DNA from: Cyprinodon diabolis
Lineage: Eukaryota > Chordata > Actinopteri > Cyprinodontiformes > Cyprinodontidae
Direction of reading: 5' to 3'
NCBI GenBank assembly: GCA_030533445.1
Contig: CM060080.1
Span: forward strand, 10,458,717 to 10,522,716
DNA: 64,000 bases
A program made the translations under genes and the position numbers. Below the pieces are notes generated by a model. The model searched no databases, was not told the DNA's origin, and was given only the letters and a program-made list of their open reading frames with translations. Shown here piece after piece: positions 1 through 64,000 of the stretch. Within the stretch, counting starts at the first letter, position 1; each line of letters begins with the position of its first letter.

Positions 1-732
1 TCCAAACTGCAGGCACCAGGATAATAAAAGCGAACATATTCTGCCGGCAGATTTCTGCATTTTAAGTTAATTTATGCGTTAATAAACTGTTTCAGAGGAG
101 TGATCACAGCGCTCTGTAACATCCGCGATTTGTCTGTCTCGCTGCCAGCTTCCAAATCAGCTTCTCTGATTGGTTGACGCGGTGCGTCGAGTTCAATTTT
201 TCCATCTCCAGCAGCAGCGCCGCTTTAGTTGCTCAGACGCGCTGCGCCTGCTGCTCAAAACACGCTGCGGGACCTTTTGCTGCGCCAACCATTGACTTTG
301 CATGTAAACTTGCTGCTTCTGCCGCACCTGCTGCATCCGGTGTGAACGTAGCATAAAACAAGATGGCTCAGTGGATAGCGGCCTCATTTCTGCGCTCATT
401 TTTTTCTGCTCTCTGCCTCCATTTTGCCATAACTTTCATTGGAGAAGAACTCCTTAACATCAGACAGTCCTCTCAAGGCTTTTTTGTGATTTCTCATAGA
501 ATCCAATTTATTTCAGGTTTTTGGTGTAATGCAGAAGCTTAGTAATAATGATAATAATGATTTTTTTATTATACAGTATGCTTTTTTTCTATAGAAAATC
601 TACAGCCAACAAAACAGTCAATGTTTAAAAATTAGAATGTAAATTACACAAACGCAAAAACATTCACTAAAATAAATATACAGAAAAAAGAGAACAAACA
701 ATTAAAGTTGTGCCATTATTGGTAAAAGGTTA
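1..732. other. Unassigned sequence with a GC-rich patch
   Basis: No gene is supported. Bases 110-420 are richer in CpG and in CTG/CAG-like words than the surroundings (several GCTGCGCC-type words). This could be a fragment of a non-autonomous DNA transposon or a small CpG-rich element. Short open frames of 60 and 68 codons overlap on opposite strands here and look like by-products of base composition. Confidence 0.4.
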
Positions 733-1060
733 AACAATAGAATAGAATAGAAAACCCCTTTATTGTCCCAAAATGGCGAAATTCTGGTGTTACAGCAGAA
801 AAAGGATTGTAGAAAAAATGGTCAGATAAATATGGACCTTAGAAAAATGTATAAGAATAACATAATAGTGAATAATTAAAAGATAAACAATAAAATACTG
901 CACTGTAAAGTGTTTTAACAATATAAATACTATGCACCTGGAGAATAAATAACCAATATACAGCTATGGACATTTTTACACTAAAGGATATATGAAAATT
1001 GCAGCAACATCGGAGATTTTCTCAGTCATCTAGGAGAATGCTGAGCCCCAAAAAGGTTAA
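733..1060 (-). repeat. LINE-derived 3' tail, reverse orientation
   Basis: An AATAG pentanucleotide run is followed by CCCCTTTATTGTCCCAAAATGGCGAAATTC. In teleosts, short pentamer runs next to TTTATTG and a GAAATTC motif mark 3' tails of CR1/L2/Rex-type LINEs and their SINE partners. The rest is AT-rich and diverged, so the far end is uncertain. Confidence 0.45.
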
Positions 1061-1500
1061 GAAACTAAATAAATTAATTTATTCTGCATCAGATGGGCTT
1101 TTTCAAGGTTTTCTGCAGCAAACATTGAAGTCTTTTTTTTTATAAGATTTCATTAAAATATTGAAAAATAGAAATGTTTTCAAGCCTGTTTGTAAGAATG
1201 CCCCATCTGTGGAGACCTCAAGTTTGGAGGGAGAGAATTCCACACCTGAGGGGCAGGAAAAGACTCAGTTTCCTATGGTGTGCAATCAAGTGCCAGGATT
1301 GTGGAAAAGGTGGATGTTAACAGATAATTAGTGCATAGGGGACAGTGAAGAGGGGAAGAGGTCTTTTAAATCAGATTATATGTTAAGGTTGGTGGATGCT
1401 GTTGTTAACCTAAATGCAGAGTAGAAGAGGCAGAGATGATTTTTGCTAAATTTAATTAAGAAGTAAAAATACAGTATAAATAATCCAGAACTGAATGACA
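1061..1500. other. Unassigned AT-rich sequence
   Basis: No open frame, RNA gene or recognised repeat was seen. Bases 1200-1270 (CACACCTGAGGGGCAGG and surroundings) resemble transcribed retroelement sequence, but I could not assign it. Confidence 0.3.
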
Positions 1501-2160
1501 AAAAGAAAAAAAAATCCAAGACCCAAAAAACTAGTAGAAACTGGGGATGAAAAATGAGTAACTGAGCAGTGGGTGTATATATGGCAACAGAAACAATGGG
1601 AGGAGTAATTAGCTGATAGGGAGCAGGTGTAGACAGAAGTAACTAGAAGGAGCTAAGGGGAAATGAAAGGACACTAGGGGGCAACAGAGAATAACCAGGG
1701 GAAACAACAGGATCTTAAGGTAACTAGAACATTTAAATAAGGCTAAAGGGGAATAAAACTAATGAGTAAAAAGTAAGAAATGCCCAGGGGAAAAACTGGA
1801 GGATAAGAGAAGGGACTCGAGATAACGGAAAACATAACCTGGATGCAATCAACTGGTTGAGTCAATGCAATCAACTGGTTTTCCTTAGATAGAAAACTTT
1901 GTATCAATTTGACTGTATGATCTGGTTGAACTGTAAAGTGCCTTGAGATGACATGTGTTGTGAATTTGGCGCTATATAAATAAACTGAATTGAATTGAAT
2001 TGAATAACCTAAAGATAAGAGAAATAATAACTAAAACCAGACCAAGGATTACATAATACCAAAGGTGTTGAAAAAAGAGATAACCAGGAAGAGCAAAACT
2101 AAGAATATAAAAATGATCTAAATCAGACATCAACACAAAACAAAACAAAGCAAACTTGAG
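1500..2160 (-). repeat. Diverged copy of the GGGAGCAGGTGT dispersed repeat, broken by a LINE tail
   Basis: The words GATAGGGAGCAGGTGTAGACAGA, GGAGCTAAGG and CACTAGGGGGCAACAG match in order the copies at 42932-43160 and 53562-53910, and in reverse complement the probable solo LTR at 2583-3061. This is therefore a degraded minus-oriented copy. A LINE tail lies inside it at 1842-2005, after which AACCTAAAGATAAGAG and GACCAAGGATTACA appear to continue the repeat. Confidence 0.5.
1842..2005 (+). repeat. LINE 3' end with GAATT tail
   Basis: The sequence runs from CAATCAACTGGTTTTCC through AACTGTAAAGTGCCTTGAG and GGCGCTATATAAATAAACTG to three GAATT units. This 3' end occurs again at 27030-27111, 29264-29942 and, altered, at 61896-62070. 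It is typical of 5'-truncated teleost CR1/L2/Rex1-type LINE insertions. The clade cannot be fixed from the 3' end alone. Confidence 0.75.
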
Positions 2161-2185
2161 AACCCAAAAACTTAAACTTAAGAAT

Positions 2186-2406
2186 AGAACTCAACTTTAT
2201 TGTCATTAGTCACAAGTACAGAGCAACCAAATTCACTCTCTGCATTTAACCTATCCCTTTGGGGAGCAGTGTGCTGCCATTGTGCGGCACTCCGGGAGCA
2301 GTGTGGGGGTTAAGGGTCTTACTCAGGAACCCGAAGTTGCAGTCTGTGGGGCTTGAACTCAGAAACTCTCCAAGTGCAATACCCTAACCACTAGTCCACC
2401 ACTCCC
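2186..2406 (-). repeat. tRNA-derived SINE
   Basis: Read on the minus strand, the element starts GGAGTGGTGGACTAGTGGTTAG, with an A-box-like TAGTGGTTAGGG, then a B-box-like GAGTTCAAGCC, and ends in TGACAATAAAGTTGAG, a LINE-type tail. The 63771-63990 copy has the same order of parts. Divergence and the missing B-box consensus make it an old, inactive copy. Confidence 0.7.
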
Positions 2407-2582
2407 TGGTATACAATTTAATCATGACATTTCCTACGTGATCCGCGCAGTGGTAGCCAGAGAAGTGAACAGGGAAATGAGGATAATATGTTTGTCTTAG
2501 TACACATGCTTTACATTACAAACGTAATAGTGCAATTTAATAGGAGATAAAGGCATACACAAGCTTTTGTGTATCAAGGGAG

Positions 2583-3061
2583 TGTCATGGTCTTGTTTCT
2601 ATTGTGCTTTACTTTGCTCTATGTTTCCTAGTTTTATTGGTTTAATTCATTTTTTGTTGTAATTTCTAGATTTATGTTAGTTCTAATGTTTTTCTGTTGT
2701 CCTCTGTTGCCCTCTTGTGTGTGTGTGTGTGTGTGCCTTTCCCCTTGGCTCTCTCGTTGTCTACTCTCACACCTGCTCCTTATCAGCTCGTTAGCTATAT
2801 ATGCTCTCCCTCTGCTGTCACTCTTTGTTGGTTCCTTGTCTTTGCTGTCCTCCCATGCTGTTGTCCACCTACCTCGTCTCTCCCTGGCTCCTCGTGTTTG
2901 GTTTCCCCAGATGTCTCCTTAGTTCTGGTTTGATTTTCATTATTAGTTGGATTTTTGGATTCCTGCCTTTGTTTACTGCTTTTGCCCCATTAAAACTCCT
3001 AGAAATCTCCTCAGCCTCTGCCTCTGCATTTGGGTCCTCCAAACCAAACCCAACCTTGACA
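2583..3061 (+). mobile_element. Probable solo LTR of 479 bp
   Basis: The element begins TGTCATGGTCTTG and ends AACCTTGACA, so it has TG...CA termini with 5-bp inverted ends (TGTCA/TGACA). It is flanked on both sides by GGGAG (2578-2582 and 3062-3066), as expected for a 5-bp target duplication. An ATTAAA motif sits about 75 bp before the end. Related sequence recurs at 42.6-43.2 kb and at 53562-53910. No coding sequence is attached, so the superfamily is unknown. A TGTCA-ended DNA transposon is the alternative. Confidence 0.55.
2716..2735 (+). repeat. (TG)n microsatellite inside the solo LTR
   Basis: Ten TG units in a row. The run creates the apparent CVCVCVC stretches in overlapping open frames, which are not genes. 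Confidence 0.95.
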
Positions 3062-3745
3062 GGGAGAGTGTGAGTCAGAGTTATGCAATGAGAGTTATGC
3101 AATGAGGTGAAATCATGAGATTTTACAGATGTGCATTTGAAGGTGAGTCTCATAATGTGAGGTGAGGATCAATAATAAAATTGACACAGAAAAAGATGAG
3201 TCACTGTAATGAAAAGAGAAAATGTCTAGCCAGAGAAAGAAATTCTGATATTTTCTGTTTAATATGGTGTAAATTTTAATTACTTCTGTTTTTTAACAGT
3301 TAGGAGGAAGTTTGCTGTATCTGTGCCTTTGACTTCCTCCTCCAAACAGACTGTAGGTATGAAAAAAGAGAATGGAAAAGGTGGAGAAGTTGTAAGTGAT
3401 GAAAATGGAGTGGATGGGGTCTTAGAATCATGGCTACCCAAATAGAGGTCCAGCTGAGCATTATCAGCATAGCACTGAAGTTCCAATAATCGGCCAAATG
3501 GCACTGCATAAAAATGGAAAAAATGTAATCTGTGGAGTATAGGAGGAAGCTGAGATTCTTGCAAGAGAATGTTCAAATTTATTTAACGTCCTCAGATGAA
3601 GAGATGGAGCTCTGACTGGGGCAAACTCAGTATACATTTATACCAGTGTGCAAAATACCTGTCAATATTTGGGGGGGTCCCCATCTCCCGATTGTTGCGC
3701 AACACCGATCTAAATTTTCTCAACATGCAGTAGGCCTATAACATT
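3062..3745. other. Unassigned sequence
   Basis: No supported gene. A 98-codon minus-strand frame at 3280-3576 has no recognisable domain and no splice or codon signal that I trust. GAGTTATGCAATGA is tandemly repeated around 3079-3103. Confidence 0.3.
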
Positions 3746-3987
3746 TCAAAGTCAAAGTCAGCTTTAATTTCAATTCTACACATTCACCAGACATACAAGG
3801 GCTCGAGAGGATGTTTCTCATTCACCAACAGTGAAACAGATAAAGTGCACAGGCACAACAGATAAGATCAGTTCCGAATACTAAAATTTAAACATTCAAT
3901 TTCACAATAAAATATAAAATGTACAATAATAAAAAATATACAATACTTATGCTAGTGCAAAAAGGCAGATGGTAATGGCAGCAGAAA

Positions 3988-4019
<32 letters not shown>

Positions 4020-4045
4020 TAATAATAATAATTATTATTATTATT
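3746..4045 (-). repeat. LINE/SINE-like tail ending in an (AAT)n/(ATT)n tract
   Basis: AAAGTCAAAGTCAGCTTTAATTTCAATTC at 3747 resembles the AAAGTCAGCTTTATTGTCAATTC tail widespread in fish genomes. The interval ends in a trinucleotide tract (3987-4045) that switches from AAT to ATT and is therefore self-complementary. Confidence 0.45.
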
Positions 4046-4278
4046 GCCAATTATGTAAGATATAGTATTTGTAACAATAACAACAGTGCAAAAGAGCAGT
4101 AAATAAATATAGTACTGTATTAATAGTAGTGCAGGGACAGTTTGTCCTGAGTAATTTTCTTTTTGAGGGGGGCTCAGCTTCCTGACAGCTTGGTGGATGA
4201 AGCCCTCTGTGAATCTGGTGGAGCGGGCAAGAGCCTGAATAGACAGTCAGTCTATGAAAACACACGCACGCACAAAGA

Positions 4279-4310
<32 letters not shown>

Positions 4311-7300
4311 TTCATGCACGCACATGTCCTGCTTTAATCCAGTTTCTGACGAATGGAAGTGGGTCGAATTTTTCCAGAGGAGATCCGTTGAGGTCCACAA
4401 ACAGGAGTGAAGACCTGCGGTCTTTGCACAATCTGTTCCGCGTTGCCCGTGTTATTCACTGCGGAAAAACACATGGCTAATTTGCATACGCGAACAGGAT
4501 TGGCAGCTCAACTTGGCAAAAAACGTAACATATTTGTGAATAAAGGTTTTGAATTTTAATACTGGACTTGTTGAGCTTAACAACATTTTAGTGACCATTA
4601 GTGACAGAAAAATATTTATTTTTTTTATTTTTTTTGACACAATTTAAGACCCCCTTTTAATTTTGCTTTTGAGGCTTTCAGGGGGTCTCATGGGTTAAAT
4701 GGGGGGGCATCGAGCCGCCCCCGGACCCCCCCGTATTTCGCACTCTGATTTATACAATAACGCCCCATACACACACACTCACCCTTGGAACTATCCCACC
4801 CCTACATAAAGAACTTTCTCACACACGAACATTTGGAGGTAAAACAACTTGAGTTAATCAAGAACATTTGCTGTTAGGTTAATATATCTTTCACGGGCCA
4901 GATGAATCTTCTCAAAATAACAGTCCTCCCCTTCATGACATGAAGGAGGCTGTGTGAACTCATTCTTATCTTAAGCCTTTGAGGCTAAGAACAGAAACAT
5001 CTCAACCTTTTTTACTGCACAGATCCCAGAACAATACAGGAAATAAAGTGGTAAGCGACTTAGCTCACAATAAGATCGGTCTGTCAGATCTACTGGAACC
5101 ACTGAGAAACAGTACACATGTGCCCTGCTAGGGGGAATAGGTGGTGGAGACGGGTGTCGTAGTCAACAGTACCAAAGGGAGCTAACAAATCAAGAGTAAT
5201 TAGACAAGTTGAAGTCGAAATGATTCCTAATTCAGCCATCTACGTATGTTATGTTTATATTTGAGCTCAAAATATAATTGGTAGAACCTTTCTTTGAGAT
5301 TCTACTGCGGTATCGTCTCTGTAGTAACAGAAGCTCACCTCCCAGATCCAGCATTCAGGTCCAGTCTGTATTGGAGTGGCATCTGCAGTAATATCAATTT
5401 AGAACAAGTTAGAAACCGCACAGCCATTCAGCCTTCAAATACTTCCTAGTTGACCTGCACTGATTATAATTTCCATCAGTAGTGATACACATTGCATCTA
5501 TAACAGAAACAGTTGAGTTTAACACTTTTAGAGCAGGGAACACAGAAATTAGAGATGTCTCTGCAAATGAAGTTGACTGGAGAGCGAACCTGTTAGGCAG
5601 ATCTACTGTATGCATGCAGCGAAAATTTATTTGATCTACTTCTCTCCTAAAAGGAAAATTGCATGTGTGTTTTTTTTATTGCTCTTATGCAAATAAAATA
5701 CCATATTTAGTCGCCTTTTGCCTTTTGCAATTAATATCAACTGCCTGTATACCACATTATATTTCATCCATTGTAAAATTATTAAATTAATGAACAGAAA
5801 AAAAAACTGACTGGATGATTAGTGATCCTACTTTGTAAATCTTCTCTACAGCTATCCAAACATGTTCTTTGTTTTAAAAATAAAGATAATGTCAGTATTT
5901 GATATATAGGACCTCAATATTTTTGCAGAATTACGAAAACTTCCATTAGCAGTAATTTGATGGGCCTAATTAGATTCATTTGGCTCAAAACATTGACAGT
6001 TTTATGGAGCATTTGATGTCTGCTGTTTATGAAGGTGTCTTTCTGTGCCATTTGTTTCAGAGTTCGTGTTTAAGAGTAATGGATTCACTAATAAACAGTC
6101 ATGATGGGTGCTATGACAACTTTGTGAAACAAAAGCTGCAAAATGATTCAAGACTATGAAAATGAATACATCTTTGCCAACTTTTCGATCTCTTCTCAAC
6201 CAACCACTTAAACTGTCTGAAGTGTGAAAGAAAACCTGTCAGAGTAACGTGAAGAAAATCAACTGGTGACTTCTCTGCCATTGATCTCATGGTCTGTCTG
6301 TCCAACCCTACAAGTCTCTCTCTGTCATGTTTATAACATCTCAGCTCTCGGTGTCAACGTCCTCCCTACCCTGCCAATAGTTGCCTGTCTTATCCGTCTA
6401 TCAAAACGGCTGCTTGGCCCCACCCCTTTCTCCTCCATTAGTTCTAGACATAGAACCAGACAGCCCGCCTCTGCCCCTGGCTCCGACTATTGACTGGTTC
6501 TTACGGTAATGGGCATCTGTCTCCCCATTGTCTAATTGGCTAAGTGATGGGATTGATCCTCAGATTGTTCTCTAAGTTCATTTGGTGTGAGACCAGCAAG
6601 AGGCCTGCACTGTATAAGCTCAGAGCTGCTGGGAGCTGTGGAACACATTCACTGTAATGGCTCTGAAATTGATCAGCCTCAAACAAAGGTGGGATGGGCT
6701 GGATGCATTACAGCTGCAGGATGTTAGCAGAATGTTGATCAAGACTCATCATGGCTGTATAATACGTAAAGTTTGTACGTGTTCATAGCCTTATATATCA
6801 TTCTGGAGACAGACCTTTAAAATAAGGAAAATGAAAGCTGAGGACATAAATGACATTTAATCATAGACATGTTTGAAGAACTATAACATATCTATTTCAG
6901 GGATTCGTATTTTGAAATGAACTCTAAAGGTTTTGAAGTTTAAACCTCAAGAAAAAAACACAAATCAAATTAAGGAAGACAATGTCATCCCTGCTTATTG
7001 ACGACCTTTCCTCTTTTGGATTCTGGAATATGAGCTAACTTGGTTTACTGCCAGGAGAACATTACACTGTCCATATTTTTCCTTTCAACATTGCTCAAGA
7101 CATAACTTTTTTAAAGCAGATAATTATTAACAAAATTTCTAAGAATGCATTCAAATACTTTAGACTCTCATAGACAATATCTGCTCTATGCCTGCAGAGA
7201 CCCCTGATCATAGTGGGCAGTTATATATGACGAAATCAGTCACACACATTTGAGCAAGTGGACTCCTGATCCTATTTTGAATACAACTTTACTGAAGTTC

Positions 7301-8088
7301 ACTGAAGGTGAGTATATTTAAAATAAACTATTAGTGAGCCTAACTGTTTAGCTTAATGTATTCAGTACAAGAATTTCATACATTTTAAGCTTGAGTTCAC
7401 AAAGCTCTCTGTTACTTGACCCGTAAGTTTCAATCCATAGAGCTGGTGTAAAATATCAGTAAAAAAAGAGTACAGTATCTAGCTGGCACCAATCTATTGA
7501 ACTACAACCTTTATTATTATTTTAAATAAATTGACTGAGAAAAGGAGAGGAGAAATTCCCGCCTAATGGTGTCATCTTGTCTGATTTCTGATGACTGAGA
7601 AAAGGCAAGAACAACAGAAGAAGATGAGCAGTTAAAAGTTTTCAGTGAGAAAAGTAAATAGTGGATATAGTCAGACTTCTGGGTCTGGTTCAACACAGGA
7701 CTGAGGAAAGGAAGTACTTAGAGCTGACTGAGGTAAATAGGTAATCCAGACTGAACAGAAGGAATGTTGGATTGAGGTTGAAGTTGGTTTGGTAAAATCC
7801 TGGAGGAGGTGGACACAGAATGAGTCAGCTGGTGATGAGACTCTATCTGGGTGCTTATCATAGACAGGCAGTTACTGATGTGGAGAACTACGGAGGCTGG
7901 ACAGGCAGCTGAGGTGGAGACAGTGGAACGAAGGAGGACCAGGCTTCATAGAAGTAAGTACTGGGAGTGGACAGTAGGCTGCAGCTGAGTCCACAGAAAA
8001 GCTGCTTTAGCTGAACAAGGTTTCACTCGCTGTATGGAAGGAAGCTGGATATCTGCAAAGGAAGAAACATATGGACGATGCATAAGGG
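4046..8088. other. Unassigned, mostly AT-rich interval
   Basis: It contains a (TC)n microsatellite at 4281-4311, preceded by GTCTGTCTGTC, and a G-run-rich stretch at 4676-4735 (CATCGAGCCGCCCCCGG) that may belong to an unrecognised transposon. Bases 4800-7540 show no repeat or gene that I can name. Bases 7540-8080 are purine-rich, with recurring GGAG and CTGAGG words but no clear period. No open frame exceeds about 75 codons. Confidence 0.35.
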
Positions 8089-8376
8089 CTTATATTGGAA
8101 AAACGATCTAGAAATAAGTAAAGCATTTCTTAAATTAAGTGTATTTCCCCTTAATTAGAGTAGATAAATGAGATAGTTTGACAATGCAATGAGTATTTCG
8201 ACTCATAAAATAAGATAGATAATATGCAAGTGAAATTGTTTCTTCTTATTTTAAGTATAAATTATCTTGTTCCATTGGCAAAATGTCTCTTTTATCTCCT
8301 CAATCCAAGAACAAATGCACTTATTTTAAGAAAAATCTACTTATCTATATTTAGATTTTTTTTCTTCCAATGTAAG
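8089..8376 (+). mobile_element. Foldback MITE, copy 1
   Basis: Termini CTTATATTGGAAAAA and (reverse complement of the other end) CTTACATTGGAAGAAAAA form terminal inverted repeats. The interior carries TAAATTAAGTGTATTTCCCCTTAATT and TTGTTCCATTGGCAAAATGTCTC, shared with copies at 9155-20064 (split), 22065-22359 and 24567-25156. The two halves are partly complementary to each other (ATTCCATTGGCAAA words), so the unit can fold on itself. It encodes nothing. Confidence 0.75.
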
Positions 8377-9154
8377 CTTTGAAATAACAAGGAGAAAAGC
8401 TTCAGGAACTTGGTCAGGTCACTGACCATCTGATTCTAATTGCCAAATCCCTCCTTCTTGGTTTCAGCTTCTTGAGAAGCCTTGCAAATTCAAAGTAGAT
8501 GAGAAAAACTGTAGTGGAGCTAAAGGGCCAGTTACACGCTGCAAAGAGAAGGAAGAGGAGGAGAGAGCAACACCAAACAATAGAGATGGATGCATGAACC
8601 CGAAATATCCATAATATCGATACCAAGTCGATATCATTATGCGATTGATATTGTTTTGTGGAGATCAGTACTTTAGTTTTAGATTTAGCCTCATATGCAC
8701 TGCTGCTGTTTGGTCTATAAGGCAGCATCCTGGTCGCCGCCACCAGGCTCACTGCTCTTTATCGGTGCAAAGTGAGAGCAGTTCTGCAAATGAGAGAACA
8801 GGCACAGAGTGAGGCCACGGAGGATTGTTGGGTTACTTTTGTAACATTAATTTTTTAATACATCTCGTACACTTATTTATTTTAGAAAACCCAGAAAGCA
8901 ACTGCACTCATAAGGAGAAATTTCTATTTCATGTGAGTATTGTAGTTACTTAACTCTGAGATTTTGATTTGATTTGTTTTGAAACTATGCTTTGCATCGT
9001 TTATTTATGAAAAATCCATCTTTTGTTTTTGTATTGATGCTTTTTATCATATTAATATCTTGTTATCAAAAATATCACATATTTACTTTGGCCAAAATAA
9101 TGAGAGGAAAAACCACAAAATCATCTAAAATAGAAGCTGGAAGATATACTAGCT
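8377..9154. other. Unassigned sequence
   Basis: No gene is supported. ATATCCATAATATCGATACC and GTCGATATCATT at 8610-8640 recall the ATCGATA-rich interior of the TIR element at 22739-23443 and may be a remnant of that family. The 112-codon minus frame at 8414-8752 has no recognisable domain. Confidence 0.3.
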
Positions 9155-9271
9155 TTAAATTGAGGAGGCAAGTGAGACACTTTGCAAATAAACAAGACCA
9201 TTTACATTTAAAAGAAGAAAAAGCTTTGGCATCGTCTTATTTCAAATATATATTATCTAATTATCTTATTT
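9155..9271 (-). mobile_element. Foldback MITE, copy 2, left half
   Basis: TTGAGGAGGCAAGTGAGACACTTTGC and CATCGTCTTATTTCAAATATATATT match the reverse-oriented copies at 22065 and 24926. The match stops after TAATTATCTTATTT at 9271 and resumes at 19936 with the same 14 bases. The two parts are thus one MITE split by the L1. The terminal about 55 bp on the left are diverged or lost. Confidence 0.8.
9258..9271 (+). repeat. 14-bp target-site duplication, left copy
   Basis: TAATTATCTTATTT occurs here and at 19936-19949, exactly at the two edges of the L1 insertion. In uninterrupted MITE copies the corresponding sequence (TAATCTTATTTTAAG) occurs once. Length and position fit target-primed reverse transcription. 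Confidence 0.9.
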
Positions 9272-9358
9272 ATTTTTTTATACAGTGTCCTGTCTGGCAA
9301 GGTGGCAATAAGAATAATTGTCTTGATGCCAAAAGGAGCCCAACAGATTTTACTTTCA

Positions 9359-9398
9359 CAAGTGTAGCGGTATGGCAATTGCCATACTGCTCCACTTG
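9359..9398. repeat. 40-bp near-perfect palindrome near the L1 3' end
   Basis: Arms CAAGTGTAGCGGTATGGCAA and TTGCCATACTGCTCCACTTG pair at 18 of 20 positions with no loop. The palindrome lies 88-127 bases from the 3' end of the element. Some LINE reverse transcriptases recognise a 3' stem-loop; whether this one does is inference. Confidence 0.85.
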
Positions 9399-10979
9399 TT
9401 TCATGCATATAAATTGCTTTATTATAATTATGCAGGGAGTTTTACAGTTCATATGGACACTGCAATGTAAGTAGAGCAGAAAAACAGAAGAAGAAAAAGG
9501 AAAAAGAAAAAGAAAAAAAAGGACAAAAGATGAAAGAAAGAGGAGATAGGAAGGAGACAATGACAAAACATTTTCAGTCTGCTTCATCACCTGTAACGAG
9601 ATGAAAAAAAGAACAGCACAACCAAAAGACACGGTACGAGATATACAATAAAGCAACACCTTGAAACTATCGCTAAAGTAATATTATTAAGTCTGACATG
9701 TACTCTGTGTTACCTAAAGATATGAATGTGGGGTTTCTGTTTGGAAGTGAATCTCTAAGTACCTGAAGCCTAGCACCTGTAGTTGTTTGTGAGGGTGAAC
9801 TTGTGCATGTAAAGTTTTAACCATAGAAAAAATGCTCAATAGTTGTTGTGGAGAGCCGGAGAGGCACACCCCCCAGAACACTGAGTACAGCGCCGGGAGA
9901 CCCAAAGCCCCAGGAGCCCAAAGGGACCCCAGAAGCAAAGGCACCAAGGAGGGGCCAGCCCCGGAAATCAGACCCCCACCAAGGGAGGAGGAGAGACAGC
10001 CACGAAGAAGCCCTCCAGCCACCGCCATGCCGGAGCCGCGCGGACGAGTCGGCGGGCCCCGCTGGCAGCCAGCCACCCTGAAGTAGGGCCGGGCACCGAA
10101 CACCGGGCACCGAACACCGGCCCCCCCACGGCACCGACCGAAACGCCCCAGCCCCACAGAGCACCGAAACACGCCCCGCCCCCCGGCACCAAGCCTCGGC
10201 AACCGGCCGCAACACCCACCGCGACCGCACCACCCAGGAAAAACACACAGACGGCCCCTCCTGCGGCCGGGGCCCATGTGCATCCGCCGCGAACCGGCCG
10301 CGAGCGCCGCGGGACCCCCCCAAAACGCCCCCCCGGCCAAAAGCGCAGCCCCACCCCACCAAGACTGATGCCAACAGCGCGCAACGCAACACACCGCGCA
10401 CAGAATCAACCCAAGAGCAGAAAAGCCGCCGGGCGCAAAACTGCAAGAAGAGCAGACCGCAGCCGGTGCAACCACCCCCCCCCCAGCAGCCCGAGGGGCA
10501 GCACAAAGCCAGAGCGGAGCGAACCATGCCGCTCCCCCACCGGACGAAGCCAAAGCAGCACAGCCACGTCCGCCGCCCGCACCAGGCCCTGACACGCAGC
10601 CAGAGCAGTTCCGCTGCCCCGGCCCCCCAACGCGCGCCGCCAGAGCCACTCCAACCCCCACCCGCGCCGCAGCCTCACCCGCCGCGATCAGTGGGAACAA
10701 AGCAGCTCCGCCATGCCTCCAAGAGGGAAAACCCACCCGAATACCCAATCAGCGCAGCCAGGCTGCCCACACCGGCCCCCCAACACCACCCCCGCCGGAG
10801 CCGCCCGGACCCCCACACACCAGCGGCGCGCCGCCAGCAGGCCCGCCCGCCCCCCGAGAAAACAGACATGCCAAACCCCCCCAAAAAAAGAAAAAAAAAA
10901 AACAAAAAAAAGGAGCCCCCACAATGCGACAGTGGACACCAGACACCGACCCGCCCGCAACCGCTCCCCCCCAACGAGG

Positions 10980-11065
10980 AAGAAAAAGAAAAAAAAAAGA
11001 AAAGATAAATAAATAAGTAAATAAATAAATTAATTAATAAATTAATAATTACAATTAAAATAAAT
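10980..11065. repeat. A-rich (AAAT)n tract 1 in the L1 3' region
   Basis: GAAAAAGAAAAAAAAAG is followed by ATAAATAAATAAGTAAATAA-type repeats and AATTAATTAATAA. It abruptly interrupts C-rich sequence on both sides. Confidence 0.9.
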
Positions 11066-11619
11066 ATGCAAGAGGAGAAATGCGAGCGGAAAAACCGGAG
11101 CCCAAAACAGGACCCAAGACTCGCACCCCACCATGCCGTGCAGCTCCCCTCCCCCCCTAACCGATACCACAGAACCGGCATAGGAAAAAACACCGCCCAG
11201 GAACAGGCATCATAGCGAAGGCACCGGCACCGACACCGAAAATCCCCGAACAACACCCAGCCCCACCCCGAAGTGGATAGAGTCCCGGGCCCCAGGGATC
11301 CGAGGCCCCAAGGGCACCCAACCCCCAGACAGGAGCCCCAGCAAAGCCCCGGCCGGCCGGGGCCAGCGGAGAGGCCGCCAGGAATGAGCCAGCAGCCCCC
11401 CGGGCATCCACCCCCAGACTCCGAGCTCCACCAGTGCACCGGTGAGCCCCGACGCCAGCCAGCGGAGGGAGAGCAGGACGGGGGGAATGGGCTTGAGATG
11501 TATTTGGGAGAGGGTGCGGTTGAGACCCCAACCTGGGAGAAAAAAAAAAGAAAAAAAAAACACACCATCTCAATCATGCCTTCCCTCCCTAATGTCCCCA
11601 CTCGTACCACAGAGAAAAA

Positions 11620-11628
11620 AAATAAATA

Positions 11629-11669
<41 letters not shown>

Positions 11670-11670
11670 G
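11620..11670. repeat. (ATA)n microsatellite, tract 2 in the L1 3' region
   Basis: Uninterrupted AAT/ATA trinucleotides sit between AAAAAAAATAAATAG and ATAAATAAAG, again inside C-rich sequence. Homopolymer A runs at 11540-11560 precede it. Confidence 0.9.
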
Positions 11671-12807
11671 AAAATAACAACGCGGACACACATTCACACA
11701 TAACACTCACATCCAATAATACCAGGACCAAAAACCCGGTGGCACCGGTGGTTGGTCCCGGGACTATCGGATGACCCAATAAGTAAACCTAAAATCCGGA
11801 TGTGGGGGGAGGTGAGCGGCGACACGCCACACCAACCCATCTCATTCCTGCTTCAAGCCCGGCCCCCCACCCCGCACACGGACCAGACCACCCCCAGCAA
11901 GAGCGGGACCGGGGCCCACCCATCCCGCGCCGGCCACCCAACCAGAACCTCCCCCCCCCGAAAAAAAAAAAAAAACGCTTCAACCAGGCACTTCATGCCC
12001 CTCCATCCAACCTTCTTTGGGGAGAGCAAAGGTGACAGCCCCGCCACCGGCAGGCAACCTAGGCCCCGCAGCCGGCCCCAGCCAAAACCACGGACCAGGT
12101 GGCTTGCTCTTCCTCCAGTTCCCAGACTCCGGGCGGCAGCCGGAGAACAGGGGTGTGAGAAGACCACGATCCTCCCTGCACCCGCTCGAATGTGGTGTTG
12201 TTGCGTGTTGCTCTCAGATGCAATTAAAACTGGGAGTACCAAGAGGGGGTGTCCGGCACAGTCCACCCCCCCTCCAGGAGATAGACGGTGCCAGCACACC
12301 CCCCCTTCGACAACCCTGAACCCTCAATGTCTAGATGCGAGAGGGGATGGAGGAGGCCGACCGTGGTGAGGCCCATAAAATAAGCCCCCCCCCCCGGTGG
12401 CCCTGACCCCCACCCCCCAAAAATGCCCTACATAGATGTGTGTTTTGAAAATGATGTAGATGGAAGTGTCTAAAATGCAAAATAAAATTGGGGTGGGGGA
12501 CGTCATCAGAAGGTGTGGCCCTCCAGTAACGACCCCCTCCCCAAAAACCTACATGTGTGGCAGAGTGATGGAGCAGGCAGAGGGAGGATTTCGGGGATGG
12601 GGAGCAAAGGACTGGGGTGCTTGCTGCACTCCAAGGGAGCCAGCTCCCCCGCTGACTCCAATAGGCACCCCCGTTCCCCGAGAGCCCCTCCAGAGAGGGG
12701 GGCCCCACCAGTTTCACCACCGTAGCCCGGGGGCACGGGACCGGCAGCAGGACCCACCAGCCAGCCGGGCACGGAGCCGACACCACCAGCCTCCCCCCAT
12801 CCTGTCC

Positions 12808-12940
12808 ATCCAAAAAAATAAATAAATAAATAACAAAATAAATAAAAATAAATAAATTAATTAAAAAAAATAAATAATAATAATAACAATAATAATTAAA
12901 ATAAAAAAAAAATAATAATGATAAATAAATAAATAAAGGG
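12808..12940. repeat. A-rich (AAAT)n tract 3 in the L1 3' region
   Basis: About 130 bases of AAAT, AATT and AAT words with almost no G or C. They begin right after CCATCCAAAAAAATAAAT and end at a GGGGGGGCC run. Confidence 0.9.
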
Positions 12941-13640
12941 GGGGCCAGCCGGCCAGCCCACGCGCAACACACAGAGCCCCCACCCCGGACGAAGCCCCAC
13001 CAGGGGGCAGCACGGACCAGGACCAAGACAGGGAGCCAGACCCGAAGCCCTTCCAAGATCTTCTTCCCACTATCACCACCCTTCACCCCCCCTCCAGAGA
13101 TCTAATCCCTCCCCTACAATAACAATCAAGCTACTCACCACACAAGCAACAGAAGACATCCAGGCCGAGATCATATCTACTCCCCCTCCCTCCCCTTCCC
13201 CCACTTACAGAGTGCAAACCCGTGAGGGGGTAAGCATTTGCCATAGGTGTTAATGTCCATGCCCCCCCCTGCCCAACAGGCCCCGAGGCACCCCGGCACA
13301 CCAGAGGCCGTGGCAGCAGGGGCAGACAGCCGGGCGTACACCGGCCCAGACCCCAAGCAGCACTCCCCACAGAACCCGAACCCCCAAAACCCCACCGGGG
13401 CCCCTGCCCAAGGGTAACGCGCCCCAGGGATCCCAGACCCCAGGACCCACCCCAGACCCACCCTGCAGTAGGGCCGGGCAATGCCCAAAAACCCCCGGTG
13501 CCAGCGCCCCACCCCGACACCGGCCCCCGAACGACTCCCCCCCAACACCGGTCCCACAACACCAATCCGTAGAAGAAGAAAGCCACACAACACAGCAAAT
13601 CCAAGTTCCGACTTCCCCGCCCACAACCCCACTCCCACAC

Positions 13641-13685
13641 ATAAAAAAAATAAAAATAAAAAAAATAAATAAATAATTATAATAA
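13641..13685. repeat. A-rich (AAAT)n tract 4 in the L1 3' region
   Basis: AAAAAAAATAAAAATAAAA followed by AAATAAATAAATAATTATAA separates two C-rich blocks. It is shorter than tracts 1 and 3. Confidence 0.9.
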
Positions 13686-14831
13686 TCTCCCCCTCACTGA
13701 AGAAGAACGGCCGCAAACAAGCCAGTGCCCAACACCCACCGCCACACAGCGAGGACCTCCACCCAGATGCTCCTCCCCAGAAAAGTCAACATGCCTGCCC
13801 TCCCAGGAGACAAGCAAGCCCGCCGAACAGGAAGCCCTCCGGCAGCGCACCGCTGGCATGCGGGGGCCTGAGCGGCCCCAAAAGAAACAACACCGGAAGG
13901 CCGATATGGACGAACCGACGGCACCAACCAAGCCCCCAGGCGGATTCCCCCACCCAAAAACACAACGAAACCACTCCGCCCCCACCGACCACAGCAAGCA
14001 CTGCCGCAAGGCAAAGCAAAGGACAGAGCAGCCCCACCCGTCGCACGCCAGAGAGCCAGAGCAGCAAGGCCGCCCCAGCCGCCAGAAGCCGGCACAAGCA
14101 GCAAAAAGAAAGCAGCAGACTCGACCCCACCGCTCCCGCTGCGCCCGGCGCGAAAGCAGCATGACCCACCCCGCTCCGGCCCCGCACCGCCCACGGGCCG
14201 CTGAGAGGAGGACGGCCACGCCGGCCACGGCCCGCCCCCCCCCGCCGCCAAATACCGAGCAACCCTCCACTCCCAAACCGCGCAAGATGCACCGCAACAC
14301 GCGCCACCGGCACCCGTCCCAACAGAGCGAAGCCACACCCCCGACCCGGGGGCACTCCAAAGGGACCCCCCGACGCCCGCAACCAGCCCACAACAGATAC
14401 ACATGAACCCCGGCCACAGGCGCGACCACCCACACACCCCCCCGGACGACGCAACCACGGCAAGCGCCACGGCCAACCACCGAAACCCGGCACCGAAAGA
14501 CAAGGCACGCCCCGACGCCCCGCAGAGCAGAAGCACCCCGGCCAGCACCACAAAAGAACCGATGCCCGGCGCCCAGCCCCACCCAGCAGCAGCACAGCTA
14601 CCAGGCCGGTAGCCCACGTCCGCCACCACGGAACCCCCCAAGAGCACCGCACGCAGCCGCCGCAGGACCCCCCCCGAGGTGACCCAGACTATACCCCGAT
14701 GGGTGCAACAGTCCCCTGGGCCATACCCGCCAGGCACCCCGCTCCGAGCACCCCCCCGAGCCCCCAGGACCCAAGGACCCCCGAACTAGCCCCCGCGCCC
14801 CATAAGACGCACCCCACAGCCCCCCACTACA

Positions 14832-17800
14832 CTAAGTGATGGAGCAGTTCAAGGGAGCCCAGAGAGATCGGTCTGATGGGGATGCAGATGCTGTCTCAAG
14901 ATTAATATGATCCAACAACAGATCTCTGTAGTGATTGATGTTGAGTTTATCCTTACTTTTCCGATTCATGAGGATAGTTTTCTTTGCGATACATAATGCA
15001 GTAAATGCCATGCAAACTGATTTTTTTCCCATAGAGCTTCCCTCAAAGTCACCCAGCAAGCATACTGGAGGAAAATTGGGATTTTACAACCCAGGCACAG
15101 TGATAGATCCTTACATACCTGTACCCAGAATCTCTGAACCGGCGTGCATAACCATAACGCGTGAAAATAATTATCAAGTTGATTGTCTGTGGACAGATGT
15201 TAGATTGCGCAAAACCCATCTTGAATAATCTTTGACCTGTATAGTGCACTCTGTGGAGGATTTTGTATTGTATTAATTGTAAATTGAGGTTTCTAGTCAT
15301 GTTAAAAGTTCTTAGACATATCTGAGCCCAGATGTTTTGTTCAAAGCTGACTGATAAATCCTCCTCCCATTTAGTAATAGGAAGAGATATTGTATCATCC
15401 ATTTTAGTCAGTGTCCTGTATAGTTTAGACAGTAGTTTGGGGGGGTTAACTCTAGAAACTCTGATATTTTAGTTGGAATTATTAAACCTCCATCAATATG
15501 CTTAAATTTATTTCTAATTATAGCTTTGATTTGCTCATATTCCAAGAATTTATTTTTGTTAATGCCATATTGCAAATTCAATCTAGCAAATGTGATAAAC
15601 TCCGTACCTTCAGACAAATGATCCAGATATGTAATACCTTTATTCTTCCAGTACGGAAAGTTTATCACATTATTGTTTTGTAGAATGTCAGGGTTATTCC
15701 AGATGGGTGTACGACTGCACGGGATAAGTGATGACTTCGTTATTTTTAGAAATTCCCACCATGCTGTCAGGGAAGAGCTGATGTTAATATTTTTAAAACA
15801 TGGGTGCCGTTTGATCTTAGAGCTAATAAACGGCATATCTGAAATTATGATATTACTGCATATATCCTGTTCTATGTCTATCCAGGGCTCATCTAAGGGA
15901 TTATGTTTTATCCATTTAGAGATGTATTCGAATCTATTTGCTAAATAGTAGTGTTGGAAGTTAGGTAAATCTAGTCCCCCTGTGTCTTTAGTTTTCTGTA
16001 GTGTTTTTAAGCTGATACGAGGGGGTTTGTCCTTCCAAAGAAATTTAGAGATGGAAGAATCTAGAGATTTAAACCATTCGGTTGATGGTTTATTTGGGAT
16101 CATTGAAAATAGCTAGTTAATTCTGGGTAAGACCATCATTTTAGTTGAGGCTACCCGACCCATAAGGGAGATCAGAAGCGATTTCCATCTTTCTAGGTCC
16201 TCTTCTATTTTCTTTAAAAGAGGGATGTGGTTGAGTTTTGGTAGCTCAGCTAGTTTAGATGACACAGTAATTCCCAAATATTTGATATTTCCTGATTGCA
16301 ATTGTAGACCTAAGGGAATCTGTAGAGAGCAATTAATTGGTAGTATTACAGATTTAGACCAATTAATAGAGTATTCTGAGACTTTTGAGAAAGATTCTAG
16401 TAAACTAATCACTTGAGAGAGGCAAGTGTTTGAGTGCTGGAGATAAAGTAATACATCATCTGCGTAAAGACTAATTTTATGCTCTATTTTCATGCCTTTT
16501 ATACCTTTAATCATATTTGTTTGTCTGATTGTAGCAGCCAGAGGCTCAATAAAAATAGCAAAAAGTGAGGGGGAGAGTGGGCATCCCTGTCTGGTGCCCC
16601 TCTGGAGACAAAAGCTGGAAGATGTTTGATTATTTGTCCTGACACAAGCTGTTGGGAAGCTGTATAATATTTTTAACCAATTTATAAAGGAATTGCCAAA
16701 GCCAAATTTATGTAGAGTAGCAAATTAAAATTTCCAGTTTACTCTATCGAATGCTTTTTCTGCATCTAAAGACAATATATAGGATTTAAGATTTTTGCTG
16801 TAGGAATAATCTATTAAATTCAGCAGTCTGCGTGTGTTAGCAGCTGACTGCCTTCCTTTAATGAAACCAGTTTGATCAGGGTGGATTATGAGAGGAGTGA
16901 TTATATGTAATCGTTTTGCTAAAGCTTTACAGGTTATTTTAATATCCACATTAATTAAGGATATGGGACGATAGCTGGTCGAAAACATAGGATCTTTGCC
17001 TGGTTTAAGCAGGAGACTAATGGTGGCAGAATTCATATTAACTGGAAATTGGCCATTATCTAGAGTTTCCTGCAGCATTCTGTGGAACGTTGGGGCCAGA
17101 ATGTCCCAGAACTCTTTATAGAACTCAGTAGGGAACCCATCTGGACCTGGCGCTTTATTGTTTGGCATGCTTTTTAATGCTTCCTGAACTTCAGCTGTAG
17201 ACAGCGGTGAGTCCAGGGTCGCTCTTTGACTCTCTGATAATTTAGGAAGAGTTATTTTATCCAGAAATCGCTTAATATCATTATCTGATGGATTTAACTG
17301 TGATGTGTATAAAGATTTATAGAAATCTCGGAAGGCATTGTTAATATCCTCCGGATCCTGTAATGTATTACCAATTGAATCTGTAACTGCAAATATAGTC
17401 GTTTTTTTCTTTGTTTATTTTTAGCTGATTAGCTAAGAAACTTCCTGACTTATTGCTATGTTCAAAGTTGTCAATTCGAAGTCTTTGAATTAAAAATTTA
17501 TTTTGTTTTTCAATAAATTCGTTTAGTTCTAGTTTTATTTTACGGATTTCCCCTAATTTTTTCTCATCTAGCGAGCTTTCTAGTAACTTTATTTTTCCCT
17601 CTAATTCCTGGAACTTTTTTTGTTCTAACTTTTTTTGATGAGATGATAATGAAATAATTTTACCTCTCATCACTGCTTTCCCTGCTTCCCACAGTATAGA
17701 TGCTGATGTTCCTGGTAAATCATTGCACACCAAGTATGATGCCCACTCTTCCTTGAAAAATTTGAGAAACTCTTCATCTTTAAGCAGTGATGTATTTAAT

Positions 17801-18549
17801 CTCCAGCTTTTGTTTTGTGGGGCTATTTTTTTATTTATTAGGGTTAAAGTAACAGGAGCATGATCACTGACAGCAATAGGATGGATTACAGCATCTGAGA
17901 CATTAGACAGCAGCGAGCTGCTGATTAGGAAATAGTCCAAACGAGAGTAGGAATGATGGACATTAGAAAAGAAAGTGTATTCCTTACTGTTAGGATGAAG
18001 AGATCGCCATGCATCGCAAAGACCAAAATCACTCATGTATTGTTTGACTACGTTTAATGATTGCCAACTGCGCTGGGTCCCTGTTGTATTCAACCTGTCC
18101 ATTTCTCCATTTAGACCAAAGTTGAGGTCACCCCCAATAATTAGAGAACAGTCCCCGTGCTTTGAAAGTGCATGAAAAACTTTGTGGAAGAATGAGGGGT
18201 CGTCAACATTTAGACCATATATGCTTACAATACACAACTTTTGGTTATAAATAGATATTTTAATCATGATGAATCTGCCTTCAGGATCTATAATTTTGTC
18301 TAATAAAGTAAAACTGAGGTTTTTGTGGATTAAAATTGCTACTCCTCTCTGTCTAGAGTTATAGCAGGCGGCAAACACATCAGGGAACTCAGGGGAGTTA
18401 AGATCACTTATAGATGCCGCTGATTTATGGGTTTCTTGCAATAAGACAACATCTGCATTTAATCTTTTAAGCTGGTTAAAAATCTTAAGCTGTTTCTCTC
18501 TGGTGCCAGCTCCATGCACATTCCATGTCACAAACCTTACATTCACCAT
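14832..18549 (-). pseudogene. L1 ORF2: AP-endonuclease and reverse transcriptase, broken
   Basis: The 18549-17368 segment (ATG at 18549) is an AP-type endonuclease with N10, E39, SIYG around Y111, GGDLNF (D141, N143), D205 and SDH (D229, H230) all present. The reverse transcriptase follows: NNKAPGPDGFPTEFY near 17165, SLDAEKAFDR near 16750, and the YADD catalytic box at 16455-16466. A C-terminal part follows, with LHRVHYTGQRLFKMGF near 15250 and a last open segment 15059-14832. Breaks seen: a frame change near the T-run at 17402-17408, in-frame stops at 16725-16727 and 16113-16115, a frame change at the G-run near 15439-15445, and another between 15150 and 15059. The protein would nick target DNA and copy the L1 RNA; this copy cannot make it whole. 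Confidence 0.9.
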
Positions 18550-18881
18550 AGGTGTGAGTGAGAAGATGAAAAGTACATGCCTCTGAATAAATAGTTATGC
18601 CTAGACCCAGGTAGCATCAAACCGTGTGCTTGTGATTGTGTGGACCACAGGGAAGAAGCAGACGAATAAGGAAAAGGAAGACAGAAAATTAAGAGAGTGC
18701 AATGAGTAAGAAAAGGTGAAAGAAGAAGAACCCCAGCCCATGCATTCTGTAACCAGCTGTAACTAGCAGTCATACCGTTCAAACGTGCTCTAGAGCTGTG
18801 CATATATTTCATTTATCATCGTGAAATGTTCTATACACTTTAATCAGGTGTCACATGCTTTTAAACCCGCCTGTTGTGCAT

Positions 18882-19761
18882 CTAATAAAGCCAAGGAGTG
18901 ATCTTCTGATCCCTGAACAACTGACCATTAATATAAAGTTTGTCAACTGCTACTGTAGCTCTGACGCCTTCACTGATGTATTTCTTCCTGATTGGGAATA
19001 ACGCTCGCCTGCGATCTAATATTTCCTTTGGATACTGGTCATTGACACTGAAATCTGTTCCTCTCAGCTCTCTGCCCTGACTCCTGACCTGCTCTTTCTG
19101 CTTGTGATGCTCAAACTTAGCTACAATTGGTCTAGGACGGGATTATTCAGGCTTCTTACCTCCGAGCCGGTGAACGCGATGGAATGTTTTTTACCTGGTC
19201 CGCCGGGATTTTCACCTTCTTCTGGAGGAACTCACGTACTATCGTCTCAGGGTCCTCGTCCTGCTGTTCAGCGATTCTAGCGAAGACGAGATTGTCTCTC
19301 ATGCTCCTCGACTGAATGTCCAGAATGGATTCCTTCATCTTTCTATTTTCGCCGGACAGCTGGATCATCCCGTCGGCGAGTTTGGTGACTTCCCCCTTCA
19401 GTGCTTCATTCTCTGCGGTGACGGAGGCCAGCTGAGCTTGGCTGAATTCCAGCGACTCTCTCAAAGCTTGAAACTCCTTATGCAGGACTTCTACCAGGGC
19501 AAGGCGGGCGTCCAAGCTAGTTAGCTTTTTGTCGATGGATTCCAGGACGTCGCTGTAGCTCCTGTCTGGAGACAAAGTAGATGTAGAAGCAGCACTCGTT
19601 GAACTAGACCGACATCGTTTGGTAGACGGTGTGTTTGTGGATGTGGGATTCCTCGGCTTCCCCATTACGATGTTGTCAAAACACTCGTCCAGGTAGCTCT
19701 CCAGGCTCGTCAAGGTCTCGTCTTCCAGTTTGTTCCCTCGGAAATACGGTACAATTGTCAA
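18882..19761 (-). pseudogene. L1 ORF1: coiled-coil RNA-binding protein, broken
   Basis: The open part (19761-19156, 201 codons) has no ATG at its first codon. The first in-frame ATG is at 19665 (MGKPRNPTSTN...), the likeliest start. Features in order: an S/T-rich N-terminus, a heptad-like coiled coil (about residues 65-135: ALVEVLHKEFQALRESLEF and onward), then the start of an RRM-like domain (RDNLVFARIAEQQDED). A frame change near 19184-19195 and a stop near 19142 break it. Homologous C-terminal sequence (PRPIVAKFEHHKQKE, then RRALFPIRKKY) continues to a TAG at 18882. L1 ORF1 proteins are trimeric RNA chaperones that package the element RNA. ORF1 and ORF2 are about 330 bases apart. Confidence 0.8.
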
Positions 19762-19935
19762 AGTTTAAATCTGCTTGTTTTATTTACATTTATTGGCTTA
19801 CTTACCAGGACTGGAATTGTTTGTTTTGAATTACCTGCATGTCGCCATTTTTACTTACGCACACGCACACAGCTCTCGCGAGATCTCAGCCGCTCATCCT
19901 CCTAACCCTAACACTACAGGGTTTCATACCTATAG
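19762..19935 (-). promoter_or_regulatory. L1 5'UTR with YY1-like and TCTCGCGAGA motifs
   Basis: Read on the minus strand from the 5' end, the UTR contains the perfect palindrome TCTCGCGAGA (19874-19883) and AAAAATGGCGAC (19841-19852), a good match to the YY1 core. YY1 sites near the 5' end position transcription of mammalian L1. TCTCGCGAGA is a known promoter-proximal motif of TATA-less vertebrate genes. Both lie within about 95 bases of the element start. That they act as the promoter here is inference. Confidence 0.5.
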
Positions 19936-20064
19936 TAATTATCTTATTTTAAGGGTAAAAATACTCATTCCATTGTCAAATCATCTTATTTACTTACTCA
20001 AATTAAGGGTAAATAGGGCTAAATTTAAGAAATGTTGACTTATTTCTGGGTCATTTTTGCAGTG
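19936..20064 (-). mobile_element. Foldback MITE, copy 2, right half
   Basis: It starts with the duplicated TAATTATCTTATTT and continues TTAAGGGTAAAAATACTCATTCC to TTTTTGCAGTG at 20064. It supplies exactly the half missing from 9155-9271. The end CAGTG matches the CACTG start seen in copy 3. Confidence 0.85.
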
Positions 20065-20182
20065 CCCATACACAGTTTGAACCTGAGTATAACAAATGTT
20101 AATTTTAAATGTTATTATAGTTTGTAAAAACACCACAATAAACTATTTGATCTACAATACTTCCTGAATCCATGTTACTATA

Positions 20183-21403
20183 CACTCACCGGCCACTTTA
20201 TTAGGTACACCTGTCCAACTGCTCGTTAACACTTAATTTCTAAGCAGCCAATCACATGGCGGCAACTCAGTGCAATTAGGCATGTAGACATGGTCAAGAC
20301 AATCTCCTGCAGTTCAAACCGAGCATCAGTATGGGGAAGAAAGGTGATTTGAGTGACTTTGAACGTGGCATGATTGTTGGTGCCAGAAGGGCTGGTCTGA
20401 GTATTTCAGAAACTGCTGATCTACTGGGATTTTCACGCACAACCATCTCTAGGGTTTACAGAGAATGGTCCGAAAAATAAAAAACATCCAGTGAGCGGCA
20501 GTTCTGTGGGCGGAAATGCCTTGTTGATGCCAGAGGTCAGAGGAGAATGGCCAGACTGGTTCGAGCTGATAGAAGGGCAACAGTGACTCAAATAACCACC
20601 CGTTACAACCAAGGTGGGCAGAAGAGCATCTCTGAACGCACAGTACGTCGAACTTTGAGGCAGATGGGCTACAGCAGAAGAAGACCACACCGGGTACCAC
20701 TCCTTTCAGCTAAGAACAGGAAACTGAGGCTACAATTTGCACAAGCTCATCAAAATTGGACAATAGAAGATTGGAAAAACTTTGCCTGGTCTCATGAGTC
20801 TCGATTTCTGCTGCGACATTCGGATGGTAGGGTCAGAATTTGGCGTCTACAACATGAAAGCATGGATCCATCCTGCCTTGTATCAACGGTTCAGGCTGGT
20901 GGTGGTGGTTTCATGGTCTGGGGAATATTTTCTTGGCACTCTTTGGGCCCCTTGGTACCAATTGAGTATTGTTGCAACGCCACAGCCTACCTGAGTATTG
21001 TTGCTGACCATGTCCATCCCTTTATGACCACAATGTACCAAACTTCTGATGGCTACTTTCAGCAGGATAATGCACCATGTCATAAAGCTGGAATCATCTC
21101 AGACTGGTTTCTTGAACCTGACAATGAGTTCACTGTACTCAAATGGCCTCCACAGTCACCAGATCTCAATCGAATAGAGCATCTTTGGGATGTGGTGGAA
21201 CGGGAGATTCGCATCATGGATGTGCAGCCGACAAATCTGCGGCAACTGCGTGATGCCATCATGTCAATATGGACCAAACTCCCTGAGGAATGCTTCCAGC
21301 ACCTTGTTGAATCTATGCCACGAAGAATTGAGGCAGTTCTGAAGGCAAAAGGGGGTCCAACCCGTTACTAGCATGGGGTACCTGATAAAGTGGCCGGTGA
21401 GTG
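20183..21403 (+). mobile_element. Tc1/mariner transposon, complete ends, 1221 bp
   Basis: Both ends read CACTCACCGGCCACTTTAT inward, with TA dinucleotides outside (20181-20182 and 21404-21405), the Tc1/mariner target duplication. The transposase reading frame fills most of the element. End similarity and the mostly open frame suggest a fairly young copy, but the transposase is disabled, so it could move only with enzyme from elsewhere. Confidence 0.95.
20331..21371 (+). pseudogene. Tc1-like transposase with nonsense and catalytic mutations
   Basis: From ATG 20331 one frame runs 346 codons to the stop at 21371, interrupted only by TAA at codon 50 (20478-20480). The N-terminal helix-turn-helix (about residues 10-48, SISETADLLGFSRTTISRVY) and a second DNA-binding region (residues 73-115) bind the ends. 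The catalytic core should carry Asp, Asp, Glu. The first is His here (AWSHESRF, codon 155, CAT), the second is intact (QQDNAPCH, D246), and the Glu is intact (E283), although the preceding NP is NR. Second Asp and Glu are 36 residues apart, not the usual 34. An internal ATG at 20547 gives a 274-codon product lacking the first DNA-binding domain. Confidence 0.93.
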
Positions 21404-22064
21404 TATGATCTACTGAAATGGAAAAAGAAAAGTCCAAATAACAGGCTGCTGCTTGTCAACCTGTATTTGAAGGAGCGCCAAATCATGTAGTAATACAGGG
21501 AATCCCATTATATCATGTTTGGCTTCTTTTCTTCATAACGCACGTTCCAAAAACTGTCCATAGAGCCTTTTACTTACAGAGTTACAGCATGTGACGTCAA
21601 TATGCCATCCTCCACTGCAGATTATTTTACATGAATCACAAACTGTTGTGATTGTTGATGCAGGAAAAACAACCTCTGCATCTTCCCCAACTAAGGAGGA
21701 AAAGACATTTACTTTTTATTATATAAAATGTCAATAATCCAACTAAGAACTTAATTATCAAATAGATGTAATATTTTTTATATTAACAATTAAAAGTTAT
21801 GATGCTGAAAAAATCTTGTTATTTAAACCAACATGACAAAAATCATGTACACTTTGTTATTGAATCAAGCAGGTCTCAACATCTCTGAAAACAGCCAGGC
21901 AGACTGTACGCCTTGTATTTCCATGTAGTTATTTTCAGTGTAGCTTTTATTGTGAAGGATTTAGAAAATCTGAGAGTTGGTTAAAACCCTGGATTCCCTG
22001 CCATAGGACGTACAAGACACAACTTTTCAATCGTAAAGACAAAAACAGAGTTGCAGGATCACTG
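21404..22064. other. Unassigned sequence
   Basis: No open frame above 60 codons and no recognised repeat. Composition is ordinary and AT-rich. Confidence 0.4.
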
Positions 22065-22359
22065 CACTGCAAAAAAAATGTAATCTAAATGAGTCATTTT
22101 TTTTCTTAAAACAAGTGCATTTTTATTTGAATTGAGGAGGCGAGACACTGTGCCAATGGAACAAGACAATATACATTTGAAATAAGAGAAAACAATAGCA
22201 TTGTCTTATTTCAAGTGCATATTATCTAATTAATATTTGAAGAGTAAAATACACTAATTCCATTGTCAATTAATCTTATTTACCATACCTACTCAAATTA
22301 AGGGTAAATACACTTAATCTAAGAAATTTTTACTTATTTAGAAATAATTTTTTGCTGTG
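22065..22359 (-). mobile_element. Foldback MITE, copy 3
   Basis: CACTGCAAAAAAAATG at the left and TTTTTTGCTGTG at the right form the ends; length is 295 bp. The interior reads TTGAGGAGGCGAGACACTG, then AACAAGACAATATACATTTG, then TCAAATTAAGGGTAAATACAC, in the same order as copy 2. CACTG...CAGTG ends would fit a hAT-type MITE, but I see no clean 8-bp target duplication. Confidence 0.8.
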
Positions 22360-22738
22360 TGAAAGTAGGTGACGGTAAAATGGACAGCCATTGCCATTAA
22401 AGTGGCGGTGTCTGTCCAGCCTCATTCAACATGGTGGACATCAGGAAAGGTTTACCATAACTGATCAGTTTTTGATGTCCAGGTTCTAGTGTGGGAATGA
22501 GAGATGCAGAGGTTAAAATCTGAACAAGCTGTGACTGAATGTAGCAGAGGAATGTCAGATTGTTAAGAAGACGAGGTAAAGCATCCTGGAATTTATATCT
22601 AACCTGGGAGTAATGTTGGTATTCTAGTTTTCAATGTGTATGCTTTTTATTTATTTATTTTTTTAGTTTTGTTGTTCAAACTCTCAATTTAGTTTTCATT
22701 ATTTGTGAGGTTTTATTGGTCAATTAATGTATAATTGG
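22360..22738. other. Unassigned sequence
   Basis: No gene or repeat recognised. A T-rich run lies at 22645-22670. Confidence 0.35.
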
Positions 22739-23443
22739 TAGTGATGCACGATTTTGGGATTTTGGCCGATATCCGATATGCCGATATTTTAAAACTCATG
22801 TAGCCGATAACCGATATCGATACCGATGTTAAAGCTGGACAAAAATAAGCAGTCATTGAATATAGCAGTTTTGTTATCCATTTCTGACACTTTGAAAAAT
22901 AAAATACTCAAATATATTTTCATATGCTGATATCAAATTGATTTTTTAAAACGCGGTATCGATCTATTTTACTTTCAAAATCTCGTGAAATTTCATCGTT
23001 CTGTTACAAACTCTCGTGATATTTTGCAAATTCTTGTGAGATTTTGTTAGTAAAATAGATAGATACCGCGTCAATATATCAACATATAAAAATATGGCAA
23101 CATTTCGTGAATTTTCGGGGGATTTCGTAGCATAACGATGACATATAGCAATATTTCATTAGTAAACGAGATTGATATGGTGTTTTTAAACGGCAATATA
23201 TCAGCATTTGAAGATATTGTGATATTTTAATGTATCAATATTTATTCCCTCGTCTTTAGAAGTTTTTAAGTCTGTAAAAAAGAAGTTTTTGAGGAAGAAG
23301 AAGAAGTAGTAATTTTTTTTTTTAGACTTTAGAAACTCAGAAGCTGATCAAATATCGGGTTAAATATCGTTGGGGTGGCCGATGTCCGATATTCAGTTTT
23401 AAGGCCGATACCGATAGGGGGCCGATTATATCGTGCATCCCTA
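22739..23443 (+). mobile_element. TIR element with GATGCACGAT ends, 705 bp
   Basis: The left end TAGTGATGCACGATT and the right end (minus strand) TTAGGGATGCACGATATAA are inverted. The subterminal parts repeat CCGATA-type words (GCCGATATCCGATATGCCGATA at left, GGCCGATACCGATAGGGGGCC at right). Such GATGCACGATAT ends belong to a common fish family of non-coding TIR transposons; I could not fix the superfamily. A separate hairpin sits inside at 22951-23071. Confidence 0.7.
22951..23071. repeat. 121-bp hairpin nested in the TIR element
   Basis: Arms ACGCGGTATCGATCTATTTTAC (22951-22972) and GTAAAATAGATAGATACCGCGT (23050-23071) pair at 21 of 22 positions. The loop holds three variants of CTCGTGAAATTT/CTCGTGATATTT/CTTGTGAGATTT. 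This looks like a small MITE inserted into or evolved within the larger element. Confidence 0.85.
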
Positions 23444-24566
23444 ATCATTGGATTAAAGCATCATTAAATCAAATCAAATTGCTGCTGCTAACATATTATT
23501 CACTAGCGCTCACCTCCAAAAAAGAAACCTTTTAAAAAAACGATCTGAAAAAAATAAGACATTTACTTAATTGTATTTAGTTACTTTAACACAATTGTTT
23601 TGTGTCCTATCCTGCTAACTTGAAACAATAAATATGATTAAGTATATGCCAAAAAAATGGTTGCATTATTTTTTGCAGTGTGTGAAAAGATATCTGTAGT
23701 TCTAATTGTCTGACAACAATTCACATTTGCACATCAGAAATGGTTCTGAGCACAGAGACATTAGGCATCTTTACGTGGATATAAGTAGATGAGACTAAGG
23801 CCCGATTGGAGAAATTTTTTTTTTGATGTGACAGCAATCGGAGTACTGCTATCAGATTCAGTTAATCTGGAATACATTGTACTCTGAATTAATTGTGCTG
23901 CTTTTGGCGATCCATCATCCAAAGAACATCAATCCAAGCACTGTTCATCTCAGGTCAATCAAATTCGGGCAAACGTAACTCAGAGCGCATGGGTGTTAGG
24001 AAACGGGCAGCAGTGCTCAGCACCACAGAGGTTTGAGGAATTTTAATTTAATTGTAATTTTTTTTATATATCATAACTGCGATTCTGCAAGATCACAGCC
24101 TGTCTAAGCTTTCAGATGCTCTGCATATGAATTCCCTGCTTTCAAGCAGGGCAAGCAGTGTTGTGGCTTGGATTAAAAGCTGTTTATGTCATTAGGATTT
24201 TATCTTTATCAGAAACTACTAATCAACATATTTCTCAATTGACAAGTTGGACGAACACTGGAGGATCATTCCCAGTCTCTACTCTGAACACATCTATAGA
24301 CTATGCTGCTTTTTTGATTTGTATTACGTAAAACTTTTTTCACGTTTCTTATCGGCCAATACAATTTCAAAATGTTATGTGTTTATTACTTAGTGAGGCG
24401 AATCATGGAGCATTTTACTGTGAGTCAGTTGATCAGGCCAAGTTAAAACAGAGCCTAAAAGAGCCATAGTTAAGGTAAAACAACTTTTTGAACTGTAGAG
24501 ATTTATGGGCTTATTGATACAAGGTGAATTTTAGCAAAGTTTGGCAAAGAAAATAAATGTTGCTCT
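23444..24566. other. Unassigned sequence
   Basis: No supported gene or recognised repeat. CACATTTGCACATCAG and CAAGCAGGGCAAGCAGTG are the only GC-richer words. AT-rich runs dominate. Confidence 0.35.
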
Positions 24567-25156
24567 ACGTTGGGAAAAAAATCAAAATCTAGATAAGTAA
24601 TTTTTTCTTAAAATAAGCACATTAACACTACAAAAACAATCTAGAAATAAGTAAAAATGTCTTAAATTAAGTGTCTTTACCCTTAATTTGAGTAGGTATG
24701 TAAGAGGATTTGCCAATGCAATTAGTATTTTTACTCCTAAAATAAGACAATCAGATAAAATTCACTTGAAATAAGACAATGTAATTGTTTTTTCTTATTT
24801 TAGATTAAATTAGATTAAATTATCTTGTTCCATTGGCAAAGTGTCTGACTTACCTCCTCAATTCAAGAAAAAATGCACTTATTTTAAGAAAGAGTGACTT
24901 ATTACTTATTACTTTTTTTACAGTGTATTTTTGAATTGAGGAGATGAGACATTTTGCCATTGGAACAAGACAATTTAGATTTAAAATAAAAAACACAATT
25001 GCATTGTCTTATTTCAGGTGCATATTTTCTAATAATCTTATTTTAAGAGTAAAAATACTCATTCCATTGGCAAACTATCTCACTTACCTATTCAAATCAA
25101 GGGTAAATACTCTTAATTTAGATATTTTTACTTATTGCTAGATTGTTTTTTCAGAG
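24567..25156 (-). mobile_element. Foldback MITE, copy 4, interrupted by copy 5
   Basis: Reverse-oriented copy: ATCTAGATAAGTAATTTTTTC to GCACATTAA (left part, to 24625), then TATTTTTGAATTGAGGAGATGAG to TTTTTTCAGAG (right part, from 24926). The two parts are separated exactly by a complete forward copy of the same family. Confidence 0.75.
24626..24925 (+). mobile_element. Foldback MITE, copy 5, nested in copy 4
   Basis: CACTACAAAAACAATCTAG at the left and CTTTTTTTACAGTG at the right define a 300-bp unit in forward orientation. The interior contains TAAATTAAGTGTCTTTACCC and TTGTTCCATTGGCAAAGTG. Insertion of one family member into another shows that this one is the younger. A clear target duplication was not found. 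Confidence 0.8.
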
Positions 25157-26689
25157 TATCAGTTATTGTCAAAGAATGGAGTGCTACCTAAGGCCACTAA
25201 CATCAAAGCTGGTCGGCCTAGTCTTTTCCCTTTCTTCTTTACACACCAATTCCCTAAAATGTTTCCAGGATATTTTGCAATCTAGACAAAGAAAGATGCA
25301 AATCCTTCCATGTCTTTATTTCAATAACATTGTTTTCTTCCATTCATTGATTTTCTTTTTAAACATCCGGCTATTTTAAGTATACTACTTTAGGAACCAA
25401 TCATCATTACAGTGACATATTTTGAAACATAGGAATTATTCTTACATTGATAATAATCACAATTTTTTTAATTGCAACTTCATTTGGATGATTTTGCAGC
25501 GCTGACATGCTGGAACGGATGTTTATTAATTAATCAAATACTATTTAAAGCAAAAAGTAGCAGATTCCTTTTTATCTGAAGCCAGCAAGCAAGTGCAGAC
25601 TGCTGATGGCATGCAGCCTCAGAATCTAGTCCCAGTAGTAATAACACATCCTTAATTCCATGTCTGAGTTTCACCTTGCTCACTCCTACTCCTTTTTCCC
25701 TCATCCTATTTACAGAAAGCAACCACACAGAGAGCAACGTGCAGAGATATCAGGAGAGAGAGAAACACAGAGATGAATCTGCACTGCTGCCAGCATCAGC
25801 ATCAGCACAACAGTCATTGATTAACACAGGATTAACACCTCTGAGTTCACACACGCCCATCATCACACATGTGCGCTTGCCGGCAGCATGAACAGCCCTC
25901 CACTGCCACGGCTATGTGTTATCTCCTTCCCATATGTGTACCTCAGGGCCCTTCCCAGTCTCTGTAATAGACTGTCACACATAGTACCATGCTAGAGGGG
26001 CTGCAGTATGTGTGTGCAGAGTGTGTGTGTGTGAGAATGGCTTTCATCATGCCGTGTCACTCTCCCATAAAGCAATTAAATCCAAAATCCTTCCCCGCCC
26101 AGCTGTACTGCAGTATCCTGCAGTGACTGCGACAGACCTTTCATTCATGTGTTTGTGAATATGGTGGAAGCCGGATACCATTTGCATCAGCTATTGTGTT
26201 TTTTTGTCTGCTATTAGCTTTCCCTTCGATCCACCTCATAATGATTCCCAGAAACTCTCTGAATGTTCATAATCGGCTCCACACAACATCTCCAATATGA
26301 TCTGAAATGTTTTCTTGGTTTTTGTTTGGTCTTTTTTTGTCTTTGATGCTATTGTTTGGTTTGTATCATGTTGTTTTCAGTTCTCAGTTTTGTAATCATC
26401 CCACCTGTCATTTCACTTCCTCCCTACTGATCATTGTTTCTAAATGTTAGCTTGGTGATAGTAACACATTTATAGATCTAGCATGTTTGCTGTTCATTAT
26501 TTTATTATTTGCTAGAAAATAAATGACTTAAAATGATCAATTATCTCTACAAAAACTACTGGACTTTCTTTACAAGTTTGAAGAGGGGTGCACTGAGGTT
26601 TCAGCTTTCAAAAACCTAAAATGCAGCAATTGTGTTGATCCCATCCCACTATTATCGCAGCCCCTATTTACCTATTCAGCCAGGCCAAC
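25157..26689. other. Unassigned interval, possible conserved non-coding DNA at 25800-26290
   Basis: No open frame above 78 codons and no known repeat. Bases 25800-26290 have balanced composition with words such as CTGCAGTATCCTGCAGTGACTG and ACCATTTGCATCAGC and lack repeat signatures. This is compatible with, but no proof of, regulatory DNA. Confidence 0.25.
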
Positions 26690-26737
26690 AATTCCCTTTA
26701 ACAACCGACTTTTCAGACACTTAGACGGGTTTCCTTG

Positions 26738-26885
26738 ACTAGAAAATACACAATGTACAATGTCTTGTAAATGTATTCGGCCCTTGAACTTTTTGACCTT
26801 TTGCTACATTTCGGGCTTTAAACATGAAGATATAAAATTTTTATTTTTTATGAAAAATCAATAACAAGTGGTGCACAATCAGACA
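26738..26885 (+). mobile_element. Tc1-like transposon end fragment
   Basis: CAATGTCTTGTAAATGTATTCGGCCC, GACCTTTTGCTACATTTCGGGC and AACAAGTGGTGCACAATCA match the longer copy starting at 28808. Only the 5' end is present. It interrupts the dispersed repeat around it. Confidence 0.65.
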
Positions 26886-27029
26886 CATGGATGGGTATGG
26901 GGCAATGCAGGTTAACAAAAGAAGCCAAACAACCCCATTCCAAAGGGGTGGACCCTTTCGTCCGTTTCAATTTGCATGTCTTCAAAACAAAAACAAGGCT
27001 TTGTTGGGCTACTGTATAAAACCTCAAAC

Positions 27030-27111
27030 TTGGTAGAACTGTAAAGTGCCTTGAGATGACTTGTGTTGTGAATTGGCGCTATATAAAAAACTGAATTGAA
27101 TTGAATTGAAA
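27030..27111 (+). repeat. LINE 3' tail
   Basis: GTAGAACTGTAAAGTGCCTTGAG through GGCGCTATATAAAAAACTG to three GAATT units: a severely 5'-truncated insertion of the same LINE family as 1842-2005. Confidence 0.85.
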
Positions 27112-27150
27112 TTGTTTTAAATTTTTTTTTTGAAAAGTTCTTCCTTGAAT

Positions 27151-28807
27151 TAACTCAAAACAATTGGTGACTTAAATGGATGGCGGGCCAGGATGCCAAA
27201 CACAGACAGGCTGTAACTTGTATCAGTCGCCCTGAAAGGTGGTGAGGAAAAAAAATACGGAAGATCTAGGAAGGAAGAAAAAGGCAATAGATGCCGAAGT
27301 AGAATGAGAAGAGGAGATTGCGAAAAAGGAGCGAAAATAGAAGATGCGGTGATGTGGAGTGATATGTTGTCATGGGGGAAAAAAGGTTAATCCATTTATG
27401 GTGCAGCATATGATCCCATAAGCTGCACAGGGGTGATAATATCACCACAATGCCCAACATACCCTTTAGGCAGCATCACTAGCACTGCACACAATTACCC
27501 TTTAGAATGTCTTGTCAAAAGTCCAGTTCATAATGAGTCATATTTTAACAATATGTAAGCCACCACTGAGATCAGCACGAACTAAAGATCATCAGACTGA
27601 AGCATTACGATAATTAGATTAAAAGCCCTATAATGGCTATTGTTTAGGTTAAAATCAGCCTGATAGTTTTTCGCAGAGGCACAAATAAGCTGAAATTACA
27701 TCTAAGGTGTACTTTCTGTTCTCAAAAGGTTTTAAGGTGGAGCCTTATTGCTGACCCACCATTGTCTCACTCCAGTCACAAGCAGCAGAAGAAGCAGGCG
27801 CGGTATCCATAGGTCATCACTGTGAATCAGATTGTAGCTGCTTCCTATGTGTTTAATGGATGTTTGCACCATTAGGCTGCTTCTTCACCGCCCTCTGCTC
27901 CTCTAAAAAAGCCTACTGGAACATCCGAACATCGCACATCATTATGTGGCCTCGGTTGAACTGAGCGGTGAGCACGAGGCCAGGCTTGTGTGGAAGTGAA
28001 GAAAACCAAGGTTAGCTCCCGGTCGATGATAGAATCTGCAAATGGACACTGGCTTTTGCAACACGACAAGTCATTTTAGCAGCCTAATGGAATTTTACAT
28101 CACTGAAATACAGTATAGAGGGAGATATCACTTTTGTGCAATGGAAAGCGCTGCGTGCTGTGGTGAATCCTGATATTTCTATTTATTCACTTCTGGTGGA
28201 AGATGAAACTTATTTCCAGTTGAGGTTAACACAGATGAGATTGCCAATATCTCAGGCAGTCTACCAGAAGACTTACATTCTTAAAGGCACGGACCTGGAC
28301 ATTCTTGCTGACTGAGCTTGCTGTTGAGCATGCTTATGTCCCAGATGAATTATTATAACCCTCCATTACATCCTAGTCTTGCTTTTAATAACAGTAAAAG
28401 AAAACACAATGACAATATTTATGTAAAGTTAAAAGAAAATCCAACACAGGCAGCAAGTAAAATGAGGTGAACAAAGTTCAAAGCATAAATGTGAAAAAGA
28501 CTGCTTGGCAAAGTTGCATCTATTTCTTATTGTGACTGCTGAAGTTGCAATAAGTGATCAACTGCAAGCTACAGAAAACATTCTGTGTTATAGTTTAATG
28601 GTGCAGCTTCAGCAAACAATTCAATACATGGGGATCAGAAATCTAATTCTATATTCATTGAAATTCCTGGCAGGTATATTTGAGATATAGTATAAAGTAA
28701 AATCATATGCTTTTAACAGCAATATTGACAATCTCAAAACACAGGAGCTTGCTAAATAGCTGATAACGCCAGTTCTTAGTTAATGCTTTGTCTGGTTTCC
28801 GTTTTGC
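27151..28807. other. Unassigned interval
   Basis: No supported gene. Bases 27860-28240 are less AT-rich and contain GGTCGATGATAGAATCTGCAAATGG. They show no repeat signature and might be conserved non-coding DNA. Confidence 0.3.
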
Positions 28808-29213
28808 TTGACTAGAAAATACATAATGTACACTGTCTTGTAGTATTCGGCCCACATTTTGAACTTTTGCCACATTTCGGGCTTCAAACATGAAAATATA
28901 AAATTTTTATTTTTTTTTTTTGTGGAAAATCAACAAGTGAGGCACAATCATGAAGTGGAACAAAATGTATTGGATATTTTAAAGCTTTTTTTACAAATGA
29001 AAAAAAACTAAAGAGTAGAACATGCTAAATTAATCGCATCCTTTATTTTCGGTGCACAAACTCTCTCCAGACGTTCAGTGAGGATCTCTGAATGATCCAA
29101 TGTCGACCTAAATGATTGATGATGATAAACAGAATCCACCTTAATCAAGTCTCCGTACAAATGCACCTGCTCTGTGTTCGTCTCAGAGGTCTGTTTAAAG
29201 CACCGAGAGTATC

Positions 29214-30041
29214 ATGAAGAACAAGAAACACACCAAGCAGTTCAGAGATGCTGTTGTGGAATTGGAGTGGCTCAGGTTATCCTGAGCTATCTCTATAGTT
29301 ATGCTGCTATAGGCTTAGACTGCTGGAGGACATAGGGACCCCTTTTTCATCCTTCTGCTTCATTCTATCTCTGTTCTCCCATTCCGCATTATTTGTTAGT
29401 TCAATGTCTAATGTTATGCTCTCTCTGCTTTTTCTCATAGCAGCTTCATCTGGTCTGTTCCTTAGTGGCTGTGACTCCATCCTGGAAAGAATTAGGAGAT
29501 CGGCCTGTTTTTCAGTGTAGTCCTGTTTCTCTGACTGTTACTGGCTGGACGTTCTCTCTTCATCCTCTGACATGGGAGCTGGCTCGGAGCTCGTCTGTCT
29601 GGCTGCGTGTTTCCTGACGGGGCCGCCTTTTACAGTTTCTTTTTGTATATCTGCTATTGTCTCCTTGAACCCCAGTCGGCCTCAGCAGATGGCCGCTCAC
29701 ACTGAGCCTGGTTCTGCTGGAGGTTTCTTCCTGTTAAAAGGGAGTTTTTCCTCTCCACTGTCACTACAAAGATGCTTAGTGTGAGGGATTACCTTCGAGC
29801 CAATGAGTCGATGCAATCAACTGGTTTTCCTTAGATAGAAAACTTTGAATCAATTTCTATGATCTGGTGAACTGTAAAGTGCCTTGAGATGACATATGTT
29901 GTGAATTGCCGCTATATAGATAAACTGAATTAAATTTAATTGAAAAGTCAAAAGTTTGGATACACAAAGATTTCCCAAAATTTAAACACCCCAAGGAGCA
30001 CTGTGCAAGCAATATTATCTAAATGGAAGGAGTATCAGTGT
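29214..30041 (+). pseudogene. Tc1-like transposase N-terminus, interrupted
   Basis: Exon-like parts 29214-29261 and 29943-30041 together cover only the N-terminal helix-turn-helix that binds the transposon ends. The break falls inside that domain. Everything from the linker to the catalytic core is missing. The interrupting 680 bases are a LINE 3' end, so this is insertional inactivation rather than an intron. Confidence 0.75.
29264..29942 (+). mobile_element. 5'-truncated LINE insertion, 3' end
   Basis: GGCTCAGGTTATCCTGAGC, TATAGTTATGCTGCTATAGGC, GGAGGTTTCTTCCTGTTAAAAGGGAG and AACTGTAAAGTGCCTTGAG in order, ending GAATTAAATTTAATTG. It is the longest copy of this 3' end in the window (about 680 bp). 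The sequence is non-coding 3'UTR. Similar sequence recurs at 61896-62070. Confidence 0.8.
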
Positions 30042-30045
30042 CATG

Positions 30046-31412
30046 ATATCAGCACTGATGCTGGTCTGATTCCTCACAAGACACACCTGCTCAGCTCCGG
30101 CCCATTATCATTACAACTCCTGTGGTACACCTGTTCCCATCAGCATATTGCAACCAAACATCAGTGTAGTAGGTAGTATATAGTATGTAGTATATATTAG
30201 TTAGAATATTGTCATTTTATTCCACAATCCATACCAGTTGGTAGCGGTAACGCACCCTCAAATTGCTTGCCAATCATCATTAAACTTAACAAAGAAGACG
30301 AACACCAGTGCCAGATCATTTAAAGCCGTTGGTGAGATCTATTCCAGCATTCTGATTTCTGACTTTGCCTGACCTGATCTGTCCCTGTTTCTTAGCCTGC
30401 CTGATCCCTGTCTGATCGGATTGGCTGCCTGTTCTGTCTGACCCTGATGTGTTTGTCTGCCTGCCCGTTGCTAAATTATTGCTTGTGCAATTTAACTTTA
30501 GTACGAGCAATAAGTGGGCATGGTGCATGTGATCTCAAAGATTGCTGCTTAAATGTTAAGACTTGCAGGTTCCACCTGTTAAAATGAGCAGGTCGCCTGT
30601 TCTACTGGCAATTTATGAATGGCCATAACTGAAAGAGGAGGTTCAAAGCCATGGAAATTGAGGTGATTATTATTTTAAAAATATATATATAATATGAAAA
30701 TATTTTCATAGTGTACCTTGTAGCCCAACTCAAAGTGCTACAAACCAAAGTAGAGAAAAGCAAATTGCTTCCTGCCTGGTTATTTTTTATCAACACTAGG
30801 GAGAAAAAAATTCCTGTTGCGAAGAGATGAGCACTCTTGTCCCTTATGATACTCTACAAACTTGCGCCTCCTCATGTTTATGTATTTATAGGATTTGCCA
30901 AAACACAGTCACGTTTCATCCAAATGCCAAAGTATATGTGAAAAAAAATTTTCACATATACTTTGTTTTTATTGCTGAGTAAACAAATGAAATTTCACCT
31001 GACATGTCTGACTCTGCCGGAATAATGCAGCAGCACGTATTCATTTTTAGCCACGCCTCCTAATGGGCGGCATCACTGGAAACTAGAGGGTCAGACCTTT
31101 CCAACTACATGTCGGACATAATTCAGCAACTATTTCAGGTGATGTAAAAGTTATGCGTAACATATGTTTGCTGTGTGCGTAAAAGCTCTCACTATATCAG
31201 CATTGTGCTCAGTTCACTTTATGCAGGGCAGATTCGAGGTTTCTCTGCTCCGTGGGTCCCGTTTAGGTTCGCTTTTCTCTCTATCATTTTATTTCAATAA
31301 ACCGTGATGGCACAGAAGAGGAAACTCTAATTGGAAGCTTAGAGGAAATCTTGCAGACCAGTTCGAATTTGCTCACACATGCACAGAATATCTCTCCATC
31401 CCCTGGTATTGT
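30046..31412. other. Unassigned sequence with a dispersed-repeat word and a palindrome
   Basis: GTTGGTAGCGGTAACGCACC to CAAAGAAGACGAACACC (30237-30308) resembles a short fish repeat, but I cannot name it. TAGTATATAGTATGTAGTATATA lies at 30173-30196. No gene is supported. Confidence 0.35.
30928..30965. repeat. Perfect 17-bp hairpin
   Basis: CAAAGTATATGTGAAAA, loop AAAA, then TTTTCACATATACTTTG. All 17 base pairs match. Confidence 0.95.
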
Positions 31413-31515
31413 ACCAATGCCTCCTTTGTAGCAACAATGACGGCTTAAGTTTTTCAGGTGCAAACTGAATTGTTAAAGTTTTGCCTTCATTGTTGCTAAA
31501 AAAGGAGGCATTGGT
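31413..31515. repeat. 103-bp stem-loop with 32-bp arms
   Basis: The left arm 31413-31444 begins ACCAATGCCTCCTTTGTAGC. The right arm 31483-31515 ends AAAGGAGGCATTGGT. The arms pair with two mismatches and one bulged A; the loop is 38 bases. Size and shape would fit either a MITE core or a microRNA-like precursor. No evidence of expression is available. Confidence 0.85.
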
Positions 31516-33005
31516 AGAAAGTCTGTTAGAATCTGACTTTCAGAAGCAGTGAAAAAAGGTATGTTTCATTTTTTTGAAAATTGTTTGCATGTTGTAAATG
31601 TTTACAATTGCATTTCCCCCACACATCATTATGCACTTTGGGTCAAAATATGATCTGCTCATTGATAAAGACAAATATGCAGAAAACTGTTTGCACTAAT
31701 TCTGCTGAATTGCAAATGCAAATCACTTTGCACCTCCTTTAAAGATCTGTCCTGCTTGTACAAACATTGTTGCACCCATTTTAAGATGCACAAACTTTCA
31801 GAAGATCAGGGCCACATGGTAGAACTGTTGCTTTGCAGCAAGAAGGACCAGGGTTAAAACTTTAGCCTGCGATCTTTCTGCATTGATTTTGCGTTTTCAA
31901 CCTAACCATATGTTTCTGCTGTAACCCAAAAAACTAAGCTGTTTAAAAAAGGAAATTAAACTAGATGCACTGCATACCTACATGTACAGTAGATGCCTGT
32001 CTGCACTCATGTGAATGATTTAGGATGTATGAGAAAGTCATAAGTGAATGCCATCCATGACAAAGGTGTCTGTGGTTTTTGTGATTAAAACAGGTGCTTA
32101 CCTGAAGTTCAGAGCACCTCTGGTGGCCAAATAATGATCACAACCATTGTCCCTGAAATGAACCACAAAGTATAAGTTTTACACTGGAAAAAAAGGTGCT
32201 TTGGAAAGCCCCGTAAGGAAAAGAAACAGCCTGTAGAGAAGCTGTGCGTACTGAAAATTTAGTCACTGATATGCGAAAATGAGGAGAGATTTTTGTTTCT
32301 CCTGTTTACTTCAAGTTTTTTTCTGAGCTGAAAAATTTATAATAAAATACCAAAAAGCACACAAACATTCCACATCTGGATGATTTTATTTTTTTATTGT
32401 TTTTATCTATTCATGATTTTTTTTCCTTCTCTATTTATTCTAGAAAAATTAATTTCTACTGTATAAAGTTTCAGAAGTACATCAAGGATAAATGATGTTT
32501 CTACAGTGTAAATAGGCATGTTGTTATATAAAAGTTGTTTTGGTTTGTATGGATGGTAAAACTTGTTCATGTCATCCATCATTACTGGTGGGGAGACTCC
32601 CCTCCTCAGGTGGGACAGCTGTTTGGGCTGCGGCACGAGTTTGCCAGCTGTGTTTCCTTCAATCTGCAGCCGGGTTGATGTCAACAGGATCATCTGTGGC
32701 TTTGTGCAGCACAATGGATGGTGAAGCAACATCTGCTTCAGACAGATCAAGAGACACAACATGCAAGGTCAGGGGGCAGGAAGTGATATTTTAGGAGAAA
32801 ATGAAAATGTTCATGATTAGAGCTGATTTCATATCAGACTGCTGTTTTCCCTTTCTTTGAAAACAGAGCAGACCAAAAACTTCCAAGTTAATTACAAACT
32901 TTTTTATTTCTTTGGATTTATTTTGTACAAGTTCTTTAATAATAATCCCCTGATAAGGGTTAAATATTTTCCTTCACTTTTCTACTTCTGTTAACATCCA
33001 CTTTC
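31516..33005. other. Unassigned interval
   Basis: No gene or named repeat. The overlapping plus (32540-32794) and minus (32403-32762) frames show no recognisable domain. Confidence 0.3.
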
Positions 33006-33009
33006 TCCC

Positions 33010-33600
33010 GCTTTGTCCTTGTCAGGGTCACGGTGGGGCCGTTGTTGATCTCCGGCAGTCTATGGGTGAGAGGCGCAGTACGCCCTGGACAGGTTGCCAG
33101 TCTGTCGCAGGGCAACACAGAGACACACAAAGACACAGGCATATACCAGTATTGGGTATTGCAGGCTAACAAAGAACCCAAACGACTTCCCATTTCTAAG
33201 GGCGGAGCCATTTGTCCAGTTCAATTTGCATTTTTGTAAGCCAAAACAAGGCTGTGTTTTTGGTCCACTCTATAAAGCTTCAAACTCAACGTTAATTTTG
33301 AATAGAAAAATCTTCCCGGGTGGGAACGTAAACGTTTTCAAACTTGGAAACAAAGTCCAGTGGATTTTTTTTTTTACTTTTTTGGACTAACCATCGACCT
33401 AAACGTTCACACCAAAGGGCAATGTAGAGAAACCAATTAACCTAACAGTCATGTTTTTGGACTGTGGGAGCCGAAGTACCCGGAGAAAACGCACGCATGC
33501 TCAGGGAGAACATGCAAACTCCATGCAGAAAGACCCTGGGTCAGGAATCACACCCAGAAGTTTCTTGCTGCAAGGGAACAGTGCTAGCGACAGCTACTCC

Positions 33601-33602
<2 letters not shown>
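33010..33602 (-). repeat. tRNA-like SINE family, split copy
   Basis: The first part (33010-33143, GGGTCACGGTGGGG to GAGACACACAAAGACACAGG) and the second part (33405-33602, AACCAATTAACCTAACAGTC, GTTTTTGGACTGTGGGAG, CCCGGAGAAAACGCACGCATG) match in order the intact copy at 63371-63705. Read on the minus strand the element begins with a tRNA-like head (CTAGCACTGTTCCCTTGCAG). The middle is replaced by another dispersed repeat. Confidence 0.7.
33144..33400 (+). repeat. Dispersed repeat (AAGTCCAGT family), copy 2, inside a SINE
   Basis: GTATTGCAGGCTAACAAAGAACCC, CAATTTGCATTTTTGTAAGCC, TATAAAGCTTCAAACTC and TTCAAACTTGGAAACAAAGTCCAGTGG follow the order of copy 3 at 36786-37065. It lies between two parts of a SINE and is thus the younger insertion. 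Confidence 0.7.
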
Positions 33603-33665
<63 letters not shown>

Positions 33666-33668
33666 CAT
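33603..33668. repeat. (AT)n microsatellite
   Basis: About 29 AT units, ending in ATACATAC. The overlapping YIYIYI frames are artefacts of it. Confidence 0.97.
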
Positions 33669-36600
33669 CTTTAGGTGATATATACCTTGAAGTTTATAGA
33701 ACTGTCTGTAGATTTGATTGACAGGATTGTTTGTCTGGCAGCAAACTTTTGTTTTTTTCACTGGTTGGTGAATTGTTCTTAAACACTACCGAATACCATT
33801 AATGAGCTTATTATGACAAAACAAATGCTATTATTAGGTATAGGACATCAGGCAGGATTTAATTAAGACTAAATGTTGAAATAGTTTGTCATTTTTAGTT
33901 TAAACTTTAACCATATATTGTATCAAGAGCTCACCTATTATAGACCAATCCTGCCATAATTAAAATACATTAGAAAAATAAATGAAGGACTTAATAACAT
34001 TGCTTGAAAAAGTAGCTAATAATATGAATTTGTGTGCCATTAAATGCTACAACATAATAAAAAGAAGATATATAGAATATATCTGGAGCAGACTACAGAG
34101 AGAGAGAGAGATTCAGCCTATATAGGTCACTTCCTTATACATTTGATCAATTATTCTTGTAAAAAATATATATTTTAACTTGGACTTTTATTAGTTTTTT
34201 TCTTCTTGCCTTTACGCTGATTTATTTTTAACCCACTTATTTTCTGTTAGACATTCTTAAAGTCTTTATTTCGTGTTTGTATATTTTTTGCAAGTAGGGT
34301 TTTTTGTTACAGATTTCCACCGTAACCCTTTCTATTTGTTTCATATTTATTCACTCCAACATTTTTAATAGATGTTTTTCTTTTCGTTTCATACTGATTT
34401 ACCTACTGGATACTTTGTTAATGTGGCATTGTATGCATTTATATTATTCAATATTGAACCAAAAAACTTTGAAAGACCTAAAAGATGAGACTGTGACTAA
34501 GCAAGATCAGTGTTCTTTGCACACATATTAAATAAATACAAAACAACCTTTATTCAAAGTACAGTATTTTTAAGTACTAAATTAATTCAGCTCCAGGTCA
34601 AACACATATCTGCATGTAAATATATCATTAAGTAAAGTATTGCATAACAATCGGAATAAAACAGTAACTCTGCCTCTGTAAGTCTCTTAACACTGAAAGA
34701 AGTAAAGCAGCTAGCAAATGCCTCGGTACCAGGCCCACAGGGCAATGGCCATTTTCAGAAACACCATGGTCACTGAACCAGCTTTTGGTACATTTGACTG
34801 TGTGGGTAGATGCCAAGTCCAGTGGGAAAATAGACTCAGAAATATTCATTTTTTTTTCCAATCAAACAAATGTAAAAACCCATTAGGTCTATAGCAGCAC
34901 TGAGTGTGGGCGTCAGAAAGCACAGTGAGAGCGTGGAACCACAAACCACCACCAACTGTAAGAACTTCCCTCTAGACTTCAGGAATGAGGATTTTGAGCC
35001 TCTTTACTTTTATCCCGAACTGGATAACAGTCCATTTACCTTTCTCTTTATCTCAGTTAGGCCATTTGTGGCATTGCATTTGGTTTAGAATAGGATTTGT
35101 CTGTGCATGGTGTCTCTTAATGCTCTAACTCCAAACTTATTCAACTAATTTCAAGCTACCCAAATTCTTGAATTAATTGCGTGACAGATGTCGGTGTTTT
35201 CCTAACATACTTTTTCCTTTCACTCAACTTTCTATCAATACTTTATAATTTAGTAATGCCCTTTTATATCTTATCTTCCTTGTGTAGGATATTCAAATGT
35301 GTCTTCTGGACTTCTGTCATTTCACCATGACTGTATAGAGACACACAGTTAAAAGAAATAAGTTTGAAATAATTAACGCCAAATGTATTGACTTTATACT
35401 AGCTCACCTTTCAGAGATTACTTAAAAAAACATTTCAATATTTCATAATTTTCAGTTTTTCAAATTAACCTGTTTTTCCTCAAGTATTTGTCTCATTGCA
35501 AACAACAACAACAACAACAAAAAATTGCAAAGCTTGATGTTGGCTCTAGTCAGCACAAGGTGGTCAAATAAGAGGCGAGTGAGGAAAAACTGATGCTGTA
35601 AACACCATGAGGAAGAGGAAGGATGAAGTAATTCTGGAGTAGAAACCCACACACACACCCTGAAGAGCCAGAGGGAGATGAGGATGCTGCTGCTGCTCTT
35701 CTCCTCAACTGCTCCACCCAAGCAAGCTTCTCCTCTCACCTCCCCTGCTAAGCAGTCGGCTTTCATGTTCTTTTCAAAGTCTCAGGTAGTATTACCCAGG
35801 GCAACCTTGGCAGAGCCTGGGGCAAAGGCAGCATGCAGCTCTGTAGCTGCGCAAACCACTGCAACACATCCGCACCCTTATTCAGGCATCAATGTTCCCT
35901 CATGCTATACCCACCCACGCACTGCCTTTACACACACACACACTCTTTGATTGTCTGAACGCCGTGGCTGTCATTAAGACTCATTAAGGGGGATGGTTTT
36001 ATTGAAGGCGGTCGTGTTCAGGCATCTGCTGAATTATTCATGTGCTCTTTCCACTTTCTCTTTCTCTCACGCACACACACATTTTTGAGATGCAGGAAGC
36101 TAGAGCAGACTACAGAGAGAGACATGCAGCCTATATAGGTCACTTCCTCCTCCACCCGCATTTTTTCGGAGAAGTGGAACTGGAAGGCTGGCGGGAGGGA
36201 GTAGAGACAGAGGCTTATTATAGCAGGCAGACACGCACGCACATACAGGCCACAACAGATAAAGGAGCATGCACCTCTGAGAATAGATTGTCATAGCTAT
36301 GAATGAGACTCCCAGCGGCTTAATGTGATGCTAATTCACCGCTGAGTAGACCGGCAGATAGACTCAGCACTCGGGTGTGATGGCATGAAGGCAATCCAGC
36401 CACATATCAAGATTCCCCAACATTTCATCACACGGTATATCCTTCTGCACAAACATATAGAGCATGCATGGAGTGGAAACACATTTACATTTGGTTTGAT
36501 CATATATTCCATCAAATATTCATTACACTTAGTCAGGGTTAAATATGCACAGTCACGTGGCTGCAATAGCAAGAAAAAAGTGGTGCTAAGTGTTGCGGGT

Positions 36601-36785
36601 AAATGCTCACTGGAGGCTAAGACATTAAATTGTTATGTTGATCAAGGTTAATTACAACTTGGTTCTTCTTTTTTGTTTCCATACATTATTTTATATTAAT
36701 TTAATTTGCAAGTTCAGAAATTTTATTTTATTTTCAAGGTCCAACCGTAGAGCAAAGAAGGAGACTTGTTAAAACACAAGCTCAA
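33669..36785. other. Unassigned interval, possible conserved DNA at 35650-36550
   Basis: No supported exon. A 45-49 bp segment is duplicated (34087-34135 and 36104-36148). A (CAA)n run lies at 35501-35521. Bases 35650-36550 have mixed composition and no repeat signature. A 90-codon plus frame at 35678-35950 starts with a hydrophobic run (MRMLLLLFSS), but its remainder is low complexity, and I do not call it a gene. Confidence 0.3.
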
Positions 36786-37065
36786 TTATGCCAGGCCAAA
36801 AATGCCCTTTAACGAGCGACCTTTCAGACACTTAGACGGGTTAGGGACATTGCAGGCTGACAAAAGAAGCCAAACAACCCCCATCCCAAAGGGGTGGACC
36901 CCTGTCTGTTCCAATATGCGTGTTTTCAAAACAAAAACAAGGCTTTGTTAGGCTGCAGTATAAAACCTCAAACTCTACGCTATTCCTCACATTTTGAATT
37001 GAAAAAGCTTCTTAGATGGGAAGCAAAATGTCTTCAAACTTGGAAACTAAGTCCGGATAACTGAG
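36786..37065 (+). repeat. Dispersed repeat (AAGTCCAGT family), copy 3
   Basis: Most complete copy: CCCTTTAACGAGCGACCTTTCAG, CATTGCAGGCTGACAAAAGAAGCC, CCCAAAGGGGTGGACC, AAAACAAGGCTTTGTTAGG, TATAAAACCTCAAACTC and TCTTCAAACTTGGAAAC. It contains no open frame. Comparable units occur at 26690, 33144 and, inverted, 39838. Confidence 0.75.
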
Positions 37066-39837
37066 AACCTCAACCAGCACAAGCTTAATTAAAGCTGCAA
37101 GGAGTAATAAAAACTATTCTCAGAATTTGGTGGCGCTACCAAGGATTTAAGCATGACAACATTTGTGCATTCATACATTCGCTCTTAAAATGTGTGCAAT
37201 AAGTTGTCAATAGGTGGTACTTATTTGTAAATCTTTACATTATTATTCACCTGATGATGAGAAAATTTAGACCACACCTCTGGAACTTACATTAAAAATC
37301 TGTTACATCAATTTGTTTGTCATTTGACATCCTAGTAAGAGAGTTAAAGATAGATGTTGGTAAGTAAAAATGTACTTGCTGGTGTCAGAATATTAAACAT
37401 AGTTTTGCTGGGAATCAGATCTGCGTTAATCTTAAAACAGCTTGGTTTGTCTTGGATGTTGATTATCAGGTTCAAATAATCATAACACCGTTTCATTATG
37501 AGTGTTGAAGCTTTAAGCCTTACCATGCCAATGCCCATTGATGAAAACGCTTGAAAAAGCTTTAATAAAAGTTTCCCACAGAGATTTCATCATTTGGACA
37601 GGAAATGGAAGGAGTACTCATACTACAAACTTCAGTTGATGCTCAGTTGTATTTGGGGAGGATCATCTCCCTGGCAACTAAATTGCAGTGTTGAAAAGGT
37701 TTATATTGACAAGAAATACTAAGAAAAATTAAACATCTTTAGAAAAGTCTTCAGATGATTTAGTTAAATTTACATTAACACAATAGAAGAAAACACCAGG
37801 CCCTTGGCTTGTGTGTCCTTATATTGCCCTTTGGAAGCTATAACCGTACCACCTTTACCAGGAAACTTCTACCCAAGGCTCCATGATGGCAGCTCCTCCT
37901 ACAAAGATAGCCCATCATTACTTGGAGTTCAAAATTACAGACAAAAACACAGAATATCAATTAATCTTCAGATCTACTTTTACAGCTTTGATGATCTTTA
38001 ATTAGCTATACATACATTGGTTTCCTTTTTTACTAGTGTGGTACCTGCAAACGCCCTTGGCAGTTCCTTACAAATGGAACATCGTAACAGTCGCCTAGGT
38101 TTATAAGGCTTTCTCTGGTTTGCTTTCCTGACCAAAAACAACACATTTTTGGCAATACTTCATTTCAGTATCAAGTAATCAATAACCTTCCAGCAGAGGT
38201 GGATAATTTAGGTCCATAAAGCAAAACCTCTGCCTTATTTTCCTTCATCCTTTTCCCTCAACCAATTAGCCCCTCAAGTGATTAGGTTGCATCGTGGAGC
38301 CAGAAATTCAAATGGATAAAACTGATCACTGTACAGGCCTTTTACTTTCTGGACCTGGTCATCCAACTCTACCTTTCAGTCACTTCATTCACAATAGAAC
38401 ACAACACACACACACAAAAAAAACACACAAAAAACCCCATCAGTGAGCCAGCCAAATGCGACTACATTTGCAATTGTTGGTTATTTGTCTCCACTGTGTG
38501 CATTATACCTGTTCAAAGGGATGGTTTATTCCATTACAGAAATAGTGACTTCAATTTTGGACTGTCACAACTGAGTTAAATGTCTCAACAGAATCTGAGA
38601 CCCAAAATTCAGCACACACAGGTTGTAGCATTTCAAAGGTTTATCCTCTCAAAAACCGTTAACAACTCAGAATACATTAAAATTACACCGGTAAAATGTT
38701 TACCAATAGACATGTAAGACATCGTTGGAAAGCTTAGACTCTCCAAAATTCAACCACCAAGTTCATTTTATGGACACAGCGAACACCAAAGCCGAATTAA
38801 CACAGATATAGCAGCATGTCAAAATGTGAACATGACAAAGCAGCCACAACAAGCAAGCGTGTCTTTATTACTGCTGTTCAAAAATACGATTTTCGAGAAT
38901 AAAAAAAACAGCTTTGAGTCATGTTCGAACTGATGCAGCTTGGGCTGTGTTTTATTCACCCAACATTTATGTATATATTCAGAAACTAGAAGGAGTTAGC
39001 TTTCAAATACTGTATCACAAATGTAATTTGGGCCTATAGTTCTTAAGTTATTTGTCTTTCCATTAAGATATGCAAAATAGGCGAGAATTTCCCAAAATGA
39101 CGAGGATGTTATTAAATATAAATCGGTGCTGCAGGAATCTTCTCAGCTAAGGCTAGCGGGGAGTCATATTCAGTCAGTGTAGAAGTTTCCAGACGGGCCA
39201 GACAATAAGTGAGTTGGGAAACCAGGCGAAAAAATATAGATATTGGTAAATGGAGGCACCCTAACCGGGCAGAGATTTCCAGAGATTAAAGGTCCAAGGC
39301 TTGGGTTATACAAGACTGATACATCAATGTAGACAGCGGCAAAGGCAAATAGATTGGGTCATGAGTAGGGCTGAGCATCTTGAATCGATAATCAATTGGA
39401 ACCGGTCCTAAGCTTTCGATTCTATTCAATTCCTTTTTTTGATGCCCAGTCCACCAACCGGAAATAGGAGTTGCCTAATATTGGGGGGAAAAGAAGCTGC
39501 AGTGTGTGCACAGTTTGTGCTGCGGCATTCTAAAGTTTGACATACTGTTATTTAAGGAAATGACCAGTCGGCAACAAGAGACACTGGTGATGGGATTACA
39601 TTATGCAAAGGATGGAGGACAACCAACATAATAGAACCTCACCTGGGTCAGAATGAGAGTCTCACCTTTGACCCCTAGACTGATGTGATAAGGATAAGGG
39701 AAGGTTTCCTGAGGGAGTGTGTTCCTAATTTACCTTAGCCTCTACAAGGGGGGCAGAGCCTTTTCTTCTCATACTGCTTTCCTCTTACCTTATGTCTTAC
39801 CGAATATCCGCCTTGTTTGTTCTGGGTATGCTGGTGA
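37066..39837. other. Unassigned interval
   Basis: AT-rich with no gene and no named repeat. A (CA)n-like stretch lies at 38404-38440. Confidence 0.35.
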
Positions 39838-40112
39838 AGATTCTTAGTCATCCAGGTCATAGCCATTCCAAAGAAGTTAAAAAACAATCCACTGGTCCTT
39901 GTTTCCAAGTTTGAAGACGTTTCGCTTCCCATCCGGAAGATTTTTCAATTCAAAATGTCTCAGATACTGTTGAGTTCGAGGCTTTATACATTAGCCCAAC
40001 AAAGCCTTTACAAAAAATGCTAATTGAAATGGACAAACGGGTCCACCCCATTGGAATGGGGGTCGTTTAGCTTCTTTTGTTAGCCTGAAATGCCCTATAC
40101 TTGTCTATGTCT
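39838..40112 (-). repeat. Dispersed repeat (AAGTCCAGT family), copy 4, inverted
   Basis: Reverse complement of copies 1-3: TTCCAAGTTTGAAGACGTTTCGCTTCCC, GAGGCTTTATACATTAGCC, GGGTCCACCCCATTGGAATGG and CTTCTTTTGTTAGCCTG. Unlike the others it extends into GTGAAGATTCTTAGTCATCCAGGTCATAG, probably the true family end. Confidence 0.75.
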
Positions 40113-42580
40113 CTGAAAGGGGTGGTTATTTGTGATGTTTTATATGAAAAAACCCACTAACAGAACGATGGAGCATGATATGTAATGGTTCCCTTGTCCA
40201 CAGTAGTAATTCATTACTTCTTCCATATCTAGTTTACTGGAACTGGTGTGCAGTAAAATAACGCTGAGTATAAAAACTCCTGCCTTCCTGTTTCTTTGCT
40301 TTTTCCTCCAGCTGAGAAACTCAGCCTAGCACTGCATTCAAAATCAGCTAAATAAAATAATAGAATTGTATAATAAAAGTTCCTGATTCATCAGAAAGGG
40401 GATATATGTAGATGTGTTTTAATGAGATTTTAAACAGTAAAGCTACATGTGAAGATGTAACTGTGAAAAGAAAATTCACAAGATTACATTAGAATTCATA
40501 AGTCTGAGATGTCTACCCTTCTCTGTGAATTAATACGTAAACATTTTCACAGTTACTGTCATACTGTTAACCTGGCATAAGCCAGATTGATCCATGTTGT
40601 TCAGTTTGAAATCCCCAATATCTGTCTGGAAATGCTCCTGTGGACGGTGTTCACAAAGGGAGGGAGATATAGAATAATTCTTTGAGCTGATTGGGTAAAT
40701 CATCAGGTGGCACAAACCTCCCAAGCTTTTAGCCAATCACAGCAGCAGTAGCGGTTGCAACCTTTCACATTCTTGAAGTGTTTTACAACTATTGGAGTTA
40801 ACTGATGAATCAAACTCTTACCAAATCCGGCCAGGGTGAAGACACAAACATCTCTTCATCCTCAAAGGCGAAAATGTTGTTATTTTACGTTCTTAAAAAC
40901 AAAATAGAGGATATTCCAGCTAAAACGGCACAGCCGGACCCACCTGCTGGCTTATCTGGACCCAATCGAATTTAAAACATTTGTAAATTACTGCATGTTG
41001 TCCGACGACAGTGTCTCATTTCCCTTGTGCCGCTTCTCCTGTTAATATGGTAAAGCCCTCCGGCAGAGCGTCCGGCACCAGGCTACCTGTGATACCAATT
41101 AGCCAATGAGCTGCTGTCAGTCTGGGTTGCTGCTGCTGCTACTTTTAGACACAGCAGGCAAACCTGTGGCAAGCCGGGCGATGGGAAAGAAGGAGAAGAA
41201 GATGAGAAAAAGAAAGCAGAGAAAGTGTGGACTGCTGGAAGTACTGCACACACACACATTAATTCCAATATTCTGGTGTGTAATGTAGCAAATGGGTCTT
41301 AAGTTCACTATAAATAACCAAAAACAAGCAGTTATAGTATAGATTACTTGTATCCATTGAATTTGTTTTAAGGGTGATCAATTCAGTGAAACTGAAAACA
41401 GCTATTTTCCAGGCAGTTTGGGTTAATTACATTTCTGTAGTGCCTTTTTTCCAGATTTTGCTTGACATTTTGGAAAACTTCCACACTGGGCACATTTCAA
41501 CACACAGACAGCATGCATACCCTCATGTCGTTAAGTGTCTGCAGCAGGATGCTGCATATGTTTTATAAAAACTGTTGTGGAGAGCGTTATTCCTTCTGCC
41601 ATTATCTGCTGGGTAAAATGGCAAATGCTGGGCAAATGGCATCACAGTAAATGACTTAAAATACTTAAGCTAAAAACAAAGGTTGGTTCTGTTTTGGTAA
41701 CGTTGGTATTAATTGATTATATCCTATTTGAATAGGATTCACTTATTTTTTTTTTGATAAAAGATAATTGTCAGATTTCAATTTTTCATTCATCTACAAT
41801 CATTACTTTCATGTTATTACCTATAGATTTTTGTAAGCAAACATTTTTCTTCCATTTCCTTTAAAACTTTAGTTTCTTTTCAGAAAAGCTTCAATGAGCT
41901 CATATAAAATATAAAAAGAAATTCTGACCCACAGACTAACCTGCAGCCGGTGAAAACGTCAATCTTTGTCAGTCCACAGCTCAAGAATGGCACGCCATGC
42001 AACCCATTAAAACCAATTTGGTCCGACTGCCACAGCTCAGAGGTCCGTGACCAGTCAACCCATGGTGAATTAATGATGGATTTTCAAACTTTGGTGGTTC
42101 CACTTGATTGCTGGGTTTTATTTCCTGTACCTACAGTGTCATTTATTATTATGTACTGAAAAGGGAGCTTAGTGAGGGATAATTTTTGCAGATTCAATCC
42201 AGTCATTTTTTTTTTTTCTGTTTTAGTTTATCTATAAAAAAGTTTCTTGAGGAAACTGCATGACTTTCCCTTTGGCTCTGCTTAAAAAAATATTTTCAGC
42301 ATCCCTTATCTAATAACATTTGTTTTTTAAAGAAATCCAACAGGTATCAGCTGGTTTTCTGAAAAGTATGTTGAAATTGTTCACAGTTTGTGATTTATTA
42401 CAGTTATTACAGATTTATTACAATTTTTCAATCTGCTTTCTGCTTTTACATTTTATAAATGACAATTAGAACTGTGGCAGATCTGTTATAGTTCTTTGTC
42501 AGCAAACGTTTTCTTCTTCCCAGTCTTTAAAGTTTTGTAAAGTGTGCCACTACTCATTTTTGTTTTTGACAAATTATCCA
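40113..42580. other. Unassigned interval
   Basis: No gene is supported. Bases 40850-41110 are richer in CpG (GCACAGCCGGACCC, GTCCGGCACCAGGC) and could be a degenerate transposon, but no ends were found. Confidence 0.3.
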
Positions 42581-42931
42581 ACCTGATCAGTGAATCTTTG
42601 CTGCCCATCCAGAAATATCATGGGCATTCTGGGTGCTTCCCTAAGTAATGCCCAGGTTGCCTGGATTGTGGATGCCCATCTCAATGTGCTTAAAACTTGT
42701 CATATATACAATCTCCGCCTGTTTAGTCACTCTTTGCTGGTTTGTCGTCATTACTTTGTCCCCTTCTTGTTGTGAACATTCTTGGTTTTGAGCATTTTTT
42801 GTTTTTTTTGTGGATTTGTATTTTAGGATTTTTGCTTCTGTTAAACTTGTGTCATTGAAACATTCAAGTAACCACCTTAGGCTTTTGTCTGCATTTGGGT
42901 CCTGACAAACCTCCACCCCGACTGTCACAGT
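42581..42931 (+). repeat. LTR-like repeat, forward partial copy
   Basis: TTGTGAACATTCTTGGTTTTGAGC to CTGCATTTGGGTCCTGACAAACC matches the 3' part of the probable solo LTR at 2583-3061 (CTCTGCATTTGGGTCCTCC, then CTTGACA). Its left limit is unclear. Confidence 0.5.
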
Positions 42932-42944
42932 GGGGGTGGAGGTT
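42908..42944. repeat. Inverted repeat at the junction of two LTR-like copies
   Basis: AACCTCCACCCC and GGGGTGGAGGTT pair across about 13 bases containing GACTGTCACAG. The repeat marks the point where a forward copy meets a reversed copy of the same repeat. Confidence 0.85.
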
Positions 42945-43160
42945 ATATGGGAGAGAGAAACAAAGACCAGGCTAATTAGCAGATTGGGAGCAGGTGTGAA
43001 CAGAGGCAAGAAGGGAGCTAGGGAAAAAGAGACTGACACAAGAGGGCAAACAGGAAATATCTAAGAACTCAAATACAATCAAAGATACCTAGAACACAAG
43101 ACTCGAAATAAGACCAATGAAAACTCAAAATAAAACTTGAACAAAACCAAAACCATTACA
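42932..43160 (-). repeat. LTR-like repeat, reverse partial copy
   Basis: GATTGGGAGCAGGTGTGAACAGAGG, AAGGGAGCTAGGG, GACACAAGAGGGCAAACAGG and GAACAAAACCAAAACCATTACA run in the same order as 53562-53910. Confidence 0.65.
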
Positions 43161-43329
43161 TGCACGAAGTCCTGGTAAATTAGCTCATAGATGCTCGTAG
43201 CTCGGCTTCAACAGCAGGATTTGCCCATGACCACCTCACGAAGGGAGCATGAATTTCAAACATGATTTTCTCCCAACCTCACTATTCCTGATTGGGAGGT
43301 GGTCATGAGAGGCTGGTCGCCCCTCGTTA
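43161..43329. repeat. Short segment with an inverted repeat
   Basis: CATGACCACCTC (near 43228) and GAGGTGGTCATG (near 43297) are inverted. The segment ends at CGTTACCCCCTG, which may be the end of a hAT-like element pointing left (CAGGGGGTAACG on the minus strand). Confidence 0.6.
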
Positions 43330-43364
43330 CCCCCTGTACACTACACGACGCATGGTGTAGTGTA

Positions 43365-44515
43365 TGTTATCGGCGCCAGCCCTAGGGGTAAGCTGGGCGG
43401 CAGCAAGTGGCACACAGCTAGCGTAGGCTGTGTTGCCTAAAACAAAGTCTCTGGCTGTAGGTCTGTGGACAGATGAGGGAGACACGTTAACAGACCATAG
43501 ATCATTTACTTCTGACACTTAACACAATTATCACATTCACACATCCATACAATAGACAATAATCCATAAAATAACAACACAATAAATAATAACAATTAAA
43601 TTAAAACCAATACACATAGTTGACAAAATGTAAAAAGTACAAATAATAAAATATAGACTTTAAATAATAACACAATAAATAATAGCAGTTAAATTAAAAC
43701 CAATACACATAATTAACAAAATGTAAAAAGTAGAAATAATAACATATAGACTTTAAATAAAATACAATTCACATCAATTATAAAATATATCAAAAAGACA
43801 ATACAATAACATTAAACACGTTTCCTCACTTTAATATCATTCTATCATTGCAGCAAAGTGCTTATTTTACTTGTTAGTGCCAAAAAACACTATCATCACG
43901 TCACTTCCGCTCTCACTCACATACACACACAGAAGCGCGGAGCTAGATCAAAAGAAAAGCACCTCCGAATGGCGGGCTGAACCACTAACACCCAACATGG
44001 CGGTCTCAATAACCCGAACACAGACGCTCATTTGCGCCAAAACCACGCTCAAGCTTATGTGAGCACGCCAGAAACCTATCCACAGAGCACACACCGGCTC
44101 CATACGTCGGTTTCACACCACCAAACCATCCGCAATCAGCAAAGCGACCACACGAAACGGCGGAGGCACACACACACTACAAAACGCACTGATACTTCGT
44201 CCTTAAGTTTTTAGAAACAGCAACCGTTTCACCAGTGTTTCCACACTAACACACACTCATCTACATGTTATCAGGACCACGTTTAAGTTCACATATTTTA
44301 TGTTTTATCGACATACCTGTGGACAGATGAGGGAGACACGTTAACAGACCATAGCTCATTTACTTCACAGTGGCGCAACTGCACCCTCTGCTGGAGTGGA
44401 TGTACACAGGGACCTTTACTATATAGAGTACACATTAGTATTGCAATACAAAAAAAAGAGGGGGTGTCTGTTTTCATAAAAACTTATAATATAGCGTTTT
44501 TTTCAACCTACTACA
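43365..44515 (-). repeat. 3' LTR, 1151 bp
   Basis: In plus coordinates it begins TGTTATCGGCGCC and ends CAACCTACTACA. It is collinear with the 5' LTR, with about eleven base differences and a 33-bp deletion at 44366. The internal 53-bp direct repeat is present in slightly altered form (43463 and 44317), as is the 93-bp tandem duplication (43576 and 43669). Confidence 0.95.
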
Positions 44516-44530
44516 CTCTCCCCTGCTTCA
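44516..44530 (-). other. Polypurine tract
   Basis: Directly before the 3' LTR the minus strand reads GAAGCAGGGGAGAG, a purine-rich stretch at the position where plus-strand DNA synthesis is primed. Confidence 0.85.
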
Positions 44531-44643
44531 AGAGATGACTCCGGCATCTTGTACTAAAGTGTATAGTCAGGTCAACATACAGTCAGTGTCAGCATGTATG
44601 GTCCTCTAATAATGTCAAAAGAGTACTAACTCTCGTCACAAGT

Positions 44644-47424
44644 CTAACATGTCCGTACTTGAATAGGGTAATAGTACATGTCAGGTTGTGTCGGGTAAAA
44701 GGTCATGGGATAAGGAGTACAGGCAAACATCATGTTCGCTCCTGCATGCCAAGGTTGATAAGAAGGCTGTCCAAACTGATTGTAAGTGAACACTTCTCGG
44801 GGTTTGACAGTTCCCGCTGATCTTCGTACTGTTGCAACATTCTCTTCTTGCACATTAGTGTCACAACCTTGAGCATCTGGTACAGTGTTGTTCATTTCAT
44901 TATCCTCAACAGGAACAGTTTCACTCATATTGCCCATAACATCACTTGTGTCTGGTACGGGTATCTCCTCAGCTGGTGTTGTGACAGTAGGCACTGTCCG
45001 TGGTGCTGAATCTTGAACAACAGCTGGGATTGTTACTCTTGGATGTTCTATTTCAACATGGGGTTGTGTACATTGTTCATGTGTGTTAGATGGTTGAATA
45101 CTGTTTCTTACAGGTTGGAATTCAGGGGCTGCAGCTCTGAGTTCAGGTTGTGTTCGAGGTTTTGGTCTCAGATTATACACAGGTACACGTTGCCAGTGAT
45201 ATGTGTATTCCTCCTCTTCATCAGACTGTTCTGACTCTTGCATAGCAGCTTCCTGAGTTTTCCCTTGTCCTTTTTTGTGATTCTGTCTTTTCCGGTTCAC
45301 ATTTTGACTTTGTCCTTGTTCTAGCGGTAAATCATTGACTTGTAATAGGAGATTTCTGTGTAGGACTCGAAGACTGCGGTCTCCTGTTTCCGCCTGAACA
45401 CGATATACAGGTCCCTCTCCTATCTTTTCAACAACTCGATGAATACACTTTTCCCCATAAGCTCTTACTTTACCGGGACCTCCACGTTCGGAAAGATTTC
45501 TTACTAGTACTCGGTCTCCTGGTTGCAAAGGGATGCCTTTTGTATGTTGGTCGTAATGCTTTTTTCCTTTTGCTGAGCTTTTGTGGCTGTTTTCAGAAGC
45601 GATTTTGTATGCCTCTTGCATACGAGATGCCCATTTTTCTGCATACTCTTGTCTTGTTTTACACTCACTGTCAGGTTTTATGTCAAAGAGTAAATCTACT
45701 GGCAGTCTAGGTGCTCTCCCATAAAGCAAAAAAAATGGTGAGTAACCAGTTGCTTCATGTCTCGTACAATTGTACGCGTGAAGAATGTGTGGTAGATGGT
45801 CTTTCCACTCTGATTTCTTTTCTTCATGTAGAGTGCGTAACATTTGTAAGAGTGTTCTGTTTAGACGTTCAACAGGATTCCCCTGAGGGTGGTAGGGGGT
45901 TGTTCGAGAATGAGCTATTCCTGCAAGTTGTTGGAGTCTTTGGAACAGGCTGTTTTCGAACTCCCGGCCCTGGTCATGGTGGAGTTTCTCAGGGTACCCG
46001 AATCTAGGGATAAAGTCAAAAAATATCTTCTCCTCAGCAGTTTTGCCAGACTTATTTTTAGTCAGATAGGCTTGCGCAAAACGCGTAAAGTGATCTACCA
46101 GGACTAAAATATACTCATAACCGCCTTTACTCGGTTCGAGATGCAGGTAGTCTACTGATATGAGTTCAAATGGCGTACTTGTAGTGATTGAACCCAAAGG
46201 TGCTTTATCTGGAACACATGGTCGTTTTTGTTTAATGCATGTGCACTGACGAATTACATAATCTTCAATTTCACGCTGCATGAAGGGCCAAAAGAAGCGT
46301 TCTCTGACTAAGTGAATGACTTTGTCGGCGCCTACATGTCCCATATCGTCATGCAATTGTTTTAGAACAGTCTTTCTTAGTTTTGTGGGAAGAACTAACT
46401 GTTTTCTCGGTCCAGTGTATCGGTACAGTAGTCCTTTGTCAAGTTTTAGTCTGTTCCATTCATATACAAGTCTCTTTGTTTCAGGTGTCATTTTTTTCTT
46501 GTCTTTTTCATTAGGATTCCATCCTCTTTTTTTCAACTGTATCACCTCTGCAATTGGCGCATCCTCTTTTTGAGCTGTTTTGATGTCCTCAGGAGAGAGT
46601 ACAGGTGTTCCTTCTTCGTGTGTGTCGTTTGTATTTGAGTTTAACTGTAATGCGGCAACCCAAGGTACCTCACTGTCTCGCATTGCTTTATCTCCTTGCC
46701 AAATTGCAGATATGACCTCTGGGGGCATTGTCTCTGAATATTCGGACAAGTGATCTGACAGTTGGACAGGATATCTGGACAGTGTGTCAGCGTCTGCGTT
46801 TGATTTGCCAGGGCGATACTTGATGGAAAAAGGAAAGTCCGCTAGCTCACCCACCCACCGATGCCCTACTGCGTTTAACTTGGCCATGCTCAAAACGTAT
46901 GTAAGGGGATTATTATCGGTGTACACTGTAAAAGTGGGAGCGTAATAAAGGTAATCCCTAAATTTATCACAGATCGCCCACTTTAGCGCGAGAAACTCTA
47001 GTTTGCCAGAATGAAGTTGATAGTTTTTCTCTGCAGGTATAAGAGTCCTGGAACCATATGCTATGACGCGCAATTTGTTTCCCTGTTGTTGGTAAAGTAC
47101 GGCTCCAAGGCCTTCATTTGAAGCATCAGTGTGGAGGACAAAAGGCAAATCAAAGTGGGGATATGCGAAAATAGGTGGATTTGTCAGCATATCGACAAAG
47201 CGTGACACTACTGCGCTGTGTTCTTGTGTCCATCTGACTGGTGTCTTTGAGGGAAGTTGACCACTATTGTTACTGTTTGGTTTTGTCTTGCTAGATCTGA
47301 CTTGTTTTGGTTTGGGATCTAACTCACTGGGACTCTCAATTAGCTTAAACAGCGGTCTTGCTAATCTGGAAAAGTCCTGAATAAATGTCCGGTAGTAACC
47401 TAAGAAACCTAGCAGAGCCCTCAC
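44644..47424 (-). CDS. Ty3/gypsy RT end, RNase H and integrase (open frame)
   Basis: 926 codons without a stop; the first codon is GTG, and the frame is really the continuation of pol. Residues 1-90 are the RT connection. RNase H follows with D100 (LHTDAS), E143, D170 (YTDNN) and D213. Integrase: zinc-binding H358, H363, C394, C396; core D425 (SVDYLH), D484 (HHDQGREF) and E519 (NPVERLNR); then a GPY/F-like module near residues 640-700 ([11 protein letters not shown]). No chromodomain is seen. The last about 210 residues are a low-complexity K/Q/E- then P/V/T-rich tail of unknown role. The integrase would insert cDNA into the host genome. All catalytic residues look intact. Confidence 0.93.
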
Positions 47425-47700
47425 TTCTCCCTGGTTCTCGGTCTCTAAGCTGGTAAACTGCTTCTAGGTCTTTGGGGTCTATCTGGACACCTTCGTTAGT
47501 CAAAAGACGACCTACATACCTAATCTGTCTCTTAAACAGTTCACACTTGTTAGGACGTAACTTAACACCATGTTCTCTAAGCCTATGTAGAATACGTCTC
47601 AGGTCATCTACGTGGTCAGAGAAAGTCTTAGAGTAACAACATGTCATCTAAGTAGGGAGAACAACACTCATCCCTTAACTCCTCAAGTACTCCTTCCATA
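47345..47700 (-). pseudogene. Reverse transcriptase middle part, between frameshifts
   Basis: A YLDDM-coding stretch lies near 47650-47664 and is out of frame with both neighbours. The next open piece, 47647-47345 (100 codons), carries the palm-thumb sequence DHVDDLRRILHRLREHGVKL and FKRQIRYVGRLL. It loses frame again near 47430, where the long RNase H-integrase frame takes over. Three frame changes within 330 bases destroy the polymerase. Confidence 0.85.
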
Positions 47701-49348
47701 CATCTTTGAAACGCTGCTGGGGCATTGGTAAGGCCAAATGGGAGACGGTCCACTCATATAACCCCCAAGGTGTGCTAAAAGCGGTGAGATGTTTGGAATT
47801 TTCTTCCACGAACCCTTGGTGGTAAGCACTGCCTTGGTCGAGTATTGAGAACCACGAGTAGCCTCCCAAGTTATCCAACAGGTCTTGGATGCGGGGGAGT
47901 GGGTGACGGTCAGGGATGGTTTTGCGGTTTAATCCCCTAAAGTCGACACACAAGCGTAAAGACATGTCCTTTTTTCTGACACAGACCACTGGTGAGGAGT
48001 ACGGAGATGTGGACTTCCTAATCCAGCCATGGTTGAGCAGCTTTTGGACATAATCTTTCACCTCCTTGTACAAAGGTTTGGGAATTGAGTTGTACGATGT
48101 TTGGACTGGTTTATTGTCGGTAAGATTGATTTTGAGTTGCAAACTTGGAATACAGCCAATGTCTGACTCAGTTTGGGCAAAAACATCAGACTCTTCAAAC
48201 AACATTTCTTTTACTACTCTCTGCTCATGTTCTTCAAGGTGGGACAAATCGACAGTTGGATGCCATCTTTGAGTTGTATTCTTTGTCTGGCATTTGTCAT
48301 TGTTTGTCTGATTGTGACTTGGGTTCACACATGGTTGGGACTCGGAAATATCTGAAGCACAGTTGACAGGTCTTATTTCAGTAACTTCTTCTAATGTGCC
48401 AAGAACAGTTCTCTTTGGAAGGTAAATTTCATGTTTAGTGGTGTTCTGTACAGGGATTTTTACAGTCTTTGTTGAACCACTAGGTACATCTACTAATGCA
48501 GTGAATAAATCTAAACCATCAGGACAGTAGCTTTCTACGATAGGCTGAAAGAACATTGCCCCGCCTGCTGGCAATTCTCTTATTCTGCAGCAAATTTCAC
48601 AAATTTGACCTGGATGGACCATGACACCCTTTTTACCAGTTTTAACATTACACTCTATGCGGTTGTCAGCTGGTGGCGAAATCTCAAGTGTGGACACTAA
48701 AGCTTTAGCTGTACTGTCATTAACACTTAAAGCTTCTCTGAGTAAATCTGTGATATGAGAGTCATTGTCTTTGTTAGCTCTGATTATCTCAGCAATAACA
48801 TTACTGCCTAAGATGGGGTGATTAAGACAGTTCTGAGTGACTAGAATAGGGACTTGAATAGCGACATGCCCATAATTCTTACTTAGAATTTGGAGCTCTA
48901 TGTCTACCCATCCTTCAAACGGAACATTTGTGCCGTTTGCAGCAGAGATTTCCAGTGGTTTGTCTGACAGGAGAGATTCAAGGGGTTGAATGGGAACATT
49001 GGGTAATGTCTTTTTCATCCAGTTTTCTCCCACCATTGTCACTTGGGCTCCTGAATCAAGTAGCATTTGAATTGGAGCTCCATTGAGAGCACATGAAACC
49101 ATGCATCTTTTACCTATGAGCTGTGCAAGTCTCTTCCGTGGTGAAGGTTGAGTTGACTTTGTAGTTTTCAGATGACTCTTGGATGGGGGCGCATGGGCTG
49201 TCCCGGTCACTGGCTGCCCCTCTCCAGCGACCTCTTCACGTTTCCTGACACCTTCGGTTGTAAACAGCCTATGGCCCTGTGTCCTGCTTGGCCACACACA
49301 AAACAATGTTGACAAGAAGTTTTGTTTTGTCGTACACAAGATTTGCAT
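47675..49348 (-). pseudogene. Ty3/gypsy protease and N-terminal reverse transcriptase
   Basis: An open frame of 557 codons overlaps the end of gag by 142 bases and lies in the -1 frame relative to it, as for pol genes expressed by -1 frameshifting; I found no convincing slippery heptamer. The aspartic protease has LLDSGAQ (D98). The RT starts around residue 410, with SPVVCVRKKD, LCVDFRGLN and FSILDQGSAYHQ (motif A Asp present). The frame is lost near 47755, just before the region that should lead into the catalytic YLDD box. The true start is unknown, since the frame begins without ATG. Confidence 0.88.
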
Positions 49349-50819
49349 CTGCCTCGGGTCTCCGCTGGCACCTGTGAGCTGTGTCTTTGAGGAATAGAGT
49401 CAACGGGTAGAGTGTTATCAGGTGGTCTGGTCATTTGAGCAAGATGTTTAGTCAGTGAGGACACTTGTGCCGTCAGTCCTCTAATAGCGTCTTGTTGAAT
49501 CTGTCGGTCTTTGTCAATTTTGCTGTCATTAGTCCTGTCACCACTGTCAAGAGTTGCAACAGTCACTGTCTTCGTCTTAATAGTTGTACCCAATCTTTTC
49601 TGTCTTTGGGCTTCTTCACTGGTAGACTTCGTGATTTGCTCAAGTAAGAAGTCGTCACTAACTTGCATGTCATTGAGGTAAGGTTTTAAGTCACGTCTCA
49701 CATGGTCATTTTTCTCATTTAACCCTTGATAGAGTGGATGGAGAAAAGTTCCTTGTACAAGCTTTACATCATAGTTAAAACCAGTACCGACTTGTTGTGA
49801 CTCAAGAAGCACACACTGTTTTAAGCCCATTATTCTGTATAAAAACTGTTGTGGACTTTCTTTGTCTGACTGTTTGGCATTAGTTAGTTCTTGGAAAAGT
49901 TCAGTACTGCTTTTATCACGAATGTGAGAGCGAAGAAACCTCTTAAGTTCATCAACATTTAAGTCACTCTTGTTAGTTAACATGTCTCTAAATGTACCAG
50001 GTTTTGTGATTTTAAGTACACTTCTAATCAATTCAGACTCAGTAAACCCTTCTTGTAAACCTTCATCGATTTGCTTACACAGGTTACCATAAGAGATGTC
50101 TGAACCAGTATCTGATATTTGTCCACCATAGAGTTTAAACTCTCTGCGTGATAGCAGACTTGCTACATCACTAAGACTCAATACCTGATTCCTAGAGCTT
50201 GAGGATGGACTAACCATACCCCGTGGAGGAGCAAAAGTTCTTGTAGTTTCAGGTGGAGCGGTGAGACCCTTCTGCGTTGCACTAGTGTCTCTGTCTTCTC
50301 CAGGGGATGAGGGAGGTAATGGGTGATGGGGAAGGTTTTTCGGCTGGGGTGGTGAAGGGGGGGAAATGTCTCTGGGGGGTGTGACGGAGCGTGTGGGGGA
50401 AAGGTCAGGTTCTGGGGTGGAGGGGAGTGGGATAGCAGTTGGGTCGAACTTGCGGACATAAGCTGACTCCTCAACTCTAGTCGGTTCAGCATCTGTAGAC
50501 TTCAGTAGATCGGTGATTAGGTCATCTAGGAGGAGTAGATGGGACATGCCTTCATCCTCCATAGACTTCAACTCAAGTAGTCAACGATCAGCTCATACAG
50601 GTCAATGTCACTTAGCTCTTCAATGTTGGCCTCTGCAGTGCCGTCATCAATAGAAAGGACAATTGCTTGTAGCTGACTTGTACTCAAACTAGAAAGCTGT
50701 CTCTGGATCTTGACGATCAGCGCCTGCCGTGGTGCATTAGTGGCCATGACATTCAATGGTGGTAGACACTCTCTGGATGACACATGTAGATGTAGCCTTC
50801 CCTGAAGTTCTGGACACAT
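49207..50819 (-). pseudogene. Ty3/gypsy gag, one frameshift
   Basis: First ATG after the primer site is at 50819. The first frame ends at 50568; a second frame, open from about 50580, continues to 49207, so a single-base indel near 50575-50590 splits the gene. The second part (about 454 codons) has a proline/serine-rich region (residues about 35-115), a helical central part that should be the capsid domain (about 130-320), and one CCHC zinc knuckle near residues 423-436 (CFVCGQAGHRAIGC) for RNA packaging. Gag would build the virus-like particle in the cytoplasm. Confidence 0.85.
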
Positions 50820-50869
50820 CAAACGCTGAACTTGCACTTCTCACCAGGCAGTAGCTTCACTCCAAAAGA

Positions 50870-50887
50870 ATCCCGGACGAGCCCCCA
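50870..50887 (-). other. Primer-binding site, proline tRNA type
   Basis: On the minus strand, two bases after the LTR, lies TGGGGGCTCGTCCGGGAT, 18 bases complementary to the 3' end of tRNA-Pro. This is where minus-strand cDNA synthesis would start. The same 18-base site is used by murine leukaemia-type retroviruses. Confidence 0.92.
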
Positions 50888-50889
50888 AT

Positions 50890-52077
50890 TGTTACCGGCG
50901 CCAGCCCTAGGGGTAAGCTGGGCGACAGCAAGTGGCACACAGCTAGCGTAGGCTATGTTGCCTAAAACAAAGTCTCTGGCTGTAGGTCTGTGGACAGATG
51001 AGGGAGACACGTTAACAGACCATAGCTCATTTACTTCTGACACTTAACACAATTATCACATTCACACATCCATACAATAGACAATAATCCATAAAATAAC
51101 AACACAATAAATAATAACAATTAAATTAAAACCAATACACATAGTTGACAAAATGTAAAAAGTACAAATAATAAAATATAGACTTTAAATAATAACACAA
51201 TAAATAATAGCAATTAAATTAAAACCAATACACATAATTAACAAAATGTAAAAAGTAGAAATAATAACATATAGACTTTAAATAAAATACAATTCACATC
51301 AATTATAAAATATATCAAAAAGACAATACAATAACATTAAACACGTTTCCTCACTTTAATATCATTCTATCATTGCAGCAAAGTGCTTATTTTACTTGTT
51401 AGTGCCAAAAACACTATCATCACGTCACTTCCGCTCTCACTCACATACACACACAGAAGCGCGGAGCTAGATCAAACGAAAAAGCGCCTCCGAATGGCGG
51501 GCTGAACCACTAACGCACACCCAACATGGCTGTCTCAATAACCCGAACACAGACGCTCATTTGCGCCAAAACCACGCTCAAGCTTATGTGAGCACGCCAG
51601 AAACCTATCCACAGAGCACACACCGGCTCCATACGTCGGTTTCACACCACCAAACCATTCGCAATCAGCAAAGCGACCACACGAAACGGTGGAGGCACAC
51701 ACACACTACGAAACGCACTGATACTTCGTCCTTAAGTTTTTAGAAACAGCAACCGTTTCACCAGTGTTTCCACACTAACACACACTCATCTACATGTTAT
51801 CAGGACCACGTTTAAGTTCACATATTTTATGTTTTATCGACATACCTGTGGACAGATGAGGGAGACACGTTAACAGACCATAGCTCATTTACTTCTGAGC
51901 AGCGCCTGCGTGAGAGCCCTCTATGCCCACAGTGGCGCAACTGCACCCTCTGCTGGAGTGGATGTACACAGGGACCTTTACTATATAGAGTACACATTAG
52001 TATTGCAATACAAAAAAAAGAGGGGGTGTCTGTTTTCATAAAAACTTATAATATAGCGTTTTTTTCAACCTACTACA
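50890..52077 (-). repeat. 5' LTR, 1188 bp
   Basis: In plus coordinates it begins TGTTACCGGCGCC and ends CAACCTACTACA (TG...CA). It contains a perfect 53-bp direct repeat (50988-51040 and 51846-51898) and a 93-bp tandem duplication (starts 51101 and 51194). It retains 33 bases (from 51896, TGAGCAGCGCCTGCG) that the other LTR lacks. The promoter for the genomic RNA should lie here on the minus strand; I could not fix the TATA box or start. Confidence 0.95.
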
Positions 52078-52700
52078 TGTACAGGGGGTGAAAGTCGGCC
52101 CGATAAAAATCTCCCAGAACTGGAAAATGGGCCCTAAAAGGGCAAAAAATCGTACAGTGTATGTTTGGCTTTAGACCATAACCTGAAAATTTTGTCACCC
52201 ACTAGTTTTGAGAGCTGAAAAGCAACCACCTCTATTCCTGCTTGCTTGACAGGCCAATTCAGTGAGGAGATGTGAGTATGAGTTCGATTTATGTGTGTGT
52301 TGTGTTCAAAGGTTCACTGGGGCAGTATCGCAGTAAAGGTTCATGCTTCTCCTTGTCACCTGAGCTCCTCCGTCCTCACCTGATGTCTTGTCAGCGACCC
52401 AAATGTCAAGTGCGTCTGTGGCCGAGTGTGTGTGGTCAGCTGGGCAAAGGAGGAGACAGATCTGGGTCAGGCAGCTCCCATGAGTGTGTCCGAGCGCTCA
52501 GGGCAGAATGACAAGTTTGATGTAAGCGAATGAGCAAAGAGAAGAGGGGTGAAGATTCAGCGGATGAGTGAGCGAGCAGCATGACAGAGGAACAGCAAGG
52601 GGTCAGCGGAGGACAGAGAAACAGCATGGAAGCACTCATTGAAGACATAAAGAAACATGCAGAGCACAGGTAGCTTATGGACTTTAGTCTGACAATGAAA
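52078..52700 (+). mobile_element. Possible hAT-like element 5' end
   Basis: CAGGGGGTGAAAGTCGGCCC at 52082 resembles a hAT terminal repeat (CAGGGG...). A GC-richer stretch follows, with an ATG at 52581 opening a short frame (MTEEQQGVSGGQRNS) that runs to CACAG/GTAGCT at 52679, a possible splice donor. I saw no transposase domain and no right end in the window, so this may be only a 5' fragment. Confidence 0.4.
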
Positions 52701-53436
52701 ATCAATTTACCGTTAATGAAGACTTACTGTAAAAATGTTTGTTTCTAAAAAAAACTTTGAATTACTACATGACAGTACATGTGTTCAAAACCAGGGCAAC
52801 ACTTTTCATTTAATCAAGTATATTTAAACTGATTATTTGGATTATCTGGATAAGTTGTTAATTAAAGCACAAACAGTGAAGAAGGGGTAAAATGTTGCCG
52901 AAATATTAAACAGAAAAAGCATTGTTTTATATTTCCAACCTCTTTACACTTCAGCAAAACATTAAAATAGTTCTCCTTGTGAAAGGATTTATAAAAAAAA
53001 TATACAAGACTTACAGTAGCAAGAAGTGTAAGACAATGCTCAGTGTTTTTTCTTACATTTTGACCTTACCAGTTCCCTACTTTCCAGGTGTCAACTATGC
53101 CTACATGCTACAGTATGTAACTTAAAGGCTGTAATTCTCACTACGTCTGTTCCAGACTTTGCGCTGCTTCATTACATGCTGAATGGCTTTGCTCAAGTCA
53201 ACTCCCAACGCCTTAACCAGAAAGCTTTTTAAAACTTCACAGTGACTACAGAATGATAATGTAGAACCTCCTCAATATTAGTATTGCAAAAAAATATATA
53301 TTGTTTTTCATTGTTTTATGACACAAGTTTAAAGGCACACCGCAGGCTTTGTGGCCTACTGTAAAGAGTTGACACATATGAGTTATTTTAACTCATTCCT
53401 CAGGCCAATATACAGCGCTTGACACTGTTAATGATA
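52701..53436. other. Unassigned sequence
   Basis: AT-rich with no gene or named repeat. The 67-codon frame at 52922 has no recognisable feature. Confidence 0.35.
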
Positions 53437-53561
53437 CAAGAGGGGCTCCCCTCTTGAAATACCTACCAACTTACATTGTGGGTAATGTACCGTCATTGAC
53501 GGTGCGTTAGCAAGGTAATCATTTCATGTATTTTGTAACTTGGGTACAAAATACATGAAAT
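53437..53561. repeat. Cluster of three perfect hairpins
   Basis: First: CAAGAGGGG-CT-CCCCTCTTG (53437-53456). Second: ACCGTCA-T-TGACGGT (53489-53503). Third: ATTTCATGTATTTTGTA, loop ACTTGGG, then its 17-base complement (53521-53561). All arms pair perfectly. Confidence 0.93.
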
Positions 53562-53910
53562 CAAAACCAAACAACTTCGTGGAAAAACTCACACGGGGAG
53601 CCAGGAAAAGACAAGGAACCAGCACTAATGAAATGCACAGGGAGAGTAACAATGGGAGACTGAACAAAGGCAGGACTAAAGAGTTGATTGGGAGCAGGTG
53701 TGAACAGAGGCTTTTAGAAGGGAGCTAGGGTAAAGGAGACCAACACAAGAGAGCAACAGTGCACAACTAAGAAAAACCTTAGAACTCAAATATATCCAGA
53801 AAAACACCACAAAATAGGAATTAAACCAACAAAACTAGAAAACAAAGATCAAAGGGATCATAGGGAAACTGAAAACTCAAAGAAAACTTAACAGAACCAA
53901 GACCATGACA
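53562..53910 (-). repeat. LTR-like repeat, reverse copy
   Basis: It ends GAACCAAGACCATGACA, the reverse complement of the TGTCATGGTCTTG start of the probable solo LTR at 2583. Inside are GATTGGGAGCAGGTGTGAACAGAGG and GGAGACCAACACAAGAG. The left end, matching the CTGCATTTGGG side, is not preserved. Confidence 0.65.
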
Positions 53911-54227
53911 GTCATGGAGCTGAGGCTTTTGTTCTACTATTTTTCTGCCTGCTCGACTACTGGTGATGGCTTAGGCAAGGGAAAAGTTTAAACCTTCTGA
54001 GGCCTGAAAAAAAAGGGAAACTTGAAAGGTATCGTGCACAAGTAAAAATACGAGTTGATCTTCGAAAGGAGTTTGTTTGCGCAGGCTGAAACGAGCCGGA
54101 TGTAAAACCGATTCTCTCTTCTCAACTTTATTATTAGACTGCTAAGTAAACACTTTGCTCCTAGTATACAGTCATATATCTTTCTTATTATTTTCGATGT
54201 ATGGGGTGGCTGCAGGGCCACTGACGA
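53911..54227. other. Unassigned sequence
   Basis: No gene or named repeat was seen. Confidence 0.35.
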
Positions 54228-54541
54228 GTGTGCCCCATCTAGCTAAAGTAGTGGAACAATTTGACATAGATTTTGGAGTCAGTGGGTCACATGACCTGGA
54301 AGCTATCGACGAAATATCAATTATTTTGTAATAAAAAAATTTTAAAAATATACAAAGGCTTAAAATTGAATAAAAATGTGTGTGTCTCATCAGGCTAATG
54401 TAGTAAAACAATTTCACAAAGAATTTGAGTCAGTATCTCACACGACCTGGAAGCTATTGAAGAAAAGTCCCAACTTTTGTATTTAAAAATATCTTAAAAA
54501 TTGAAAATAGCCTAAAATTGCATAAAAGCAAGTGTGCCTTA
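54228..54541 (+). repeat. 152-bp tandem duplication
   Basis: Unit starts at 54228, 54380 and (only the first bases) 54532. Shared words are GTAGTRRAACAATTT, GACCTGGAAGCTAT and TAAAATTGMATAAAA. Two diverged copies and the start of a third give a constant 152-base period. Confidence 0.85.
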
Positions 54542-57500
54542 CACATGTTATCTATTGGCATTATTTTATATTAGTTTGGTCTTAGCTGGTCATAAGATAA
54601 GGAATTTATTGATTTTTGTTTCTCAAGAGTGCTTAGTTCAAAGATTTGTTGACGGTCCCTAACTGCAGCGCCGCGTGTGGGAGGAGGGAGCAGCTGAGAG
54701 ACGATGGCCGACATCGGAGTGACTCAGTTGGATCAACCGTTTGCTACATCCCACTGACTCCAAGGAGCTTGAATATCCAATATCCAACTTCAAACCAACT
54801 TCACCGCAGTGCTGACAGCTCGGTTCTGCTGCACTGTAGCTGACCAAAATCCCTGACGATTTCGAAAAAATTTAAGGTATGAAAAGTAGGACGTCTGGTC
54901 ACCCAATCTAAGCACACAGCAAAATTTGTTAAAAAGGGGTTAAGAACAATAAAGTCAAAGCTTTTGATTAGTAATCATTAAAGCTCATCAAAGCTATAGG
55001 AAAACTGACCCAACATAGGAAAAGTTTAATCTGATTTAACAGAAAATAGTGAGTAAATATAGACAGACTTCTTTTTGACTGTAGGTGAATACAATTATCT
55101 TCTTTAATCTGTGCAATAAATCATTCAACACAATAGGGGTTCAAGTGATAAGAAAGAAACAAAAGAAAACTGAATGAAAGAATAAGAAATAAGAAACAGC
55201 CCCTGGCAGTGAGCCCTTTTACTCTATAATAATGAATGACACCTTAAACCCTTAAAATAATATGCAGCTATCAACTCATAGCTCCAAAGTTTTGAAAATC
55301 CATCATTAATGCACTGTGGATCGGCGCTCCGCTCCGAGCTGTGCACTTCTGGCTAAATTGGTTTTAATGGATTTCATGGTGAGCCATTCGCTAGCTGGTG
55401 ATTGACAAAAAGGTTTGAGAGTCGCTGTGGCCCATGCTCCTGCTCTGTCCCCCAGCCACGCACCAATGATCAAACACATACAGTCTGTATCGCCGGGATG
55501 CCGATGCTCAGTGGTCACTTCAGTCTCATGACGATCAGACTCCAAAAGCCTAAGACACAAAATCTACTGTACTAATCCTGGAGGTTTGAATACTCCATCA
55601 CCAAAGCTATGTAATAGTGTCATAATGCAGCCCCTTAAAGATGTTTTTCTACTCTACACCACAAAGAACAACCTATGGCTCAATGTCTTTAAGTGGCAAC
55701 TGGCTCTCAAAATCTCAACTGAGATGGTAAGAGGGCAATGGAGGGTGGGCCACTGAGCTGGACGTGAGAAATGAGCACAATTACAGCTTTTGAGAGGTAA
55801 TTATAAGTGCATTGTGGGAGCAAAGGCTCGTAAATAACACTGATCCACTCTGTGCTTGTCTCATAATTGAGGAACAATAAGGCCAAAGAAGGAAGATGGA
55901 CATATTGTGATAGAGGCTTGTTCACCGGGCTTTCTTTTCTTACTGACTCAGCTAGATGGAGTGGCTCCTCAGGCAAAAGGTGGGCAGTTTTTACAGAGGC
56001 TGATACTCACCAGTGGATTTCTTCATAAGATTAAAGAATAAGAAAAGTAAAAAAGGAAGGAATCGAGGTAAAAAGTTTGGACAATTATATCAAAATTACC
56101 CTACTTTAGGAGCCCATTAGCGACACCAAGAGCTGATTTGAGATGAATCACCTCAGCAAGATAAAAAAAACACAAACAATAAAAAACAATTGTGTTGGAG
56201 GAGGCTGACATGTTCTTCCCTTAGCTCTTGGTTAGATCCAAAGTGCCGTGAGGTTATTTCTTTAGGGCCAAGTCGGTTTCAGTCAGAGGCTGGGAAGGAG
56301 GAGTGGATGTAAAAATGGAGAACAACAAAATAATTCCAAGTCTCTCCAGATGTTTTAGCAAATTTAGGCAAAGGGCTAATAAGAAATGTAATTAGCGAAC
56401 ACTGCAGCGATTATTGGAAAAGAAAACTGTCTCCTATTTTAATATAAAAAAAACATACCTGTTTAAAATGTCCCAGAAGGAACTCTGACAGATTAAAAAC
56501 AACAGTTTTCCATGTACCTCACAGGCAGTAGTCTAGTTGTAATTTTTTTTAATTTTTTTTGGAAGCATACATAGCCTAATGAATATAGTCTATCAACCTA
56601 AAGCAATATGCGTGATAAGGTTACATGTCAGGTAAGGCGGTCATTGACCTTGACCCCGGTATGGCTATCACTGCCCCTACATAGTTAGGGACCATTGCAA
56701 AGGAGATATTTCCCACTGGGATCAGCTTCATAGTCATGGTAGATTATTTTATTATTTATTTCGCTCAGGCTACTCGTAAGCCCACAGCCCGCCGAATGTT
56801 GAAAGGGCAATATTATTGCCATTTCTGTTAATATATAGTAGAGATTTTACACATTCAGTAATTAAATGTCACAGGGGATGGTATGGGGGGGATAGTCACT
56901 TAAGAAGGGGGAAGATTTTTTAAGATTTTTTTTAAGAAGGGGGATGCCCCCCTCAACGTGAGTATTGCTCACCTGGAAACCTTGGGATTTTAGAAATAAT
57001 GTGCTCTTAATCGATTCATTAAAGCTTAAATTATATGAATATCGAGGAAGAATATTTTTGTTGAAATGGATATCACAGGTGAGACAGGGGGGTGGTGTTG
57101 TTCTGGTTTAAGGTTTTCTAGGCTTAATCAACTCTTTATCAAAGAAATCCACCATATATGGTCAGAATTAACTAAATATAGAAGAAGAATATTAAACATA
57201 GACCAAACAATATCCCATTTAACCCATAGAAGGAGGGGTCTGTTGATAGGAAACTAAGATACTGAAAACAAAGAGGCAACTTTAAACAAAGATCATTATC
57301 ATAATTACATTTTACAAATAGCCAAACATGCAGGATTCCTCTCACACAGAACAAATAGTGAGGGCAGTTATGTTTAACCCTTTATAGGGCAAGTAAGCAG
57401 GCGTTTAAGTTGCATATCCCTTAAAAATGCAATCCCCCCAGTCCCTCAGTGAGGTCTAGGAGCAAAAGATCTATATCCATCCATTCAGCAAAGATCCTGC

Positions 57501-60072
57501 TACATTGCTGTACATCTGATTTTGGCATTTGACCAATTAGATGAGCCAATGAATGATATATTACCAACTGTAAATTAAGTTTAAGAAAAAAAAGGTAAAA
57601 AAAAAAGATAATTAAAAAGTTGAAAAGTTAAGTTAAAACGTTAAAACGGTTATGTTGTACCAAAAATAAAATGCACTTTTGTTATTTTTCTTAATATATT
57701 TAGGAAAGTTGGCGTTTCTTGTTATCATATTGACATTTATTTCTGCCATCAAAATATCCATATTTCTTGAATGTTACAAAGGTAATAATGTCTTGTCCTG
57801 GATTCCAATAACACTACTGGCTTGAAATTTGGATTTTCAAAGTATTTTATTGAGCTATTTGCAACCATCAGCATTTGTGGCCCTCAGAATGATTGTTTGA
57901 TTTGCAACCAATTAAAGAATTGGGCAGATCTACTTCAATAAAAAGTGATTATCCTACTCTAAACAACATTTTTTGTAGAGGAAAAAGTAATGAATTTATG
58001 TTATTTATAGGTGAGTTTTTTCCTCCCTTTTTAAATCAAATAACATTTTAAGAGGTGCACAATAATATCATGCCTGTTTATGTTGTAGTTTGAAACACCT
58101 GACAGACTATAAGGCTAAATAACATGAGAGGCACATAGAGCCTTGGTAAAGGCCATTTAGTTTCCTTCCATAAAATAACCCCAAACAGGCAAAGGCTCCT
58201 CCTGTAACATCATTGATGGCTTCATAGTCTCTAAAGCAGTTTATCTCTTCCAAATGCGATGGGCTGGTAAATAAGTAGCTTATGGTGCACAGAAGCTTTC
58301 CCCTGACTACAGGCTGCTTGTCAGTGTTAAGTAGTCATCCTAGCACGCACCAAGCCTACATCAAACGTGATGGGACCGCGTTTCATCCTGGCTTCCTCTG
58401 CTCCACAGCTAAGAGTCTGAGAATGTTGTAACAGAACAACAGAAGAGCGCTCTGCAGCTCGGGTGCAACTAGGTTAACAGTAAACTGCTTTTATGCGAGG
58501 TCGATTCACTTCTATGGTAAATCCCTGTGTGCTTCAAACGCTGTTTTTTTTTTTTAGGTTTCTAGTTTTCTAGTACTGCAGCTGTTCTCTTTTAGTATTT
58601 TTTCTTTTTTTAGTTTGGAGTCCCTTCCAGCTCTGACATCACCGTATTCTTATAAAATGCAAGCACCGAAAAATGGTCACAAAACTCTGGATTTGCATAA
58701 TTCAGGAAGTTATTAACTCGTCATTTACCCCCATCTCTCCTCTCCTTCAAAAAAAACCTAAACATACATTTGCAGCTCCTCTCCTCCCATGGGAGCCTCT
58801 TACTATCAGTCACTCTCTTCATTGTCTTTCTCCCCCTTTCTCCTGCAGAGAGTGGCATGTTTCTGAATAATTTTCATTTCAAGGGGTCATATAAGCTCTC
58901 CTTCATGCAAATGAGTCAAACTCTCAAAGGTAATAATCACCTGAAGCCCCCCTCCCACTCCCACACAAACATACACACACCCCAGGTGGCTCAATATTGC
59001 TTAGCCAACATGAATAAATAATTAAATGAAATCTAATTTTTTTCTATTTCATTTCCACAGCCGCTGAATCCAATTCCGCCTCCACCCTCTGAGAACGACA
59101 CCCGGGTGACCCTCAGGTGCAATTACCTCCATTCAAGATGCTACGCAGAGACTCACTTCTAAGTGAAATGATTCATGCGGTGGGTGTGATGTCCCAGAGC
59201 CAGTGAAAATATTTACTGAGAGACAAATGAACAGAAGTTAATGCAGACAGATCTCAAAAACAGAAAATAACTTTTCTCAGTTATGTCTCTATGGCCTTTT
59301 TCCCGATTTAGCCCCGAAGGTTTAGGTAGAAATACTTTTATTTGTATTGTTGCTCATCTCTGTTCATTTTCTCTGCATCTGAAAGTATTTTTGTAAATAG
59401 AGAAGAAAGCTCAAAATATCCTCCGTTCTGCAGCAGAGAGGGTCAGAGATGGTAGGATGTTCGCCTCCTATTTTACATAAGTTATCAAATTATGGCCGAC
59501 ATTAAAAGTATTTTTTATTTTTTTTTTTGTGCTGCATTCTAGCTCTGCAGCTTATCTACGTCTAAAAAAGAAAAGAAAAGAAAAAAAGTCCTCCATATTA
59601 GGGGATCCAAGCCCTCATTGTCAATCTCTTTTGCTTTAATCTCATACATTAAAAGTTGGACACACTAGGCCTTTTGTTGCTAATACGAAAAAAGGGTTAA
59701 GCAATACAATTCTTATAAAAATCAAAGACACCCCAATGAGATGCTGGATTATTGATCTGAAGCTCAGGTCTGGGTAGTCAGCCTTTGTTTCTGCTTTTAT
59801 ATTTCTTTATCTGAATTCTTGCTCATGTTAATTTCTTGGATATAAGGATGAATTGTTTATGGTTTTGACATTCAAGCAGGTTTTCTCCCAGGATTGCCAC
59901 CTATGTAAAGTCGTAGGAAATCGGCTGTTCCAAACGTTGCATTTCCAAATTCTCCTGAGTGGTGCACAACTTTACACGAGTGAATAAAGTGAATTTGATT
60001 GGTCGTTTATCAAGAGGGCGGGATTGTTGTTGTGGCGGAAGGTTCGCAAGCAAGTTTGGTTGTGGCCGGTGT
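54542..60072. other. Unassigned interval, possible conserved DNA at 58600-59200
   Basis: No exon is supported. Bases 54655-54890 are CpG-richer (CAGCGCCGCGTGTGGG) and end in AAATTTAAGGTATGAAAAGTAGGACG, perhaps a transposon fragment. Bases 55300-55560 are GC-balanced with no domain in any frame. Bases 58600-59200 hold two octamer motifs (ATTTGCAT at 58691, ATGCAAAT at 58905), the second overlapping TGAGTCA, and no repeat signature. The remainder is AT-rich and featureless. Confidence 0.3.
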
Positions 60073-60080
60073 CTCTAAAG

Positions 60081-60295
60081 CAGGGGTGCTCAAGTCCAGT
60101 CGTCAAGAGCTACCATCCTGGAACTTTTAGATGCATCTCTCCTCTAACACACCTGAATCCAAAGGCTCAATCCCCTCATTTAGCTCAGCAGAGGCATGGT
60201 AACGAGCCACTCATTTGATTCAGGTGTGTTAAAAATGGGGTGAATCAAAAAGTTGCAGGATAGTAGCTCTTGAGGAGTGGACTTGAGCACCCCTG
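60081..60295. mobile_element. hAT-type MITE, 215 bp
   Basis: The ends CAGGGGTGCTCAAGTCCAGT and (minus strand) CAGGGGTGCTCAAGTCCACT continue as inverted repeats for about 40 bases. The 8-bp duplication CTCTAAAG flanks it (60073-60080 and 60296-60303), the hAT signature. Inner parts (AACACACCTGAATC and GATTCAGGTGTGTT) also pair, so the whole unit folds. It is non-coding. Confidence 0.93.
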
Positions 60296-60303
60296 CTCTA
60301 AAG

Positions 60304-61675
60304 CATCTTGCTAACCAATACTTTCCACTCAATTCTTTCCACTAATTGAAATGTCTTTAAAAACACATTAACATTAATTATACAGACTGTAGTAAACAGA
60401 TAAATGGAGGCAGAATTTTTCTTCCAGTTATCAATGCACATATTCAGCGACACACAGGAGCTCTTTCAAGCTGGGCACCATTTCATTCACAACACCTGTC
60501 CCATCAACCAGGAATCCGAATCAGAAATACTTTAATAATCCCAGGGAGAAATTACTTTCATTACAGGACTCCATATGTAATAGAGTGACTATATGACCAG
60601 TTTGATAGATAAGTTCATACAATATATATAAAATTAGTGGTCCCTGCTCCATCTCGCCATCAGTTTTGGGGTCCTTGGCCTGGAAAACGTTGAAGACCCC
60701 TTTGCTAATAGGTTCCCAATGGGAAATTCCATTGGCACGAAGTAGCACTAAATTGGTGACTTAGCAACAACGCTGTCAAGGAACGCTATGGATAGCGGAA
60801 ACATGCAAGAGGAGGAGAGTTTTGTGTCGGAGGTCCTCCATCATACTTTTTTTTAGAGGAGGAAAGTGGGGACGAAGATGCTGTGGAAGAGGACGCCAGG
60901 GTGGTAGAAGCTTGGTTTGGTGTAGAAGGCTTACAGCCGTACATATTTGAGCCCTTGTTCTGTTAGCTCTACGCCTGCCGAAGACACATACATCCATCCC
61001 CGTAAACAAGACAATATATTATTTAAAATGGACATTTTCTAAATTTTGGGAAAGTATCGTTTGTTAAAGAGTACATTTATAGAAATGTTTAAGCCAGAAT
61101 GATTTGACATTTAAAAAATATGATTTCCCTAACAACTTTAAGTTCCATTCATCCTACCATCAACACTAAACTGCTTCAGTGTCTCCCGATGAGAAAAATG
61201 ATTACCAGCTTTTTCATGCAGCCACTATTACTGGATTTAATGGTGGAGTTGGTGTGTTGATGTTTGGTGTTAGTTTTCCTCTATATGCATAAAATATCCT
61301 TCCACAAGTTAAGGTGGAAGTCTTATTAGGTTCACCTGAACCACCTTTGATGTCCTTCATTGAGCTCCAGCCAATCACTCAGTAGGGGCGGCACCGTCTC
61401 CAAAGTCAATCATCTTGCAAGATCCCCTTCATTTAGCTCCTGGCCTAGCTTCTCTCTCCCTCACGCAAGCGAATTTTCACCCACCTCCACCCATATTCTC
61501 TCTCCCCCTCTGGCTTATTCCATCAGCAGTGTCCGGGGGAAGACTACACTAATACTTTTCCAGGTTACGCTTCCAAGCGGAAGCTGATTTGTACCATCAA
61601 AGTTTTATGCCGGGGCCTAAGCGCTAAAGAACTTATTTGGTTTATGTCTTTATCTGCTTCTATCTTCTAGAACCC
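60304..61675. other. Mostly unassigned; LINE-tail and hAT-like fragments at 60520-60720
   Basis: GAATCAGAAATACTTTAATAATCCC (60519) resembles a LINE 3' tail. GGGGTCCTTGGCCTGGAAAACG to GAAGACCCCTTTGC (60667-60705) resembles a hAT end in reverse. Bases 61360-61660 are GC-balanced and may be the upstream part of the LINE copy that follows. Confidence 0.35.
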
Positions 61676-62070
61676 TAGTTGGCCTCACACTGAGCCTGTT
61701 TTTTTTTCTGAGTTTTTTCAGCACTAGAGGCTCATTATTATGGACAGTCGGCTGACAGGAATGGGGGTATGAGAGAGGGGCAGAGACATGCGGGAAAAGG
61801 AAAACCGGATTCGTAACCAGGTCACCCGTGTTGAGGACTAAGGCCTCCAAACATGGGTCATGTGCGCCAACCACTGCGCCACCAAAGCACCAAACCACAC
61901 TGAGCCTGGCTCTGCTAGAGGTTAGTTCCTGTTAAAAGAAGCTTTCCTCTCCACTGTCGCTCCATGCATGTTCGGTGTGAGGGACTGCAGAGTCAATGAG
62001 TCCTTGCAATCAGCTGGGTTTTCCTTAGATAGAAATACTTTGGAGAATATAATTGTGTTACCTGTATAAA
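61676..62070 (+). repeat. LINE 3' end interrupted by a SINE
   Basis: CACTGAGCCTGGCTCTGCTAGAGG, TTCCTGTTAAAAGAAGC, CTCTCCACTGTCGC and TTTCCTTAGATAGAAA follow the order of 29700-29850. The left part (61676-61698) and right part (from 61896) are separated by a SINE and its target duplication. Confidence 0.7.
61699..61895 (-). mobile_element. tRNA-derived SINE with 13-bp target duplication
   Basis: On the minus strand: TTTGGTGGCGCAGTGGTTGG (A-box region), GGTTACGAATCC (B box), TCTCTGCCCCTCTCTCATACC, and an A-rich end (plus-strand T-run at 61699-61707). CACACTGAGCCTG occurs at 61686-61698 and 61896-61908, a 13-bp target duplication. Well-preserved boxes and a perfect duplication suggest a relatively recent insertion. 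Confidence 0.88.
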
Positions 62071-63370
62071 TAAATGTAATACTTCTCTACCTGCAGCTGT
62101 TCTTTCTGTGTGTCTCTCCAGGTTGAAATACCTTCTAGCTATTTTTTATGACTTATTTCCCTTTGAGGTAACAGGCAAGTAAATCTAAAACGCATAGATA
62201 CTAACACGTTGCCAAGACTAAAGATACCCCAGGAAGAATAAGCTGAAGGAATTTAAATGGAGCAAAACTGTAGAAATGACTAATATAAGCCCAAGATGCA
62301 TATGCCAGGCTTTAGTTTCCCTTCTATTGGTGGCCTGGAAGAATATTTCAACTGCCTTCAATAATGTACCCAAATCTTCCCATTGACAATCGATGCATCA
62401 TAGTTAATGTAATTTGTACCAGGAAGGGCTTTCAGGCATGCTAAAGAGATGCCGTTATTGATTCAAATGCAAAAACTGGGCTGTTATTAGCAGACGGATC
62501 GACGATCGGTCACAAAGCTGAGCTCATATCACCTGCAAAAAAGCTATTTATGAAGAAAAGGAGAGATCTGACTCTCTTTTGAATGCGCCGTTTCTCTGTG
62601 TTCTGAAAGATGCACATTCCGCTCTTTTTTAACTGATTAAGATTAAAGAAAACAAGTGTCTTGATGGGTAAAAAGAAAAACAAAAGAAAGATTACTGCAT
62701 TTTGACTGCAGTGTAACAGCAACATGCTGTAAGCAGGTTCTGTAGTTAGAGAAATAGATTCAGCATTCAGCCACAGAACAGAAGATAATGAAGCATCCGT
62801 GCCCCTTCCTACCTCCTCCTGTGTGTGTAAGAGCATGTGAAAGTGTGATCCCTGAAGTCAAGCTGCAATTAGGAGGCCTGTCAATGATGTGCGCTATCAC
62901 AGAGACTCGGACTGTCACCATCGACCGGTCAGAGCGTCTATAGACTCAGCAAAGGAGGGCATGTGGATGGAGAATCAGTGGAGATCCAGAAGTATACAGA
63001 TGGTGCAAAATCGACAAAATAACAGCACCTTACAATTGTTTAAAAAAAAAGAAGAAAAGAAAAAAAACACGACAGATGATTTCTGTCTTGTGCACCATAG
63101 CTCTGTTAAGTTTGAATTTACAGCAGCATTTAAGTCTATATTGGACAGAAGCACTCCCAGTAAAAATCAATAGAACTATTTGAAAGTTAATTCAAAAATC
63201 AATGGACACAAAATCAACAGCAATTTTGAGATCTGAGTAATGAATTAAGCTGCCTCTCCCTCCAGCCTTTTAGTTGGCTGTATTTGTTATCAAATCAAAG
63301 CTAAGACCCATTTTTTAGTGTTATTGTGAGCTTACAGAAAGTATTTTTCCAGGGGTTATTAGGAACATCA
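62071..63370. other. Unassigned interval
   Basis: No gene is supported. Bases 62340-62560 (GGGCTTTCAGGCATGCTAAAG, GACGGATCGACGATCGG) have balanced composition and no repeat signature. The 94-codon frame at 62889 ends in a lysine-rich low-complexity run and is not convincing. Confidence 0.3.
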
Positions 63371-63705
63371 ATCCATTTTCCATCACGCTTTATCCCAGCT
63401 TGTCGCGAGAGGTGCTGGTACCTATCTCCAGCTGTCAATGGGTGAGAGGCGGGGTACACCCTGGACAGGTCGCCAGTCGATCGGGGCAATACAGTGACGA
63501 ACAGGACAAACAACCATTAACACACACACTCACACCTAAGGAGAATTTAGAGAAGCAAATTAACCTAAGTCATGTTTTTGGACTGTGGGAGGAAACTGGG
63601 GTACCCGGAGAGAACCCACGCATGCACAGAGAAAACATGCTAACTCCATGCAAACTTCCCTTCTTGCTGCAAGGCAGCAGTGCTACCCACTGTGCCACTG
63701 AGCAG
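63371..63705 (-). repeat. tRNA-like SINE family, intact-order copy
   Basis: GGGTGAGAGGCGGGGTACACCCTGGACAGGTCGCCAGTCGATCG, then GTTTTTGGACTGTGGGAGG, GTACCCGGAGAGAACCCACG and ACCCACTGTGCCACTGAGC in the usual order of this widespread fish repeat. On the minus strand the head GGCACAGTGGGTAGCACTG is tRNA-like. The B-box region is deleted. Confidence 0.75.
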
Positions 63706-63770
63706 TGTTATTAGGAACATTGGCTGGAAATCGGCTGATTGACATAAAAAGGCAACCTTTGAAAAGATAA

Positions 63771-63990
63771 TGTAAATCCCTTTATTGTCTTAAATAGGGG
63801 AAATTTCTTCTCTGCATTTTGACCCATTCCTTGGGGAGCAGTGGGCTGCCATCGTGCGGCGCCCGGGGAGCCATCAGGGGTTAAGGGTCTTGCTCAGAGA
63901 GCCAGATTGAAGGCTGTGGGGGTCAAACCGGGTACTTGCAACCTTCTCAGAGCACAAGCGCACTACTCTAACCACTAGGCCAACACTCCC
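63771..63990 (-). repeat. tRNA-derived SINE, second copy
   Basis: On the minus strand: GGGAGTGTTGGCCTAGTGGTTAG (A box), GGTTGCAAGTACCCGG near the B box, TGCTCCCCAAGGAATGGG, ending AATAAAGGGATTTACA. It has the same order of parts as 2186-2406. Confidence 0.75.
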
Positions 63991-64000
63991 ATTATATTGT

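Follow-up and report, generated by a model that had tools for sequence, protein, structure and literature searches.

G-rich 3' untranslated regions (3'UTRs) recur among L1 retrotransposons and are still poorly explained. The 3'UTR of the naked mole-rat L1 is required for retrotransposition and its G-quadruplexes modulate the process (PMC7952902). With the human L1 3'UTR as the template, purified human ORF2p gave mostly short products, with a length as for a template without the G-quadruplex part (PMC10830416). Deletions at G-quadruplexes in Caenorhabditis elegans have preferred 3' junctions, are mostly larger than 100 bp and need polymerase theta-mediated joining (PMC4654259). In the L1 studied here, found in a 64,000-nucleotide stretch of the Cyprinodon diabolis genome (the window), the G-rich trait has grown to about 5 kb, and one genome contains hundreds of candidate copies. 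Among the matches listed in our literature search, whose coverage left out many journals and Repbase, there was no fish L1 with such a 3'UTR.

The insertion and its coding part

Positions 9272-19935 of the window are a single L1 insertion, flanked by a 14-bp target site duplication (TAATTATCTTATTT) whose two copies lie at 9258-9271 (3' side) and 19936-19949 (5' side). The target repeat has three paralogues elsewhere in the window that lack the insertion (near 22.1-22.4, 24.6-24.9, and 24.9-25.2 kb). The joined flanks align with these across the junction, with small indels only, and the coding part and the G-rich part are therefore one inserted unit, as the original prediction had held from the duplication that encloses them. 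Its reading that ORF2 stops at 14832 and that the element continues to 9272 with an A-rich tail was likewise confirmed, the stop codon occupying 14832-14834. With a probe from the 5' end, the six best other matches begin at query positions 32-37 and one lower match begins at 26, so that about the first 31 bases (19905-19935, minus strand), which the best other copies do not have, look private to this insertion; TTAGGGTTAGG at 19901-19911 straddles the inner edge of these extra bases.

On the minus strand, ORF1 is a frameshifted remnant (18882-19665; putative ATG at 19665, stop codon at 18882-18884), and ORF2 (14832-18549), for the endonuclease and reverse transcriptase, is also broken; as both are split into separate frames, the window copy is dead. 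ORF2 has Pfam matches to Exo_endo_phos and RVT_1, the best PDB match of its endonuclease and reverse transcriptase pieces is human LINE-1 ORF2p (E values of 1.6e-47 and of 4e-29 to 1e-28), and the nearest named proteins to the endonuclease are from cichlids. Judged from these matches, an APE-type endonuclease and a reverse transcriptase closest to those of L1 place the element in the L1 clade. The sole Pfam match of the N-terminal part of ORF1, to Rab11-FIP3, is under its cutoff and is taken as probable coiled-coil similarity, and the C-terminal 79 amino acids matched nothing in Pfam or PDB.

The family has the hallmarks of target-primed reverse transcription, i.e., target duplications of variable length, poly(A), and frequent 5' truncation. 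Among the 25 copies with their 5' edge inside the examined stretch, nine (L012, L013, L021, L022, L023, L025, L026, L031, and L033) have duplications of 10-17 bp, not of low complexity, that abut both ends, in L022 with 13 bases of filler. A clear duplication is also present in the window copy and in L027, and in the other 15 copies it is absent or ambiguous.

The G-rich block as the 3' untranslated region

In the window copy, as in other copies, ORF2 is separated from the 3' end by a G-rich block of about 4.96 kb (9877-14831, minus strand; 38.5% G and 23.0% C), whose composition contrasts sharply with both neighboring regions. The original prediction of a G-rich region of about 5.5 kb holds for this block but not for the last approximately 600 bases (9272-9876, minus strand), the 3' end with the A-rich tail, which at 15.9% G is not G-rich. 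Inside the block are AT-rich (TTTA)n-type tracts on the minus strand, at 12812-12937 and further at 11005-11066, 11630-11664, and 13641-13669. It has 11 G-quadruplex-type motifs in the sense direction and none in the antisense direction, a number that follows base composition, since dinucleotide shuffles yield 9.4 ± 2.8. Nothing was found in Rfam for window positions 8500-20500. When the element was compared with itself, the matches were chiefly between AT tracts, with little internal repetition, and this comparison gave no sign of a nested element bounded by target duplications of its own. A weak internal match in the block joins positions 5479-5862 and 9097-9461 (z = 4.8).

Over the last 601 bp, all 40 genomic matches scored among 2782 candidates (window copy included) are 97-100% identical. 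A stem-loop is predicted about 20 nt before the tail (9303-9331, minus strand), with 5 bp, a 2x2 internal loop, 4 bp, and a 7-nt loop, both in the window copy and in an older copy, L046. A 42-nt near-palindrome (hairpin; 9358-9399, minus strand) was considered as an ancient signal and rejected, as it is not kept in L046.

The block was found behind ORF2 and before the 3' end elsewhere, which agrees with the earlier suggestion of a giant 3'UTR in this fish L1 lineage. Directly behind ORF2, all seven copies examined (7 of 39 other scored matches, 3 of the 7 overlapping with copies sampled by other routes) enter the G-rich block, and all eight copies examined from the same final 3' end (8 of 39 others) run back into it. 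No direct passage from ORF2 to the 3' end occurs in the seven copies within 1.5 kb behind ORF2. In L027, no gap of at least 60 bp interrupts the sequence from within ORF2 to the 3' end, and the target duplication is 9 bp long. Long stretches of the block are covered gap-free in L017, L027, and L036, and insertions whose truncation lies within the block or ORF2 possess target duplications of their own. It is thus supported that the block is the 3'UTR of the family and part of the inserted unit.

The sharp contrast in composition with both neighbors would also suit an independent G-rich sequence, a satellite or another mobile element, nested in the L1. Nesting private to the window copy is excluded because the seven and eight examined copies share the block, which leaves an ancestral addition. 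Diverged copies hold parts of the block, some as a shorter version, and in L046 the 3' end follows the ORF2 stop after only about 1.1 kb, in which three collinear G-rich pieces remain. The shorter version common to older copies has about 1.25 kb less between element positions ~8550 and ~9790, and part of the block may therefore be a later addition or have been lost. By coordinates, the spacing in 11 copies is short by 90-1578 bp in 6, within 60 bp of the window copy in 4, and longer by 1259 bp in 1. A partial addition would fit the missing 1.25 kb, but the position of the block in all copies examined at either end, the scarcity of internal repeats, and the target duplications of insertions ending within it make a nested sequence a most improbable origin.

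Long open frames are present in the block on both strands, as would be expected if it were coding or if pieces missing from other copies were spliced introns. However, four block frames had no Pfam match, the one frame used as a query had no homologue, indels in the block show no bias toward multiples of 3 (160 of 868), and a GT-AG reading is possible at 0 of 27 clean junctions (below), so that we find neither version credible.

Missing pieces and their origin

In our sample (39 loci of 2-10 kb and 8 of 4 kb), 18 of 28 copies lack block pieces of 92-1686 bp, and one or more gaps occur in six of the seven copies that extend across the full block. Over all loci, gaps of at least 60 bp number 30 in 110.8 kb of block, compared with 1 in 17.2 kb of ORF2 and 1 in 15.2 kb of the 3' end (binomial P = 0.015), counts that omit the events of L010 (in the AT microsatellite) and of L033 and L034 (AT- or T-rich low-complexity matches); with these events kept, there are 35 gaps in 21 of 28 copies (P = 0.006). 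Six of the 30 gaps are larger than 1 kb, the largest being 2.4 kb. The edges differ from copy to copy, and this private loss of differing block pieces across copies is new here, with the qualification that some absences are not private because older copies have in common a reduced form of one part of it.

Twenty-seven junctions are clean, 26 of them in the block. Their microhomology is 0-6 bases with a mean of 1.96, compared to 0.93 ± 0.22 in simulations with the same procedure, of which 0 of 300 reached the observed value. In a clustering test picked after the positions had been seen (25 junctions and 17 truncation points), the 3' gap edges cluster, with 10 pairs within 15 nt versus about 3 expected (P = 0.0007-0.003), and the 5' gap edges are scattered, with 3 pairs versus 2.5-3.0 expected (P = 0.43-0.57); when low-complexity events were kept in, edge clustering gave 13 pairs versus 5.2. 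Truncation points form 4 pairs within 15 nt versus about 1.1 expected (P = 0.025-0.03), a clustering that fades with a 25-nt limit (P = 0.10-0.12), and they lie weakly near 3' gap edges (P = 0.08). No enrichment of G or G-runs was seen in the 30 nt around the edges relative to random block places (based on 34 gaps and 18 truncation points, of which some are spurious), and G-runs are, if anything, scarcer on the 3' side of the 3' gap edges. Since the edges carry no extra G or G-runs, a G-quadruplex at each stall remains putative.

We consider it probable that the block is a genuine, transcribed, and retrotransposed L1 3'UTR in which the reverse transcriptase stalls and then stops or jumps upstream. 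The RNA would have the order 5'UTR-ORF1-ORF2-5 kb G-rich block-0.6 kb conserved 3' end-poly(A). Beginning at the tail, target-primed reverse transcription would have to copy 5 kb of G-rich template before reaching ORF2. The enzyme would stall often, at preferred sites; a stall followed by a stop would give a 5'-truncated insertion, and a stall followed by re-priming at a more upstream site of that RNA, usually at one to a few homologous bases, would give an insertion missing a piece. We infer that the block is transcribed, that it is the L1 reverse transcriptase that stalls, at insertion, and not a later DNA polymerase, and that G-quadruplexes are the cause.

It could also be that the block is the 3'UTR but that its pieces were lost after insertion, through stalling of DNA replication at the G-rich strand, followed by microhomology-mediated joining of the polymerase theta type. 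Such loss predicts the same polarity, with the G strand as the template, and microhomology, and the gaps are private, as later losses would be. Gap density climbs weakly and not significantly with 3'-end divergence (rho = 0.23, P = 0.28, n = 24), a correlation that decides neither for nor against loss with age. However, such deletions are very rare in wild-type worms (about 1e-5 per replication round; PMC4654259), truncation points, which are made at insertion, cluster too, and a fifth of the gaps exceed 1 kb, and we therefore regard postinsertion loss as rather unlikely.

Differences between copies could furthermore be errors of sequencing or assembly. DNA rich in G and in homopolymers is hard to sequence, and small indels are about three times denser in the block (868 in 89.5 kb) than in ORF2 (47 in 14.5 kb). 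Substitutions are also higher in the block (4.42% versus 2.29% in ORF2), and since this excess comes partly from misaligned AT tracts and CpG sites, and private changes in mid-block (about 1% per copy) are similar to those in the 3' end, we do not claim faster evolution of the block. Errors would not be expected to produce large gaps that have private junctions and lie in insertions with target duplications outside them, nor would they readily leave three copies gap-free over long block stretches, and with substitutions raised as well, if partly through misalignment, this explanation is very unlikely.

Implications and relation to known systems

This genome is in effect a large assay of L1 reverse transcriptase on a G-rich template, with truncations and gaps that can be mapped to single bases. 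A further question is what leads an element to retain a template that seems hard for its own enzyme to copy. One speculative answer, which we think unlikely to be right, is that the giant G-rich 3'UTR is kept for a function in cis and that copies losing pieces, as many new insertions would, fail as sources, so that the full block persists. In that case the RNA would need the block in spite of its cost and of repeated damage by reverse transcription, and possible roles would be nuclear export, protection from restriction, or retention of ORF2p by G-quadruplexes.

The element resembles human L1 in its ORF2 pieces, target duplications, poly(A), 5' truncation, and G-rich stretch in the 3'UTR. The human 3'UTR, however, measures about 200 bp and has a polypurine tract (PMC5135761), whereas that of the fish element is about 5.6 kb, equal in length to the coding part, and carries many private gaps. 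A comparable length is not described for the naked mole-rat L1 3'UTR in the available part of PMC7952902. Like stringent-type LINEs (R2, SART1, zebrafish ZfL2, and some plant L1s), the fish element has a predicted stem-loop just before the tail, and this is near the stringent-type consensus, in which a loop of 7 nt has an internal loop 4 bp beneath it (PMC5135761), but here it stands 5 kb behind the coding part. In stringent-type LINEs, such a stem-loop is required by the reverse transcriptase and shared with a SINE. The gaps share preferred 3' junctions and the polarity of the G-rich strand with the deletions of dog-1/FANCJ-deficient C. elegans, where joining is by polymerase theta (PMC4654259). 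Those deletions, however, arise at single motifs under a replication defect, whereas the gaps described here recur in numerous copies of a single retroelement, in an animal presumed to be normal.

A single insertion with a long 3′UTR

The L1 lies on the minus strand, from 19935 to 9272 (10,664 bp), with a 14-bp target duplication on both sides. Its target was a dispersed repeat, three uninserted copies of which are found elsewhere in the same window, and when the flanks of the L1 were joined, the junction was crossed by alignments to all three with small indels only. Together with the duplication, these empty-site alignments indicate that the coding part, the G-rich part, and the 3′ end arrived together, bearing out the original prediction that they form one duplication-bounded unit. 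ORF1 and ORF2 are both broken in this copy. The endonuclease and reverse transcriptase pieces have human LINE-1 ORF2p as their best match among solved structures, and three cichlid proteins (72 to 78% identity, 60 to 99% of the piece covered) are among the named proteins nearest to the endonuclease piece.

The G-rich block (9877-14831) was also found in other copies of the family. A 1-kb mid-block probe gave 40 scored matches, the window's own copy among them, with 90 to 100% identity over 840 to 1,001 of 1,001 bases. We fetched 20 of the 39 others, which were thus chosen for an intact middle, together with the first 8 of 39 other matches to the last 601 bp and the first 7 of 39 other matches to the last kilobase of ORF2 (L019, L027, and L030 recur from other sampling). 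ORF2 ran directly into the block in all seven ORF2-end copies, gap free to element position 5712 or beyond, and the 3′ end was continuous with the block in all eight 3′-end copies. The 3′ end proper (element positions 10621 to 10663) was reached by 17 of the 20 mid-block copies; one of the others ends within the 3′ end, at 10162 (L009), and two pass into other sequence before it (L020 and L028). Thus, the first of the two explanations originally offered, a giant 3′UTR of this L1 lineage, stands: the block is almost certainly a genuine 3′UTR, and this is an L1 with a 3′UTR as long as its own coding part. First-look candidates, whose numbers are not copy counts, fell from 2,782 with the 3′-end probe to 607 mid-block, 341 at the ORF2 end, and 135 at the 5′ end, showing the usual L1 fall-off towards the 5′ end.

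Copies of the dispersed repeat lie at 8099-8363, 19936-20064, 22071-22339, and 24626-25136, one of them holding the L1. The window also contains a Tc1-like transposase frame at 20481-21371 (plus strand; 296 amino acids, HTH_Tnp_Tc3_2 and DDE_3, open from stop to stop) and an LTR retrotransposon at 43365-52077, with LTRs at 43365-44515 and 50890-52077 (98.3% identical over about 1 kb), a 93-bp tandem repeat within each LTR, and, between the LTRs, reading frames for RT_RNaseH and integrase domains.

Truncated and older copies

Target duplications were surveyed in 25 copies whose 5′ edge lay inside the fetched stretch. Nine had a duplication of 10 to 17 bp that abutted both ends and was not low-complexity, L027 had one of 9 bp, and in the remaining 15, it was absent, short, at some distance, or low-complexity. 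In six of these nine (L012, L021, L022, L023, L031, and L033), the truncation falls within the block, which indicates that block pieces with the 3′ end also insert without ORF2. Two different insertions have telomere-like bases of the TTAGGGTTAGG type at their 5′ junctions, at 19901-19911 in the window and at oriented 4486-4498 in L022, where they sit between target duplication and element; these may be filler. At the 5′ junction of L034 (oriented about 2621-2729), a T run between the flank and the truncated 5′ end might be an added homopolymer or a rearranged tail.

A diverged copy (about 75 to 81% identical) that runs across the block's border with the 3′ end adjoins L026. Used as a probe, this fragment gave 2,684 first-look candidates, and 39 others were scored (79 to 90% identical). 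By hand count, 23 of these 39 had a piece like about 8490-8549 (element positions) at, or at most about 110 bases from, a part like about 9850-10260, and by coordinates, C24:32097859-32098671 and C6:27972499-27973277 cover in about 0.8 kb the span that takes 2.07 kb here. The short spans and close-set pieces point to an older subfamily without about 1.25 kb between about 8550 and 9790. The older copy L046 has only about 1.1 kb from ORF2 to the 3′ end, holding three collinear block pieces. In L045 and L047, ORF2 is followed at once by G-rich sequence; both soon leave the block and show weaker scattered matches farther on. Judged from these sequences, the block is old in the L1 lineage, but its length varies. 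Eight older copies of the 3′ part lie in C24 at 30.5 to 32.1 Mb and three more on the small contigs C698, C794, and C795; all match about equally (82 to 84%), as if a segment had multiplied there.

Gaps in the G-rich block

Beyond the long 3′UTR itself, we find that the block carries gaps that are private, polar, and microhomologous. Leaving out microsatellite differences and two low-complexity matches, 18 of 28 copies (L009 to L036) lacked at least one block piece of at least 60 bp relative to the window copy, and all usable loci together gave 30 such gaps of 92 to 2,410 bp (median, 330 bp). ORF2 (17.2 kb) and the 3′ end (15.2 kb) held one gap each, against the 30 in 110.8 kb of block (P = 0.015); gaps in the middle of the block are undercounted because 20 copies had been selected by an intact middle. 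Chained matches showed no block insertion of at least 60 bp in any copy, and the window copy therefore looks complete in the block. On the other hand, L041 and L042 depart from the element into other sequence at 6341 and 6248, and one unfetched copy is, by coordinates, 1,259 bp longer than the window copy. No junction was common to two copies with both edges within 8 nt; L014 and L025 were the sole pair within 10 nt, and their junction sequences differ. Junction microhomology was 0 to 6 bases (mean, 1.96 versus 0.93 simulated). Introns were rejected, as 0 of 27 junctions were GT-AG. Within ORF2, L016 has a 0.79-kb insertion (oriented 2075-2863) with long inverted ends, read by eye, that is probably a DNA transposon.

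In a test picked after the positions had been seen, the 3′ edges of 25 gaps clustered (at about 8860, 9300, 9595, and 9985) and their 5′ edges did not. Clustering was also seen among the 5′ truncation points of other copies, one group of which, at 6612-6623, lies next to a gap edge (6627). An enzyme moving 3′ to 5′ on the G-rich strand that stalled at certain places and then resumed or stopped would give clustered 3′ edges, scattered 5′ edges, and clustered truncation points. Both the L1 reverse transcriptase, reading its own RNA, and a DNA polymerase, reading the G-rich strand, would be expected to leave this pattern; we somewhat favor the loss of block pieces during reverse transcription. 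In PMC10830416, purified human L1 ORF2p on the human L1 3′UTR gave mostly short products, of the length expected from a template without the G-quadruplex part. A simple G-quadruplex account is weakened here, since neither G nor G-runs were enriched at gap and truncation edges and G-quadruplex motifs in the block were not commoner than in shuffles.

The 3′ end

Across copies, the last 600 bp or so had the lowest divergence within the 3′UTR, and the last 329 nt folded better than 100 of 100 shuffles (z = −3.5). The likely layout from the 3′ terminus is a recognition signal with poly(A), 5 kb of G-rich RNA, and then the genes. The putative recognition signal is a stem-loop at 9303-9331, predicted from the folds of the window copy and of the older copy L046, which resembles the stem-loops described (PMC5135761) for LINEs that recognize their own 3′ end.
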